Source: Turnera subulata (lineage: Eukaryota > Streptophyta > Magnoliopsida > Malpighiales > Passifloraceae). Taken from it: a stretch of DNA of 64,000 bases. The notes beneath the pieces are model-generated. The model saw only the letters and a program-made list of their open reading frames with translations, did no database searches and had not been told where the DNA came from. Shown in pieces: positions 1 through 64,000 of the stretch. The position numbers and the translations under genes were made by a program. The stretch is taken from the NCBI GenBank assembly GCA_028386065.3, contig JAKUCV010001447.1:10503-74502 (forward strand), given 5' to 3'. The first letter of the stretch is position 1; every line of letters begins with the position of its first letter.

Positions 1-315
1 AATAGGAGAGATCCTGAGACTGTGTAGGGATGGGGCTGCACAGTTAGAGCGATTTCGAGGTTGTACAGGTATGGGACTGTACAATTGAGAGTAGCTTAAA
101 CGGTTTGATGGGTACTAACTATATCAACAAGGTGCACCTACCTTTTCGGTGCTCATTCTAGAAAAACTCCAAAGTTAAACGTGCTTGACTTGGAGCAATT
201 CTAGGATGGGTGACCTCTTGGGAAGTTTTCCCCAGAAACGTGTGAGTGAGGACAAAGCATGTTGGAAAGGTCCCGTGTTGGTCTGTAGTGACAGTCGACA
301 AGCCGGGACGTTACA
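1..315 (+). mobile_element. Cassandra TRIM LTR, cut by window edge
   Basis: This is the 3' part of a Cassandra-type LTR, ending in GGGACGTTACA at 315. It matches, in the opposite orientation, the two LTRs at 11519-12466. Positions about 167-225 resemble the 3' half of plant 5S rRNA: an A-box-like AAAGTTAAACGTGCTTG at 171-187 and a C-box region with GGATGGGTGACC near 204-215. A 5S-like pol III promoter inside the LTR is the hallmark of Cassandra. No primer binding site follows at 316, so this is a right-hand or solo LTR. Confidence 0.85.
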
Positions 316-3264
316 GTTACCATCCAGTAAAACTCATTTTTACCATACCCGAATTTACCCCCGGTAAATACTTTACCTATACACCAAACTTCTACTTGGA
401 ATTATCTCTTTGGCTAATTACCCTCCATGATTCCATTTGTCCTAATCCTAATATCATCTTCCTTTACCTAACATCCCTTTGATTTTATCCTTTTAAATTA
501 ATCATACTTATTTGTTTTTATCCTCTCATTTCCAACTATAAATACCACTTCATTCCTTCACTTTCATACACTTACAACCCACCATAAACTTCACTCTCTT
601 CTCATTCCATACACTTCTCTTCCAATCTCCCTCCATCTAAATTTATTATTCTCTTCTACATATTATTATCAAAAGTGTATTATTATTACCAAAGTTGTAT
701 TATTACCTTGATCAAGTTTGATCAAATTTGTATTTATTCCATCAAATAGTGAAAATTTTTCCCATTGTTATAACACAAGTAACAATGTTTTTTATTCCTT
801 AAGCTGAAATTTAATTTGTCCTCTATCTATGCTAGCTCCGATTCAGTACTAATGTCTAGTTGTTTCTAGGAACAAGAAATGACAATTCTTTCCTAGAACT
901 CGACTTCTTTTCCACAAGCACATCTACCCTATTGAATGCCCTTCCCATTGTTGTGTCACTAGAAGTCTAGAACACAATATATTGGTGCGCAGTCTATATA
1001 GGAGGGGGTAAGTTCAACCACCAACTTTTGCAATTATTTTTCTCATGTGGCTCGTGTCCATGCCACGTATAAACACTTTGAAAACAACACTCTTGACGTC
1101 GAGGGAGGTACTAATGCACGAAGTAGTGTGGCTTGATAAAATCCAATGCCTTACGCTGCAAATCATGTTTCATCAAAATGAGCAACATCAAATGGAATAG
1201 TTTATTCAAAAGCAGCACTCCAATCTTAAAGCTAACCAATTGTTAACTCTGGCGCTAGTTAGAATTATAAATTGATCGATTAGGGAGAACGAGGTACTAC
1301 TAATTAAGAAGCATCCTAATCATGAGCTCCATAGAACGATAATTAAAGTTAGAGGTCAGCAAGCATATATAGCAATGATTTTGAGCTTCATTTGAATCAT
1401 TACTGAGAACTAGGAGCCATGATTCAGCCCAACAATGCTTTATGGGTCCTTCTTAGTTGTCTTTACGATTTGTTATATCTTTCCAATACGTCGAACTCAT
1501 CACCCCCAAGGGAAAGTTGTTTGATTTTTTTTCCTTTTTGTTCTTAATTCTGAGAATATATAGCAGAGAATTCGTTATTTCCATTCCATAAATGGTTGGT
1601 TTATGACTGTGTATCCTAAAATATTTTGAGCTATTTTCGGTCACGAATGTGCATTTTATTTATGTTTTGTGGCTGACTTGTTGAGTTTTCAGAACTGGAT
1701 TTGTGGCTTGGAGGAAGTTGCGTCTCCACTCTCCATGGCCGGCCAGGTCATAGAAAGCTGGACAGATGATAATAAAATGCATGAAGCAAGAATACATCCA
1801 AGAAGCGTGGAGAATTATGGCTTAACAAAATGATTTAAAGCCCGAGAGGTCACACTTTCAGTTTCTTGCTGTGGGGTTCAACTCAATTCAGTGACGGCTT
1901 TAATAGTTTTTGTACAATCAGAACCAATGCAGTGTGTGTGCCTAGCCAAATGATCACTTCTACTAATTAATAAAACAAGGCCCCCAAAACGTTTCTTGAT
2001 AAACGCTAATGTTGATATTTTAGTCATGGTGACATGGATTCCACCGTGGTAGCAAAGGGTGAATCAAATCAAAATTGCATGGATTGCAATGGGGTTTTGA
2101 TGATTCCAGAGTCTTCTTGTGCAACACTGATAAAATTATCTATATATTTGGTCAAAACACAGAGAAAATTATTGAAACATTGAACACTTGAACAAGTTCA
2201 TAATTGGCGGAAATTCACGTCGTAAATGAAGAAGTCAAAACTGACACGTTCTTCTACCTTAAAAAAAAGTCGACTATCACGCATTTCCTTTTCCAGGAAT
2301 CTTCTCATCATCTTGGCACTTTATAAACCTATGGTTAGGTGGATACTTCCTGTACGTATTTGTCTTTGTTTAGCATGGTATGTTTTCTAGATAATAGGTT
2401 TATTTAACATGAAGTCTTTTTCGATTTTCCGTTTTATTCAAAAAAATGGGAACTGCATTTATAATTTGTCACAATTTTATTTTAAAGAAACTTTCACTAG
2501 TACGTATTTTAATGAATATTGAAGTTGGTGATGATGCGATTAGAAGCAATAGGTAATGGTGAACAAAGATATATAGTGGTCGGTAATGACAATAATAGTA
2601 ACAATATAGTAACAGTAGTGATAGTAATGTTGATAACACATCCTAATAGTTGTGTAAAAAACAACCAATAGAATCATCAATCATATGTTAATCGGATTGG
2701 ATGGTACGTACGTAGTGATTGATAATGGTTGCAGTGGTGACGTTATCAACAAACAGTGATAGTGGTGGTGATAAACAAGGAGGAAGGCAGGTGATGATTG
2801 TGGCGATGGTTTTAGTAAATAGTGGCTATTAATATTGATGATCGATAAGGTAGAGATAATGAACATGGTGGGAGGAGAAAGGATGTTATTAATTTGGTGA
2901 ATATAAATTAGTTTTGAGATTAGGATTTACGTCCCTGAGGACAGTTTCCCTTATGTAATGCCTTAGCACAAATGACAAGGAGTAACGACGAGTTTAATGT
3001 TTATGTAAAGATGCTCCTGTGCATCATTCATAAAAATTTGCAATACTGTTTTATAGTTTCTACCTATCGAAAAGATTAGAATATGACTCTGAACATGCTA
3101 AATCTTCAGAAGCTTGGCTAAGCAATGACGTCGATTGTGCTTGTTCCGGACCCAACAAGTGAATAATCTTCAAAACATGATTAACGGAATTGCTAAAAAT
3201 TGCAGTGAAAGCTACATTAAGAATTAGTAATCATTTGCCCAGAGTAGAAACTTGATGTGACAGA
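316..3264. other. non-coding DNA, no gene recognised
   Basis: AT-rich sequence with only short chance reading frames. A TATA-like CTATAAATA lies near 537-545, followed by a C/T-rich stretch, so the first kilobase could be an old LTR or promoter remnant, but I found no partner copy. Positions 2520-2890 are degenerate low-complexity sequence rich in GTGAT/AGTA words. Confidence 0.5.
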
Positions 3265-4069
3265 TACAATTAAATTACGCGCAAAAAGGAAATTTCACGT
3301 GGTGGCTTAGTTCCAAGTGTCAACATACCATCCAATCAATGAATTTTGTTTGCGGAATGTATTATTATATAGTGCCATTAGCGGTGCCAGTTGCCAAAAG
3401 AAACTAGTGGAGTTGTGTATGAATCGTCTTCTATTCATAAAAACACCCATAAACATAAGCCGAGTTCAAACAAAAGACAATACAGAATGAGAGAAGTTGA
3501 ATGAATGTTTTCCTGATTTGCTATGTATATGTTGCTTAAATGAAATCTCAAGAAACTTGATCGGTTCATAAGCCATTCATGTCTGTAGAAGTATATGTTC
3601 ATCGACTTAACTCCGCAAAAGAGCGATATTGGGTCTAAGTCATTCCCATCCGGATCGCATATCAACAAAGATGTGAAACTCAAGTTGACCATGAAGAGTC
3701 GAGGATCGATGAACTGAAAAAATGGACGAAAACCTCGGCTTGGACTCGTTTGTGTTTGTGGTACTTAATTAATAAGATTCCTCAAACGTTTTCGATCGAG
3801 TTATAGAACTTAAAATGAATTTTTCGATTTAAGTTGTAGGACACCCTATGTATTATGCAATATTTATTTTGTTTGGAAAATCATCGAGTTTTAATTATTA
3901 ATGAAACTAAAACTTTAGATACATGATGGTAGAGTGTAAAAGAGCCAAAAGCTAAGGAGTATAACAGAGCCATAGAGGAAGAAAAGGCAGAAATACACAT
4001 GCAATATTTGACTGACAGTTGATCAAAGTCATTCCCACCTTGATCGCATATCAGCAATGGTGTGAAACT
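3265..4069. repeat. duplicated host block X, copy 1
   Basis: This non-coding block is repeated in the same orientation at about 15960-16665. Shared stretches include ATTACGCGCAAAAAGG, TCAAGAAACTTGATCGGTTC, GTCATTCCCATCCGGATC and TTTGACTGACAGTTGATC, in the same order. Its last bases (4055-4069) form the target site of the truncated LINE that follows. A shorter, worn copy of part of the block (ACTCGTTTGTGGTACTTAAT) reappears at about 4497-4580. Confidence 0.8.
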
Positions 4070-4452
4070 TGGGGTCATGTGCGCTCTCCGTTCAAAGCAA
4101 AGTTGAGAGCGATATTGGAGAGGGGCTTAATGGGGCTTGGTCTTTGAATGCTTCAGCCCTCATCTTGGAGTCTGACTGCCTTGTAGCAGTCAATTGGATC
4201 AATAAGAATCTGACCCGGATTCAGTTCTTGATAATATTTTACGGGATATTAAACATTTTGTGAAGAGGCCTTGGAAGGTCTCCATTTCTTTTGTACATTG
4301 GGAAGTCAATAAATGGCTGATTTTTCAGCATCCTCCCTAGGGTGTTATGTTGTTCTGTTTTGATGCACCAACACCCGAGTTTAATGGATATAGCCTGATG
4401 ACCCTTTTGTCACTCGCTCAGATTATTAAAAGAAAGAAAAGAAAAAAAAAAA
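4070..4452 (+). mobile_element. 5'-truncated LINE with RNase H remnant and poly(A) tail
   Basis: The 15-bp target duplication CAATGGTGTGAAACT is exact at 4055-4069 and 4453-4467. Between the copies lies a degenerate end of a LINE ORF2: residues like ESDCLVAVNWIN (RNase H) and, after a frameshift, VNKMADF-like text resembling the C-terminal end of plant L1 RNase H domains. A purine-rich, A-rich tail is at 4431-4452. The element is 5'-truncated and non-functional. Confidence 0.85.
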
Positions 4453-4467
4453 CAATGGTGTGAAACT

Positions 4468-6429
4468 GATGTAAACCAAAAACGTCAAAGATAAACAGTA
4501 AAAACCTCGATTTTGAACTCGTTTGTGGTACTTAATAAACGGTATAAGATCTCTGGAACGTTTTCAAGTTATAGAATCCATGGGCATGTCCCAAAGGGTG
4601 TGCATCTTACTTGCAATTTGTCAGGAAGTGATGTGTATCTACCATTCCATTCGCGATGCTAGTATTAGTTTATTTACACCACCACTTTGGGGAGAACTAG
4701 TGGGTGAAACAGATTTCATTGCCTTAGTAACCGAATTAGTCTAATTCATAAAAAAGAAAACAGTGTTTTTTTTTTTTCATGGATCGATAAGAGATTAAGA
4801 CAGAAGAAAGGTAACTTTCCTTGTGGGTTTAAGGTTGTCTGGTCAAATTCGTAAAGGTGATTTAACGAGCTAAAGAGCAAATATTCAGCTGACATAAGCA
4901 TAAGCTTTCCTAATTGGGAATTGATACGCGTGTACCAATCTAACCACTTGCTACAACATATCGTTCCTTGTACCAGGCGATAATAGGTGAATGTCCCCTG
5001 AAAAGTACCTTTATGGTTTTGAGATTTTTGGTTAGTGGTAACGGTTCCTGATATTTGATTGATTAAAAGGAGATCTCAAAGCTTTTGTCCACGTACAAAT
5101 GTAAGTACAGATGTTCTTGGTGCCAAATTTTCCTTTAAGAACAACTTTTGACCCTCTTTTGGGAGTCATTTTCATGATTAGGAAGATCGATGAGGTAAAA
5201 TCGTGCCTACCCTTGGTGCCTCAATTGTGAGAGAAGCTCGGCTAAAATTGTGGGACTTGATTTTTATGCCATCCTTTGCTAGTATACATGATAGGATTAC
5301 TCGACAAAAAAAAAATGATAGGATTAGATATAACATATAAAATTTTGCATTCACTTTTATTTTTTAAACCAGACACATTTTCTCCTCTCTCTCTTTCTTT
5401 TGAGAAAATTCTAAATTTACAAATTGGGACTGCCGCCATGGACTTTCGTTCTTGCGGTAAGCCCAAACGTTGTTTTATTTAGTTTTTTATTTTTTTCTTT
5501 CCATTTTTTTATTAGTCCCACTTTTTGTGGGTTTTTAGTACCTTCTCTTGTGGGTTAGTTTTCTGCTTTAGGGAGTCCTCCCCAACTTCTTTGGGTGTTT
5601 ATTATTTTTTGAAAATAAGACCATGGGAGTAAAAAACTTTGGAGGAAGATTTGATTTGAAGAGTACATCTTTATTTGTTGCTGAAATTTACCCAACAAGG
5701 AGAAATTGTAGCACGAACCATACAAGTTATAATGCCCGTAGAGACGCTCGTCGCCGGAGTAGTGTGCCTTTGTAAATCCTTTTTTGAAGGAGATAAGTCT
5801 TGTTACTGTGTAATTTCATATAGGAGGTTGAGAGAAATTCTTACGTCAAATTTTCATTCTAATTGTTTAGACCTTCAATTATATATTTTCAGATCTCTAC
5901 ATCTGTTAAAAAAAACAAGCACATTTCCAGACAAAGAAAAAACAAAGATCATGCATATATGAACTTATAGAAAGAAGAGTTCATGACTATCACGAAGGCA
6001 TGGATTCGATTATTAAGGTAGGGAATGAGAGCTTCCTAGCCATCCTACCAAAAGCGATAAGTGCATGAGGGAAAAAATAATGATGCAGGCTTCTTCTTTT
6101 TTTTTTTGTTAGTGGGAACACAAAAATAAAAATAGAGTTAGATAATGAATTGTGCTGTTAACATGGTAGTATCATCTATAAGTCTCCTCGATGACCCTAA
6201 AACTTTGGGGCTTATAAATTGTTTTAGACAAATTCAAACGATGGACTAATACTGAGATTCTGCACTGAAAACACCTCCTTTCTACTGCTGCAATGCTGTT
6301 TAGTGCAATTTTTTTTTACTTCCCTTTCATTATGACATTATCTCTGAATAGTAAATAAAGAGAATTTAAGTGGACGAAGTTGAAAGGCACATAGATCCCT
6401 TGTCAATTCACTCAAATTGTTGCTTTTTT
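4468..6429. other. non-coding DNA
   Basis: AT-rich sequence with homopolymer runs. The longest open frame (5675-5962, 95 codons) has no recognisable domain and no promoter context. The only recognisable part is the worn duplicate of block X text at about 4497-4580. Confidence 0.5.
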
Positions 6430-6607
6430 TTAGCCCAGCCCAAAAAAGAATACTCCGAGACCAGATGGGATAGCTTTACCCTTATAAATAGCACTCTTCC
6501 CTCTCCCCTTCACCGAAAAAAAAAAACAAGAAAGCTCCCAATAACAACGAAACACAGAGAGAGGAAAAAGAAAAAAAGAAAGAAAGAAAACAAGAAAGCT
6601 CCCAAGA
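6430..6607 (+). promoter_or_regulatory. relic promoter and 5' leader of the broken DREB2 paralogue
   Basis: The TATA box TATAAATA is at 6483-6490. The surrounding text (AGCCCAGCCC, CTTTACCC before the TATA box, and an A-rich leader) parallels the promoter of the intact gene, whose TATA box is at 13769-13776. This shows the duplication included the promoter. Confidence 0.7.
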
Positions 6608-6660
6608 ATGGGTTCAGAGGTAGCGTCTTTGTCTTCGAGGAAGAGAAAGAGGAGGGACGA

Positions 6661-8984
6661 TGAAGCACCCCGACCCGTATTTACCGTACATAGTAAACAC
6701 GTGCCAGAACTGTTCTTACTACAGTAGCAGACAGTACATACAATATAAAATACAATACAAGCAAATCCAGATACATCATCCGTCACCGATCCCGGGGACC
6801 ATTATTCAAGCCACAACAACAGTAGCAGAAAACATTTGGTACAACAACAAATAAAATACAGCAACATATAATAATCAGCAGCGGAAGACTTAGAATGAGA
6901 TGCAGCGGAGGTATGAATCCGGAGTCTGGTGGAGTAGAAACTGCAGTTGGCCGAACCACGTACCTGTACTACGAGCAACTCATCCTACGGGATGAAACCC
7001 CGCAGGCAAGGGGTGAGTCCGAAGTGCTCACCGACGAAGGATAAACAGTAATATGCAGGATACACAATACTTTCGAAGTAAAGTACAAGCAAAAACCAAA
7101 CAGAGAAAACAACTAGAACATAACTGAGCCAAGACCAAAAGAATATTTATTATTACCAATTTTATCTTTCGGGGCCCTGTCACTGGACAAGCTAGGGTCG
7201 TACCTGGTTATTAACATGTTCCGGGTGCTAGATCAATCCAAGAGAACCCAGGGATGGACATCCCAAAAATATAGATCCAGGGATAGACATCCCAAAAATA
7301 TAATCACGGGATAGACATCCCAAAAATTTAATCACGGGATAGACATCCCAAGCATAGACATGCTTATCACAAGTAACCCTGATCGTAGCCACCATAAAAC
7401 AGTCTCTAACCATCTAGTCGTACCACTACTTTCCAAGTGACAATACAGTCGACAACACAACTTCCAATTATCCAATTATCTCATCATATCAGTTTATCCA
7501 CAATCAACAATAGCAGCAATAATACCACAATCAAACTCAATTGGCTCAGCAGTTCAATCAGGCAAAATAATCACAGAAAAACAAACACAGTATCATGTGC
7601 AACATATCAAAGGTTATCCATCCTCACCTTAGTCGATTTGCCTACTCCTGAAAGTCCTCAAATTGTCCCGGCTCCGGTTCCTCGGGAATCCGCTCGTTAA
7701 CAGCTCCTATATTAAATAATGAAATACGTACACATAAGATGCACAACAATGATATGCAAACGGTAACTAGTACTGTAAGCCGTAGAATTAAACACTATGC
7801 CCACTAGTTTAACGCCCTGGGTCATGTTATCATCATCATTTATTATTTAATTTCAAATGCCAATTATTTACTATACATATACCCAGATACTATTCCGGTA
7901 TTATACTTTGATAATGCCCTTCCCAAAAATATATTATCTTCCATATATAATATTATTATTATTATATATATATTATATTAATTCTAGGCCCAACTTTTAT
8001 TTTGCCCAAAATAACATCCCAAAGCCCACAAGACTTAACGCTTAATGCCCAGGTCACAAGACCCAAGCCGGGTCAAAAAGCCAAGCCCTTATGTTAAAGG
8101 CCCGCTTAATCAAATGTTGGCGTCAACAACTCGGTGTCTTCCCTAATTTTCCAAAACAAAAGTCTTGCAACCAGTAGCCATGCAACTCTCGTACTACCAC
8201 CTACGAATGTAATTTTATACTTTTGAAAAAAAACAAGAAAGGTTTGGTGAGATGCCAACTCACCTTTACAGCGAAGCAATAGCTTTCTTCAACTTGGTGT
8301 GGTCGTCGTAGTCTCAAGGGACAACTGTAGCAAGCGTCACAGGGAGGAGGAAGAAGAAGATGAATGGATACTGTGTTGCTTTGGTTGTAGGGTTGTTGTG
8401 TTATTTTCTTATCTTATATGTATAAATATATATGGAAGAAAAGTTGGTAGAAACTAGGTGCAGAAAAGAAATGCAGGAAGAAGGTTGATATGGTGTTTGC
8501 TTTGCAGGTGAGGAGCATGAAGGGTAGGTGGCGTTTCATAGGCTGAAAAAAAAGGTAAGGTGTAAAGGAGAAGGATTTTTCCTTACCTGGGAAGAATAAG
8601 AAATCAGGCAAGCTTGTGTATGAAGGAGAAGACTTTGCAGTCGGCGATGTGGACGGAAGGAAAGGTGGTGTAAGTGTGTTACACACACTCAAGCGGGTAT
8701 TATCCGGACCAGCAAATAACCAAAATACCCACTTAACTTTATTTCTGGTCCGTTCTTTTAAGGTTAAACCTGACTTTCCTCGAGATTCCTGGACCCGAAA
8801 AATACCAACTCTGTTACGTAAAATCACGAAAAAAAAATTTAGGACGTGGGGTAAGGGTCGGTTTTAGAATCCGATGCATAATTTACCCTGAAATAATTAC
8901 CCAAGATTAATTTCATAAGGTAAATTACTGTACAAAGCTTTTTACAGTCCCGGTAAAAACATATATTTTACCTGGGCTGTTACA
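6661..8984 (-). repeat. 3' LTR of element A
   Basis: On the minus strand it runs from TGTAACAGCCC at 8984 to CGGGGTGCTTCA at 6661, 2.3 kb. It contains a TATA-like stretch (about 8410-8435), a splice-donor-like AAAG|GTGAGT (exon end 8264), an acceptor-like TATAG|G (exon start 7706), a second donor AAG|GTGAGG (exon end 7628), four GGGAT-N4-ATCCC hairpins (7251-7264, 7280-7293, 7308-7321, 7336-7349) and the stem-loop GGTGAG...CTCACC at 7012-7032. These blocks recur in the LTRs at 42-62 kb. Confidence 0.85.
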
Positions 8985-9039
8985 GTCTACCCCCCTTAAA
9001 AGAATTTCGTCCTCGAAATTCATTCCTATCCTGTGAAGA

Positions 9040-9639
9040 GATGCGGATACTGGGACCGCATGTGTTCTTCAACTTCCCATGTAGATCGTTAGCAGAATGC
9101 TTACTCCACTTGACCTTGACCATAAGAATGGTACGGTTCCGCAGCTGTTGAACTTCTCGAGCAAGAATCTATTCTGGCACTTCTGTGTAGGTAAGATTCT
9201 CTGCTACCTCAACATCCACTGGAGCTACAATGTGACTAGGGTCCGACCGATATCTCCTCAGCATAGAGACATGGAACACGTCATGAATACGTGATAGCTC
9301 ATCAGGTAAGGACAACCTGTAAGCTAGAGGTCCAATTCTCTCCATGATCTCATAAGGTCCGATATACCTTGGGCTCAACTTCCCTCTTTTACCGAACCTA
9401 ATCACACCCTTCCAAGGTGCTACTCTGAGGAAAACCTTCTCACCAACATTATACTCTATCTCACGTCGGTGTTTGTCGGCATAGCTCTTCTGCCGATCCT
9501 GAGCAGCTCTCATACACTGTCTCACCGTCTGGATCTTGTCCACTGTCTGTTGGACTAATTCCGGTCCAACGATCAGTCTCATACCTTCTTCATCCCAACA
9601 CACTGGACTTTTACACTTCCTTCCATAGAGAGCCTCAAA
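9040..9639 (-). pseudogene. integrase C-terminus and chromodomain remnant of element A
   Basis: The reading frame at 9603-9169 encodes the integrase tail with [16 protein letters not shown], the GPY/F-type module ([12 protein letters not shown]), and the start of a chromodomain-like tail (SRIHDVFHVSMLRRY). An in-frame TAG ends it at 9169, at the position where element B reads EQILARE. The frame continues past the stop as ILARE and then suffers a small indel in the HSAN-E-TWEVEEHMR region. Homology to the equivalent part of element B stops at about 9639. It is a dead fragment. Confidence 0.85.
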
Positions 9640-9756
9640 AGCATCACGTCCCGAGTTCGAATCCCTAGAGATGCAGCATGGTAAAGGATTTAATCAGGCG
9701 GAGGGAGTGATGTAACAATACCTGGGTTTGGTGGGTCCCTCAGGGAGAGGGCCTTC
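9640..9756. other. filler of unknown origin inside element A
   Basis: This 117-bp stretch joins the broken pol fragment to the truncated LTR and matches neither element B nor any other part of the window. It contains GAGTTCGAATCCC (9655-9667), which looks like a pol III B box, so it may be a piece of a tRNA-derived SINE captured at a deletion junction. Confidence 0.4.
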
Positions 9757-10259
9757 ACAGTTGATATGGTGTTTGCTTTACAGGTGAGGAGCATGAAGGG
9801 TAGGTGGCGGTTCATAGGCTGAAAAAAAGGTAAGGTGTAAAGGAGAAGGATTTTTCCTTACCTAGGAAGAATAAGAAATCAGGCAAGCTTGTGTATGAAG
9901 GAGAAGACTTTGCAGACGGCGATGTGGATGGAAGGAAAGGTGGTGTAAGTGTGTTATACACACTCAAGCGGGTATTGTCCGGACCAGCAAATAACCAAAA
10001 TACCCACTTAACTTTATTTCTGGTCCGTTCTTTTACGATTAAACCTGACTTTTCTCGAGATTCCTGGACTCGAAAACTATCAACTCTGGTCCGTAAAATC
10101 ACGGAAAAAAAAATTAGGACGTGGGGTAAGGGTCTGTTTTAGAATCCGATGAATAATTTACCCTGAAATAATTACCCAAGATTATTTTCATAAGGTAAAT
10201 TACTGTACAAAGCTTTTTACTGTCAGGGTAAAAACATATATTTTACCCGGGCTGTTACA
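9757..10259 (-). repeat. truncated 5' LTR of element A
   Basis: It corresponds to 8483-8984 of the other LTR (the U3 outer end), starting at TTGATATGGTGTTTGC. The inner part of the LTR and the primer site have been lost. The outer end and the GACGA target duplication are intact, so the deletion happened after insertion. Confidence 0.85.
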
Positions 10260-10375
10260 GACGACTGTGGTGTGGCCGAAACTTTAAAGAGGTGGAAAGA
10301 GAAAGAGAACGAATCTCTCCAACCGCCGGTTCGTAAACTGGCGGCCAAGGGTTCAAACAAACCCGTTCATAAACT

Positions 10376-11518
10376 TATATGTATATAGTTTTCCTAATTA
10401 ATTAATTAATATATATTTAATTTCCTCCAGGATTTCATTATTGTAGTTGATTTAGTTGATTTTGGCGTAAATATAGAGACAAAGAATACAAAATTCTTCT
10501 ATGCATAAAGAATATTAATTTTGTGAAGGAAATTTACTTTATGTGATAGCTAAGAATATTAATTTTGTGAAGGAAATTTCCTTGTAACACTATCCTGGTT
10601 CATCTGCGATAAGACTGTGGTGCCTAGTTCTTGAATAGGTAAGCCTGGAGCCTCATGAGGGGCTTATCACCTGAAACCTCATTATTTATTAATAAAGATT
10701 TGGGTTTTTGACTCATAATCCATTTCTTAGGAGTTCGAATCTTTATTTCCAAAAGCCCAACTAGAGACGCACAACAGGGTTTGCCTGAAACGCGCCAACT
10801 TTGGGTTTGGCAAGGAGTGGGTTGCCCTAGTATTCGCGAATAGGCCCAAGGCTCAGTTTATTTGGCAACAGTCTCGTCACAAAAGTTGGGTCGCACCATG
10901 AAGGCCCACCACACTAGGACTGGGATTGCAGGTTCGACTTCATCCTCACTTTTCTTGGGAGCAAAATGGGCCTCTTTGAATTGTTTATTACTAGTGCATG
11001 CCCTTTAAGATGGATGGACCCATAATTATTTTAATTCTTCTCCGGCACAGATGGCTAACAAACCCAACACAAGAGAAGAAGGAAAAAAATTGGGATTAAT
11101 TAAGTACTTAAACAATAATGTCAGTTTTAATTATATGCTTTCGTAAAAAAAGATGTTAGTTTTTAAAAAGAATCCTTATTAAGAGACATCATCATGGTAC
11201 AAGCTTTTTACGGTCAAAATTTGGTAAAAAGAAATCCTTCCTTGCCAGTAAGTTCCAGTAAAATCATACACACAATTAACTCATCTTTCACAAAACTAGT
11301 ATATAACATTAGACCTGGCAATTTGTGTTATCGTGTCGGGTTGAACAGGTAAACGGGTTCTAATTCTTCAACCCGATCCCAATCCATTTAATAATTGTGT
11401 CGTGTCGTGTCCAACCCGTTTATTCGTTTATTATCATATCGGGTACGGGTTGACCCGCGGGTTACCTATTAAATCTAGCCAGCCTAAAATTCAGTTTGAA
11501 ATTTTTCTATATTGCACA
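10376..11518. other. non-coding DNA inside the broken DREB2 copy
   Basis: No gene seen. A 28-bp direct repeat beginning AAGAATATTAATTTTGTG occurs at 10508 and 10553. Positions 11313-11480 are rich in GTGTCGGGT / AACCCG words, like the ends of some hAT-type DNA transposons, but I could not find a matching opposite end. The sequence CACAATTAACTCATC at 11271 is shared with 13405 and 13569. Confidence 0.45.
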
Positions 11519-12466
11519 TGTAACGTCCCGGCTTGTCGACTGTCACTACAGACCAACACGGGACCTTTCCAACATGCTTTGTCCTCACTCGCACGTTTCC
11601 GGGGAAAACTTCCCGGGAGGTCACCCATCCTAGAATTGCTCCAAGTCAAGCACGTTTAACTTTGGAGTTTTTCTAGAATGAGCACCGAAAAGGTAGGTGC
11701 ACCTTGTTGATATAGTTAGTACCCATCAAACCATTTAAGCTACTCTCAATTGTACAGTCCCATACCTGTACAACCTCAAAATCGCTCTAACTGTGCAGCC
11801 CCATCCCTACACAGTCTCAGGATCTCTCCTATTCCGGTGTGGATCGGTTCATTCCCGTGCCCCTCCGTCTAGACGCCTGCCAGAAGCCGCTCCTTGTCCA
11901 TGCTCATCCCGGCACCGGCGTACACTTCCCGCCCTTATAGACCCCGGGGTGTCACAGGCCCACCAACTTCCGCTAGGTTCGTCCCCAAACCTTGCACCGT
12001 ACTAGAGGAGTCCTGGAGCTCCGCTACCAACTGTAACGTCCCGGCTTGTCGACTGTCACTACAGACCAACACGAAACCTTTCCAACATGCTTTGTCCTCA
12101 CTCGCACGTTTCCGGGGAAAACTTCCCGGGAGGTCACCCATCATAGAATTGCTCCAAGTCAAGCACGTTTAACTTTGGAGTTTTTCTAGAATGAGCACCA
12201 AAAAGGTAGGTGCACCTTGTTGATATTGTTAGTACCCATCAAACCATTTAAGCTTCTCTCAGTTGTACAATCCCATACCTGTACAACCTCGAAATCGCTC
12301 CTGTGCAGCCCCATCCCTACACAGTCTCAGGATCTCTCCTATTCCGGTGTGGATCGATTCATTCCCGTGCCCCTCTGTCTAGAAGTCTGCCAGAAGCCGC
12401 TCCTTGTCCATGCTCATCCCGGCACCGGCGTACACTTCCCGCCCTCATAGACCCCGGGGTGTCACT
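11519..12466 (-). mobile_element. complete Cassandra TRIM
   Basis: Two LTRs (11519-11956 and 12032-12466) enclose only about 75 bp. On the minus strand the right LTR is followed by GTTGGTAGCGGAGCTCC, a tRNA-type primer binding site, and the left LTR is preceded by GGTGGGCC as a short polypurine tract. The 5-bp target duplication GCACA lies at 11514-11518 and 12467-12471; to place it, the outermost LTR base at 12466 must have changed from A to T. Each LTR carries the 5S-rRNA-like pol III promoter segment (A-box-like and GGATGGGTGACC-type C box, seen as reverse complement near 11607-11660 and 12120-12175). The element has no coding capacity and depends on other retrotransposons. Confidence 0.93.
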
Positions 12467-12752
12467 GCACAAATCATTGTATTTTCTAAGCAAATAGGCA
12501 TATAATTATTTTTTCTTATATATTAAATAAAATTATAAATTCTAGAATCATAATGCAATGATATTTTAAAGCATACAAAGATATTTTTTGATAATTTTAA
12601 TAACTTTGAGCTTAAATATTAAATAAATCTTATATTAAATCAGTAAAATATTTATACCCTAAGTATAATTGGGTCATAAACAAGCTGCTCTTGCTTATGA
12701 TGAAGTTGTCCGAGCCATGTACAGCTGTTATGCCAGGCTTAATTTCCCTAGT

Positions 12753-13650
12753 TTTTTCTCTGCATATCACTCTTTTAAGGTGCATAGGAAATTTTTGTTG
12801 TTCTTGCGCTTTAATTTTATGAGATTGAAAAGTTTGTGCTCATAGGTATACTACTCAAAAACATATCCCACAAGTATTCGAAATTGCAGTTTTCATCCTT
12901 TACTCGAGTGCGTTCTTACTTTCTATTTATATTCTCGCATTTCTTTTTTGTTTTTTTTACAGTAGAAGATAAGGAGAATCTAGAACAAACTTTGGTTAGG
13001 ATCAATCCATCTACCGTAAGTTTGCAGGTCAGCTTTCTACAAGGATTTGCAACCATTGCAAAGCAGCTACCACATTTCTCCACTTTGGTTCGCTAAAGGG
13101 AGATATTTGGTGCATAATATCATCGTAGAAAGGAACATTCTAAAACCATAACAGGCTTCTGGGTTTAATAGAGTGAAAAAATAGAATAAAAATACAAAAT
13201 CTTAGATAAAATACACAAAACTATGGGTCTATTAAGTTAATATATTTTGGGATAATAATCTTATATTGCTTTTGTTTTGTTTGAACTTTGTAGTTGGTTG
13301 AGCATAGATGCTGTATATAAAAAAATTAAACTTTATTTTAGACATTTAGAATTGGGAGCTATAAAAGTTATTTTCTTATCTTCTTGAATTTGTTATAAAG
13401 ATTCACAATTAACTCATCTATCACAAAAATACTATATAACTTAAGATATTATGCTAATTTGCTGATGAATTAGAAGTGCGAATATGAATGCTAGGAGTAT
13501 AAACATAGACTCTAATAAAGTTTTGTAAACGAAAAAAAAGGAAGAAAAAAGAAAGAAAGAAAGAAAAGATTCACAATTAACTCATATCACAAAAATATTA
13601 TATAACTTAAGATATCACGCGTGAATTTGTAGCCCAGCCTTGGGAAAAAA
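12753..13650. other. non-coding DNA between DREB2 copies
   Basis: AT-rich. A roughly 50-bp sequence starting TTCACAATTAACTCAT and ending ATATAACTTAAGATAT is repeated at about 13403-13452 and 13567-13615, and a weaker copy lies at 11271. A GAAA-rich microsatellite sits at 13530-13568. No gene. Confidence 0.5.
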
Positions 13651-13768
13651 AGGGTAGCCCAGCCCAAAGAACCAATTCCTAATCCGAAACCAAATTGGAT
13701 GGAAAAAAATAGCCCAGCCCAAAGAACCAATTCCCAATCCGAAACTGAATGGGATTGGCCTTTACCCC

Positions 13769-13776
13769 TATAAATA
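13769..13776 (+). promoter_or_regulatory. TATA box of the DREB2-like gene
   Basis: TATAAATA lies 77 bp upstream of the ATG at 13853, followed by an A-rich leader. The same arrangement precedes the broken paralogue (6483-6490). Confidence 0.75.
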
Positions 13777-13852
13777 GGGTCTGTCCACTTCACAGAAAGA
13801 GGGAAAAAAAAGAAAACAAGAAATCAAAAAAAGAAAAAAAGAACAGCGAAAC

Positions 13853-14806
13853 ATGGGTGAGTCCTCTTCGAGGAAGAGAAAGAGGGACGGCGGCGTTTCT
13901 GTGGCCGAGACCTTGAAGAAGTGGAAGTGTATGGACAAGAAACCCGTTGTGAAACTGGCGGCGAAGGGTTCCAAGAAGGGGTGCATGAAAGGGAAGGGAG
14001 GGCCTGAGAATCTGGGGTCGGGTTACAGAGGGGTGAGGCAGAGGACTTGGGGGAAGTGGGTGGCGGAGATTAGAGAGCCAAACAGAGGGCCCAGGCTCTG
14101 GCTTGGTACTTTCCCTACTTCCCATGAAGCTGCTCTTGCTTATGATGAAGCTGCCCGAGCCATGTACGGCCCTTATGCCAGGCTTAATTTCCCCAATACC
14201 CATGATGCCTCCGCCTGTAATAATCTTCCAACAACTTCAATCCCCGACCCACCAGAGACTACAACTTCAGCCCCCGACCCACCAGAGACTACTACAACTT
14301 CTTCTTGTCTTGCCAGTCCTGGACAAGAAGTGGAATCGGAGCTGCCGGCCTTCCTCTTGGCCTTTGCCAAAGAACAGGGCTTGTTCAAGGCACATGATGA
14401 TTTCACTTGCTTGTCCACAGAACCGGAGGAGCCCACATGCTCCTCGGCCGTGGAAGATGATTTCTTCACTACCTTGTTTGAAGGCTGCTCTCCCCCTGGA
14501 TTGCATCACAATTCGGAGGCATCTGATACGGGCACATCTAACCCTCCTGCTGCTGGTGGTGGAGATGTGGAGGAAGATTTTGATTGGAATACCCTTCTCT
14601 TGCAGACCTACACTGCAGAGGAGATGGCCTCGGTCAATGAGTTACTGGCCACATCTAATAAGGCGGCGCCTGCTCCTGCTGGTAGAGATGGAGATTCTAA
14701 TGAGCTGCCTGTGGATGTGGAGGAAGATTTTGATTGGAATACCTTGCTCTTGCAGACCTACAGTGCAGAGGAGATGGCCTCGGTCGATGAGTTATTGGCC
14801 ACCTAG
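13853..14806 (+). CDS. DREB2-like: DREB2-type AP2/ERF transcription factor
   Basis: A 317-residue single-exon protein. Residues 7-11 (RKRKR) form a nuclear localisation signal and [10 protein letters not shown] (16-25) is the N-terminal motif of DREB2 proteins. KGKGGPEN (47-54) is the basic motif placed just before AP2 in the A-2 subgroup. The AP2 domain covers about 58-115 and contains [10 protein letters not shown] with the valine typical of DREBs rather than ERFs; it should bind DRE/CRT elements and activate drought, heat or salt genes. A proline-threonine repeat (DPPETTT) occupies about 127-145. The acidic C-terminus contains the same 29-residue motif twice (about 239-267 and 289-317, each starting [15 protein letters not shown]), a likely activation domain. 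The start is the first ATG after the A-rich leader and is matched by the paralogue. Stop is TAG. It is the only intact copy in a local tandem group. Confidence 0.93.
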
Positions 14807-14829
14807 TTGGCTAGTTAGACATTATCTTT

Positions 14830-15174
14830 AGTTACAAGTACTACTTAGTACAAATGTAAGTAGTCTCTGTACTTAGTACTAATGTAACTGCAATTCATAT
14901 ATTCTTGTTGTCATTGCTGGCCAACCTTTTAAATTGGACCATGCAGTATGACATTGAACCAACTTACAAATGTTAATGCATTAAATTGATCAATTTTATA
15001 AATTTGGTATTCATTTCACCCACTTTCAAATTCTGTGTATGGAATTGATACAAATCTTTGATTGGCCCCCTGAGGGTGAGAATTTAGACGTCCAACCTAC
15101 TCCACTATCATGCCATTCGTTGATGAAAAGCTTTTCCACATTACTGGACCTGCACTGTTAATTAGCTCTTCTGT
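14830..15174. other. 3' flank of the DREB2-like gene
   Basis: Presumed 3' untranslated region and spacer. AGTACTTAGTACAAATGTAAG and a near repeat (GTACTTAGTACTAATGTAA) occur at about 14839 and 14869. Nothing coding. Confidence 0.5.
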
Positions 15175-15730
15175 TCTGTTAGTAATTAGAGGGGAGGAGG
15201 GTAGTGAATCATGAGCATTGGTGAAGATGAAAATGGATTGTAAGAGATCTATTGGTGTCCTTGTCCACACAATCAAAAGAATACAAGTTAGAGGGAATCC
15301 AAAAGCAAGAGAACTTGCGCAGCCAGACCCTCATAATTCCCAGACCAATTCGTTCCTTCCTCATAGTTAATCACGTCTTTTGAGTCTCTGCAGACCACGC
15401 AACACAGCGAGCAACTCCCCTGTGTTGGCATCACGCTTAATTTGAAACAAGAGCTACCATGTCATCTTGGATATTTACATTGCAAGCAACATTCAGTTTC
15501 CATAAACCTGGGGAACAGGGGAAGGGAGCTGCCACTTTTGAGGAACAACTAAAGAGGCGTTATGTTTGGTAAACATAGCTACTGGTTAATCAATGGCTCG
15601 ACTAAAACTTTTCTTTTTATGCTAACGAGACTTTATTGATTAACTACATAATGAAAGATGTCCATATGAAACGCAAATAAGTAGAAATGAGCACTGAAAA
15701 TACAAAGAGATTTACACACAGGAAGAATCT
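15175..15730. repeat. duplicated host block Z, copy 1
   Basis: This non-coding block recurs at about 18290-19091 and, beyond the LINE, at 33271-33330. Shared text includes GGTGTCCTTGTCCACACAAT, AAAAGCAAGAGAACTTGCGC, GACCAATTCGTTCCTTCC and TGCTAACGAGACTTTATTGA. This copy is uninterrupted at AATACAAAGAGATTTACA, so it shows the empty site of the LINE inserted in copy 2. Confidence 0.8.
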
Positions 15731-15959
15731 ACAAACAAGAACTGCACCGAAGTTTTTACCCTCCATTTTTGTCTATACTTTGGAGGACTAACATATGACA
15801 ATATTCACCATTACATCCCTTGACAATTTCAGGATATATAACCTGGCTTCTTAATTACTTGGCATGTAATTTTGCCTTGATTATATGTAGTAGTTTAATT
15901 TAATTACATAGAATTAGCATTGGAAGGACGAGGTGATGATGATCAATATGTTTATACAC

Positions 15960-16665
15960 TAATTAAATTACGCGCAAAAAGGGAATTTCAAATGGGCTTA
16001 ATTCCAAGTGTCAAGATGCCATTCAATCAATGAATTTTTATTTCAATGTATTGTACAGTGCCAGTAGTAGTGTCAGTTGCCAAAAGATCAACTAGTGGAG
16101 TTGTGTACGAATCCGTCTTCTATTCATAAAAACCCCGAAAACATAAGCCGAATTCTAACAAAAAAAAAAACAATACAGAATGAGAGAAGTACGTAGTTGA
16201 ATGAATGTTTTCCTAATTTGCTATATATATGTAGCTTAAATGAGATCTCAAGAAACTTGATCGGTTCATAAGAGCCATTCATGTCTGTAAAAAGTATATG
16301 TTCATCGGCTCAACTCAGCAAAAGAGCACAAAGACAGGAAGCAATATTGGTCGTCTAAGTCATTCCCATCCGGATCACATATCAGCAAAGATGTGAAACT
16401 CAAGTTGACCATGAAGAGTCAAGGATCGATAAACTGAAAAAATGGACGAAAACCTCAGCTTGGACTCGTTTGTGTTTTGTGGTACTTCATGAATACATGA
16501 TATAGGATTCCTCAAATGTGTTGAGTTATAGAACTTAAAATGAATTGATATAAGTTGTAGGACTCCCTACGTATCATCCAATACGATTGACTAATTAAAT
16601 ATGCACATATGGCAATGTTTGACTGACAGTTGATCAAAGTCATTCCCATCTATTTGCAATGTATT
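15960..16665. repeat. duplicated host block X, copy 2
   Basis: Same-orientation duplicate of 3265-4069, lying downstream of the intact DREB2-like gene, whereas copy 1 lies upstream of the broken one. It lacks the LINE that ends copy 1. Confidence 0.8.
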
Positions 16666-17528
16666 AGTTCAAAAACCAAAGAATGGGGTTGCCAACTGCT
16701 ATTTTCTCTCTGACTTGAAACTCGAGCCCTCCTCCCATATAGCCGTTTCCGGTGCTTCTATCACCGGAGATGGTGCCAGATCTCATCTCTCTTTCTTCCT
16801 TCTTCAACTATTGATCGCATGCATAAAAGTAAGAGCAGTGAGTTTTTTTGGTGAGTTCGGTTACCCTGTTATTTGAGTGTCTTAGATAAGTTCATCCTCT
16901 TTAAGACTCTGTTTCGTAGTGCCAATTTGTTGTAAATTGGATTCTAAAGTTGATAGCAGATAAGTATTACTTATCTGTTGAGTCTCTAAAGTTGAGGTGT
17001 CGGGCGCGGGAGGAGGAATGGGAGGATGAGGGCAAAGAGGTGGGGGGGCAGGGAGGTGGATGGTGTGGGCGGTGGAGAAGAGGTAGGAGAGGGAAGGGAG
17101 GCTATGTGTTTGGTTGGAAGATTTGTGTTTTGGGGTGCTTGATAAGTTTTGGTTCGATTATTAGAACTGAAGCAATCTAGAAAGAGTTTGTTTTAAAAAA
17201 AAAAATTGTAGGAGGGAAGGTAATTTCTTTTGGACAACTTTTGTCAGTTATAAATTTATGAACGAACAGTAACCAATTTATTCAAATGGAACAAATTAAT
17301 GAATTAGTTGGAGGGAGTACAGTAAAGCTTTATTCTTGGTCCGCAGATAAGAAAAAAAAAAGATGGAGTCACAAAATCAGTAAAGCTTTCAGGAATTCCT
17401 TGGAATGAATGACCATACATTTTGAACTAACAATGGAGACTAGAGGATCATTAGCTTTTAGCATGGCTGGAAGTGAATCCTGTAACTCCAGGTTCTCGTC
17501 GCAATACACGGCCGTCAAAGCTAGCAAT
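16666..17528. other. non-coding DNA
   Basis: No gene recognised. Positions 17000-17105 are strongly G-rich on the plus strand (runs such as GGTGGGGGGGCAGGG), a possible quadruplex former. Confidence 0.45.
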
Positions 17529-17533
17529 CCTAA

Positions 17534-18082
17534 TGTGACGGAATCTCACATCGGAAAGGAAGGGGAAGGTCTTGGGCCATATATACAGGGGTGCTGCACA
17601 CCCCACTAGGTTGACCTTTTGGGGAGAGGGTAATGACCCCGTGACAAGTGGTAGCGTAGCCGACTCGACCCAACTCCGATGTCACGCCAAGCGCTCCGTG
17701 GGGACGGGGTAGGCAGGGTGCCCGGTCGACGACGAGGGCGTCGTCGGATTCGGTGGGGGAGAATGTGACGGAATCCCACATTGGAAAGGAAGGGGAAGGT
17801 CTTGGGCTATATATACAGGGGTGCTGCACACCCCACTGGGTTGACCTTTTGGGGAGAGGGTAATGACCCCGTGACAAGTGGTAGCGGAGCCGACCCGACC
17901 CAACTCTGATGTCACGCCAAGCGCTCCATGGGGACGGAGTAGGCAGGGTGCCCGGTCGACGACGGGGGCGTCGTCGGATTCGGTGGGGGAGAATGAAGGA
18001 GAAGGTCTTGGGCCATATATACAGGGGTGCTGCACACCCCACTAGGTTGACCTTTTGGGGAGAGGGTAATGACCCCGTGACA
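17534..18082 (+). mobile_element. TRIM-type element with three LTRs
   Basis: Three copies of a short LTR beginning TGTGACGGAAT and ending CCCCGTGACA lie at 17534-17646 (113 bp), 17764-17876 (113 bp) and 17994-18082 (89 bp, a 24-bp deletion near its start), separated by two 117-bp internal units. After LTRs 1 and 2 comes TGGTAGCG(T/G)AGCC, a tRNA primer binding site; before LTRs 2 and 3 comes a polypurine tract (GGTGGGGGAGAA). The target duplication CCTAA at 17529-17533 and 18083-18087 encloses the whole array, so it behaves as one insertion. Non-coding and non-autonomous. Confidence 0.92.
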
Positions 18083-18289
18083 CCTAAGGCCTCGAGCATT
18101 AAAATATATTATTTTCTTTTTTTATATTAGTCCAGAAAAATGAGACTTGAACTCATTAAAATATATTATTAAGTTTGAGAAAGATAATTAACAAACAAAA
18201 CATTTATATATATCTTGATCGTTGATGGGGATGTTAAAGAACTTAACTATAGCAGACGAGGCTAACCATTTTTCATTACTTTTATTCAA

Positions 18290-19091
18290 TAACTAGAAGA
18301 GAGGAGGGAAGTGAAAATGGTGTAATCATGAGCATTGGTGAAACAGAGATTACTAATTACAATTGGGGGGTAATGCAAAATAGAGAGCCCTGACCAAAAC
18401 TTGGGGCCAACTTAGCAAGAGATGTAGCTACTCTATTGGTGTCCTTGTCCACACAATCAAAAGAATACAAGTTATCTTATATGTTTCGTAAAAAAAAAAA
18501 GAAAAGAATACAAGTTAATAGGGAATTCAAAAGCAAGAGAACTTGCGCAGGCAGCTCCTCATAATTCCCAGACCAATTCGTTCCTTCCATCAAGAAATTG
18601 TACAATAGCTTGATCATTGACTTCAATTTGAATAGGGTAGTGAATCACGTCTGTTGGGTACCTGTGGAAGACCACGCAACACAGCGAGCAACTCCCCTGT
18701 ATTGGCGTCACGCTGCCCTTCATTTGAATCAAAATCTACAACCCATCTCCCGAACTCATCCCTACAAGTGCCCCCAAGAGCCACCATATGTCACCTGGGT
18801 CATTTACATTGCAAGCAACATTCAGTTTCCATAAACCTGGGGAAGGAAGCTGCCACTTTCTTTTTTTTCTTTTTTTTGATCCAGAAGCTGCCACTTTCGA
18901 GGAACAACTAAAGAGGCATTATGTTTAGTAAACATAGCTACAGGTTGATCAGTGGCTCGACTAAAACCTTTTTTTTTTTTTTTTATGCTAACGAGACTTT
19001 ATTGATTAACTATATGTTGAAAGATGTACAAAGGGTCCATATATATGAAACGGAAATAAGTCAGAAATGAGCAGTGAAAATACAAAGAGAT
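18290..19091. repeat. duplicated host block Z, copy 2, left part
   Basis: Matches 15175-15720 in the same orientation and ends at AAAATACAAAGAGAT (19077-19091), where LINE-1 is inserted. The block continues at 33271. Confidence 0.8.
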
Positions 19092-19272
19092 AAAGCAATC
19101 GCTTTTTCTCACGATGAAGTTGCCATGCGCTTCAACAACAACAAGAAAACATTTCTCAAAATGAGACAGTTGGTCTCCTTTGGAAACATCTGAGACGCTT
19201 GGTCTCTTTCTTTAATCTGCTACTCTCTTCTTTACCCTCTTTGCTTTCCATTCTTTCCTTCTCTGGCCTTGA

Positions 19273-19932
19273 ATGGAGGGGTCTCAAAGAACTCTGCCTT
19301 TTAAGGAGGTGAAATTCAAATTGGAGAAAAACAAGGAGGCTGGGAAACTCTTCTCTTCTGTGGTTTTGGTAGGAAGATTGGTTACTGACAGACCCATGCT
19401 CCTTAGTGTCATTCAACTGGCCATCCCCAAAATCTGGAAGCCCAAGGGTAGATTTGAGGTCAGTGAACTGAAACCCAACACTTTCCTCTTTTCCTTTGAG
19501 TTGGAGAGGGATAAAGTCGCTGTGTTGCGCAATGGACCGTGGACCTTTCATGGCCACCACCTGCTTATTAAGGAATGGGGCCAATCTTTGGTGCTTGATA
19601 AGATTGATCTGAATCACTCTGATTTTTGGGTCAAAGTCTATGATCTTGTTCCGGATGAGCTCAATGAGCGCAATGCTACATTCATAGGAGACATGATGGG
19701 AAAATTCTTGGAGGTTGATTTCACTTCCCTGAGAGGTATATGCCGCAGTGGTACCATGAGGGTCAAAGTCCGGGTGGATGTGGATAGCCCTCTGTGCCCG
19801 GGCTTCATGAAGGAGGACGATGATGAAGGGGAATATTGGGTACAATTTAAGTACGAGAGGCTTCCAGATATTTGTTTCAATTGTGGCAGAATGGGACACT
19901 TTACCAAGTTTTGTGAAGAACCCTCCTGCACT
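19273..19932 (+). pseudogene. LINE-1 ORF1, 5' part (DUF4283 and zinc knuckle)
   Basis: Starts at ATG 19273. Residues about 20-150 look like the DUF4283 domain of plant LINE ORF1 proteins (LLIKEWGQ, FWVKVYDLVP). Residues 201-214 (CFNCGRMGHFTKFC) are a CX2CX4HX4C zinc knuckle. ORF1 proteins bind the LINE RNA. After residue 220 the frame runs into the LTR at 19933; it resumes in frame at 28061 after the duplicated target GCACT. Confidence 0.9.
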
Positions 19933-21022
19933 TGTGAACACCCGAATTTGATCCATGAAAATTTATACGTTTTAGTAATTAGGTCCCTCATGTACGAAGA
20001 AGTGATTTAAGTCACATTAGGGACCGGATTGCTAGAATGTATTACATTCTATGAGCTTGGGCCTTATTTATGTATTGAAATCCAATTTGGGTTGGAGATA
20101 GATATAAGAGCCCAATTTAGTAGATAGATGTTCTCCAGAGTTGTACAAGCCCACTAACACCTTGCTTGCAGGCAAATTTAACTCTGATTTTCGTGAGAGA
20201 TTAGAGTTAAATCATTCCTTAAATAGCAAGAGTGTTTTTGGTATCATTTAGGATTAAAATAGGAAGAGGATGTGTGATTAATTGATTGGGAGATGTTTGG
20301 GGGGAGTAGTAATCAAGAAAAGAGAATATTCTGGGCAATCTAGGGGTTGATTACGCGGTAAGATCAATCAGAGAGGAATTAGGGGAGAATTCGGAGCAAA
20401 AATGGAAACTGCGGTGAAAACGCGTAGGCGCGGGCGGTCATCTCGAGATGACCGCCGGGCCTAGGCTGTCATGTGTGGATGACCGCCATGACATGGCTGT
20501 CATCTCGTGATGACCGCCGGCCATGGCGGTCATGGGTGCACTGGAACGCGTTTTCTCCCCGATTTTCGACCGAGATTCGATTCTACGCATTTTTGGTCCA
20601 GATTTTCGGTCATTATTCTGATCATTAAGATGGTCCACGACCCTAGGCAGCCCAGAACACTATAAATAGGACCCTCCCCCTTCACATCAAGGGACACGCA
20701 TTATTACACACACACTCTTCCTAAAAGCTTTCAAGCTTGGAGAAACTCTACCTCTCCAAGCCCAGAATTAGTTCTATAGGCGAAGCTCTGGAGAAATCTC
20801 GTGGGTAGCATCATCTAATCAAAGCAGCAAGTGAAGAATCAAGAAGAGATCCAAGATAGAGTTGAGGTGCGGAAAGAAGCTAGGCGTAAGGCAAAACCCG
20901 AATCAAGGAGCTAGAGGAGGGCTGCAAGAGGTAATTCTGATCCTTTTCTTTCTGTTGTGATGCTGATGCTGATGATGATGTGATTGTTGTGTTTCTGATG
21001 TAAGAACTACGTGGGCTTTGAA
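19933..21022 (+). repeat. left LTR of element E, cut by gap
   Basis: Matches 26575 to about 27663. TATAAATA at 20661-20668, followed by a C-rich stretch and CACACACACTC, is a likely LTR promoter. Positions 20432-20530 carry repeated GCGGTCAT words, including a perfect 24-bp palindrome at 20433-20456 (half-site GGCGGTCATCTC). The right third of the LTR is in the Ns. Confidence 0.88.
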
Positions 21023-21970
21023 NNNNNNNNNNNNNNNNNNNNNNNNNNNNNNNNNNNNNNNNNNNNNNNNNNNNNNNNNNNNNNNNNNNNNNNNNNNNNN
21101 NNNNNNNNNNNNNNNNNNNNNNNNNNNNNNNNNNNNNNNNNNNNNNNNNNNNNNNNNNNNNNNNNNNNNNNNNNNNNNNNNNNNNNNNNNNNNNNNNNNN
21201 NNNNNNNNNNNNNNNNNNNNNNNNNNNNNNNNNNNNNNNNNNNNNNNNNNNNNNNNNNNNNNNNNNNNNNNNNNNNNNNNNNNNNNNNNNNNNNNNNNNN
21301 NNNNNNNNNNNNNNNNNNNNNNNNNNNNNNNNNNNNNNNNNNNNNNNNNNNNNNNNNNNNNNNNNNNNNNNNNNNNNNNNNNNNNNNNNNNNNNNNNNNN
21401 NNNNNNNNNNNNNNNNNNNNNNNNNNNNNNNNNNNNNNNNNNNNNNNNNNNNNNNNNNNNNNNNNNNNNNNNNNNNNNNNNNNNNNNNNNNNNNNNNNNN
21501 NNNNNNNNNNNNNNNNNNNNNNNNNNNNNNNNNNNNNNNNNNNNNNNNNNNNNNNNNNNNNNNNNNNNNNNNNNNNNNNNNNNNNNNNNNNNNNNNNNNN
21601 NNNNNNNNNNNNNNNNNNNNNNNNNNNNNNNNNNNNNNNNNNNNNNNNNNNNNNNNNNNNNNNNNNNNNNNNNNNNNNNNNNNNNNNNNNNNNNNNNNNN
21701 NNNNNNNNNNNNNNNNNNNNNNNNNNNNNNNNNNNNNNNNNNNNNNNNNNNNNNNNNNNNNNNNNNNNNNNNNNNNNNNNNNNNNNNNNNNNNNNNNNNN
21801 NNNNNNNNNNNNNNNNNNNNNNNNNNNNNNNNNNNNNNNNNNNNNNNNNNNNNNNNNNNNNNNNNNNNNNNNNNNNNNNNNNNNNNNNNNNNNNNNNNNN
21901 NNNNNNNNNNNNNNNNNNNNNNNNNNNNNNNNNNNNNNNNNNNNNNNNNNNNNNNNNNNNNNNNNNNNNN
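21023..21970. other. assembly gap (948 Ns)
   Basis: Unknown bases. From the right LTR, the gap should hold the last about 390 bp of the left LTR, the primer binding site and the first internal sequence of element E, if its size is right. Confidence 0.99.
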
Positions 21971-24900
21971 GGTCTACCTTGTCTTAGGAAGTTCACATTT
22001 GCATACATTTGACATTGCATCACATGTTTTTCAAAACATAAAACACAAATTCGGGCTAGGGTGTCTCATTCTTTTAAAAAATCCTCATCTTTTTGGGCTT
22101 GAATCTTGAAGAAAGAAAAAGAAGCAAATGTTTTGCAAGAATAATGAGATTGTTTTGCGAATGTATTCCATCATGCTTTTTCCAAATACCTTAAAAAAAA
22201 ACATAAAGTCTAAGTTTAGAATTTCCGATGACCATGAACTTTACCATTAGAATTGAACCCTTAGGACACCAGGGGTGGGTAGTGCCTTAGTTGGAAGGAG
22301 ATGATGAAGATAGTAAGGAGGATGGATACATCACAAGGCAATGTAGAAAGGAAGATAATGAAGACATTAGAAACCATGGAGGTATTCTAAGCCGCAAGGT
22401 AGGAAGAAGGCAGAGGCAGTAATGAAACATCAACTTAAGACACCGAGGTAACTTTGGGCCTTTTTGTGAGAGGAGATGTAAGTCCCAATATTTGAGACAG
22501 AAGAGAGGAGATGGGACGACTTGGTTAGTCTTTCTTATAAGAGGAGATGCAAGTCAGGATGTTCCCCCATGGAGGGAGATGTAAGCCCTAATTCTTATTC
22601 GCAAATCCAGTTGGCGAGCCGAGCTGGGGAGCCAAACTCTTGAGACAAATTGATGAACCATAACCAGAAGCTGAGTTGGTGAACCGGGTCGACAAGTTGA
22701 GCCCGAAAACCGAGATGCAAAGCTGAAGCCAAGTATGCAATTGGAGACAAACCGATCGAGGCCATCTCATGGGAAGAAATGCAAACCCCAGTCCCTGGAG
22801 AGAAATAATGAAGAAAAACATGGGAAGAAGATAAGAGGAGACAAAAGATGATGCAAGCCCCGGTTCTTTACTTGTGAACCAAGTTGATAAGCCAAGATGA
22901 GAAGCTAAAAGAAGAATCATATAGTGAGAACCAAGCCCACAAACTGAGCTGAGAGACTAAACTGATGGGCGGAGTTGAGATATCGGGTGGAGACATTGCC
23001 ATTGGATCTTCTTGTGAGAGGATATGCAAGTCCTAATTTCCGAATGAAAGAAGTGACGATGGGGATAAGATGATAATCCGATATGACGACGAGGGGAGCA
23101 ATGGCGCAGTGGCGACAACAAGGAGGTAGTGAGATGCGGTGATGTATTCCGTGGGACCACTCAATGATATGGAAGGGTAGATGAGAGGTGCAAACATGAG
23201 GGGAATTGATTATAGACCACATGCCGAATTGTTAGGTATGGATAGAGTGATGACCGAGGATGGGGAGAGGCGGCATAGGAACTCTTTAGAGTCAAAAAGT
23301 TGAGTCGAGTCAAAAGGGACGATAGCTGAATCCTATTGTTCAACAGTCAACAGTATCATTGTTTATGCCTTGATTTTTCATATAAGGAATAAAACTTTGA
23401 TTTCCTTATCTTTTGTGTATATGTGGCATTGCGCATAGCTTCATGATATTCCATTGGATCAATCTAGGGGACCATAAAAGGAACTACGAAGACCTAATTC
23501 TGTGGATGTAATCTCGAAACACCTACCTCCACCTGCTTCCCGAACAGTCGTTAACACCAACCTTTGAACATATACCCGATTTTCAAACATGGATCCAAAC
23601 CATCCTCCATCTTTGACCCCATCACACCCACCATGAACACTTGTCTAGAAATTGCTTCCCAAAATGAATTAGGCTTCAAGTGAATCATGTCTAGGTGCAC
23701 CCATTTTAAGAAGATGTCATCCTCCTAAAAAAAAAAAAACGAAAAAAAAAGAAAGAGAAAAGTGAGGAAGGAGATGACCTTAGTGCCCAAAAATGTTGAT
23801 TCACTATCAGAAATCGGGAAGAAGAGAAGAAATTGTGATGAAGAAGACAAGTGTTCCCTCCATCCGATCTACCACCCTAAACACCTCGAATCAAACACTG
23901 ACCCTACCAAGTACCTCGACCCAAACACCATGTCCACCGATACGTAGGTAATCCGGCAACGGGCCCGGTCTATAAATATTTGGTTCCCAGATTGATTCAA
24001 TGGAAAGATTGGAGTTGTTGTCACATAGACATGCTACACTGTTGATTGTATTCGGGCCTCTTTTGTAGTCGTAAGACTTCTCTTTTTGACTTGTATTTTA
24101 TGAAGTTATCAATCGAGTCCGCCTCTCTTATGAAGATTTATTGTGAATTCGGCCATCATGAAGCACGTCTCTCCAATGGTCTCTTAGACATAGCTCAGCT
24201 AGATGGTTCCCGATTAAGGTTGAAGGTTCACCTCTCCATAAGTCGTTCGAATATACCTAGCCTGAGTGATCTTGATCTTGCCCAAACTCCATGGTCTCAG
24301 CATTCTATGGCCGCTACCCCCACGATGAGAAAAGAAAAAAAAGGAAAAGAAAAAGAAAAAAAGAAGAAGAAGAGTCCGCTAGATTGAAAACCCGAAAGGG
24401 CGGTCTAGGCAAAAGTTAGGACAAGCCTGCTAGATTGAAAACCCGAAAGGGCAGTCTAGGCAAAAGTTAAGGCCAAAAGGAAATTGGGGATAGTAGTCAA
24501 TGACAAGGCGCGTCCATGGGGTAGATGACTTCATTTTCAAGATGATTCATTTGGTTGGTCATGAACGAGCATCTAGGCACATCTCCTCCATCTGCTTTTG
24601 AAGGGATATCCACGTGTCCATTGATTTTGCTTTACGAGTCTTTATCCGTCAAACCTTTTTCAACAAAGAGTGTTCACCCCTGGGGCTTTAGGCAAAGATT
24701 GAAATGAGTGGGTTCATGGTCGTTAGGCGTCTTTTCCTTTGAGACTTTTGTGTTTTTGATGGGATAACTCGCTTTTTCTCAAGTTGCTTAACTTTCACCT
24801 TAGCTTGAATGGCTTTCAATAATCATGCATCATACTAGAGACACTTGTATTCAAACGCAACATAACATTGGTCGACAAGCACTTGCATCCATGCATGTAG

Positions 24901-26574
24901 AAGTAGAGAGCACTTGCATTCAAGAAGTAAACACATAATTTAGAGTTAGGGGCACTTGCATTTGAACATGTCTTGTAGAAGGAGAAAGAACTCATCCCCA
25001 AATGCATCATCCAAACACATCATGTAGAAATAGTGAGCATTTGTACAGTTAGGAAGCACATGCATACAAGGAGAAAGGAGGGAAAGAAAAAGGAAGATGA
25101 GAGAGAGAGAGAAATGGAGAAAAAATAAGAGAAGTGAATGAGAAAAGATCAATGGAGAGAGCGAGGATTAGAGAGAAAGGGGAGAAACAAGAAAGAGAGG
25201 AAGAAAGAAAGGGAATATGAGAGAGAGAGAAAAAAAAAAGAAAAAATAAGGGGAAGAGCGAGGGGTAGAGAGAGAGAGATAGGGGAAGAGAAAATAGGAG
25301 GAGGAGAAAGCGAGAGAGAAAAGGAGAATAAAATAGAGGAGAAGAGAGAAAAGGGAAAAACATGTCACATGCACTTGCATCCGAAAACAAACATGTAGAA
25401 GCTAGGAACACCGTCATGCATTTGAAGAAATATACACATTGTAGACATGCTCATGCATCATTTATATATAGAACATAGAGTCCTTGGCAAGGCAGACTTA
25501 ATTGAGAGGAAATGATCAACAGAGGTGACAACATCAGAAATTCGGTACTTGATGTAGACTTACACTTCCCACGGTTGATGGCTGGAGGGGTAAGGCATGC
25601 CTGGATCTTTAGACGACATTATTTGTAGAATGACGGGCATGCCATGCCCCACACCTGAGACGTAGATCACTTGTAGACTCTAGGGGCACGGCGGCTCCTA
25701 GCTTCTGATGTTAGTAATTGATGTGGGGCATTCTCGACGAGGTGTAAGGCCCGGTCTTTGTGATGAGATGTAAGGGGCATCCTACCCCGCTTTGTTTGAT
25801 TTCTAGGGGCATTCTAGGGCCCACTGCTGAGACCACGTTTAGATGATGCTGGGGGGCATCATGCCCCACCTCGAGGAAATCAAACCAGGGGCGGACGCCC
25901 CTACATAAAAAATAGAACCAGTGAGAGTTGCTAGGGGCAGATGCTCCTGAAATAGATGAAGTTGGTGAGAGTGGCCAGGGGCAGATGCCCCCAGATAGGA
26001 GAGAAGTCGATGGCAGTTGCTGGGGGCAGATGCCCTATTGGTAAAGGAGCTTGAGGAATAGACATCCTAGAGACAACATGAGAGAACACTGAGGTGATGT
26101 AGATGGAGCGCGAGATGATTCCCGTTAACTTTTGGGACCAGGAAAATCCCGAAAGAGTTGAAGATGTGAAGCCCCGGTTGGGAGGGTGGAAATATCCCTG
26201 ACTCCTATGGGGGAGTGATAAATGCCCTAGTTAGCATAGGATGATCCTATGTTAGCGACTTTTGGGACCAGGAAAATCCCGAAAGAGTTGAAGTTGTGAA
26301 GCCCCGATTGGGAGGGTGGAAATATCCCTGACTCCTATGGGGGAGTGATAAAACCCCTAGTTGGCATAAGATGATCTTTTGCCAGCGGTTCTCGGGACCA
26401 GGAAAATCCCGAGAGAGGAGACGAGTTGATCACGAACCTTAAGACGATTCTTGAGGTGGAGCATGCGATGTTCCAAACATCAGTTCGCCACACTCACATT
26501 CATGGTCCAAATTTCGGTTGTTCTTTTACGTTGCTTCGTCCTTAAACTTTAAAGACTCATCAACGAGGGGCATC
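21971..26574 (+). other. internal region of element E, non-coding
   Basis: No gag, protease, RT or integrase motifs in any frame. Visible structure: dispersed GAGATG(C/T)AAG-type words at 22290-23040; a TATA-like TCTATAAATATTTGG near 23969; a tandem pair of a unit containing GATTGAAAACCCGAAAGGGC at about 24378 and 24430; a GA-rich tract at about 25070-25370; hairpin-prone GGGGCA...TGCCCC repeats at about 25800-26040; and a 132-bp tandem repeat at 26129-26420. Confidence 0.75.
25880..26420. repeat. tandem repeats in element E
   Basis: Positions 25880-26040 repeat a unit of about 55-60 bp built around GGGGCAGATGCCCC-type inverted repeats. Positions 26129-26260 and 26261-26391 are two copies of a unit containing GGGACCAGGAAAATCCCGA and AATATCCCTGACTCCTATGG, with a third partial copy to 26420. 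Confidence 0.8.
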
Positions 26575-28055
26575 TGTGAACACCCAAATTTGACCCATGA
26601 AAATTTATACGTTTTAGTAATTAGGTCCCTCATGTACGAAGAAGTGATTTAAGTCACATTAGGGACCGGATTGCTAGAATGTATTACATTCTATGAGCTT
26701 GGGCCTTATTTATGTATTGAAATCCAATTTGGGTTGGAGATAGATATAAGAGCCCAATTTAGTAGATAGATGTTCTCCAGAGTTGTACAAGCCCACTAAC
26801 ACCTTGCTTGCAGGCAAATTTAACTCTGATTTTCGTGAGAGATCAGAGTTAAATCATTCCTTAAATAGCAAGAGTGTTTCTGGTATGATTTAGGCTTAAA
26901 ATAGGAAGAGGATGTGTGATTAATTGATTGGGAGATGTTTGGGGGGAGTAGTAATCAAGAAAAGAGAATATTCTGGGCAATTTAGGGGTTGACTACGCGG
27001 TAAGATCAATCAGAGAGGAATTAGGGGAGAATCCGGAGCAAAAATGGAAACTGCGGTGAAAACGCGTAGGCGCGGGCGGTCATCTCGAGATGACCGCCGG
27101 GCCTAGGCTGTCATGTGTGGATGACCGCCATGACATGGCTGTCATCTCATGATGACCGCCGGCCATGGCGGTCATGGGTGCACTGGAACGCGTTTTCTCC
27201 CCGATTTTCGACCGAGATTCGATTCTACGCGTTTTTGGTCCAGATTTTCGGTCATTATTCTGATCATTAAGATGGTCCACGACCCTAGGCAGCCCAGAAC
27301 ACTATAAATAGGACCCTCCCCCTTCACATCAAGGGACACGCATTATTACACACACACTCTTCCTAAAAGCTTTCAAGCTTGGAGAAACTCTACCTCTCCA
27401 AGCCCAGAATGAGTTCTATAGGCGAAGCTCTGGAGAAATCTCGTGGGTAGCATCATCTAATCAAAGCAGCAAGTGAAGAATCAAGAAGAGATCCAAGATA
27501 GAGTTGAGGTGCGGAAAGAAGCTAGGCGTAAGGCGAAACCCGAATCAAGGAGCTAGAGGAGGGCTGCAAGAGGTAATTCTGATCCTTTTCTTTCTGTTGT
27601 GATGCTGATGCTGATGATGATGTGATTGTTGTGTTTCTGATGTAAGAATTACGTGGGCTTTGAACCCGGTCGCTGGGGTACGTAGGTGGTTTCTAGTGGT
27701 GGAAACTCAAGCCCAATCTTCTTCTCATCCCCTTCTTTTTATTTTCAGTTCTTGATTGGTTTTGGTGAACACACTCACCCACTTGCACAAGGCATACAAA
27801 AACCTTTAATTGCACAAGATTTTGCCCCAACATGGATGGGTGCCTAACACCTTCCCATCCATGACGAATCCCCGGGTCCATTATCTTTGGTTCGCTAAAC
27901 CGGTTGCCTAAATGGAGTAACATGAAGGGTTTTCCCCAAGTTTTAGTCCCTTAATAAAACTTGGGTGGCGACTCCAAAGATAATGGATGACGGTTATGAA
28001 GAAGGTGTAAGGAAAAGGTGAATAGGCCCAAGTGATTTTGGGTCGGGTATTTACA
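26575..28055 (+). repeat. right LTR of element E (complete)
   Basis: 1481 bp, TG...CA ends, with TATAAATA at 27303-27310 and the same 24-bp palindrome at about 27076-27099. Followed directly by GCACT and the rest of LINE-1 ORF1. Confidence 0.9.
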
Positions 28056-28060
28056 GCACT

Positions 28061-29109
28061 AAACCTATCTACTACTACAATGCTTTGAAGGAGATGAAGG
28101 ATGAGGGAGGCCCTCATCGTAAACCAGTCAAAATCTGGGTAAACAAGCAGCAACCTCCCCTGGGGCCTCAACCGCCAACGGAGAGATTGGCCTCAATGTC
28201 TTTGGAGGCGCGTGAGGCAGAAGCGCATGAGGCACACGGTGCAGAGGGCTTAAATGCAATTGCAAACCTGTCAGTGCACGCGGGCGTTGGGAACGATGGT
28301 GGGATGGGTGGATGCATTAAATAATGCCTTAAACCACTCGTTACTCAGGAAACAGAATCGAGAGAGGATAGCTTTCAGACTCTAGCCTCTTCCCTCAAAG
28401 TCAGTATCCCTAGACTGGATTTGTATGTACAAGTTGGCTACCCCTCGATAGGTAACCCTTGGATAGCAAGCCCTGAAACTTTATCCCTTTTCCCCACGGA
28501 CTCTTTATCAGACAATATTCTCAAACCTACTCTGCAGATTCTTCCCCATCTCCTGCCCCCCACTTCCTTTAACCCATCTGTCGTGTCAGGAAAACCACCT
28601 TTGAGGAAACGGCCCCAACTAGACCTTAATACTACCCCTGCTAAGAAATTTAAACAGTGCCCTAAAGCCCAAGCCCAACCTATCCTTATGGACCCAAATG
28701 AGGTAAGCCCTGTTACCCCCCCAACCCGTTGTGACACCGCACCAACCCAATTATTTACCTTCATTAGGGAGGGCAACAATTTTCTGATTACACCCAAAGC
28801 TCTGGCCCTTTAAGCAGGAGTAGACCAAACCTAAAAAAACTGGCCCGTTGTAGAAACAGAGTTTCCTCCCAAGACTCGACACCCTCACACCCTCGTACTT
28901 CTATTTTCCCCACCGAGGAGTCAGCTCACACCTCACGGCTAGCTTCACTCCTCATCTCCAATGATAACCCCTTTTCAACCCCATTGACCCCCAACCCTGC
29001 AGTTACAACCCCTTGCTCTCAAATCCCAGCACAGGAGGTGGAAGATGATATCACTACTTCAGTTATGTCAACGGCGGAGACTGGATGCCAGTCCCGCCGA
29101 TCGCCATGA
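28061..29109 (+). pseudogene. LINE-1 ORF1, 3' part
   Basis: Continues ORF1 from codon 221. An in-frame TAA at 28322-28324 breaks it, the same frame then runs to 28813, and after a small frameshift near 28812 a coding-like serine/proline-rich tail continues to the TGA at 29107-29109, overlapping the start of ORF2 at 29085. The region is basic and proline-rich (KRPQLDLN, AKKFKQ), as is usual for plant L1 ORF1 tails. Confidence 0.8.
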
Positions 29110-32100
29110 GTTGTCTTGGTTGGAACTGCCGGGGCCTCGGGAACCCCTGGGCAGTTTGTCGCCTTCGCGACTTTTTAAGACGCGAGAACCCGGATATCGT
29201 CTTTCTTTCTGAGATGAGGAAACGATATCATGAGATGGAGAGTCTCAAATGGAGGTTAGGTTATGCAAACGGTGTATGGGTTAGTTGTATGGAGCGAAGA
29301 GGGGGTTTGGCTTTGTTGTGGAAGGAGGGGGTGCAGGTATCTTTATCATCCTTTTCGATTTCCCACATTGATGCAGTAGTTGACTTGGGCAGATCCCAAT
29401 GGAGAATTACTGGATTCTATGGTAATCCGGTCGACTCTGAAAGGCATGTGTCGTGGCAACTCCTAAAAAGTCTAAAGCAAGTAAATAGACTTCCATGGCT
29501 TTGCTTTGGTGATTTTAACGAAATAACCAGAACCTCAGAAAAGCTAGGGGGTGCGAGAAAACCGGAAAGGTTAATGGCGGCTTTTAGGGATGTGATCCAC
29601 TATTGTAATTTTGAAGACTTGGGGTTTATTGGCTACCCTCTTACTTGGGATAATGGCATGGAAGGTAGTCACAATATCCAATTGAGGCTCGATCGGGCCT
29701 TGGCTACATCGGATTGGATATCGCTCTTCCCTTCTAATCAGGTGTACCATATTTTCCCAAGGATGTCTGACCACTGTCCTATCAAGGTGTGTCTATGGCA
29801 GGAGCAGAGACAGATGAGGAATGGCAGAAGAACTCAGACTTACTCTTTTAGATTCTAGAATCATTGGTTGCGCGATGACGAGTGTAAGCGCATTGTTGAG
29901 GATGTGTGGTGCTCTAGGGGTGCCTCCCTTTCTTTTGGGGGCTTGGCTACTAAGATGAAAGTGACCGGAGAGCAGCTGTTTCTATGGAATAGACGAAAGT
30001 TTGGATCGGTACCGCAGGAAATTACAAGGCTGAGGGCTGAAGTGGCAGTTCTCCAAACTGGTGACTCCACTCGGCACACAGGTCGATCTAGAAAGGAAGC
30101 TGAAGCTCTTCTTGATTCCCTTCTCCAGCGAGAAGAGGAGATATGGAGGCAGCGATCCAGAATTCTGTGGCTGGAATGTGGTGATCGTAACACTGTTTTT
30201 TTCCACCGAAAAGCAAACCAACGACGAAAGAGGAATCACATTCATCACACAAGGGACAACTCCGGTGTTCTTACTTCTAATATTGATGAGATTGTTGATA
30301 TTGCCACCAAATATTTTTCTGACCTCTTTACTTCCAGTTTGCCGCAGATTGAAAGCTCTAACCACCAGGCTTTATGTGGTAAATTGTCGAATGAGGCGAG
30401 TGCTAAACTAATGCGACCTTTTGATGCCAAGGAAGTCCAACAAGCTCTGACCCAGATGCATCCAGATAAGGCCCCTGGCCCAGACGGAATGACTCCGAGC
30501 TTTTTCCAGAAATTTTGGCATTTGGTGGGGCCAGAGGTGTCTGCTTTTGTCCTACAGGCCCTAAATGAGGGCCGTTTTCCAACAGAGCTCAATTTCACGC
30601 AGATTTCGCTAATCCCTAAATGCCAAAACCCGGAGACCATGTCCTCTTTCCGGGCCATCAGCTTGTGCTCCACCATTTATAAGATTTGGGTTAAATGTTT
30701 AGCCAACCGCCTTAAGTGGGTGTTGCCTACACTCATTTCAGAAAGGCAAAGCACTTTCATACCCGGGCGCTCAATCTCTAACAACGTTCTGGTGGCCTTT
30801 GAGATGATCCATACTTTAAAGCGAAGGAAGAAGGCCAAGTGGGGAGTCTTTGCTCTGAAGCTGGATATGGCCAAAGCGTATGATCGTATAGAATGGAAAT
30901 TTCTAGAAGAGGTGATGATGGCAATGGGTTTTCCAGATCGGTGGGTACGGCTGGTTATGCAAGGTGTAGAGTTTGTGCCCTATACGGTGAAAGTGAACCA
31001 AGCTAATTCCAGAACCATCTACCCAGGTAGGGGGCTCCGACAGGGAGACCCAATTTCACCTTATTTGTTTCTTCTGTGTGGGGAGGGGTTATCCATGCTT
31101 TTTGACAAGGCTGAATGCGATGGGGATTTGGAAAGTTTTGGAGTATGTAATGGGGCACCGAGGGTGTCTCACCTCCTATTCGCGGATGACTGCATGGTCT
31201 TTTCTAAAGCCACAATTAAAAGTGCACGAGCGATAAAGGCTGTTTTGGACAAGTACCAAGACTTATCCGGACAGATGGTTAATCTAGACAAGTCTTTTAT
31301 ACAGTTTAGTGCAAATTGCGTCATGGAGTTGAAGGAAGGGATTAAGGCAGTTCTGGGGATTCATAATGAAGGTTGTCATCAAAAGTATCTAGGTCTACCA
31401 CCTTGGATAGGTCGATCCAAACAAGCAGCATTCCAAGACATCAAGGATAAGGTATGGAGTCGCTTGAAGAGTTGGAAGGGTTCGTTACTCTCTAAGGCTG
31501 GCAAGGAAATTCTAATTAAATCGGTAGCGCAGACTGTTCCTGCCTATGCGATGGGTGTTTTCAAAATACCCGACAACTTGTGTGCCGAATTGAATAGCAT
31601 GATCGCAAAGTTTTGGTGGGCGATACGGGACAGGAGAACAAGATTCATTGGTTCTCATGGGACTCTCTTTGTAAACCGAAGAATATGGGGGGATTGGGAT
31701 TCAGAGACCTAAGAAGCTTCAATCTAGCTTTGCTAGCCAAACAAGGTTGGAGATTAATCCAATCCCCATCCTCTCTTTGCGGAAGAATTTTGAAGGCTAG
31801 ATACTTCCTGAAGACGGATTTTCTGGGGGCTGAGCTGGGCAATCGACCTTCATTTACGTGGAGAAGCATTCTGCAGGGAAGACAAACTCTCTTGAAAGGG
31901 CTGGTGAGGACCGTTGGGAATGGCCTGTCAACCTCCATCCGTGGAGACCCTTGGATCAGACGACCTTCCAGTTTCAAGCCAATCTGGGTTGCTGAGACCA
32001 TCAACACGGATGACACTGTCTCCACCTTAATGGTGGGTGACCCGTTGAGGTGGGATGACCAGAAGGTAAGGAAGGCTTTTGTTGCACCTGATGTAGATGA

Positions 32101-33238
32101 GATCTTAGGCTTGCCTATCAGCTGGAGTGGGGAGGAGGACCGATGGAGTTGGTTTTATGCTAAGGGAGGTACTTTTACGGTTCGTAGTGCCTACCACATT
32201 GAGCATATGGGAAGAATCCACGGTGGCATGGCATCCACGTCTTCCTCACAGTCTTTCAACTGGAACTCTTTGTGGTCATTAGCTGTCCCAAATAAGATTA
32301 AAAACTTTGGCTGGAGACTCTTGAAGGGTTGTTTGCCTGTGAAGAATTCGTTGAGGAGCAGACATATCCTCAATGACGACACATGTGAGAGGTGCGAACA
32401 AGAGGGGGAGACGGCTCTCCATGCTCTCTTGCGATGTCCGGAGGCCAGGGCAGTTTGAAATAATACGACTTGGAAGGATTGGGTTGACGAAAGCAGATGC
32501 ACATCACCTATGGATTGGTGGGAGGCGCTGATCCAGTCTAGGGGAAAGGCGATTATGCCTAGTATTTTGCTAGTTTGCTGGGCGATTTGGAATGATCGTA
32601 ACAATAATAGGATTAATGGCACTTACCGTACTCCATGGGAAGTGGCCGACAACGCTAAGAATTATCTCCAAGAGTTTGCAGCAGTTAGCCGTGAGGGACC
32701 TCCCCCCCTTCCTCCTGTCCCCAACAGGACAGTTATACGATGGGAGCCCCCTCAACAGGATTTCTTAAAATTTAACACCGACGCAGCAGTCTTTGCAAAG
32801 ACTAATGGCGGTGGAGTACGAGGTATTTTAAGGAATGATAGAAGACATTTTCTATTTGCTTTCTCGAAGAAGTTTAATGGCTGCACAAACTCCCTTCTTT
32901 TGGAAGCCTTGGCTGTTAGAGAAGCGGTAGTTAGAGGGGCTGCTTTGGGCGTGATGCATCTAATTATTGAAACAGATTCTCTCCAAGTCTCAAAGGGAGT
33001 GAATTCAATGGCAGCAGGCATGTCCACTGTTGGTTTAATTTTTGCTGATATAAGATCTTTGTCAAGATCCTTTCTATCTTTTGTATGTAAGTTCTAGCCC
33101 AGGTCATGTAATAGAGTGGCAAATGAACTTGCCCATATGGCCTTCTTGTGTAGGGAGGAAACTTCCTGGCCATCCATACCCCCCATGCGTATCTGGCAAT
33201 TACTGGGGGAGGATTGTGCAACTTTTAACCTTGAATGA
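29085..33238 (+). pseudogene. LINE-1 ORF2: endonuclease, reverse transcriptase, RNase H
   Basis: Colinear but broken. 29085-29855 is the APE-like endonuclease: WNCRG (13-17), E43, GDFN (142-145), SDH (228-230). A TAG at 29856-29858 interrupts before the RT part (29859-31620), which has KAPGPDG, a catalytic FADD and YDRIEW. A one-base deletion near 31619 shifts the frame at FWWGDTG; 31613-32455 holds the zinc-binding zf-RVT region (CERCEQEGETALHALLRC). A TGA at 32456-32458 replaces an expected tryptophan. 32459-33094 encodes an RNase H domain (FNTDAAV, IIETDS). A TAG at 33095-33097 precedes the tail (NRVANELAHMAF), which ends at TGA 33236-33238. At least four lesions, so non-functional. Confidence 0.92.
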
Positions 33239-33283
33239 ATGTTTGGCTATTGCTAGCCTTATCAAAAAAAAAAATACAGAGAT

Positions 33284-34537
33284 TTACAGACAGGAAGAAT
33301 GTACAAAGAATAACTGCAGCTACGTGTCAAATGCCAGCAAGTGAAAGTGCCTCTTCAAACCACGCCGGTTCTTCAACGTTTCTGCGGTAGCAATGACTTT
33401 TTCTTTTTTTTTTTTTTCTGCTAATCGAACAACAGCTTTAACACGTAGCTAAACTGAAAGGACAAAAAAAAAACTAGTTTGTTGTATGAATGTTTGTAAG
33501 TATATATTCATTATTTATTACTTAAATAAACTGAATAGTACTTTTTTTGGGATAACATAATTAAATAATGCTAATCTTTGTTGTGAATCGAGAGTTACAT
33601 TGATTAAACTATAAAGGGGCACGCAGACGAATGGTACTGAATATAGGGGTCACGGCCGAAAGGGAGGGAGAGGCTCCAGTTTGACCGACAAATAGTGGCG
33701 GCCGCTTATGACCACTGTTGGACAATGTATTTACACATGCACATATGTCAGAGTGACGTATTGCCTGAGATTTTGTCATTGTCTCAATTTCAAGAAACAA
33801 TTTAAAAGAATGGTTCGAAACCAGAGGTGGAGTCCCTTGGAGCAATTCTTAATTAGAATTAATAAGCTTAATCTGATTATGTTGACAAGAACCTGAACTC
33901 CCAAAGTATTGCACACTGGAAATAAAAACTTATGTTTTTTTTTTTTTGTGGAAATCACAAACAAGCACACATCAGATCTGGCTCCTTCGAATCAGATTTT
34001 ATTCCTCATTAGTATATTATAGTGAACTCCCACTAAATATTTGTATTAATTTCTTTAAAAAAAAAAAGACAAAAGAAAATATTTGTCAATCGTTGATAGC
34101 CTCAAATATTTGCACCCGAACTTGCGTTGAAGATGACCCGATCCTAAAGATAGGCATAGGTATATATTTATACATCTGATTTTTCGTATGTGATCAACTG
34201 ATATTTGACACGAATCGATCCGTTATTAGAGAAACCAAAAAAAGAAAACTCTGACGACAAAGAACAAATTAATAACCATACATTTTCTTAGCTATTGCCT
34301 GTCGTTAGCAAACCAGATAGAAAGAAAGGATAAAGATTAAACTCGCAGCACTGGCGGCCATTGGCTTTAAGGAAAGATTGTTACAAAATATGAATAATCT
34401 TGAATAAAAGAATGGATTGGTTTAATTACTAGTGAACAATTAAAGAATGGATGTCAAACAACTGTACGTCCCTACAGTCCTAAACAAAAGAACTATCCCA
34501 AAATTAAAAAAAAAAAAAAAGAAAAACCAGAGAGTAT
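33284..34537. other. non-coding DNA with the rest of block Z
   Basis: The first 60 bp (TTTACAGACAGGAAGAATGT...) continue block Z copy 2. The remainder is AT-rich with homopolymer runs and no recognisable gene. Confidence 0.5.
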
Positions 34538-34557
34538 ATGGTTTTATATTACAAACA

Positions 34558-35088
34558 TCAAACGGAAACTTTAGGAGCCATCTTCCCAAACAAAAATGCT
34601 AAATCATTCTCCAACGGAGTCAAGTTGAGATCCAAGCCGAAGACCCTCTTACTACTGTTCGACCTTTTTAGTACTGGCAATTTGGAAACCACAGGAACTA
34701 CAGAAGAAGAAACAAAGCTGTCGGTGATGGCTGCCCTATGCTTCCTCATGTGACCCCCCAATGCCTGCCCTAACGCAAACTCCAGGCCACATATAGAACA
34801 CTCATGCACCTTAGGCTTTGTTGGTAGGGCGAAGGTTTTGGTGGGTTCGTCGATGGGTTTCTCTGCCAATAACTTGGGCTTCTTGTGGCTTGCTCTGTGA
34901 CCTCCTAGGGCTTGGAATGATGGGAATGTGCGGTTGCAGGTTTTGCACTCGAAGATCTCACTCTTGATGATGTTCCTTTTGGGATTATTGTTATTCTGGA
35001 GGTTGTGATGAGAGAGCAGCATCAGGCATCTAGCCATGTCTAGGCTCTCCATTATTTGTCCGTCTTCTCTACTTCTCTTCATGGCCAT
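34558..35088 (-). CDS. ZAT-like: C2H2 zinc-finger repressor, ZAT (C1-2i) type
   Basis: A 176-residue protein if started at the ATG at 35088 (MAMKRSRED); the next ATG, 35082, gives 174. The frame is open further upstream but has no ATG there. It has a basic N-terminus (KRSR), an L-box-like MESLDMARCLMLL, two single C2H2 fingers each with the plant-specific QALGGH (FECKTCNRTFPSFQALGGH and HECSICGLEFALGQALGGH), and a C-terminal EAR repression motif DLNLTPLEND. The layout and size fit the ZAT11/ZAT12 group: small nuclear repressors induced by stress, wounding or reactive oxygen. It is intronless, as usual. A TATATA element lies upstream at about 35232-35240. Confidence 0.92.
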   Translation of the reverse strand: MAMKRSREDGQIMESLDMARCLMLLSHHNLQNNNNPKRNIIKSEIFECKTCNRTFPSFQALGGHRASHKKPKLLAEKPIDEPTKTFALPTKPKVHECSICGLEFALGQALGGHMRKHRAAITDSFVSSSVVPVVSKLPVLKRSNSSKRVFGLDLNLTPLENDLAFLFGKMAPKVSV

Positions 35089-35231
35089 TTCTCCGCGCAA
35101 AGTAATTAGCAAGTAAGGTGAAGCAAGTTGTGTTTGGGGAGGAAAGGGTAAGATTGAGTAATCGGTATTCAAATGTACTAATGAAGTGGATAATGTGTTT
35201 GTGAAGTGGAGATAGATGGTTGCAACTCTGG

Positions 35232-35240
35232 CATATATAG
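35232..35240 (-). promoter_or_regulatory. TATA box of the ZAT-like gene
   Basis: Minus-strand CTATATATGC, about 145 bp upstream of the ATG at 35088. Confidence 0.6.
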
Positions 35241-35284
35241 GCGTTGAGTTTTGAACTTTGACTTCTCTTAAAATGCATCAACAC

Positions 35285-36145
35285 GTTTCATTTTAAAAGT
35301 GGTAAAATGTACTCACACGTTTGGTCAAATAAATGTGATGTGGTGGCCTGTTCGGTGCCAACAAAAAAATACAAAAATGAGGCTGCGGTCCTCACAAAGA
35401 CGTAGTTCCCAAATTGCCCATGGGTTTATGGTGTTAGACTACTGTTAGTTATTGAGATGCATGGCTTATTTGGGGACAGAACATTGAATTTTTTTTTTCT
35501 GGTGAATTGAAATAAAATGGAAGTTTCTCGTGGTGACGTTAGAGCTAACACATTCACTGGATTCTTGAACTACTATTTTAGTTGGTGGCCAGCCCGCCGA
35601 GTATCTATTTGACCAAAAGGAAAACGCACATGGCGGCGACCAGTGTGCATTACCAGCTAGCAGTCACGGCCATGTAACATAAAGTTAATAATTACTTTGA
35701 CCAAAATTTAGTTTTCTTTTCCTGTTTCACACACTAATATTGCATTGGTTGGCGACCAGTAAACTGAAGAAGAAAGAAAGAGTCATGATTAATGAGCTAC
35801 GAGAGTTACACTTCTAGGAACTTTCACACTTCAAAGTTTTTAAATTGTAGTAAAGCCCTAATGGATATACATGTGTATCTTATCCTGTGAATGTAGTTAG
35901 TTAATTAGTAAAGCAATGCAGGCACACAACGGTTTTACTTGTTCTGAATTACTACGTTTCCAGGAAGTGCCAATCCAATAGACCGGAGAAGTTCTTTTGA
36001 GAATGTAAAATGATTAAAATTAAGTATGTGTACGTGCAATGCTTGTGAGTCTTCTAAGAAGTGTCAATGACGATGAAGATGAGCAAGACCGGCTTTTGAA
36101 GGTATGTAATGGTAAAAAGGCATCAAATTTGGCTGTGTAGGCTTC
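35285..36145. other. non-coding DNA upstream of the ZAT-like gene
   Basis: Presumed upstream regulatory region. Several TTGACC/GGTCAA-type words (for example near 35327, 35609 and 35697) could be W-box cores, which are common upstream of stress-inducible ZAT genes; not tested. No coding region. Confidence 0.45.
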
Positions 36146-36311
36146 AAATATACCAAGACTTTTTTTTTTGATTTAATCGAAGGTTTTATTGCAATCATCT
36201 TCAATTTACATCGACTCGATCTTAGTCATCCAAGATGTGACATAGATCTACCAAAACACTTCAGTTGGGAACTACATCACAACATCAGGATAGAAAGGAT
36301 AAGGAGAAGAG

Positions 36312-39300
36312 TTACACTACAATTGTTCTGCATACCGGCCCATGCCAAGCTTTTACACTTTCTGCACAAATAATCATAGCTGGTAGATCATAGGGAAACG
36401 TGGGTTGAGTAGCTTTAAACCACATCAATGATCTGAATAGAACCCCTTCAAATAGCAAGTCCCATGCCACTGCCTTATCTTCGAAAATAAACTTATTTCT
36501 GTTCAACCAAATTGTCCAAATCGTCAAAAACAGGATAACCGTCCAAGGGGTACGCGCTCGTGAGGACTCAACCAACCCCATCCATTGAACAAAGAACTCT
36601 TCCAATGATTGAGGCGCACACCACTTTAATCCCCACCATTCACACAGTTTGTTCCATAGACACCAGGTAAAACGGCAGTGTATCAAAAGATGATCTCTGG
36701 TTTCTATCCTTTCCTTGCAGAAAGCACATAGAGCATTATCTCTAGTTATGATATTATTCCGCAGAAGGATATCCCTCACAGCAATTCCTTGATTCATTGC
36801 CATCCAAACATAACACTCCACCTTGGGAGGAGCACATCCAAACCAAATCCACGGTTTGCCTACCCTTACATACAAACCTCTACATAAGTTCTCATAACCT
36901 GACTTTACTGAATACACCCCTTTCGCATCTCCCATCCATCTCCAACTGTCAGATTCATCCTGAGCCAATCTAAACTGCTCAAACCAACTCTTTAACTCCT
37001 TGAATTCTTCCTCTTCCCATGAGTACAAAGGTCTCCTCCATTCAAAGTTCCAAATGGCAAGCCCATTCACCATCTCGCATAACTCAGAAACAGATGCCGA
37101 TTGTCTCGCAGCAACAGAAAATAATCTTGGAAATTTCTCCCTCAACACCCCTCCAGTGCACCAGCGATCAGTCCAAAATCTGCATCTCAACCCATCTTTA
37201 ACGTCCATAATAACATTCTGATCCAGACGACCATCCCCCTCAATTGAATCAGAGCCAGATTTAATAATGTCTTTCCAAACAGATGAAGATCTCCCTTCAT
37301 TAAAAACCGGCCAGGTAGTGTTTGACTTATATCTGTATTCATTGTTAACAATTTTCGCCCACATTGGAATCAAGGAGGATTGGGGATCCAAAATAATAAA
37401 TCTCCACATCCATTTGAAAAGGAGGCATTGATTTTTCAAAAGAATGTCTTCAATCCCTAACCCTCCAAGTATCTTGGGCTTGGCAATCTTCTTCCAAGCA
37501 ACAAGGGCCATCTTCCTCTTTTCACCGTGACCCCCCCACAAAAAATTCCTCTGGATAGAAACATCTTTTTCGCCACAGCTTTAGGGATTTTATACAATGA
37601 CAAATAGTACATAGGTAAATTACTTAGAACAGCACGTATGAGAGTTACTCTTCCACCAAGGGATAGAAATTTACCTTTCCAAGAAGCCAATCTTGCCTTG
37701 ATCCGCATAATCATCGGATCCCATGCCTTGATTCTTGACATTTTTGCTCCAATAGCCAACCCTAGATAAGGAAAAGGCATACTTTCCACTTTACTTAGTA
37801 GCCGTTCAGCTAAGAAATTCATTCTTTCATTAGAGATATTAACTCCCACCAAACTGCTTTTATGGAAATTAATACTCAACCCTGAAAGATTTTCAAAACA
37901 TCTCAAGCATCTTTTCAGATTTAGAAGAGACAATAAATCATCCTGGCAGAAGAAAAGGGTATCGTCAGCAAATTGCAGCAACGAAGCCGACTCAGTATTT
38001 ACCCGAATTTCCTGAAACAGTCCCTTACTTATAGCTTGGTTGATAAGGCAATTCAACCCCTCTGCCACTATATTAAATAAGAAAGGAGACAGGGGATCTC
38101 CTTGTTTCAATCCCCTTCCAGCAACAAATTCTTCAGAAGGAGACCCATTCACCAAAACTGCCAACTTAGGCAAATAGATGCAACCCCAAATCCACTTCCT
38201 CCAAGTCTCTCCAAAGCCCATAGCAGTCATCAACTCCATCAAGAATTCCCAGGAAACACTATCATAAGCTTTTCTGAAATCCATCTTCCACATAATCGCC
38301 TTGCTATTAGATTTCTTGATAGATTGAACAATCTCTGAAGCTGAAAGCACACAATCCAAAATCTGTCTTCCCTCAATAAAAGCATGTTGATTAGGGCTAA
38401 TAACATCTTGCATCACAGCTTTCATTCTCCTAGCCAAAATCTTTGCTATTATTTTGTAGATACCATGGATGAGACAGATTGGCCGAAATTCCTCCAAACA
38501 GACCGCTTCCATTTTTTTAGGAATTAAACAAATAAAACCTCTATTCACCCCTTTCGGCAATCTACCAGTCCGAAAAAATTCACCCACCAAATCCAACAAA
38601 TCCTCACAAATCAAATCCCAAGACCTTTTATAGAAGTTTAGATTAAAGCCATCTGGCCCAGGCGCCTTATTCCCATCTGCTTCCCAAATCACCGCCTTAA
38701 TTTCCTCCAACTCCACAGGTTTTTCCAACCGAATTTGACTCTCCCTACTTAACTGTTTAATAGGGATATCCCCCCATTTAAATCTTGGCTTGGCTGAGTT
38801 TTCGAAGATCTTAGCAAAATATTCTCTTGCAGCCCTCTTCATGTCCACCGGTTCCTCCAAAACATTACCCCCCTCCATTAATTGTCTAATGCAATTCCTC
38901 CTACCCCTATTGCACGCATTAATATGAAAGAAACGAGTATTTTTATCCCCTAAATTCAGCCATTTCACCCTTGATTTTTGTCTCCACAAACACTCCTGAT
39001 GACGTTTTCTCCCTGCCAAATCAGTCTTCCATCCTCTCAACAAACCTCTTTCTCCCGCATCAAGGCACCTCCGATCTGTTATTCTATCCATATCATCAAT
39101 CTTCTTCTCTAAATCCGTGATTTCTTGATCCACATTTCCAAAGCATTCCTTATTCCAAATACGCAGAGAATGCTTAACCAAGCCTAGCTTCTTTATCAAA
39201 CTAAATTTGCTCGGATATTCTCTGCAAGCCTTCAACCACATCTCCTTCATAGCTTTGTCAAACCCATCGAATTGCAACCAACAATTAAGAAACTTAAACG

Positions 39301-40012
39301 GCTTTGGCCCCCAGTTTCGACTCTCTTGAGCAAGAATTATCGGACAATGATCCGAGCATCCCTTAGGTTCCGCCCATAGCTTGATTGAAGGGAACAAAGA
39401 GAACCAAGAGGGGTCGAAGAAAGCCCTGTCAATTTTGCTGGCTGTCCAAGAATTCCCCCAAGTAAATTCCCTTCCATGAAGTTCAACCTCACATAATGCA
39501 GCATCTGCGATAAATTGGGCCAAAGCATTAGCCCCCCGTACATTAATTCTCCCACTCAATCTCTCATTCCCCTGTAGAATTTCGTTGAAGTCTCCTATGA
39601 CCAGCCATGGTAGATTCGACCCCCTGACCATCCCTCCTAACTCTTCCCATATGCTAATTCTATCCTCTACAGAACTCGGCCCATACACGCCGCAAATGCC
39701 AACCTCAATGGAACCATTTATCGTACCCTCAACCATTATCCAACTGCTTCCACGCAATCTCCTACTAACTTTGAAGTAATTCTCATCCCATAATAATACA
39801 ATGCCGCCCGAGTTTCCATTCGCATCCACACTCACATAATCGAAAGGACCCCTATTCCAAATTCTAGCGAAATCACCATGCCTCCATCCACTACATTTAG
39901 TTTCACACAACAATACAATTCTCGCATTCACCCTAATCATCAGTTCTTTAATAGCTCTATGTTTTTGGGTAGAGCCAAGACCCCTGATATTCCAAGAAGC
40001 CAAACTAAACAT
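36312..40012 (-). pseudogene. LINE-2 ORF2: endonuclease and reverse transcriptase
   Basis: Begins at ATG 40012. Endonuclease: WNIRG, E37, GDFN (140-143), SDH (220-222). RT follows, with KAPGPDGFN, a QHAFIEGRQ block, the catalytic FADD and a PYLGLAIG block. The frame is lost by a single-base indel near 37560, just before RNFLWGG; the second part (37541-36312) continues through zf-RVT (CAFCKERIETRDHLLIHC) to IVV and the stop. Apart from this lesion the reading frame is complete. ORF2 overlaps the end of ORF1 by about 70 nt. Confidence 0.9.
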
Positions 40013-41869
40013 GAAGAATAAAAACGCACGACCCCCCCAGGTAATAATTTCTTCATTTTCTTGGCCTTCTTACACTTGCAGCACTTCTTCGACCCTGCAT
40101 TTTTTAATAAAGCACGAAAATGCCTTCCCAGCACCTCCAAGGATATCTCGGTTTGCTCCTCCTCATCCGGCATCGTTTTCTCATTTCGAACATCACTCCC
40201 ATTAATAATATCTCTGGACCCCAACTCCACTAAGTGGTCCAACTCATTTACACAGACCTTACTCCTTACATCTGTTTGTACCAAACCCAGCCTACACTCC
40301 ATTTCAGACCCGGGCCTGGACTCAACTTGGCCCAGTCCACTTCTTGTATACTTCGCTTTTTGGATACCCTCTTCATAACCTCTTCCTAACTTATCACCCC
40401 CCTTCAACCCTCCCCCCATCAACCCTTCTCGATCCCCCCGCCTGCGCAGCCGACAAGATCGAACCGCGAGGCGAATGTCCCACCTGCCCAACCTCAAAAG
40501 GCTCCTCCTCAACCTCAAAAGGCTCCTCCTCATTACTACCCCTCCGATGAATTTGCCTACCAACCACCACGCTTTTGTCCTTTCCACCCTTCAAAGCACT
40601 TTTCCCCATCTCAAGATTTTTAATGGTATCGAGTATCCTAAATGGATCATCAGACCCATCAGATTTCCCTCCATTAATATCTTTGCTAGTCGGTGCCTTG
40701 GAAACCGAATCCTCCAAAGGTTGGTTTGCCCAATCACTAGTCATCTTCATCCCTCCAACCCCGTCGTCGAACACCGTCACCGGAGGTTGCGCCTCCACCA
40801 CATATATGTCAAAAAATTTCGCCCCAATCTTCACATGGAAGGAGCGATCAATAGGGCACTTATATGTAGATCGAACTAACACTTTTGCAACGTCCAGATA
40901 ATTACTGGTCTCCAACCTATTCTGACTACGGATAAATATTCCAAAGCGCATAGCTATAAGGTGGAAAAAATCATCACACCAAGCTTCCGGAGGAACCCCA
41001 TGAATGTTTAACCAACACTCCCTATGTGCTGCACCATCACCTTCCTTCCATTCTCTTAAATACTCAAAATGCTCATTACACCAGTCAACATCATGTTTAA
41101 GACAAGACAACATAGCTTCCTTTGATTGAAAGGTTAAGAGGACATATTGACCCCCTAGTCTCTTAACATCCATAACGGCATTTGACAGGTTAGCAGAATT
41201 CATCAGGATTTGAAGTTCATTAACCCCTTCTTTCATGATTCCAAAAGCACACTCCTTAAGCAGCTTTATGCTTTCCTCTGTGGGGTTGTACTCAATTGAT
41301 ATTGATTTATTATCCTGCTCCCTATGCTGAACATCCTTTTCTAGCACTATTTCGGCCACCGTCTGGGCAAAGGATTGCCCTGCCTTCACTCTATATTCTG
41401 GAAGCACCCAATCAACAGCATGATCAGATTTGCTAACCCCAGGCAGCTTGGGCCCTCCCCTTTGTTTCGCAGTTTTAGCAACTAACATGCCGTTAATACT
41501 TTTGGACCTATTAATCTTCTCAATCATCACCTCTGCCCTCTCCTTACAATCAAAGCGCACAAAGCAAAAGCGGCTTCCAACAGCTCGCAGCTTCCCCGGT
41601 ATAAACACTTCAATGACACTCCCCACCTTCAACATCTCCTTAAACATATCAGCAGCGGACCATCCATTTGGGATATTATCCACAAAGATACTCACCACTC
41701 TATTATTCTCAATCGCCCTCAGTACCTCCCTCCTCGTCCATCGTGAGAAAGACGACGGGATAAGAACATCTTTGTTCTGACCAAGTTCATTCCCTATTCT
41801 GCCTCTCCTAATTTGAAAATTTTTTGGCGCGTGAGGCGCGTTCATTCTATTCCTACCCTGAACGTCCAT
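39940..41869 (-). pseudogene. LINE-2 ORF1 with RNA-recognition motif
   Basis: Starts at ATG 41869. Residues about 58-135 form an RRM: RNP2-like IFVDNI (61-66) and RNP1-like RFCFVRF (100-106). A central DUF4283-like region includes WLNIHGVPPEAW. The frame ends at 40394 after 491 codons, but coding-like sequence continues in another frame to 39940 with basic, cysteine-containing text (CCKCKKAKKMKK), so a frameshift near a C run at about 40430 probably separates the two. ORF1 binds LINE RNA and accompanies it to the target. Confidence 0.85.
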
Positions 41870-41903
41870 TAAATTTGCTAGTGTCTTAAATATACCAAGA
41901 CTT

Positions 41904-42454
41904 AAAGGTATTATTCAGTGTGCGAAAACTGAGGAGGCTCAATTGGTACTAACCAGTTACAAAAGACCTCTCAAATTTTCTATAATAATCTTAGTGCAAA
42001 CTGTGGAGCCAAAAATTGTTGCCCACTCTTTTGCGATTAAGTTTCTTAGTGTATCAAGTATTGAAATTTCGTAAATTATTGTTAATGTCTATTGTAAGTG
42101 TTGTACTAATTATGAGTATGAAATGAAAATATTTATATTTATGAAAAAAAAATGTTTGTGAGTCTTCTCGTGAAAACAAAAAAAAAAGGTACTTGTGACT
42201 CTGCATATTGTTGTCCTCTGATGAGAAAGATAAGCTTTGAAATAAACCGTTCATATTCTCAGAATCTTATGAAACTCATGAGTCATGATGACATCACATC
42301 ACATCACAATAAATAAATAAATGTTTCCTATATCTTGTAAATTGTAAACAACACTTTCACTGTTGTATTATAAATCCCACTTATATGTGTTGAGTCAATT
42401 ATTTTTTTTGGTAAAATGAGTCAATTAATTTGAGCATAGTATATATTGTCACGG
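41904..42454. other. non-coding DNA
   Basis: AT-rich spacer with a short CATCACATCACATCACA / AATAAATAAATAAATG microsatellite at about 42292-42322. No gene. Confidence 0.5.
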
Positions 42455-45092
42455 GCAGTGGTGTATGGATCCGGGTCAGGTGGAGAAGTAAGCAGCAGCC
42501 AACGAACACCGTACCTGAACTACGATCAATCAAACCTACGGGATGAAACCCAGCAGGCGAGGGGTGAGTCCGAAGCGCTCACCGACGAAAGATAAATAGT
42601 GATATATTCAACCATAATGCTTTCGAAGTAAACACAACAATCATAACATTAAGCTCAAACATTCACAACACAAGAAAATTACCATAACAACTATACCAAG
42701 TCCAATGAATCCTTAATTATTTTTATTACCAATTTTATCTTCCGGGCCCCGTCACTGGACAAGCTAGGGTCGTACCTGGTTATTAACTAATTCTGGATGC
42801 CAGGCCCCACCACAATCTGGGATCAACATCCCATATCACAAATCCGGGATCAACATCCCAATATCTCAAATCCGGGATCAACATCCCAATATCACAAATC
42901 TGGGATCAACATCCCAATATCACAAATCCGGGGTCAACACCCCAACCAACTAACCCTCTGGCCATGACACCACAGAACTAGTCTCTAACCATATAGTCGT
43001 ACCACTACTTTCCAAGTGACAAATATATCATCATCTCAATTTCCAGTTCGATCCATTACTCTTTCATCAATTTTCCCATTTCTATTATCTCTGATTAATT
43101 CCACAGACTCAATCTCTTATCTCAAACTCATGACACAAATTATTCAAAATTAACAGCTCGCATTAATTCCAACACGTTATACACAAATCTATCACAATCC
43201 AACGACGGCATCAATAATTCCATAGCAATCAGGTAACAGACAATAATTATTCCAGCGGAACAATCTAGCAGCAAAATACGCAAACAAAGAAACACACACA
43301 GCATTACGGGCACATATCAAGGTTTATCTATCCTCACCTTAGCCGATATCAAGTTTGGAACTGTCCAACTGACTCCAAGTCCGGCTCCTCAGGTATCAGC
43401 TCGTTATCAACTCCTATATCAAACAAATAATATGCACATATAAGATGGTATGCTCATGCTTGACTATTACTATAATCCGTAAAAAGAAATAACTAACGCG
43501 TTAACTCGGTACTTCCTCGGGTTATTCCATTATCATCGTCGTTCACCATTTATCAGTGTCTAGAGTAATACTTACTCATGCGTATTCCCATACAATACCT
43601 ACTTTGATATTATCCTTTCCTCTTTTCCTACAAATATGTACTTTCTAAAATATCTGTTAAAAATAATTATTATTTACCATCTACATATTTCCACAATAAA
43701 TATTCCTCATATGGTATACCTTATATTTCCAAAATTATTAATTACTATTACTATTACGATTATTATTATTTCTTTGATTATCTCCTCAATTTAGTTATCC
43801 TACTATTGCTTATCACATTTATATTCTCCTAGAACACTATTTATTCCCAAATTATATCTATTTAATTTCTAATATATTACTTACCTAAACTATATCCCTT
43901 TATATATATTTTTTCCAATTATTTCTTTTTTTCCAGAATTTTGAATCTATTCCAAAAATATATTTTCCCTTTTTTTTTAATGGACTGGACCCAGAAGCTA
44001 AGCCCAACCCTGGAACTCAACCCAGCAGGTCAGCCTAGGCCCAAACGCGGAGCCCAGACCGAACCCGCGGGTCTGCAGCCCAGGGCGGGTCCTAAGCCCA
44101 GGCCCAGCCCCAAGATTCGCCCGGGTTGACCTACGCGAGGTCGGGTCTTGCCCACACAAGGCGGGTCTCTCACCTTCGATCCGGATCCTTGCGAGTTCGA
44201 CGGCAGACGAGGCGACGGCGCGAGAACAAAGGCTCGGTCGGCGTCGCGGCGAACGCAGGTGGTGCAGGCGACCTCGAGGGGACGCGGGGAGGCGTCGTCG
44301 TCGGCCCACTGCGGTGAAAAGGACGCGGGTGACGGCGGTCCAAACGGAGCAGCCGTCGGGTCCTTGGCTTCCTCCGACGCGTCGTGCGGCAAGGGCGGCC
44401 GACGATAGTTTCCCCAAGTCGGCGGCTGAGTGGAGATTGCGTCGGGGAGGGTGGTGGAGCGAGAGGTGGCTCGGCACTCCTTCCCGTGAACAGTGGCGAG
44501 GGGAAGGTTGAAGAGGAAGGTGATGGGTTGGCGTGGGTTGTTGCAAAACGGCGTAGTTTTGCAGGTGTATAGGTGTTTGTTGTCTTTTTTTTTTCCTTTT
44601 CTTGGTTTGATTTTGAGAAGAAGGAAAAGATATGTATTTGGGCGGTGAATTGCAGTGGAAAATTGCAGGGAATGAATGATGCGTGTGAGGAAGAAAACAG
44701 GGGAGAGGTAGGTTTTAACGAGGTACATCACAGACAGAACTTCACGTGCCCACAGGAAGCAAGTCACAGACTTCACAGTAAGGGCATCTTCACTATGCTG
44801 AATTACTGTACACTGTCTGGACCAGAAAATATCCGACATACCCACTTATTACTTTTCTGGTCCGTTGACTCGAGGATGAACCCGGCCTTCCTGAAGATTC
44901 CTGGACCCGAAAAATTCCAACTTTGGTCCGTAAAATCCGCAGAAAAATCCCGAGCGTGGGACATGGCTCGGTTTCGGATTCCGATGCATAATTTACCCTG
45001 AAATAATTACCCATGATTATTTTTATTTGGAAAATTACTGTACAAAGTGTTTTTACAGTCCCGGTAAAATGTAAATTTTTACCCGGGCTGTT
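42455..45092 (-). repeat. 3' LTR of Tekay element B, outer and inner edges damaged
   Basis: Matches the element's other LTR from GCAG(T/C)GGTGTATGG. The first about 240 bp (present at 49815-50056) are missing. It has five GGGATCAACATCCC-type hairpins (about 42826-42945), an exon-2-like segment (43413-43338 on the minus strand), a splice donor CGAAG|GTGAG (exon end 44174) and a GC-rich stretch at 44000-44470. At its inner side GGGCTGTT jumps straight to pol sequence at 45093, so the polypurine tract is deleted. Confidence 0.85.
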
Positions 45093-48000
45093 CGCATGTG
45101 CTCCTCAACTTCCCATGTAGACTCGTTTGCAGAGTGCTTGGTCCACTTGACCTTTACCATGGGAATGACTCGGCTCCTCAACTGTTTGGCCTCTCTGGCA
45201 AGAATCTGCTCCGGCATCTCTGTATATGTAAGATCTTCTGCGACCTCAACATCTGCGGTAGTAACCACATGACTAGGATCGGATCTGTACCTCCTCAGCA
45301 AGGAAACATGAAACACATCATGAATCCGGGACAACTCCTCTGGTTAGGATAGTCTGTATGCCAAGGGTCCGACCCTTTCCACAATCTCATAGGGTCCAAT
45401 GTACCTGGGACTCAGCTTCCCTCTTTTCCCGATTCTGATAACACCTTTCCACGGTGCAATTCGGAGGAAAACTCGTTCTCCCACTTGGTACTCCGTCTCC
45501 CGGCGATGCTTGTCAGCATAGCTCTTCTGTCGATCCTGTGCCGCTCTCATACTCTGCTTAACCTCCTGAATCTTGTCAACAATCTGCTTAACCAAATCTG
45601 GTCCCACAATCAAACGGAGACCTTCTTCATCCCAACATACTGGACTTCGGCATTTCCTTCCGTAAAGAGCTTCAAACGGTGGCATGCCAATGCTGGAATG
45701 AAAACTGTTGTTGTAGGCAAACTCTGCTAAGGACAAATACTGATCCAAACTCCCACTGAAATTAAGAGCACAAGCCCTCAACATGTCCTCTAGCGTCTGA
45801 ATAGTCCTCTCAGACTGTCCATCAGTCTGAGGATGAAATGCAATACTGAAGCTCAACTTCGTCCCCAAAGCTGCTTGCAGACTCTTCCAGAACCGTGATG
45901 TGAATCTCGGATCTCTGTCTGAGACTATGGACTTAGGAATCCCATGTAGTCTCACAATCTCTGCAACATACTGTTTCGCCAGCTTATCCAAAGTATCTGT
46001 CTGACGAATGGGAAGAAAATGAGCTGATTTTGTAAGTCGGTCAACGATAACCCAGATGGCATCACGCTGTCTCCGGGTCAACGGTAATCCAACCACAAAA
46101 TCCATGGTAATCATCCCCCACTTCCACTCTGGCACTGACAAAGATCTCATCTTCCCTGCTGGAGCCTGATGCTCGGCTTTCACTTGCTGACAAGTGATAC
46201 ACTTAGCCACATACTCGGCTACATCCTTCTTCATACGTGGCCACCAAAAATGACTCCTCAAATTCTGGTACATCTTAGTGCTTCCAGGGTGCATAGCATA
46301 CGGCGTCATATGTCCCTCTTCCAGAATCTGACTGCGTAGGTCACCAACACTGGGTACGCATAAACATTTCCCCAGCATCAATGCACTATCCTCGGCTATG
46401 CGAAACTTGTCTTCTTTCCCACTACGGACTGCTTCCTTCAGCTTTATCAGGTTGGGATCTCCATCTTGCAATTCCACAATCCAGCCTTTCAGGTTAGACT
46501 TAACTTCAATATGGGTCAGCAAAGCTCCTATCTCATCAACTAACAAATCAACTCCCATCTTCCTTAACTCGATGAGTGAAGACATCAAGTAAGTCGTGGA
46601 AGCATCTTCTGGCTGTCTCCGACTCAAAGCATCTGCTACAATATTAGCTTTTCCAGGGTGATACTCAATAGTACAATCATAATCATTCAGCAACTCAACC
46701 CAACGTCGTTGTCGTAGGTTAAGTTCCTTCTGAGTCATGATGTACTTGAGACTCTTATGATCTGTGAAGATCCGGCATCTTTCTCCAAACAAATAATGTC
46801 GCCAAATCTTCAAAGCAAGGATCACTGCAGCCATCTCCAGATCATGTGTCGGGTAGTTCTTCTCATGCGGTCTCAACTGCCTCGAAGCATAGGCAATCAC
46901 TCGGCCTTCTTGCATCAGAACTGCTCCCAAACCAAGACCTGAAGCATCACAAAACAGCACATACTCTACCCCTGGCTTAGGTACTGTCAAGACTGGTGCT
47001 GTTGTCAACTTCTTCTTCAACTCATCAAAACTCTTCTGGCAGGCATCACTCCATACAAAGGCTTGATCCTTCCTCAATAGCTTGGTCATGGGACTGGCTA
47101 TCCAGGAAAAACCCTCAATGAATCTCCGGTAATATCCTGCAAGGCCAAGAAAACTCCTGACTTCGGATACTATTTTGGGCGGCTCCCACTCCAAAACAGC
47201 CTTCACTTTAGTAGGGTCAACCTTGATCCCATCCCCGGATACAACATGTCCAAGGAATGCAACTTCCTCAAGCCAGAACTCACACTTGCTGAACTTAGCA
47301 TACAACTCCTTCTCTCGCAGCCTCTGTAGTACTACCCTCAGGAGCTCCTCATGTTCTTCCCTGCTCTTGGAATAGATCAAGATGTCGTCGATGAAGACTA
47401 CTATGAACTTATCCAGGAACTCATTCAAGATCAAGTGCATCAAGCACATGAAAACTGCAGGTGCATTGGTCAAGCCGAAAGGAACCACTGTGAACTCAAA
47501 ATGCCCATACCGAGTACGGAAAGCCGTCTTCGGTATGTTCTTCTCTGCAATCCTGACCTGATGGTAGCCAGATCGAAGATCAATCTTAGAGAACACTGTA
47601 GCTCCCTGTAGCTGATCAAAGAGGTCATCAATCCTGGGAAGCGGATACTTGTTCTTCACTGTCACCTTGTTCAGCTGTCGGTAGTCCACACACATGCGCA
47701 AACTACCATCCTTCTTCTTCACAAAGAGGACTGGTGATCCCCAAGGTGATGTACTAGGTCTGATGAAACCCTTCTCAAGCAACTCATCCAACTGCTTCTT
47801 CAATTCCTGGAGCTCTGTCGGTGCCATCCGATATGGTGCCATCGAGATAGGTGTCACTCTTGGCATCAAATCGATGGTATACTCGACTTCCCTGTCAGGT
47901 GGCAGTCCTGACAGATCCTCTGAAAACACATCTGGGAACTCCCTCACAACTAGGATGTCCCCCAAAACTGGAGCCTGAACTTCTTCACCTTTGACATGGG

Positions 48001-49687
48001 TCAACAAAGCATCTGGGTCCAACGGCTTCATCCCCACGTCCTGATGAGCAGAGATGCTACATGTAGCAGCAGCTCTCCCAATACCTGTCAACAAGATCTT
48101 ATGTCCAGCTTCGGTAGTCAACAGCACTTCCTTGGTGCGACAGTTCACCATGGCACTGTACTTGGACAACCAATCCATCCCCAAGATGATATCAAAACCT
48201 CCCATATTCATCACAATCAACCGTGCAAGAAAAATCTCGCTATTGTATGAAAGCGAAACATCTCTGCACACATGGGTTAATCTGACTACTATACCCGCAG
48301 GTAACCTAACCCTCATCGGACAAGCTAAACTCTCTCCCATACAGTTATGTAGTATTGCAAAGCTCTGAGAAATAAATGAATGTGTGGCACCAGAGTCTAT
48401 CAATGTATAAGCAGTACTACCAAAAACTATAAAGGTACCTGCTATAACATCTGCATTCTCTGGATCCTCCTCAGCGGTGATCACAAATGCTCTCGGCACT
48501 GATGTACTCTGGTTCATGGCTGACTGGGTCCTAGTAGGAACAACTCCACGTCCTCGGCCTCGGCTAACTCCAGAACCACTGGGAACACTAGCAACTGAAG
48601 CTTGCACCGTCTGAACAGGTGCTGAACCTCCAGATCTCCCCAACTTGGGACAATCATAACGATAGTGCCCAACTTCGTTGCACTCATAGCACCTCACCTG
48701 AGACAGAAGAGGTCTCGGGCGAGCACTCCAGGATGAAGTCCCTCCAGACTGAGTCCAAGATCTGCCTCGGTTGTTATAGTTGTTATTCCATCCACGTCCC
48801 TGACTCCCTGGTATGAACCGGCTCTGTCCGTGTCCTGACCGGTTCGCTGGTGTCTGGAACCTCTTGTTCTGTACCCCAGAACTCTGTGCAGCATGCCTCT
48901 TACGGATCTCCTACTGCTCTCTCTCATTGCCTAGCCAGATAATCTCGGCTCTCAGGGCATCTGTCAGCATATCCTGGTAAGTCTCGTAGACCTTGCACCC
49001 CATAACTGTCTGGATACCAGATCGAAGACCATCCCAGAAACGTTTGCATCTGGCCTTCGGAGTAGCTACAAACTCACTGGCATAGATGGACAAGCAGTTG
49101 AACTTGACCGCATAGTCATTGACCGACTGATCTGGTCCCTGTTGCAGTCCCAGAAACTCCCGTCTCAACTAGTCCCGGTATGCCTCGAAAACAAACTTCC
49201 TCCGGAACATCTCCATGAACTGGGTCCATGGCATAGTGATGGGTGTCGGCATGTCCCTGGTGGTAGACTCCCACCAATCAACAGCATCTCCTCGGAACAT
49301 GGCGGCGGCATATCTGGCCCACCTGTCGTCCCGGCATGTCAGCTTCAGCATAACCCTGTTTGTCTGCCTGAGCCATCGATCTGCATCCTGTGGTGTAGTG
49401 ACACCGGTGAAGATCTCGGCCCCAAGCTTCTCCAGCTTCATGTACACTGGATCCTCAACTGGTCCCTGGTTCTCCTGCTCTCGAGCTTCCATAGCTGCGA
49501 TACGAGCATCTCTGGCATCTTGCCTTCACAGAATCTGAGTGACCACATTCAACATCTGCGTAGGATCTCCCATAGGAACATTCGGAAGTTGTTCTGGACC
49601 TCCCGCAACTTGCTGCGGTTGATCCACCGATACTTGATCATCATCTAAGTGACCTCCAGCTTGCTGATTTCCTCCAACCGGATCCAT
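45093..49687 (-). pseudogene. Tekay-type (chromovirus) gag-pol of element B
   Basis: One frame from ATG 49687 to about 45093, broken by four in-frame stops: TGA 49526-49528, TAG 49169-49171, TAG 48911-48913 and TAA 45344-45346. Gag (WWESTTRDMP region) ends in a CCHC knuckle ([14 protein letters not shown], about 48691-48650). Then come protease (DSGATHSF), reverse transcriptase (FIDDILIYS), RNase H ([17 protein letters not shown]), integrase (HPGSTKMY zinc finger, [14 protein letters not shown]) with a GPY/F module, and a chromodomain-like tail ending WEVEEHMR. The single-frame polyprotein and terminal chromodomain indicate the Tekay/Del group of Ty3/gypsy. The long pol part (48697-45347) is uninterrupted, so decay is recent. 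Confidence 0.95.
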
Positions 49688-49800
49688 TCGTACCTATATG
49701 AGAATGTATATGTATGCATGTCATATCATGTCGTGACAAATCTTATGCACAAACAAACAATCACGCAACCACAGTTATGTCCCTAATGACCTACTGCCTA

Positions 49801-49811
49801 CTCCGCTACCA
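49801..49811 (-). other. primer binding site of element B
   Basis: Minus-strand TGGTAGCGGAG, three bases inside the 5' LTR end at 49815. The same 11 bases occur at the primer sites of elements C and D, of the second TRIM unit and of Cassandra. Confidence 0.8.
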
Positions 49812-49814
49812 AAC

Positions 49815-51340
49815 TGAAGCGCCCCGACCCGTATTTACCGTACAGGGTAAACACGTGCCGGAACTGTTTTTACTACAGTAGTAGACAGAACATACAATGT
49901 AGAATACATCACACGCAATCCTCAAATACAATATTCGTCACCCGATCTCGGGGACCATTATTCAATCCATTACACACCAATCTAATCAACAACAAATATA
50001 ATACAGCAACAACAGCAATATCACAATAGAAAGACAAGCAGCGGAAGACTAGAATGCAGATGCAGCGGTGTATGGATCCGGGTCAGGTGGAGAAGTAAGC
50101 AGCAGCCAACGAACACCGTACCTGAACTACGATCAACCAAACCTACGGGATGAAACCCCGCAGGCGAGGGGTGAGTCCAAAGCGCTCACCGACGAAAGAT
50201 AAACAGTGATATATTCAACCATAATACTTTCGAAGTAAACACAACAATCATAACATTAAGCTCATACGTTCACAACACAAGAAAATTACCATAACAACTA
50301 TACCAAGTCCAATGAATGCTTAATTATTTTTATTACCAATTTTATCTTCTGGGCCCCGTCACTGGACAAGCTAGGGTCGTACCTGGTTATTAACTAATTC
50401 TGGATGCCAGGCCCCACCACAATCCGGGATCAACATCCCATATCACAAATCCGAAATCAACATCCCAATATCTCAAATCCGGGATCAACATCCCAATATC
50501 ACAAATCCAGGATCAACATCCCAATATCACAAATCCGGGGTCAACACCCCAACCAACTAACCCTCTGGCCATGACACCACAGAACTAGTCTCTAACCATC
50601 TAGTCGTACCACTACTTTCCAAGTGACAAATATATCATCATCTTAATTTCCAGTTCGATCAATTACTCTTTCATCAATTCCCAATTCTATTATCTCTGAT
50701 TAATTCCACAGACTCAATCTCTTATCTCAAACTCATGACACAAATTATTCAAAATTAACAGCTCAGCATTAATTCCAACACGTTATACACAAATCTATCA
50801 CAATCCAACGACGGAATCAATAATTCCATTGCAATCAAGTAACAGACAATAATTATTTCAGCAGAACAATCTAGCAGCAAAATACGCAAACAAAGAAACA
50901 CACACAACATTACGGGCACATATCAAGGTTTATCTATCCTCACCTTGGCCGATTACTCAACTTCGGAAACAATGACCGGTCCGACGCCGGCTCCTCGGGA
51001 AACTGCCCGATATCCAAACCTATCCAACACAACAACATATACACATAAATGCACACAATCGGTATGCTATGATGCCAACACTACGATATTACCCATCCCG
51101 GTTCTTATCCGTTATTATTATCTTTTACCGAAAATAATTAACCGTACGTACTTCCGAATATAATTTCGGTACCATACTTTAATTAAAATTCTTTTCAAAT
51201 TATTTTCGTAAATAATTATAATTCTCTAGAATTATAACCTCCATAATTTTCTGAAAAAGATAACTTATGTATATGTATATTTCTAAAATATTACTTTTTT
51301 TTAATAAAACTATTTATCATAATATAATTACCAATTTTTC
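49815..51340 (-). repeat. 5' LTR of element B, chimeric
   Basis: From TGAAGCGCCCCGACCC to about 50940 it matches the element's other LTR almost base for base, including the hairpin array (about 50424-50540). From about 50941 to 51340 it instead matches the LTR of element C (57955 onward: CACCTTGGCCGATTACTCAA, GGTCCGACGCCGGCTCCTCG). An exon-2-like segment lies at 51019-50944. The LTR then breaks off in AT-rich sequence. Confidence 0.8.
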
Positions 51341-51344
51341 ATAC

Positions 51345-53704
51345 ACAGTGTTTACCAAACAAACAGTGCCAACACGTGGCACAGACAGGAAATACAACAC
51401 GAAAATCCGGCCCAACGGCCCAAAGAAAATATCATGTCACCCGATCTCGGGTACAAGGTATCAAAGGCACAGCGGAAGCAATTTTAATAAGTACAACAAT
51501 AGTATGAATCGACTCGATGCAACTATGGATCCAGATCCGTCAGAGGAGATGCCGCAGCCTGCCATAATGCATACCTGCATAAAGAACAACGAAGCCTGCC
51601 GATGGGGCAGGTGAGGGGTGAGATTCTCCACAATCTCACCGACACATAACCCACGATGAACAACATAGCATATGTTTAACAATCAAGGCACATCAATATG
51701 GCATACAAGTAGTGAACAGAACACTGATCAAAAACAGTCACAAGGAACAATGCGGACCATGCAAATGTCCACCCCATCGACTATGCAATACACTGACCAT
51801 CTAATACTGACTATACCATACACTAGTGCCCGACCAGGATATCTCAACTCAACGATATGTTGGGTAACCGACCCAGTCTCAACAGACTATACAACACACA
51901 TACTAGTCCCAACAGACTATACTTAGCAGAGGTTCCTTATCATATGATAACACACTGATACTGTACTTGCCGATCATCTAACCCGGTACCAAAACAATGT
52001 CAAAATCACGTGAGCCTCGCTCACCGGGTAGCCGACAACCTGCACGGACCATACCCAATCAACATCTCAAACCGGTCCCCGGGTAGAATCACAACACAAC
52101 AACAGTGATAGTAGTCATCACAACAACTCGTAACCACATCAACAACATTTCTCATTAAGCTCAACCTCTAGATATCGACATACCCTTAGAAATAACAATC
52201 ACCCAACCGTCGACCACAGCCGACAACCAACATATCTCATTATCCTATCAAACCGACAAATGATACTCATCTGACCATTTTCAAAAGAATTTGACAACTA
52301 ACAAAGGATAACCGGCAACCATTGCCAACCACGATAGACTACTCACGACCAACGACAACAACAACACCCGTGAACCGGCAACCTATGCCGACCACGGTCA
52401 ACCGACTATACTGACAACCTCCCAAGGTATGATCATGAGACAACATGCATATGAACATAACACATCACAGCCCAACAAAGCATAAACACATTTCAAACAA
52501 GACTGAGCCAAGGCCAAAAGAATATCTTTTATTATTACCAATTTTATCTTCCGGGCCCTGTCACTGGACAAGCTAGGGGTCAGACCTGGATATCAACATA
52601 TTTCGGGTGCCAGACCAGAATCAAGAGAACCCAGGGATCGACATCCCAAAATAGTAACCCAGGGATAGACATCCCAAATATATCAACGGGATAGACATCC
52701 CAAACATAGACATGCTTCCTCAAGAACCCAGGTCAAGGCCACCACAAAACAGTCTTTACCCATCGAGTCAGACCACTACTTTCCAAGTGACATTAAAGTC
52801 GTCAACAAAATTTCCAATTATCCAATTATCTCATCATGTCAATAAATCCACAATCAATAAATCAACAACAACAACAATAATACCACAAACAAACTCAATT
52901 GGCTCAGCAGATCAATCAGGCAAATTATTCACAGAAAAGCAAACACAGTATCATGTGCAACATATCAAAGGTTATCTATCCTCACAACAATATCAGCAAA
53001 TATCACAAAGTTATTAACAACAATCACCATAAGATGCAATAGAACTTATGTAGTTCCAAGACCAACCATCCCGGCTATCACGGGTGGAATGACGTATATG
53101 CAACCTCACCTGATACTCCTCGGAAGCTGGTATCCGATTAAGCCTTGATATTCCTATAATATAACAACAGTAGTTACTTATAATGCACAAACAAGATGAC
53201 TATGCATGATGCCGGTTGACAGTTATTAGACGGCTTATCAATTCTTTTTATCATTTCCATAATTATCTTATCCATTTTTGTTGGATTACTAACAACCTAT
53301 TTTCCATCTGATATACCAATCATATCCTTCATAAGTCAAAACCAAAACCGAGCGGCCAAGCCGACATCTCGGCCCTTAGACTGCTTATGACAAGAAAGCA
53401 TATATACACGTAAACTTGTATGTAATGTATATTTTAGAAAATATATTTGTAAATAAATCAAGTTACGGCCCGTAAATACTCATAGTCCATATGACGTAAA
53501 TAATATTATTCCCAATTAAATACTAAATACTTACATATTTTATATACAATAATTATATAATATTGGAAACGATAATTATATCGTAATATTATTTAAATAA
53601 TATATCCTATGATAACTCGTTTAATGGAAATTATCTCCAACGTTATGAAATTAACGTAGCCAATGTATAGCATAAAGTATTTGTGTGAAATTGTAGTTGT
53701 ATTA
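51345..53704 (-). repeat. partial LTR of a third Tekay-related family (F)
   Basis: A diverged LTR piece starting with GTGTTTACCAAAC...GTGCCAACACGTGGC, which parallels the TATTTACCGTAC...AACACGTGCCGG start of the others. It has the stem-loop 51617-51640 (9-bp stem GGTGAGATT/AATCTCACC), the conserved CCGGGCCCTGTCACTGGAC block at about 52550, three GGGAT-N4-ATCCC hairpins (about 52637-52705) and an exon-2-like segment at 53153-53110 (TATAG|GAA ... ATCAG|GTGAGG). Its distal half is lost. Confidence 0.75.
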
Positions 53705-54621
53705 TTTATGACTCACATGACACTGTATGCGACACATGCAAACTATGGATCCGAGCCCCGTCCAAGGGATAACGCTGCAGCCTGTCTAGAATGCACCAAA
53801 CCTGTATATGAAACAACTCATCCTGCGAGCTGCCGTCACCCGCGTCCTTTCCACCGTAGTGGGACGACGACGACGCCTCCCCGCGTCCCCTCGAGGTCGC
53901 CTGCACCACCTGCGTTCGCCGCGACGCCGACCGAGCCTTTGTTCTCGCGCCGCCGCCTCGTCTGCCGTCGAACTCGCGAGGATCCGGATCGAAGGTGAGA
54001 GACCCGCCTTGTGTGGGCAAGACCCGACCTCACGAGGCGGCGGCGCGTCTCTCACCTTCGACCCGACCTCTCTTCTTTTTTCTGACTTTCTTATTTTCTG
54101 TTTTTTTCCCTTTTTCTTTCATTTTTCTTTTCCACTTTTTTTTTTATTTCTTCCTCTCTCTGTTTCTTTTTTTTCTCTATTTTCAGTTTTTTTTCTTTTT
54201 CTTTTTCTTTTTTTTCTCTTTTCTTTCTTTTTTTCTTTCTTTCTCTTTTTTTTTCTCTTCTCTTCTGCCTTTTCCCGGTTCTGCCTCCTTCATTATATAA
54301 TTGAATATTTACTATTAGTCTTGTGAACCAATAATAAAATTCGTCCGCATTACGGGCGAATCCGATCCGGACCAGAAAATAACAGATACCTCCTTAGTTA
54401 TTTTCCGGTGTGATTTTCCGAGAAATTCCGAAACCCGAAAAATACCAACTTAGTTCCGAAAAATCCACGAAAAAATCACGAGCGCGGGAAAACACTCGGA
54501 TTCGGAAAACGACTCCCGATTTACCTTGAATTAATTACCCAAGAATAATTCAACAGTAAATCACGGTAAAAAGACTTTTACAGTCCGGTAAAAATCCAAA
54601 ATTTTTACCCGGGCTGTTACA
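53705..54621 (-). repeat. 3' LTR of element C, deleted and partly inverted
   Basis: 53705-53826 matches the inner U5 part of the element's other LTR (57215-57340). 53829-54035 is a GC-rich segment in reverse orientation compared with its counterpart at about 44134-44330. 54057-54621 is the pyrimidine tract and U3 end, terminating GGGCTGTTACA. A polypurine-type sequence (minus-strand CTTTTTAAGGTGGGTAGTC) follows inside at 54622-54640. Confidence 0.8.
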
Positions 54622-54765
54622 GACTACCCACCTTAAAAAGAATTTCGTCCCCGAAATTCCGTCTTATCTGTGGGTCCTACCACGATAAGATTCTGGCACA
54701 CTATGCCAGGTATCCAACCTTAACATGAGATACCGCTTATACCCTTAAGCGACATCTCATCCGCT

Positions 54766-54773
54766 TATAAATA
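54766..54773 (+). promoter_or_regulatory. TATA box of antisense gene a (element C)
   Basis: TATAAATA, 36 bp before the ATG at 54809, with AGTCATGGACTC around the start codon. Confidence 0.55.
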
Positions 54774-54808
54774 TCAAACCCTCATGACTGGCATACTCAC
54801 ACACAGTC

Positions 54809-55186
54809 ATGGACTCTCCACACCGATCCCGAACAACCTCTGACTCCGAGAACAACAGCTACATCGGTGGCACAGCTTTCCCAACAAGCTCCGATGATGA
54901 ACCTCCAAAGAAACGGTTCAAAACCAACATCATCGGCCTGAAGGAGCACATGGTCGTTTCCCCAAAAGGACAGAAGAAGCGTGCCGGCAAGAAAACTGAA
55001 GATCGCAAGGGCAAGGCGGTCGCTGAGAGCAGCACTCCGCTGCAAAAGCTGACGCAGCTGAACTTCTCGCTGAAGAAGATCAGCTCGGCGGTGGCGCAAA
55101 TCGAACTGGCGTGCGCGGAACTGTTCCCACACATGCAAAATGTAAAACAACTTGTAAAAGACCTAGAGAAGCAAGTAACTCCATAG
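54809..55186 (+). CDS. antisense protein a of element C: basic, coiled-coil-like
   Basis: A 125-residue protein of unknown function, on the strand opposite to the element's own orientation. It has a serine-rich N-terminus, an acidic patch then a basic cluster (DDEPPKKRFK, about 30-39; KGQKKRAGKKTEDRKGK, about 53-69) resembling nuclear signals, and a C-terminal helix-prone segment with hydrophobic heptad spacing (LTQLNFSLKKISSAVAQIEL). It has its own TATA box, and AATAAATAAAATAA follows at about 55221, a plausible polyadenylation region. The end of the same gene is present in element D (63840-64000), where most differences are synonymous. It could be a small nuclear or RNA-binding accessory protein; this is inference. 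Confidence 0.6.
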   Translation: MDSPHRSRTTSDSENNSYIGGTAFPTSSDDEPPKKRFKTNIIGLKEHMVVSPKGQKKRAGKKTEDRKGKAVAESSTPLQKLTQLNFSLKKISSAVAQIELACAELFPHMQNVKQLVKDLEKQVTP

Positions 55187-56006
55187 AGAGTACTTCTTCT
55201 CCTGTTGTAAACCTTTTATGAAATAAATAAAATAATTTCCTTTTAAATCAAAAATTCTTGTGTTATGAAATCTCTTGTTCAATGGAAAATAAAACATCTC
55301 AAAGTAAAATAAAACTCAACTATAAGAATATAAAATCCAATATAAAGAAATCATAAATTAAAACTCGTTTAACAAAACTAAAACAAAAAGAAATTAAAAC
55401 CAAAACATATTTTCATGAACGGTGCTCGTATCGGACGTGAACATCCACGAACCCATGAAACGTAACGTACAATTAACGGTGACGTCCGTTAACCTCGCAA
55501 GGTGATGATCACGAGCACGTCCTGTGTCCCTCGAAAGACACGTTACCCTCTTGTCCACAAATTCCGCATGAGCCAAAACGTCTGTCAGGGCTCGTATCTC
55601 TCCATGATGTCCAAACAGCTGTGAATTCGTCGCACATGCACTCTACTCGAGGTACGGTCCCATCCGTCTAGCCTCAACGGTCACGAATGCATGTGATAAA
55701 AGATGCAAGAAAAGATAATAAGACCGTAGAAAGAAAAGACAAGGTAGCCAGAGCGAAAAAAATTATGAGTTAGGAAAAGCTTGAAAAACTCTGGCATGGG
55801 TCCGGAAAACGCGTAAATTGACAAAGCATTAAATACAACAACGATAAAATTCAAAAAGCAAATCTTAAAAATTGAAAACAATAAACACGCTCCCCATAGG
55901 TGTATAAAAGAAGGAGCGGTGATGTGTAAATTATCAAAAGCATTAAAGCAACAAAACCATTCTGAAAAACAAAAACGTAACGCTCCGAAAACAAAATACC
56001 CACACG
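55187..56006. other. spacer between the antisense genes
   Basis: Contains gene b's TATA box at 55903-55910. On the minus strand a 112-codon hydrophobic frame (56019-55681) overlaps gene b's leader and first codons; it is also open in element D (63038-63373) with a one-codon indel, but changes look evenly spread over codon positions, so I do not call it a gene. Confidence 0.5.
55903..55910 (+). promoter_or_regulatory. TATA box of antisense gene b (element C)
   Basis: TATAAAAG, about 100 bp before the ATG at 56007. Conserved in element D on the minus strand at 63154-63147. Confidence 0.6.
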
Positions 56007-56690
56007 ATGCCTGCTCCATCTTCCGTTTTCTTCGTCGAAGGTGCCAACCTTGGCAGGAGAAACCGTCTGGCGTACAGCATGGTCAACGAACGTGCTGAAG
56101 AGCTACCGAACGAGCTCGGCAGGATGCCCCGACTGGTCTTCGTCGACGAGCTCTACTCATCGCGGTTCTTCGTCACTCCAATGGAAGAGGTGTTCTTCCT
56201 AGAGGACCATGGAACACTGAGGACATCCTACTACGGATCGGCAAACTCCGTGATGTTCTTCATCTCCGAGAGGCTGCAGGAGTTCAACCTGGAGTCCACT
56301 TGCCAGACTGTGGAGCAGGGCGCCTACTACCAGCTCTCGATGACAGCCCAGAGCATGCCCAGAATGACTCGGCTACCTCCAACTTGGCCAAAGGCACGAC
56401 TGCTGGTGTGGAACTGCAGAGGAGTTGCAAGGCGTGCCCAGGAGTTCTCACGCACCCTGAGGGACTTGAAGAACCAATACAAACCGAACATGGTTCTTCT
56501 CACGGAGACGCAGTGGCAACCTCGAGACGATCACGGTCTCATCCCACTCCGGTTCCCTCAAGCTAACCGATTCGAGATTCCTGGCCAGAGAGACAGAGGC
56601 GGCATGTGGTTCTCGTGGAGCGACAGAGTCACGGTCAACATCAACAGCGACCCAAACAGCTTCCGTGTCAACGTCGTTCCGAATCGTTAA
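56007..56690 (+). CDS. antisense protein b of element C: unknown domain plus partial LINE-type endonuclease
   Basis: 227 residues. Residues 1-128 match nothing I recognise; they contain RMPRLVFVDELYSSRFF and an FFLEDHG segment. Residues 131-223 resemble the beginning of an APE/EEP endonuclease as in plant LINEs: RLLVWNCRG (131-139, with the metal-site Asn), NMVLLTETQ (161-169, with the catalytic Glu), and GGMWFSWSD (198-206), parallel to GGLALLWK of LINE-1. The later catalytic motifs (GDFN, SDH) are absent, so the protein is probably not an active nuclease. Element D has the same gene; across the first 169 codons I count about 35 synonymous and only 5 amino-acid differences. TATA at 55903. 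Opposite in direction to its host element, so it is transcribed separately. Confidence 0.7.
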   Translation: MPAPSSVFFVEGANLGRRNRLAYSMVNERAEELPNELGRMPRLVFVDELYSSRFFVTPMEEVFFLEDHGTLRTSYYGSANSVMFFISERLQEFNLESTCQTVEQGAYYQLSMTAQSMPRMTRLPPTWPKARLLVWNCRGVARRAQEFSRTLRDLKNQYKPNMVLLTETQWQPRDDHGLIPLRFPQANRFEIPGQRDRGGMWFSWSDRVTVNINSDPNSFRVNVVPNR

Positions 56691-57009
56691 ATGTATTCTA
56701 TTTTTTATAAAATATCAAAATCTATGTAATATTTCCCTTTTTATAAAATATCAATGTAATATTTCTGTTTGTACTCAAAATATTAATATTTCCCTTTGTA
56801 TTATCAGTATTTGCAATATTAATAATATTTGTATTTCCGCTTATCATGGCATCATTTACCTCATATGTGTATGTTCCACGACAGCTGGCGTCCCTTGACT
56901 GGATCCATAATGCACTAACTAAAATGATATAAAATAATAAACAAAAGGAGCGAACTATGCAAACAAGACAACAACACACATAGACTGCCCGACAAGACCT
57001 AACGTCCGC

Positions 57010-57020
57010 TCCGCTACCAA
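57010..57020 (-). other. primer binding site of element C
   Basis: Minus-strand TTGGTAGCGGA, with the run continuing TTGGTAGCGGAGCGGAC; it lies just inside the LTR end at 57023. Confidence 0.75.
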
Positions 57021-57022
57021 AA

Positions 57023-59380
57023 TGAGACGCCCCGACCCGTATTTACCGAACACAGTAAACACGAGCCGGAACTGTGACAACCCAACCAAATAAACCCATG
57101 CATACAGTGTGAACAATAATAACTCAGGCCCAACGGCCCAAAACAGTAAACAACATAAATAACATATCCGGCCCAATGGCCCAATAATAGCGAAAACATG
57201 CACAGCGGAAGACTTATAAAGACTCACATATACACTGTATGCATAAATGCAAACTATGGATCCAAGCCCGTCCAAGGGATAACGCTGCAGCCTGTCTGGA
57301 ATGCACCAAACCTGTACATGAAACAACTCATCCTACGGGATGAAAGCCCGCAGGTGAGGGGTGAGTCCGAAGTGCTCACGACAATGGAAAGACCATCAAT
57401 ATGGACACTAAAGTTACTCAAGGCCAAAAACAATCAAAAACCGACCAAAAGACTCAACAAAATCCAATTATCCAATTTTATCTTTCCGGGCCCCGTCACG
57501 GATAAGCTAGGGTCGTACCAGGTTATCAACCTGTTCCTGGTGCCAGATCAAAAAGAACCCAGGGATAGACATCCCAAAAATAACAAACCGGGATAGACAT
57601 CCCAAGCATAGACATGCTTATCACACGAACCCAGATCATGGCCACCACAAAACAGTCTCTAACCATCCGGTCGTACCTCTACTTACCACGTGACAATTAT
57701 ATCATCATTAAAACAAACCGTAGGGATCGACATCCCTAACCAAAATCCCGAGGATCGACATCCTCATCACAATTCATTATTAATCCATTATTACTTAATC
57801 CAAAAGACACAGAAATTCGATACGGGGATAAACATCCCAAAAATACCAAACAAGCACCGGGATAGACATCCCGAGCCAAAACACAACAAAAGCACAGCAT
57901 CCAACAATGCAACAACACCAAACACAATAACCGAGTAATAAGGCACATATTGAAGGAAATCCATCCTCACCTTGGCCGATTACTCAACTCCGGAAAACAA
58001 TGACCGGTCCGACGCCGGCTCCTCGGGAAACTGCCCGATATCAAACCTATACACAAAACCATATATTCACATAAATGCACATAATCGGTATACTATCATG
58101 CCAATACTACGATATTACCCATCCCGGTTCTTATCTGTTATTATTTCCATTTATCGAAAATATTTAACCAAACGTATTTCCGAATATAATTTCGGTACTA
58201 TACTTCAGTTAAAACTCTTTTCAAAATATTTTCATAAAATAATTATAATCTTCCAAAATAATAATCATCATAATTTTTTCCAGAAAATAACAACCTATTA
58301 ATAATTTTCAGAAAATATTTATCTAGTATTTATCTTTTTCTCTATATAATAATATTTCTAACACAAAATATAATTACTTTAATTTCCAAAATACATATTT
58401 ACATACATATAATAAAATCATAATTTTCCAGACGAAATAATATATATATTAAATTTACAGAAATTATTTTCAAGTTACATATATATTTTTTTCCAATTTA
58501 ATAATAGTTTCCAAAACAAAACTTAATTATTTAACCAAGTAAATATATTTATATTTTAACAAAAATACCAGACTTAAATTGGCATTAATTTACTCAAAAT
58601 AACTATATATTTTTTTCAAAATTGAATATCAGATTATGTTTAAATAAATATATACACAAATATAGTTTTTTTTAATTAACGGACTAGGTCGTGAATAGTG
58701 TCGGCCCAGACCCAAGGCAGCAGGCCCGAAGCACAGGCCTGCGCCCAGGACCCGGCCCAACACTATACAGCCCATTCAACAACAAACCCAACCCACTGAC
58801 GGCGACCCGTTTCCACGAACGGATCCAAGCGAGATTCCGGGTCTTACCTCCGGGTTGTGGCAGCTGGCGACGACGGCGAGGCGCGAGGAAGGAGAGCAAC
58901 CACACCAACGGCTGCGGCGGACGAAGGGCGGCGAGATGGAGGCGGCAAACTGGGCGCGGCGGCGTCGGCAGCTATGCAGGAGGCGGAAGAAGCAGATCCA
59001 TGGGTCTGCCGTCGGGTCTGCAGCGCGTCAGGGCGGCTCCGGCGACGGAATGACTCGGGGCCGGTGGGGGTGTGCTCGCGACGTGACGGCGAAGGCGGTG
59101 GCGGCGTTGGTGCAGCGAGACTCGGCGGGGATCGGCGGCGAGTGAACAGTGATGGAGGCGTGGGGTGACAAACTGTTCAAAATCCGTTTTCCCCATTTTT
59201 CATATTTTCTCTCTTTTTCTCTTCTTTTTCTCTTCTTTTTTCTGACTTTCTTATTTTCTGTTTCTTTTTTTTTTCCTTTTTCTTTCATTTTTCTTTCCCT
59301 CTTTTTTTTTCTTTCTTCCTCTCTCTGTTTCTTTTTTTTTCTCTATTTTCAGTTTTTTTTTCTTTTTCTTTCTTTTTTTC
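57023..59380 (-). repeat. 5' LTR of element C, U3 end missing
   Basis: From TGAGACGCCCCGACCC at 57023. Contains the GGTGAG...CTCAC stem region near 57358, hairpins at 57552-57605 and a second set at 57721-57738, 57750-57765, 57825-57838 and 57858-57873, exon-2-like segment 58046-57971, donor GAG|GTAAGA (exon end 58848), a GC-rich stretch 58690-59160 and a pyrimidine tract 59205-59380. The last about 500 bp of U3 are absent because element D begins here. Confidence 0.82.
57721..57873. repeat. hairpin array in LTR C
   Basis: Four short inverted repeats with compensatory stem changes: TAGGGATCGACATCCCTA (57721-57738), GAGGATCGACATCCTC (57750-57765), GGGATAAACATCCC (57825-57838) and CGGGATAGACATCCCG (57858-57873). 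The loop is always 4 nt. Confidence 0.8.
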
Positions 59381-62021
59381 TCTAACAGCCCGGGTAAAAT
59401 TTTGGATTTTTACCGGACTGTAGAAGTCGTTTTATCGTGATTTACTGTTGAATTAATCTTGGATAATTAATTCAAGGTAAATCGGGAGTCGTCTTTTGAA
59501 ACCGAGGGTTTTCCCGCGCTCGTGATTTTTCCGTGAATTTTTCGGACCTAAATTGGTATTTTTTGGGCTTCGGAATTTCTCGGAAAATCACACCAGAAAA
59601 TAACTAAGGAGGTATCAGTTATTTTCTGGTCCGGATCGGACCCGCGTGCATTATTGTTAATCACATGATTAACAGTAAATTCACAGTTATATAATGAAGA
59701 GGAACGCAGCAGAGGAGAAGAAAGAAACAAGAGAGGAAGAAGAGAAGGAAAAAAGAAAAGAGAGAAAAAGAAAAAGAGAGAAAAAAGAAGAAAAGAGGAA
59801 AAAAAGGAAAAGAAAATAGAAAAAAATAATAAAAAGGAAGAAATTACAGAAAATGAAAAAAAAAAACCCGGTAGCACTGTTCACCACCACCCCTCGTTAC
59901 TGTACACTCGCCGCCGTTCCCCGCCGCAGATCGACGCACCGCCGCCACCAGCAGGTAGCCCACGACGTCGCAACCTCACCCCTGTCCGTCCCGTCGCGTT
60001 CCACCGCCTGCAGCTCCCTGACGCGCCGACAACCCGGAGGAAACCCACGGATCTGTGTTCCTCCGCCTCTTGCGCCTTCTGCCGTCGCCGCCGCGTCCTC
60101 CCTGCCGCTGTTCCGGAGTCGCCTCCACCTCGCCGGCCTCGCGACGCCTTCCCTCACGTTGCCGCGTCGTCGACCGCCGTCCCTAAGGTAAGATCCGATT
60201 CGCCTGGGCGGGTTGCGACCGGGTCGCGCCTCCCTGGGCCGGGTTGACGGGTTGGTTCGTTTTATTTTTTTTAAAATATATATATATATATATATACATG
60301 TATATCTAATTTGCTGTTAATTATTTGGAAAAAATATATATTTTTATATTTCGAAAAATATGGTAATCTGTGTTATGGTTTATGGTTTTGAAATATATAT
60401 ACTTTGAAAAATAATTAAGATGTGTTTTGGAAAAACTAGTATTACTTGGAAAGTATATGTGTAACTTGAAATTAATTTCTGTAAATTTAATATGCATATT
60501 ATTTCGTCTGGAAAATTATTATTTTGGTATATGTATATAAATATGTATTTTGTAAATTAAAAGTAATTATGTTTTGTGTTGGAAAATTAAATTGTATATG
60601 TATTTAGAAAAGATAAATACTATTTATATTTTCTGAAAATTATAAATAGGTTATTATTTTTCTGGAAAAATTATAATGATTATTATTTTGGGGAATTATA
60701 GTTATTTTATGTAAATATATTTTGAAAAAGAGTTTTAACTAAAGTATGTTACCGAAATTATATTCGGATATACGTATGGTTAAATATTTTCGATAAATGG
60801 AAATAATAAGGGATAAGTAATCGGGATGGGATTAATTCGTAATATTGGCATCATAGTATACCGAATATGTGCATTTATGTGTATGTATGATTTTGTTGTA
60901 TAGGTTTTTGGATATCGGGCAGTTTCTCGAGGAGTCGGCGTCGTACCGGACATTATTTTCCGAAGTTGAGTAATCGGCCAAGGTGAGGATGGATTTCCTT
61001 CAATATGTGCCTATATTACTCGGTTATTGTGTTTGGTGTTATTGCATTGTTGGATGTTGTGGTTTAGCTGTGTTTGGGTTCGGGATGTTTATCCCGGTGT
61101 TCTGTTTGGTTTTTGGGATGTTTATCCCGTGTTCATTTTCTGTGTTTTTTTTTCGGATTAAGAGTAATGGTATAATTAATGAATTGTGACAAGGATGTCG
61201 ATCCTTGGTATTTTGGATGAGATGTCTATCCCGGTATTTTGGTTAGGGATGTCGATCCCTGTGACTTGGTTTTTGACGACGATTATATAATTGTCACGTG
61301 GTAAGTAGAGGTACGACCGGATGGTTAGAGACTGTTTTGTGGTGGCCATGATCTGGGTTCGTGTGATAAGCATGTCTATGCTTGGGATGTCTATCCCGGT
61401 TTATTATTTTTGGGATGTCTATCCCGGTTTGTTATTTTTGGGATGTCTATCCCTGGGTTCTTTTTTATCTGGCACCAGGAACAGGTTGATAACCTGGTAC
61501 GACCCTAGCTTATCCGTGACGGGGCCCGGAAAGATAAAATTGGATAATTGGTTTTTATTGAGTCTTTTTGGACTTGGACCGATTTTGGGTCGGGTCATTT
61601 GGTTTGACTGTTATTTTTGACTTGAGTAATTTTTAGTTGCATATTGATTGTCTCTCCTTCGTCGGTGAGCACTTCGGACTCACCCCTCAATTGCGGGCTT
61701 TCATCCCGTAGGATGAGTTGTTACATGTACAGGTTGGGTGCATTCCAAACAGGCTGCTGCGTTATCCCTTGGACAGGGCTCGGATCCATAATTTGCATTT
61801 GTGTCGCATACAGTGTCATGTGAGTTTTAAAGTCTTTCGCTGTGCATATTATTATTGTTGTTGGGCCATTGGGCCGGTTTTGTCATTTATGATGTTTTTA
61901 TTATGGGCTGTTGAGCCCGGATATTTGTTGTGTACACTGTATGCTGGTCTTATCTTTGTTGGGTTGTTACAGTTCCGGCTTGTGTTTACTGTGTACGGTA
62001 AATACGGATCGGGGCGTTTCA
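59381..62021 (+). repeat. 5' LTR of element D (complete)
   Basis: 2641 bp from TCTAACAGCCCGGG (TG changed to TC) to GGGGCGTTTCA. TATA-like TTATATAATG near 59689-59698, then a purine-rich tract, a GC-rich exon-like segment ending CTAAG|GTAAGA (60187), an AT-rich stretch, TATAG|G at 60903, a 79-nt segment 60904-60982 ending CCAAG|GTGAGG, hairpins at about 61085-61450 (including CAAGGATGTCGATCCTTG at 61190-61207) and an acceptor-like TGTACAG|G at 61732. Confidence 0.85.
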
Positions 62022-62024
62022 TTT

Positions 62025-62036
62025 TGGTAGCGGAGC
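62025..62036 (+). other. primer binding site of element D
   Basis: TGGTAGCGGAGC, three bases after the LTR end. Confidence 0.78.
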
Positions 62037-62366
62037 GGACGTTAGGTCTTGTTGGGAAGTCCTTATGTGTTGTTGTTGTCTTGTTTGCATAGTTCGCTCC
62101 AGTTGTTTATTATTTTATATCATTTTAGTTAAGTGCATTATGGATCCAGTCAAGGGACGCCAGCTGTCGCGGAACATACGCATATGAGGTAATGATGCCA
62201 TAAATAAGCGAAATTACAAATATTATTAATGATTCTGATATTTTGAGTACAAAGGGAAATAATAATATTTTGATTACAAACCGAAATAATACATTGATAT
62301 TTTATATTTTATAAAAAGGGAAATAATACATTGATTTTTGATAAATTATAAAAAATAGAAATACAT

Positions 62367-63050
62367 TTAACGATTTGGAACGACGTTGACACGGAAACTG
62401 TTTGGGTCGTTGTTGACGTTGACCGTGACTCTGTCGCTCCAAGAGAACCACATGTCGCCCCTGTTCTGTTGGCCTGGAATCTCGAACCGGTTAGCTTGAG
62501 GGAACCGGAGTGGGATCAGACCGTGATCGTCTCGTGGTTGTCACTGTGTCTCCGTCAGAAGAACCATGTTCGGCTTATATTGGTTCTTCAGGTCCCTCAG
62601 AGTGCGTGAGAACTCCTGAGCACGCCTTGCTACTCCTCTGCAGTTCCACACCAGTAGTCGCGCCTTTGGCCAGGTTGGAGGTAGCCGAGTCATTCTGGGC
62701 ATGCTCTGAGCCGTCATCGAGAGTTGGTAGTAGGCGCCTTGCTCCACAGTTTGGCAAGTGGACTCCAGGTTGAACTCCTGTAGCCTTTCGGAGATGAAGA
62801 ACATCACTGAGTTTGCCGAGCCGTAGAAGGATGTCCTCAGAGTGCCGTGGTCCTCTAGGAAGAACACCTCTTCCATGGGAGTGATGAAGAACCATGACGA
62901 GTAGAGTTCGTCGACGAAGACTAGGCGTGGCATTCTTCCGAGCTCGTTTGGTAGCTCCTCTGGACGTTCGTTGACCATGCTGTACGCCATACGGTTTCTC
63001 CTGCCAAGGTTGGCACCTTCGACGAAGAAAACGGAAGATGGAGCAGGCAT
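62367..63050 (-). pseudogene. antisense protein b of element D, one in-frame stop
   Basis: Same length as the element C copy (684 nt). TGA replaces Trp170, leaving a 169-residue open part that ends just after the endonuclease-like NMVLLTETQ motif; the remainder stays in frame to the TAA at 62367-62369. Amino-acid differences from copy C in the open part: L21M, A30P, R53W, V56I, Y75F. After the stop, replacements become relatively more frequent (about 5 against 9 synonymous in 57 codons). TATA box at 63154-63147. The truncated product could still be made. Confidence 0.8.
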
Positions 63051-63839
63051 CGTGTGGGTATTTTGTTTTTGGAGCGTTGCGTTTTTGTTTTTCAGAATGG
63101 TTTTGTTGCTTTAATGCTTTTGATAATTTACACATCACCGCTCCTTCTTTTATACATCTATGGGGAGCGTGTTTATTGTTTTCGATTTTCAAGATTTGCT
63201 TTTTGAATTTTACCGTTGTTGTATTTAATGCTTTGTCAATTTACGCATTTTCCGGACCCATGCCAGAGTTTTTCAAGCTTTTCCTAACTCATGATTTTCT
63301 TTCTGGCTACCTTGTCTTTTGTTTTTATGGTCTTTCTATATTTTCTTGCATCTTTTATCACTTGCATCCGTGACCGTTGAGGCCAGATGGATGGGACCAC
63401 ACCTCGAGTAGAGTGCATGTGCGACGAGTTCACAGCTGTTTGGGCATCGTGGAGAGATACGAGACGAGGCAGATGTTTTTGGCTTATGCGGAATTTTTGA
63501 ACAAGTGGGTAACGTGTCTTTCGAGGGACACAGAACGTTCCCGTGATCACCGCTGTGCGAGTTACGTTTCTTGGTTCGAGGGTGTTTTCGTCCGATACGA
63601 GCACCGTTCATGAAACATATTTTGTTTTAATTTCTTTTCGTTTTGAATTTGTTAAACGAGTTTGTTTTTAATTTTCTTTATATTTGATTTTATATATTCT
63701 TATAGTTGATTTTCTTTTGCTTTGAGATGTTTTATTTTTCCATTTAACATAAGACTTGATAACATAAGAATTTTTGATTTAAAAGGAAATTTATTTATTA
63801 ATTTCATAATAAGGTTTACAACAGGAGAAGAAGTACTCT

Positions 63840-64000
63840 CTATGGAGTTACTTGCTTCTCTAGGTCTTTTACAAGCTGTTTTACATTTTCCATGTGTGGA
63901 AACAGTTCCGCACACGCTAGTTCTATTTGCGCCACCGCCGAGCTGATCTTCTTCAGGGAGAAGTTCAGTTGTGTCAGCTTCTTTTGCGGAGTGCTGCTCT
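63840..64000 (-). CDS. antisense protein a of element D, C-terminal part
   Basis: Last about 53 codons of the gene seen complete at 54809-55186, ending KDLEKQVTP and TAG at 63840-63842. Compared with copy C: about 8 synonymous and 3 replacement differences. The start lies outside the window, so intactness is unknown. Confidence 0.6.
   Translation of the reverse strand, partial: SSTPQKKLTQLNFSLKKISSAVAQIELACAELFPHMENVKQLVKDLEKQVTP

Follow-up and report, generated by a model that had tools for sequence, protein, structure and literature searches.

Antisense genes in two Tekay-like LTR retrotransposons of Turnera subulata and coding constraint on one of them

LTR elements without gag-pol are usually viewed as parasites that need cis signals alone. 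A locus of Turnera subulata raises the question of whether such elements can also carry protein genes that are maintained by selection. The analysed DNA (the window) is a stretch of 64,000 nt from assembly GCA_028386065.3 (contig JAKUCV010001447.1, positions 10,503–74,502, forward). It contains two related LTR retrotransposons, C and D, which lie in mutually opposite orientation and carry a gene, b, antisense to the element in both.

Anatomy and affiliation of the two elements

The internal region of C is visible whole, and D is visible only up to the window end at 64000. The features of C, D and the neighbouring element B are as follows.

45089–49815, minus strand: internal region of the chromovirus B, which has matches to protease, RT, RNase H, integrase and, behind a stop codon, a chromodomain
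54111–54623, minus strand: U3 start of the 3´ LTR of C; the LTR is rearranged further left
54624–54672, minus strand: end of the internal region of C with the polypurine tract; identity to the Tekay-like element A is 86% over 50 columns
54766–54771, plus strand: TATA-like box of gene a of C, 43 bases upstream of the ATG
54809–55186, plus strand: gene a of C, an ATG-started ORF of 125 aa, antisense to the element
55757–56081, plus strand: conserved block, picked post hoc, that runs from the promoter through the leader into gene b (its first 25 codons)
55903–55908, plus strand: TATA-like box of gene b of C, 104 bases upstream of the ATG
56007–56690, plus strand: gene b of C, 227 aa, antisense to the element
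57008–57019, minus strand: primer binding site (PBS) of C, TGGTAGCGGAGC
57023–59378, minus strand: 5´ LTR of C, with the U3 end truncated at the start of D
59379–62021, plus strand: 5´ LTR of D
62025–62036, plus strand: PBS of D, TGGTAGCGGAGC
62367–63050, minus strand: gene b of D, 169 codons open (62541–63050 with the stop), frame recognisable past the stop to codon 227
63154, minus strand: TATA-like box of gene b of D, 104 bases upstream of the ATG
63840–64000, minus strand: gene a of D, last 52 codons (63843–63998) plus the stop; remainder beyond the window

C retains LTR, PBS and polypurine tract without detectable gag and pol and is non-autonomous, with a rearranged 3´ LTR. The same anatomy holds for D as far as 64000, its polypurine tract and 3´ LTR lying outside the window. 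The internal regions of the two elements can be aligned all along the visible part of D, from the PBS to gene a. Gene b is conserved as an antisense ORF in both copies, one of them interrupted, and gene a in one whole and one partial copy. The preliminary description gave each element two antisense genes, each with its own TATA box and ATG. The gene pair is complete in C and half seen in D, where the window, ending at 64000, includes the last 52 codons of gene a; TATA-like boxes are present for gene a of C and for gene b of both elements, and the gene-a promoter of D lies outside the window.

The LTR ends of C and D read GGGGCGTYTCA (boundary set by eye), and the LTR starts with TG in C and with TC at that place in D. 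For the Tekay (Del) lineage, LTR ends of the form TG...CA and a type A U5 att with GGG at -8 to -10 have been described (PMC4029996), and the ends of C and D have this type A U5 att. Most chromoviruses are described as carrying a PBS for tRNA-Met (PMC6317226); TGGTAGCGGAGC differs from that PBS by two mismatches and shares 11 of 12 bases with the PBS of B. In B, the RT, RNase H and integrase zinc-binding domains score above the Pfam cut-off, the Chromo match lies exactly at it (25.1 bits) and the integrase core falls below it (29.6 vs 32.6 bits). The Tekay relationship proposed earlier is supported by Tekay-like LTR ends, leader and polypurine tract, by a PBS close to that of B, and by the adjoining chromodomain element B. 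An element of B's kind is likely the helper of C and D, though B itself is not intact.

Coding constraint on gene b

An earlier count by eye had given 35 synonymous and 5 replacement differences between the first 169 codons of the two gene b copies, and the recount returned exactly these numbers. Over all 227 codons, the dN/dS of the two copies is 0.060 (bootstrap 0.026–0.106). Only 11 of the 57 differences are replacements, compared with 40.8 ± 3.1 expected from shuffles that preserve base, change and methylation context (0 of 20,000 as low), and 45 of the 57 fall at third codon positions. With D as the reference, 12 replacements stand against 42.4 expected (0 of 20,000). These values uphold the purifying selection that had been proposed. 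Gene b also contains no indel over 684 bases, whereas the internal noncoding DNA has 18 over 1115 positions, a rate that predicts 11.0 in gene b (Poisson P = 1.6e-5). The frames +2, +3, -1 and -3 show no replacement deficit; the deficit in frame -2 (19 vs 39.4 expected, 0 of 4000) arises because its third positions are common with those of gene b, and the ORF list holds no ATG-started ORF of at least 60 aa inside gene b on the opposite strand. Gene b is under coding constraint and chance is excluded, from two copies of which one is interrupted.

Mutational bias at methylated CG or CHG sites of a GC3-rich gene could in principle mimic such constraint, and gene b is indeed richer in G+C (54.7%) than the internal noncoding flanks (34.4%). 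This explanation is scarcely credible: the context-matched shuffles, which expect about 41 replacements with either reference, exclude that such bias produced the surplus of silent changes, and the lack of indels is independent evidence.

The DNA just upstream of gene b also differs little. Between the gene b TATA box and the ATG (55901–56006), 2 of 106 positions differ between C and D, compared with 96 of 1009 (Fisher P = 0.006). The block of promoter, leader and first 25 codons, chosen post hoc, contains 10 differences in 325 bases, and its 25 codons have no third-position change at all. An antisense regulatory transcript or promoter, constrained as RNA or DNA with the frames incidental, would account for this block. 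As an explanation of the whole gene it is very unlikely, since the rest of gene b is strongly three-periodic and its changes are mostly silent, a pattern that constraint on RNA or DNA would not yield.

A sense-strand ORF (112 and 111 aa) overlaps the gene b promoter, with 9 silent and 8 replacement differences. Constraint is suggested over the first 263 bases of this ORF (2 replacements among 9 differences; 175 of 20,000 shuffles) and not over the rest.

From the stop in D onward (codons 170–227), 6 or 7 of the 17 differences are replacements, the stop counted, where shuffles give 13.6 and 13.2 on average (counts as low in 0 and 7 of 20,000). Because this part is constrained too, the stop codon probably postdates most of the divergence. 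Fourfold sites of gene b differ by 27% (29/106), the internal noncoding DNA by 8.8% and the compared LTR stretch by 13.2%. Since the silent divergence exceeds that of the flanks, the history of gene b may reach further back than that of its surroundings, through recombination, which leaves the duration of the non-autonomous state uncertain.

Predicted proteins of genes a and b

The 52 codons of gene a that can be compared contain 3 replacements among 13 differences, fewer than the 8.7 and 9.5 given by shuffles matched for base only (counts as low in 4 and 1 of 20,000), which suggests constraint on gene a. Its protein has a basic N-terminal part without predicted structure and a long C-terminal helix. 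The helix (residues 77–123) is the single element of the predicted structure, with a pLDDT of 94–97 in blocks 81–120, and carries hydrophobic residues at two heptad positions; it is a probable coiled coil. Three Pfam matches of gene a, all below the cut-off (best E = 0.025), fall on the N-termini or coiled coils of proteins from tethering complexes.

The gene b protein consists of an acidic N-terminal part without known relatives and a basic C-terminal part. Residues 133–214 match the endonuclease part of a LINE in the window at 29115–29351 (30% identity, tblastn E = 2.8e-4); the alignment beats 1000 of 1000 shuffles for one window LINE and 997 of 1000 for the other. Against PF03372 (cut-off 24.5 bits), gene b of C scores below the cut-off both as the whole protein (15.5 bits) and as the C-terminal piece (18.2 bits, E = 0.0022), and the 169-residue protein of D and its two pieces have no Pfam match. 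The match stops at position 86 of the 225 in the profile, and the protein ends 14 residues further, without the later catalytic motifs; gene b lacks a complete endonuclease/exonuclease/phosphatase catalytic domain. Among known proteins, its C-terminal part compares with the ORF2 endonuclease of plant L1 LINEs and differs by this missing later part. By sequence similarity, the C-terminus is suggested to descend from the first part of an endonuclease domain of LINE type. The comparison with solved structures gave one chance-level match (E = 0.32), and the AlphaFold2 model from a two-row alignment (mean pLDDT 31) is not usable.

Among 5.8 billion proteins, including many plants, no relative was found at E 1 or better, with a control run. 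Scans of viral and prokaryote contigs, each seeded with two short peptides, revealed no relative of gene b, and neither gene has a Pfam match to TRP28 (PF04195). This search bears on whether the element captured genes a and b from its host, in which case the constraint would stem from a host function of the copies or from a host parent gene. Their own TATA boxes would fit such a capture, as would a GC3 of 0.62–0.70, which exceeds the 0.40–0.55 of four other measured coding regions of the window. Capture is nevertheless improbable, given the lack of relatives and the matching position of the two copies within elements of one kind, which is most simply explained if the C and D copies split inside the element.

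Origin of the elements and comparison with known systems

No convincing gag or pol match was found in the internal region of C or the visible part of D. By blastn, C matches A and B only at the polypurine-tract end, the leader end and in short stretches (best 26 bases, to A, E = 0.018), and the gag-pol elements A and B have no match in the internal region of D. Seven frames (at least 60 aa), all of them from B, gave a best tblastn E of 0.05 against C and D. The absence of gag-pol claimed earlier therefore stands for C over its whole internal region and for D within its visible part. Since D is unseen past gene a, gag-pol could lie in the stretch that leads from there to the 3´ LTR of D; for D, the absence of gag-pol is suggested.

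We favour, with a probability of roughly 0.4, the reading that C and D belong to a satellite-like family that lacks gag-pol, uses Tekay-type machinery and carries two antisense genes maintained by selection. Such elements would borrow the machinery of B's kind through common LTR ends, PBS and polypurine tract. The two protein genes would be transcribed from their own promoters and kept by selection, most likely for raising the copying of the element itself. The product of gene a may be a small basic coiled-coil nuclear protein, whereas gene b may encode a protein that binds nucleic acid without catalysis and derives its core from the first part of an endonuclease domain of LINE type. Our preferred guess is an accessory role in the nucleus, by which the family would be kept expressed or its nucleoprotein helped. 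Expression, nuclear site, action in trans and use of a Tekay helper are what we infer. Roles in RNA handling, integration or host evasion, as proposed earlier, are hypothetical. A stronger version, in which a long-lived Tekay-type family without gag-pol encodes two selected trans-acting proteins under their own antisense promoters and employs the truncated endonuclease as a binding module, for instance in anti-silencing for the family or its helper, is unlikely.

C, and perhaps D, might instead be a deletion derivative of an autonomous Tekay family bearing the antisense genes; selection would have acted there, and the copies without gag-pol would be passengers. We regard this as a real, if doubtful, possibility. 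Gag-pol-bearing plant elements with antisense extra ORFs are on record, such as Grande and RIRE2 (PMC7264820), and the Retand clusters described as missing some gag-pol domains retain antisense ORFs (PMC11963269). The excess silent divergence of gene b is as expected from recombination with other lineages, one of two gene b copies is broken, and the far side of D lies beyond the window. Against it, C has no convincing gag-pol trace, D aligns from PBS to gene a without one, and A and B match neither the internal region of D nor, beyond the ends and short stretches, that of C.

If coding constraint in elements without gag-pol holds true, as in the satellite-like family that we favour, such elements contribute proteins, and it can be asked whether these aid the helper, aid their own element alone or counter host silencing. 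The two small proteins also bear on a standing question, the role of antisense genes in plant retrotransposons.

Plant LTR retrotransposons with antisense genes are known already, and some of them lack gag-pol domains. C and D resemble maize Grande with its gene23, rice RIRE2, Silene Retand and bean PvRetro13, as described, in bearing genes antisense to the element; gene23 is reported to be driven by a promoter of its own and to yield a product located in the nucleus (PMC7264820). Such ORFs are placed between pol and the 3´ LTR, and in C and D no pol is seen. In a Retand survey, some clusters are described as non-autonomous, all have antisense potential coding regions and 97% encode TRP28 (PMC11963269). 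By that description, Retand is a non-chromovirus lineage that lost some domains and not the whole gag-pol, whereas C and D are Tekay-like, with no gag-pol seen and two genes without TRP28. This combination was not found in the literature searched. Tekay elements of sunflower, maize, sorghum and rice are reported to carry a 5´ additional ORF whose protein combines nuclear signals with helices and disordered parts; in sunflower, 500 of 523 elements conserve it (PMC11728184). Set against C and D by description, these ORFs lie upstream of gag-pol in gag-pol-bearing elements, and the sunflower one is a sense ORF(+). The extra ORF of bdelloid TelKA2n is Env-like, and the discussion of its paper reports that the studied ORFs did not depart significantly from neutrality. 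LARDs are large LTR retrotransposons with long LTRs and cis signals but without gag-pol, and are described as without coding function; C and D share the long LTRs, the cis signals and, as far as seen, the lack of gag-pol, and differ in having coding genes. A further parallel is an orchid Ty3/gypsy element with an ORF for an AlkB-type RNA demethylase tested in vitro (PMC9289625). Like C and D, it is a plant element with an acquired and retained extra protein, in the orchid one that acts on nucleic acid; unlike them, it is described as Ogre-like, with Gag, Pol and a catalytically active domain.

Elements C and D and their antisense genes

Elements C and D, two related Tekay-like LTR retrotransposons at the window's right end, lie in opposite orientations (C on the minus strand, D on the plus strand) and bear two protein genes, a and b (125 and 227 aa in C), antisense to the element. 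Their features are as follows.

57023-59378, minus: 5′ LTR of C, its U3 end missing at D's start
59379-62021, plus: 5′ LTR of D
57008 (C) and 62025 (D): PBS TGGTAGCGGAGC, identical in both elements
54809-55186, antisense to the element: gene a of C
56007-56690, antisense to the element: gene b of C
62367-63050: gene b of D, 169 open codons before a stop codon interrupts the frame
Up to the window end: gene a of D, final 52 codons only
54766 and 55903 (C), 63154 (D): TATA-like boxes

The U3 end of C's 5′ LTR is lost exactly where D starts, so that, judging from the LTR boundaries, D was probably inserted into this LTR. The LTR terminal bases of both elements show the type A U5 att pattern, which is the Del/Tekay rule (PMC4029996, section 14), and C's PPT end shares 86% identity over 50 columns with the Tekay-like gag-pol element A of the window. 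The PBS has 11 of 12 bases in common with that of B, a neighbouring gag-pol element of chromovirus type; over 63 columns, B's leader shares 68% identity with the leader of C and 67% with that of D (E 0.002). B itself has Pfam matches to protease, RT, RNase H and the integrase zinc-binding domain; its integrase core match is under the cut-off, and its chromodomain match, exactly at the cut-off, is located behind a stop codon. The 3′ LTR of C (53705-54623) is rearranged, with LTR positions 1-486 followed by a stretch that is also present, inverted, at 44134-44336 (97%), and then by positions 2329-2453.

The preliminary description held that both elements lack gag-pol and carry two antisense genes, each with its own TATA box. 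This stands in full for C, whose internal region is visible whole and contains no convincing trace of gag-pol. D is readable to position 64000 only, with the stretch from gene a to the 3′ LTR outside the window; up to that point no gag-pol is seen, the interrupted gene b has a TATA-like box, and gene a is a 52-codon tail whose start lies outside the window. The 1979 bases of D's internal region within the window align to C with 89% identity and have, besides C, no window match of at least 50 bases at E 1e-4.

Elsewhere in the window, and in line with its being plant DNA, a DREB2-type gene (13778-14806) matches plant DREB2 proteins; one listed Turnera subulata relative, which one source names "pectin acetylesterase", shows 96% identity across 35% of the query sequence. 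Long ORFs spanning a run of N at about 21022-21987 were rejected as artefacts of that run.

Selection on gene b and, probably, gene a

Gene-carrying elements with antisense coding constraint are a real finding. The earlier count by eye of 35 silent and 5 replacement differences across 169 codons of gene b is exact, and its reading as purifying selection agrees with dN/dS and with a stricter context-matched control, all from two copies, which are too few for the frequency of open frames. Over all 227 codons, 45.5 silent and 11.5 replacement differences (path-averaged, D's stop taken as a replacement) give a dS of 0.372, a dN of 0.022 and a ratio of 0.060 (bootstrap interval 0.026-0.106). When the 57 differences were redealt among sites matched for base and for CG/CHG/CHH context, 11 replacements were observed against 40.8 ± 3.1 expected with C as reference, and 12 against 42.4 with D as reference (0/20000 each), which rules out methylation-driven mutational bias as the source of gene b's silent excess. 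Codons 170-227 are themselves short of replacements (6/17 against 13.6 expected, 0/20000; with D as reference, 7/17 against 13.2, 7/20000), so D's stop codon probably arose late. Between C and D, indels are absent from the 684 bases of gene b, whereas they number 18 across 1115 aligned positions of noncoding DNA (Poisson P 1.6e-5). The gene a tail has 10 silent and 3 replacement differences, equalled by 4 and 1 of 20000 base-matched shuffles.

Upstream of gene b, approximately from TATA box to ATG (55901-56006), 2/106 positions differ between C and D, versus 96/1009 elsewhere in the internal noncoding DNA (Fisher P 0.006); promoter, leader and first 25 codons, a block delimited from the observed profile, together differ at 10/325 positions. 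These 25 codons have zero third-position differences (chance 0.002 at the remainder's rate, a post hoc figure). A hydrophobic sense-strand ORF spans the promoter and first codons (55681-56019, minus, 112 aa; 63038-63373, plus, 111 aa), with 9 silent and 8 replacement differences overall and 7 and 2 in its first 263 bases. On the coding strand, gene b differences (56007-56690 versus 62367-63050) are uneven, 29 A/G versus 9 C/T; internal noncoding DNA has 26 of each.

At fourfold sites, 29/106 (27%) differ, two to three times the divergence of the LTR (209/1579 positions) and internal noncoding DNA (98/1115), and identity in the aligned LTR (57150-58649) ranges from 68% to 98% per 150-base window. 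This mosaic could mean that the flanks are constrained, or that gene b acquired an older history through recombination. Given the mosaic and the end of D's visible sequence at 64000, the constraint is not assigned with certainty to the gag-pol-less form.

The encoded proteins

Protein a has a pI of 9.7 and basic clusters that look, by eye, like nuclear signals. AlphaFold2, run on the single sequence, predicts residues 1-76 without structure (pLDDT 53-71, in blocks up to residue 80) and a single helix at 77-123 (pLDDT 94-97 in blocks 81-120, 82 in the final block). Two heptad positions are hydrophobic along its 47 residues, save a leading proline, and the predicted helix appears coiled-coil-like; weak Pfam matches to tethering-complex proteins (best E 0.025, under the cut-off) would agree with a coiled coil.

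Protein b combines an acidic N-terminal stretch of 125 residues (pI 5.0), for which no relatives were found, with a basic C-terminal one of 102 (pI 11.3). In C, the whole protein scores 15.5 bits against PF03372 (E 0.015); its C-terminal piece, delimited after that match was known, scores 18.2 bits (E 0.0022) over profile positions 2-86 of 225, the cut-off being 24.5. The 169-residue protein of D has no Pfam match, whole or in pieces. Two LINE-like elements with long frames (28325-33097 and 36312-41914) were used for endonuclease comparison. The last part of protein b aligns with the LINE endonuclease at 29115-29351 (E 2.8e-4, 30% identity), scoring above 1000/1000 self-shuffles, and 3/1000 equal its score against the second LINE. 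The N-terminal part gives nothing against either, its scores being reached by 572/1000 and 974/1000 shuffles. The last part thus likely descends from a LINE-type endonuclease; catalysis appears unlikely because the second half of the domain is missing.

Origin and comparison with known systems

A search of ~5.8 billion proteins, with 83 and 5 candidates, gave no relative of either protein with an E of 1 or less; a control protein from the same window has 2953 at E 0.001, and the organisms named among the best 120 of these are, as far as read, plants. Protein sets often omit transposon genes, so this negative is no proof that the family is confined to Turnera subulata. Viral and prokaryote contigs, each scanned from two short peptides, yielded no relatives of gene b.

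We put at roughly 43% the reading that C and D belong to a satellite-like, gag-pol-less Tekay-type family keeping two selected antisense protein genes. That such a family is long-lived and carries both as trans-acting cargo, one a truncated LINE-type endonuclease domain turned binding module, for example against silencing, seems rather unlikely. It is possible, if not our preference, that C, and perhaps D, derives by deletion from an autonomous Tekay family that itself carries antisense genes and in which selection acted. D is visible no further than gene a, and the available part of a Retand survey describes antisense potential coding regions in all clusters, some of them non-autonomous and without some gag-pol domains (PMC11963269); both points strengthen this derivation and weaken the satellite-like reading. 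The weight of the finding hinges on a genome-wide survey of copies.

Among the best literature matches, mostly without subscription journals, there was no Tekay relative that lacks gag-pol and has antisense genes under selection, nor one with such an endonuclease fragment. In the portions available, other reports describe an additional 5′ ORF in Tekay elements of sunflower and of grasses (PMC11728184); 3372 Ty3/gypsy elements with extra ORFs, in forward and reverse orientation, of at least 250 codons (PMC6317226), a threshold that genes a and b fall below; and a non-autonomous rotifer family that retains an env-like ORF, for which the authors report no significant departure from neutrality (PMC5408684). 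Further comparison literature, likewise in part, is PMC9289625, PMC12786077 and PMC4029996. Retand, as far as the available part extends, comes closest among earlier examples of defective elements that carry antisense genes (PMC11963269). Antisense accessory genes are of a known kind; their setting and content here look new.
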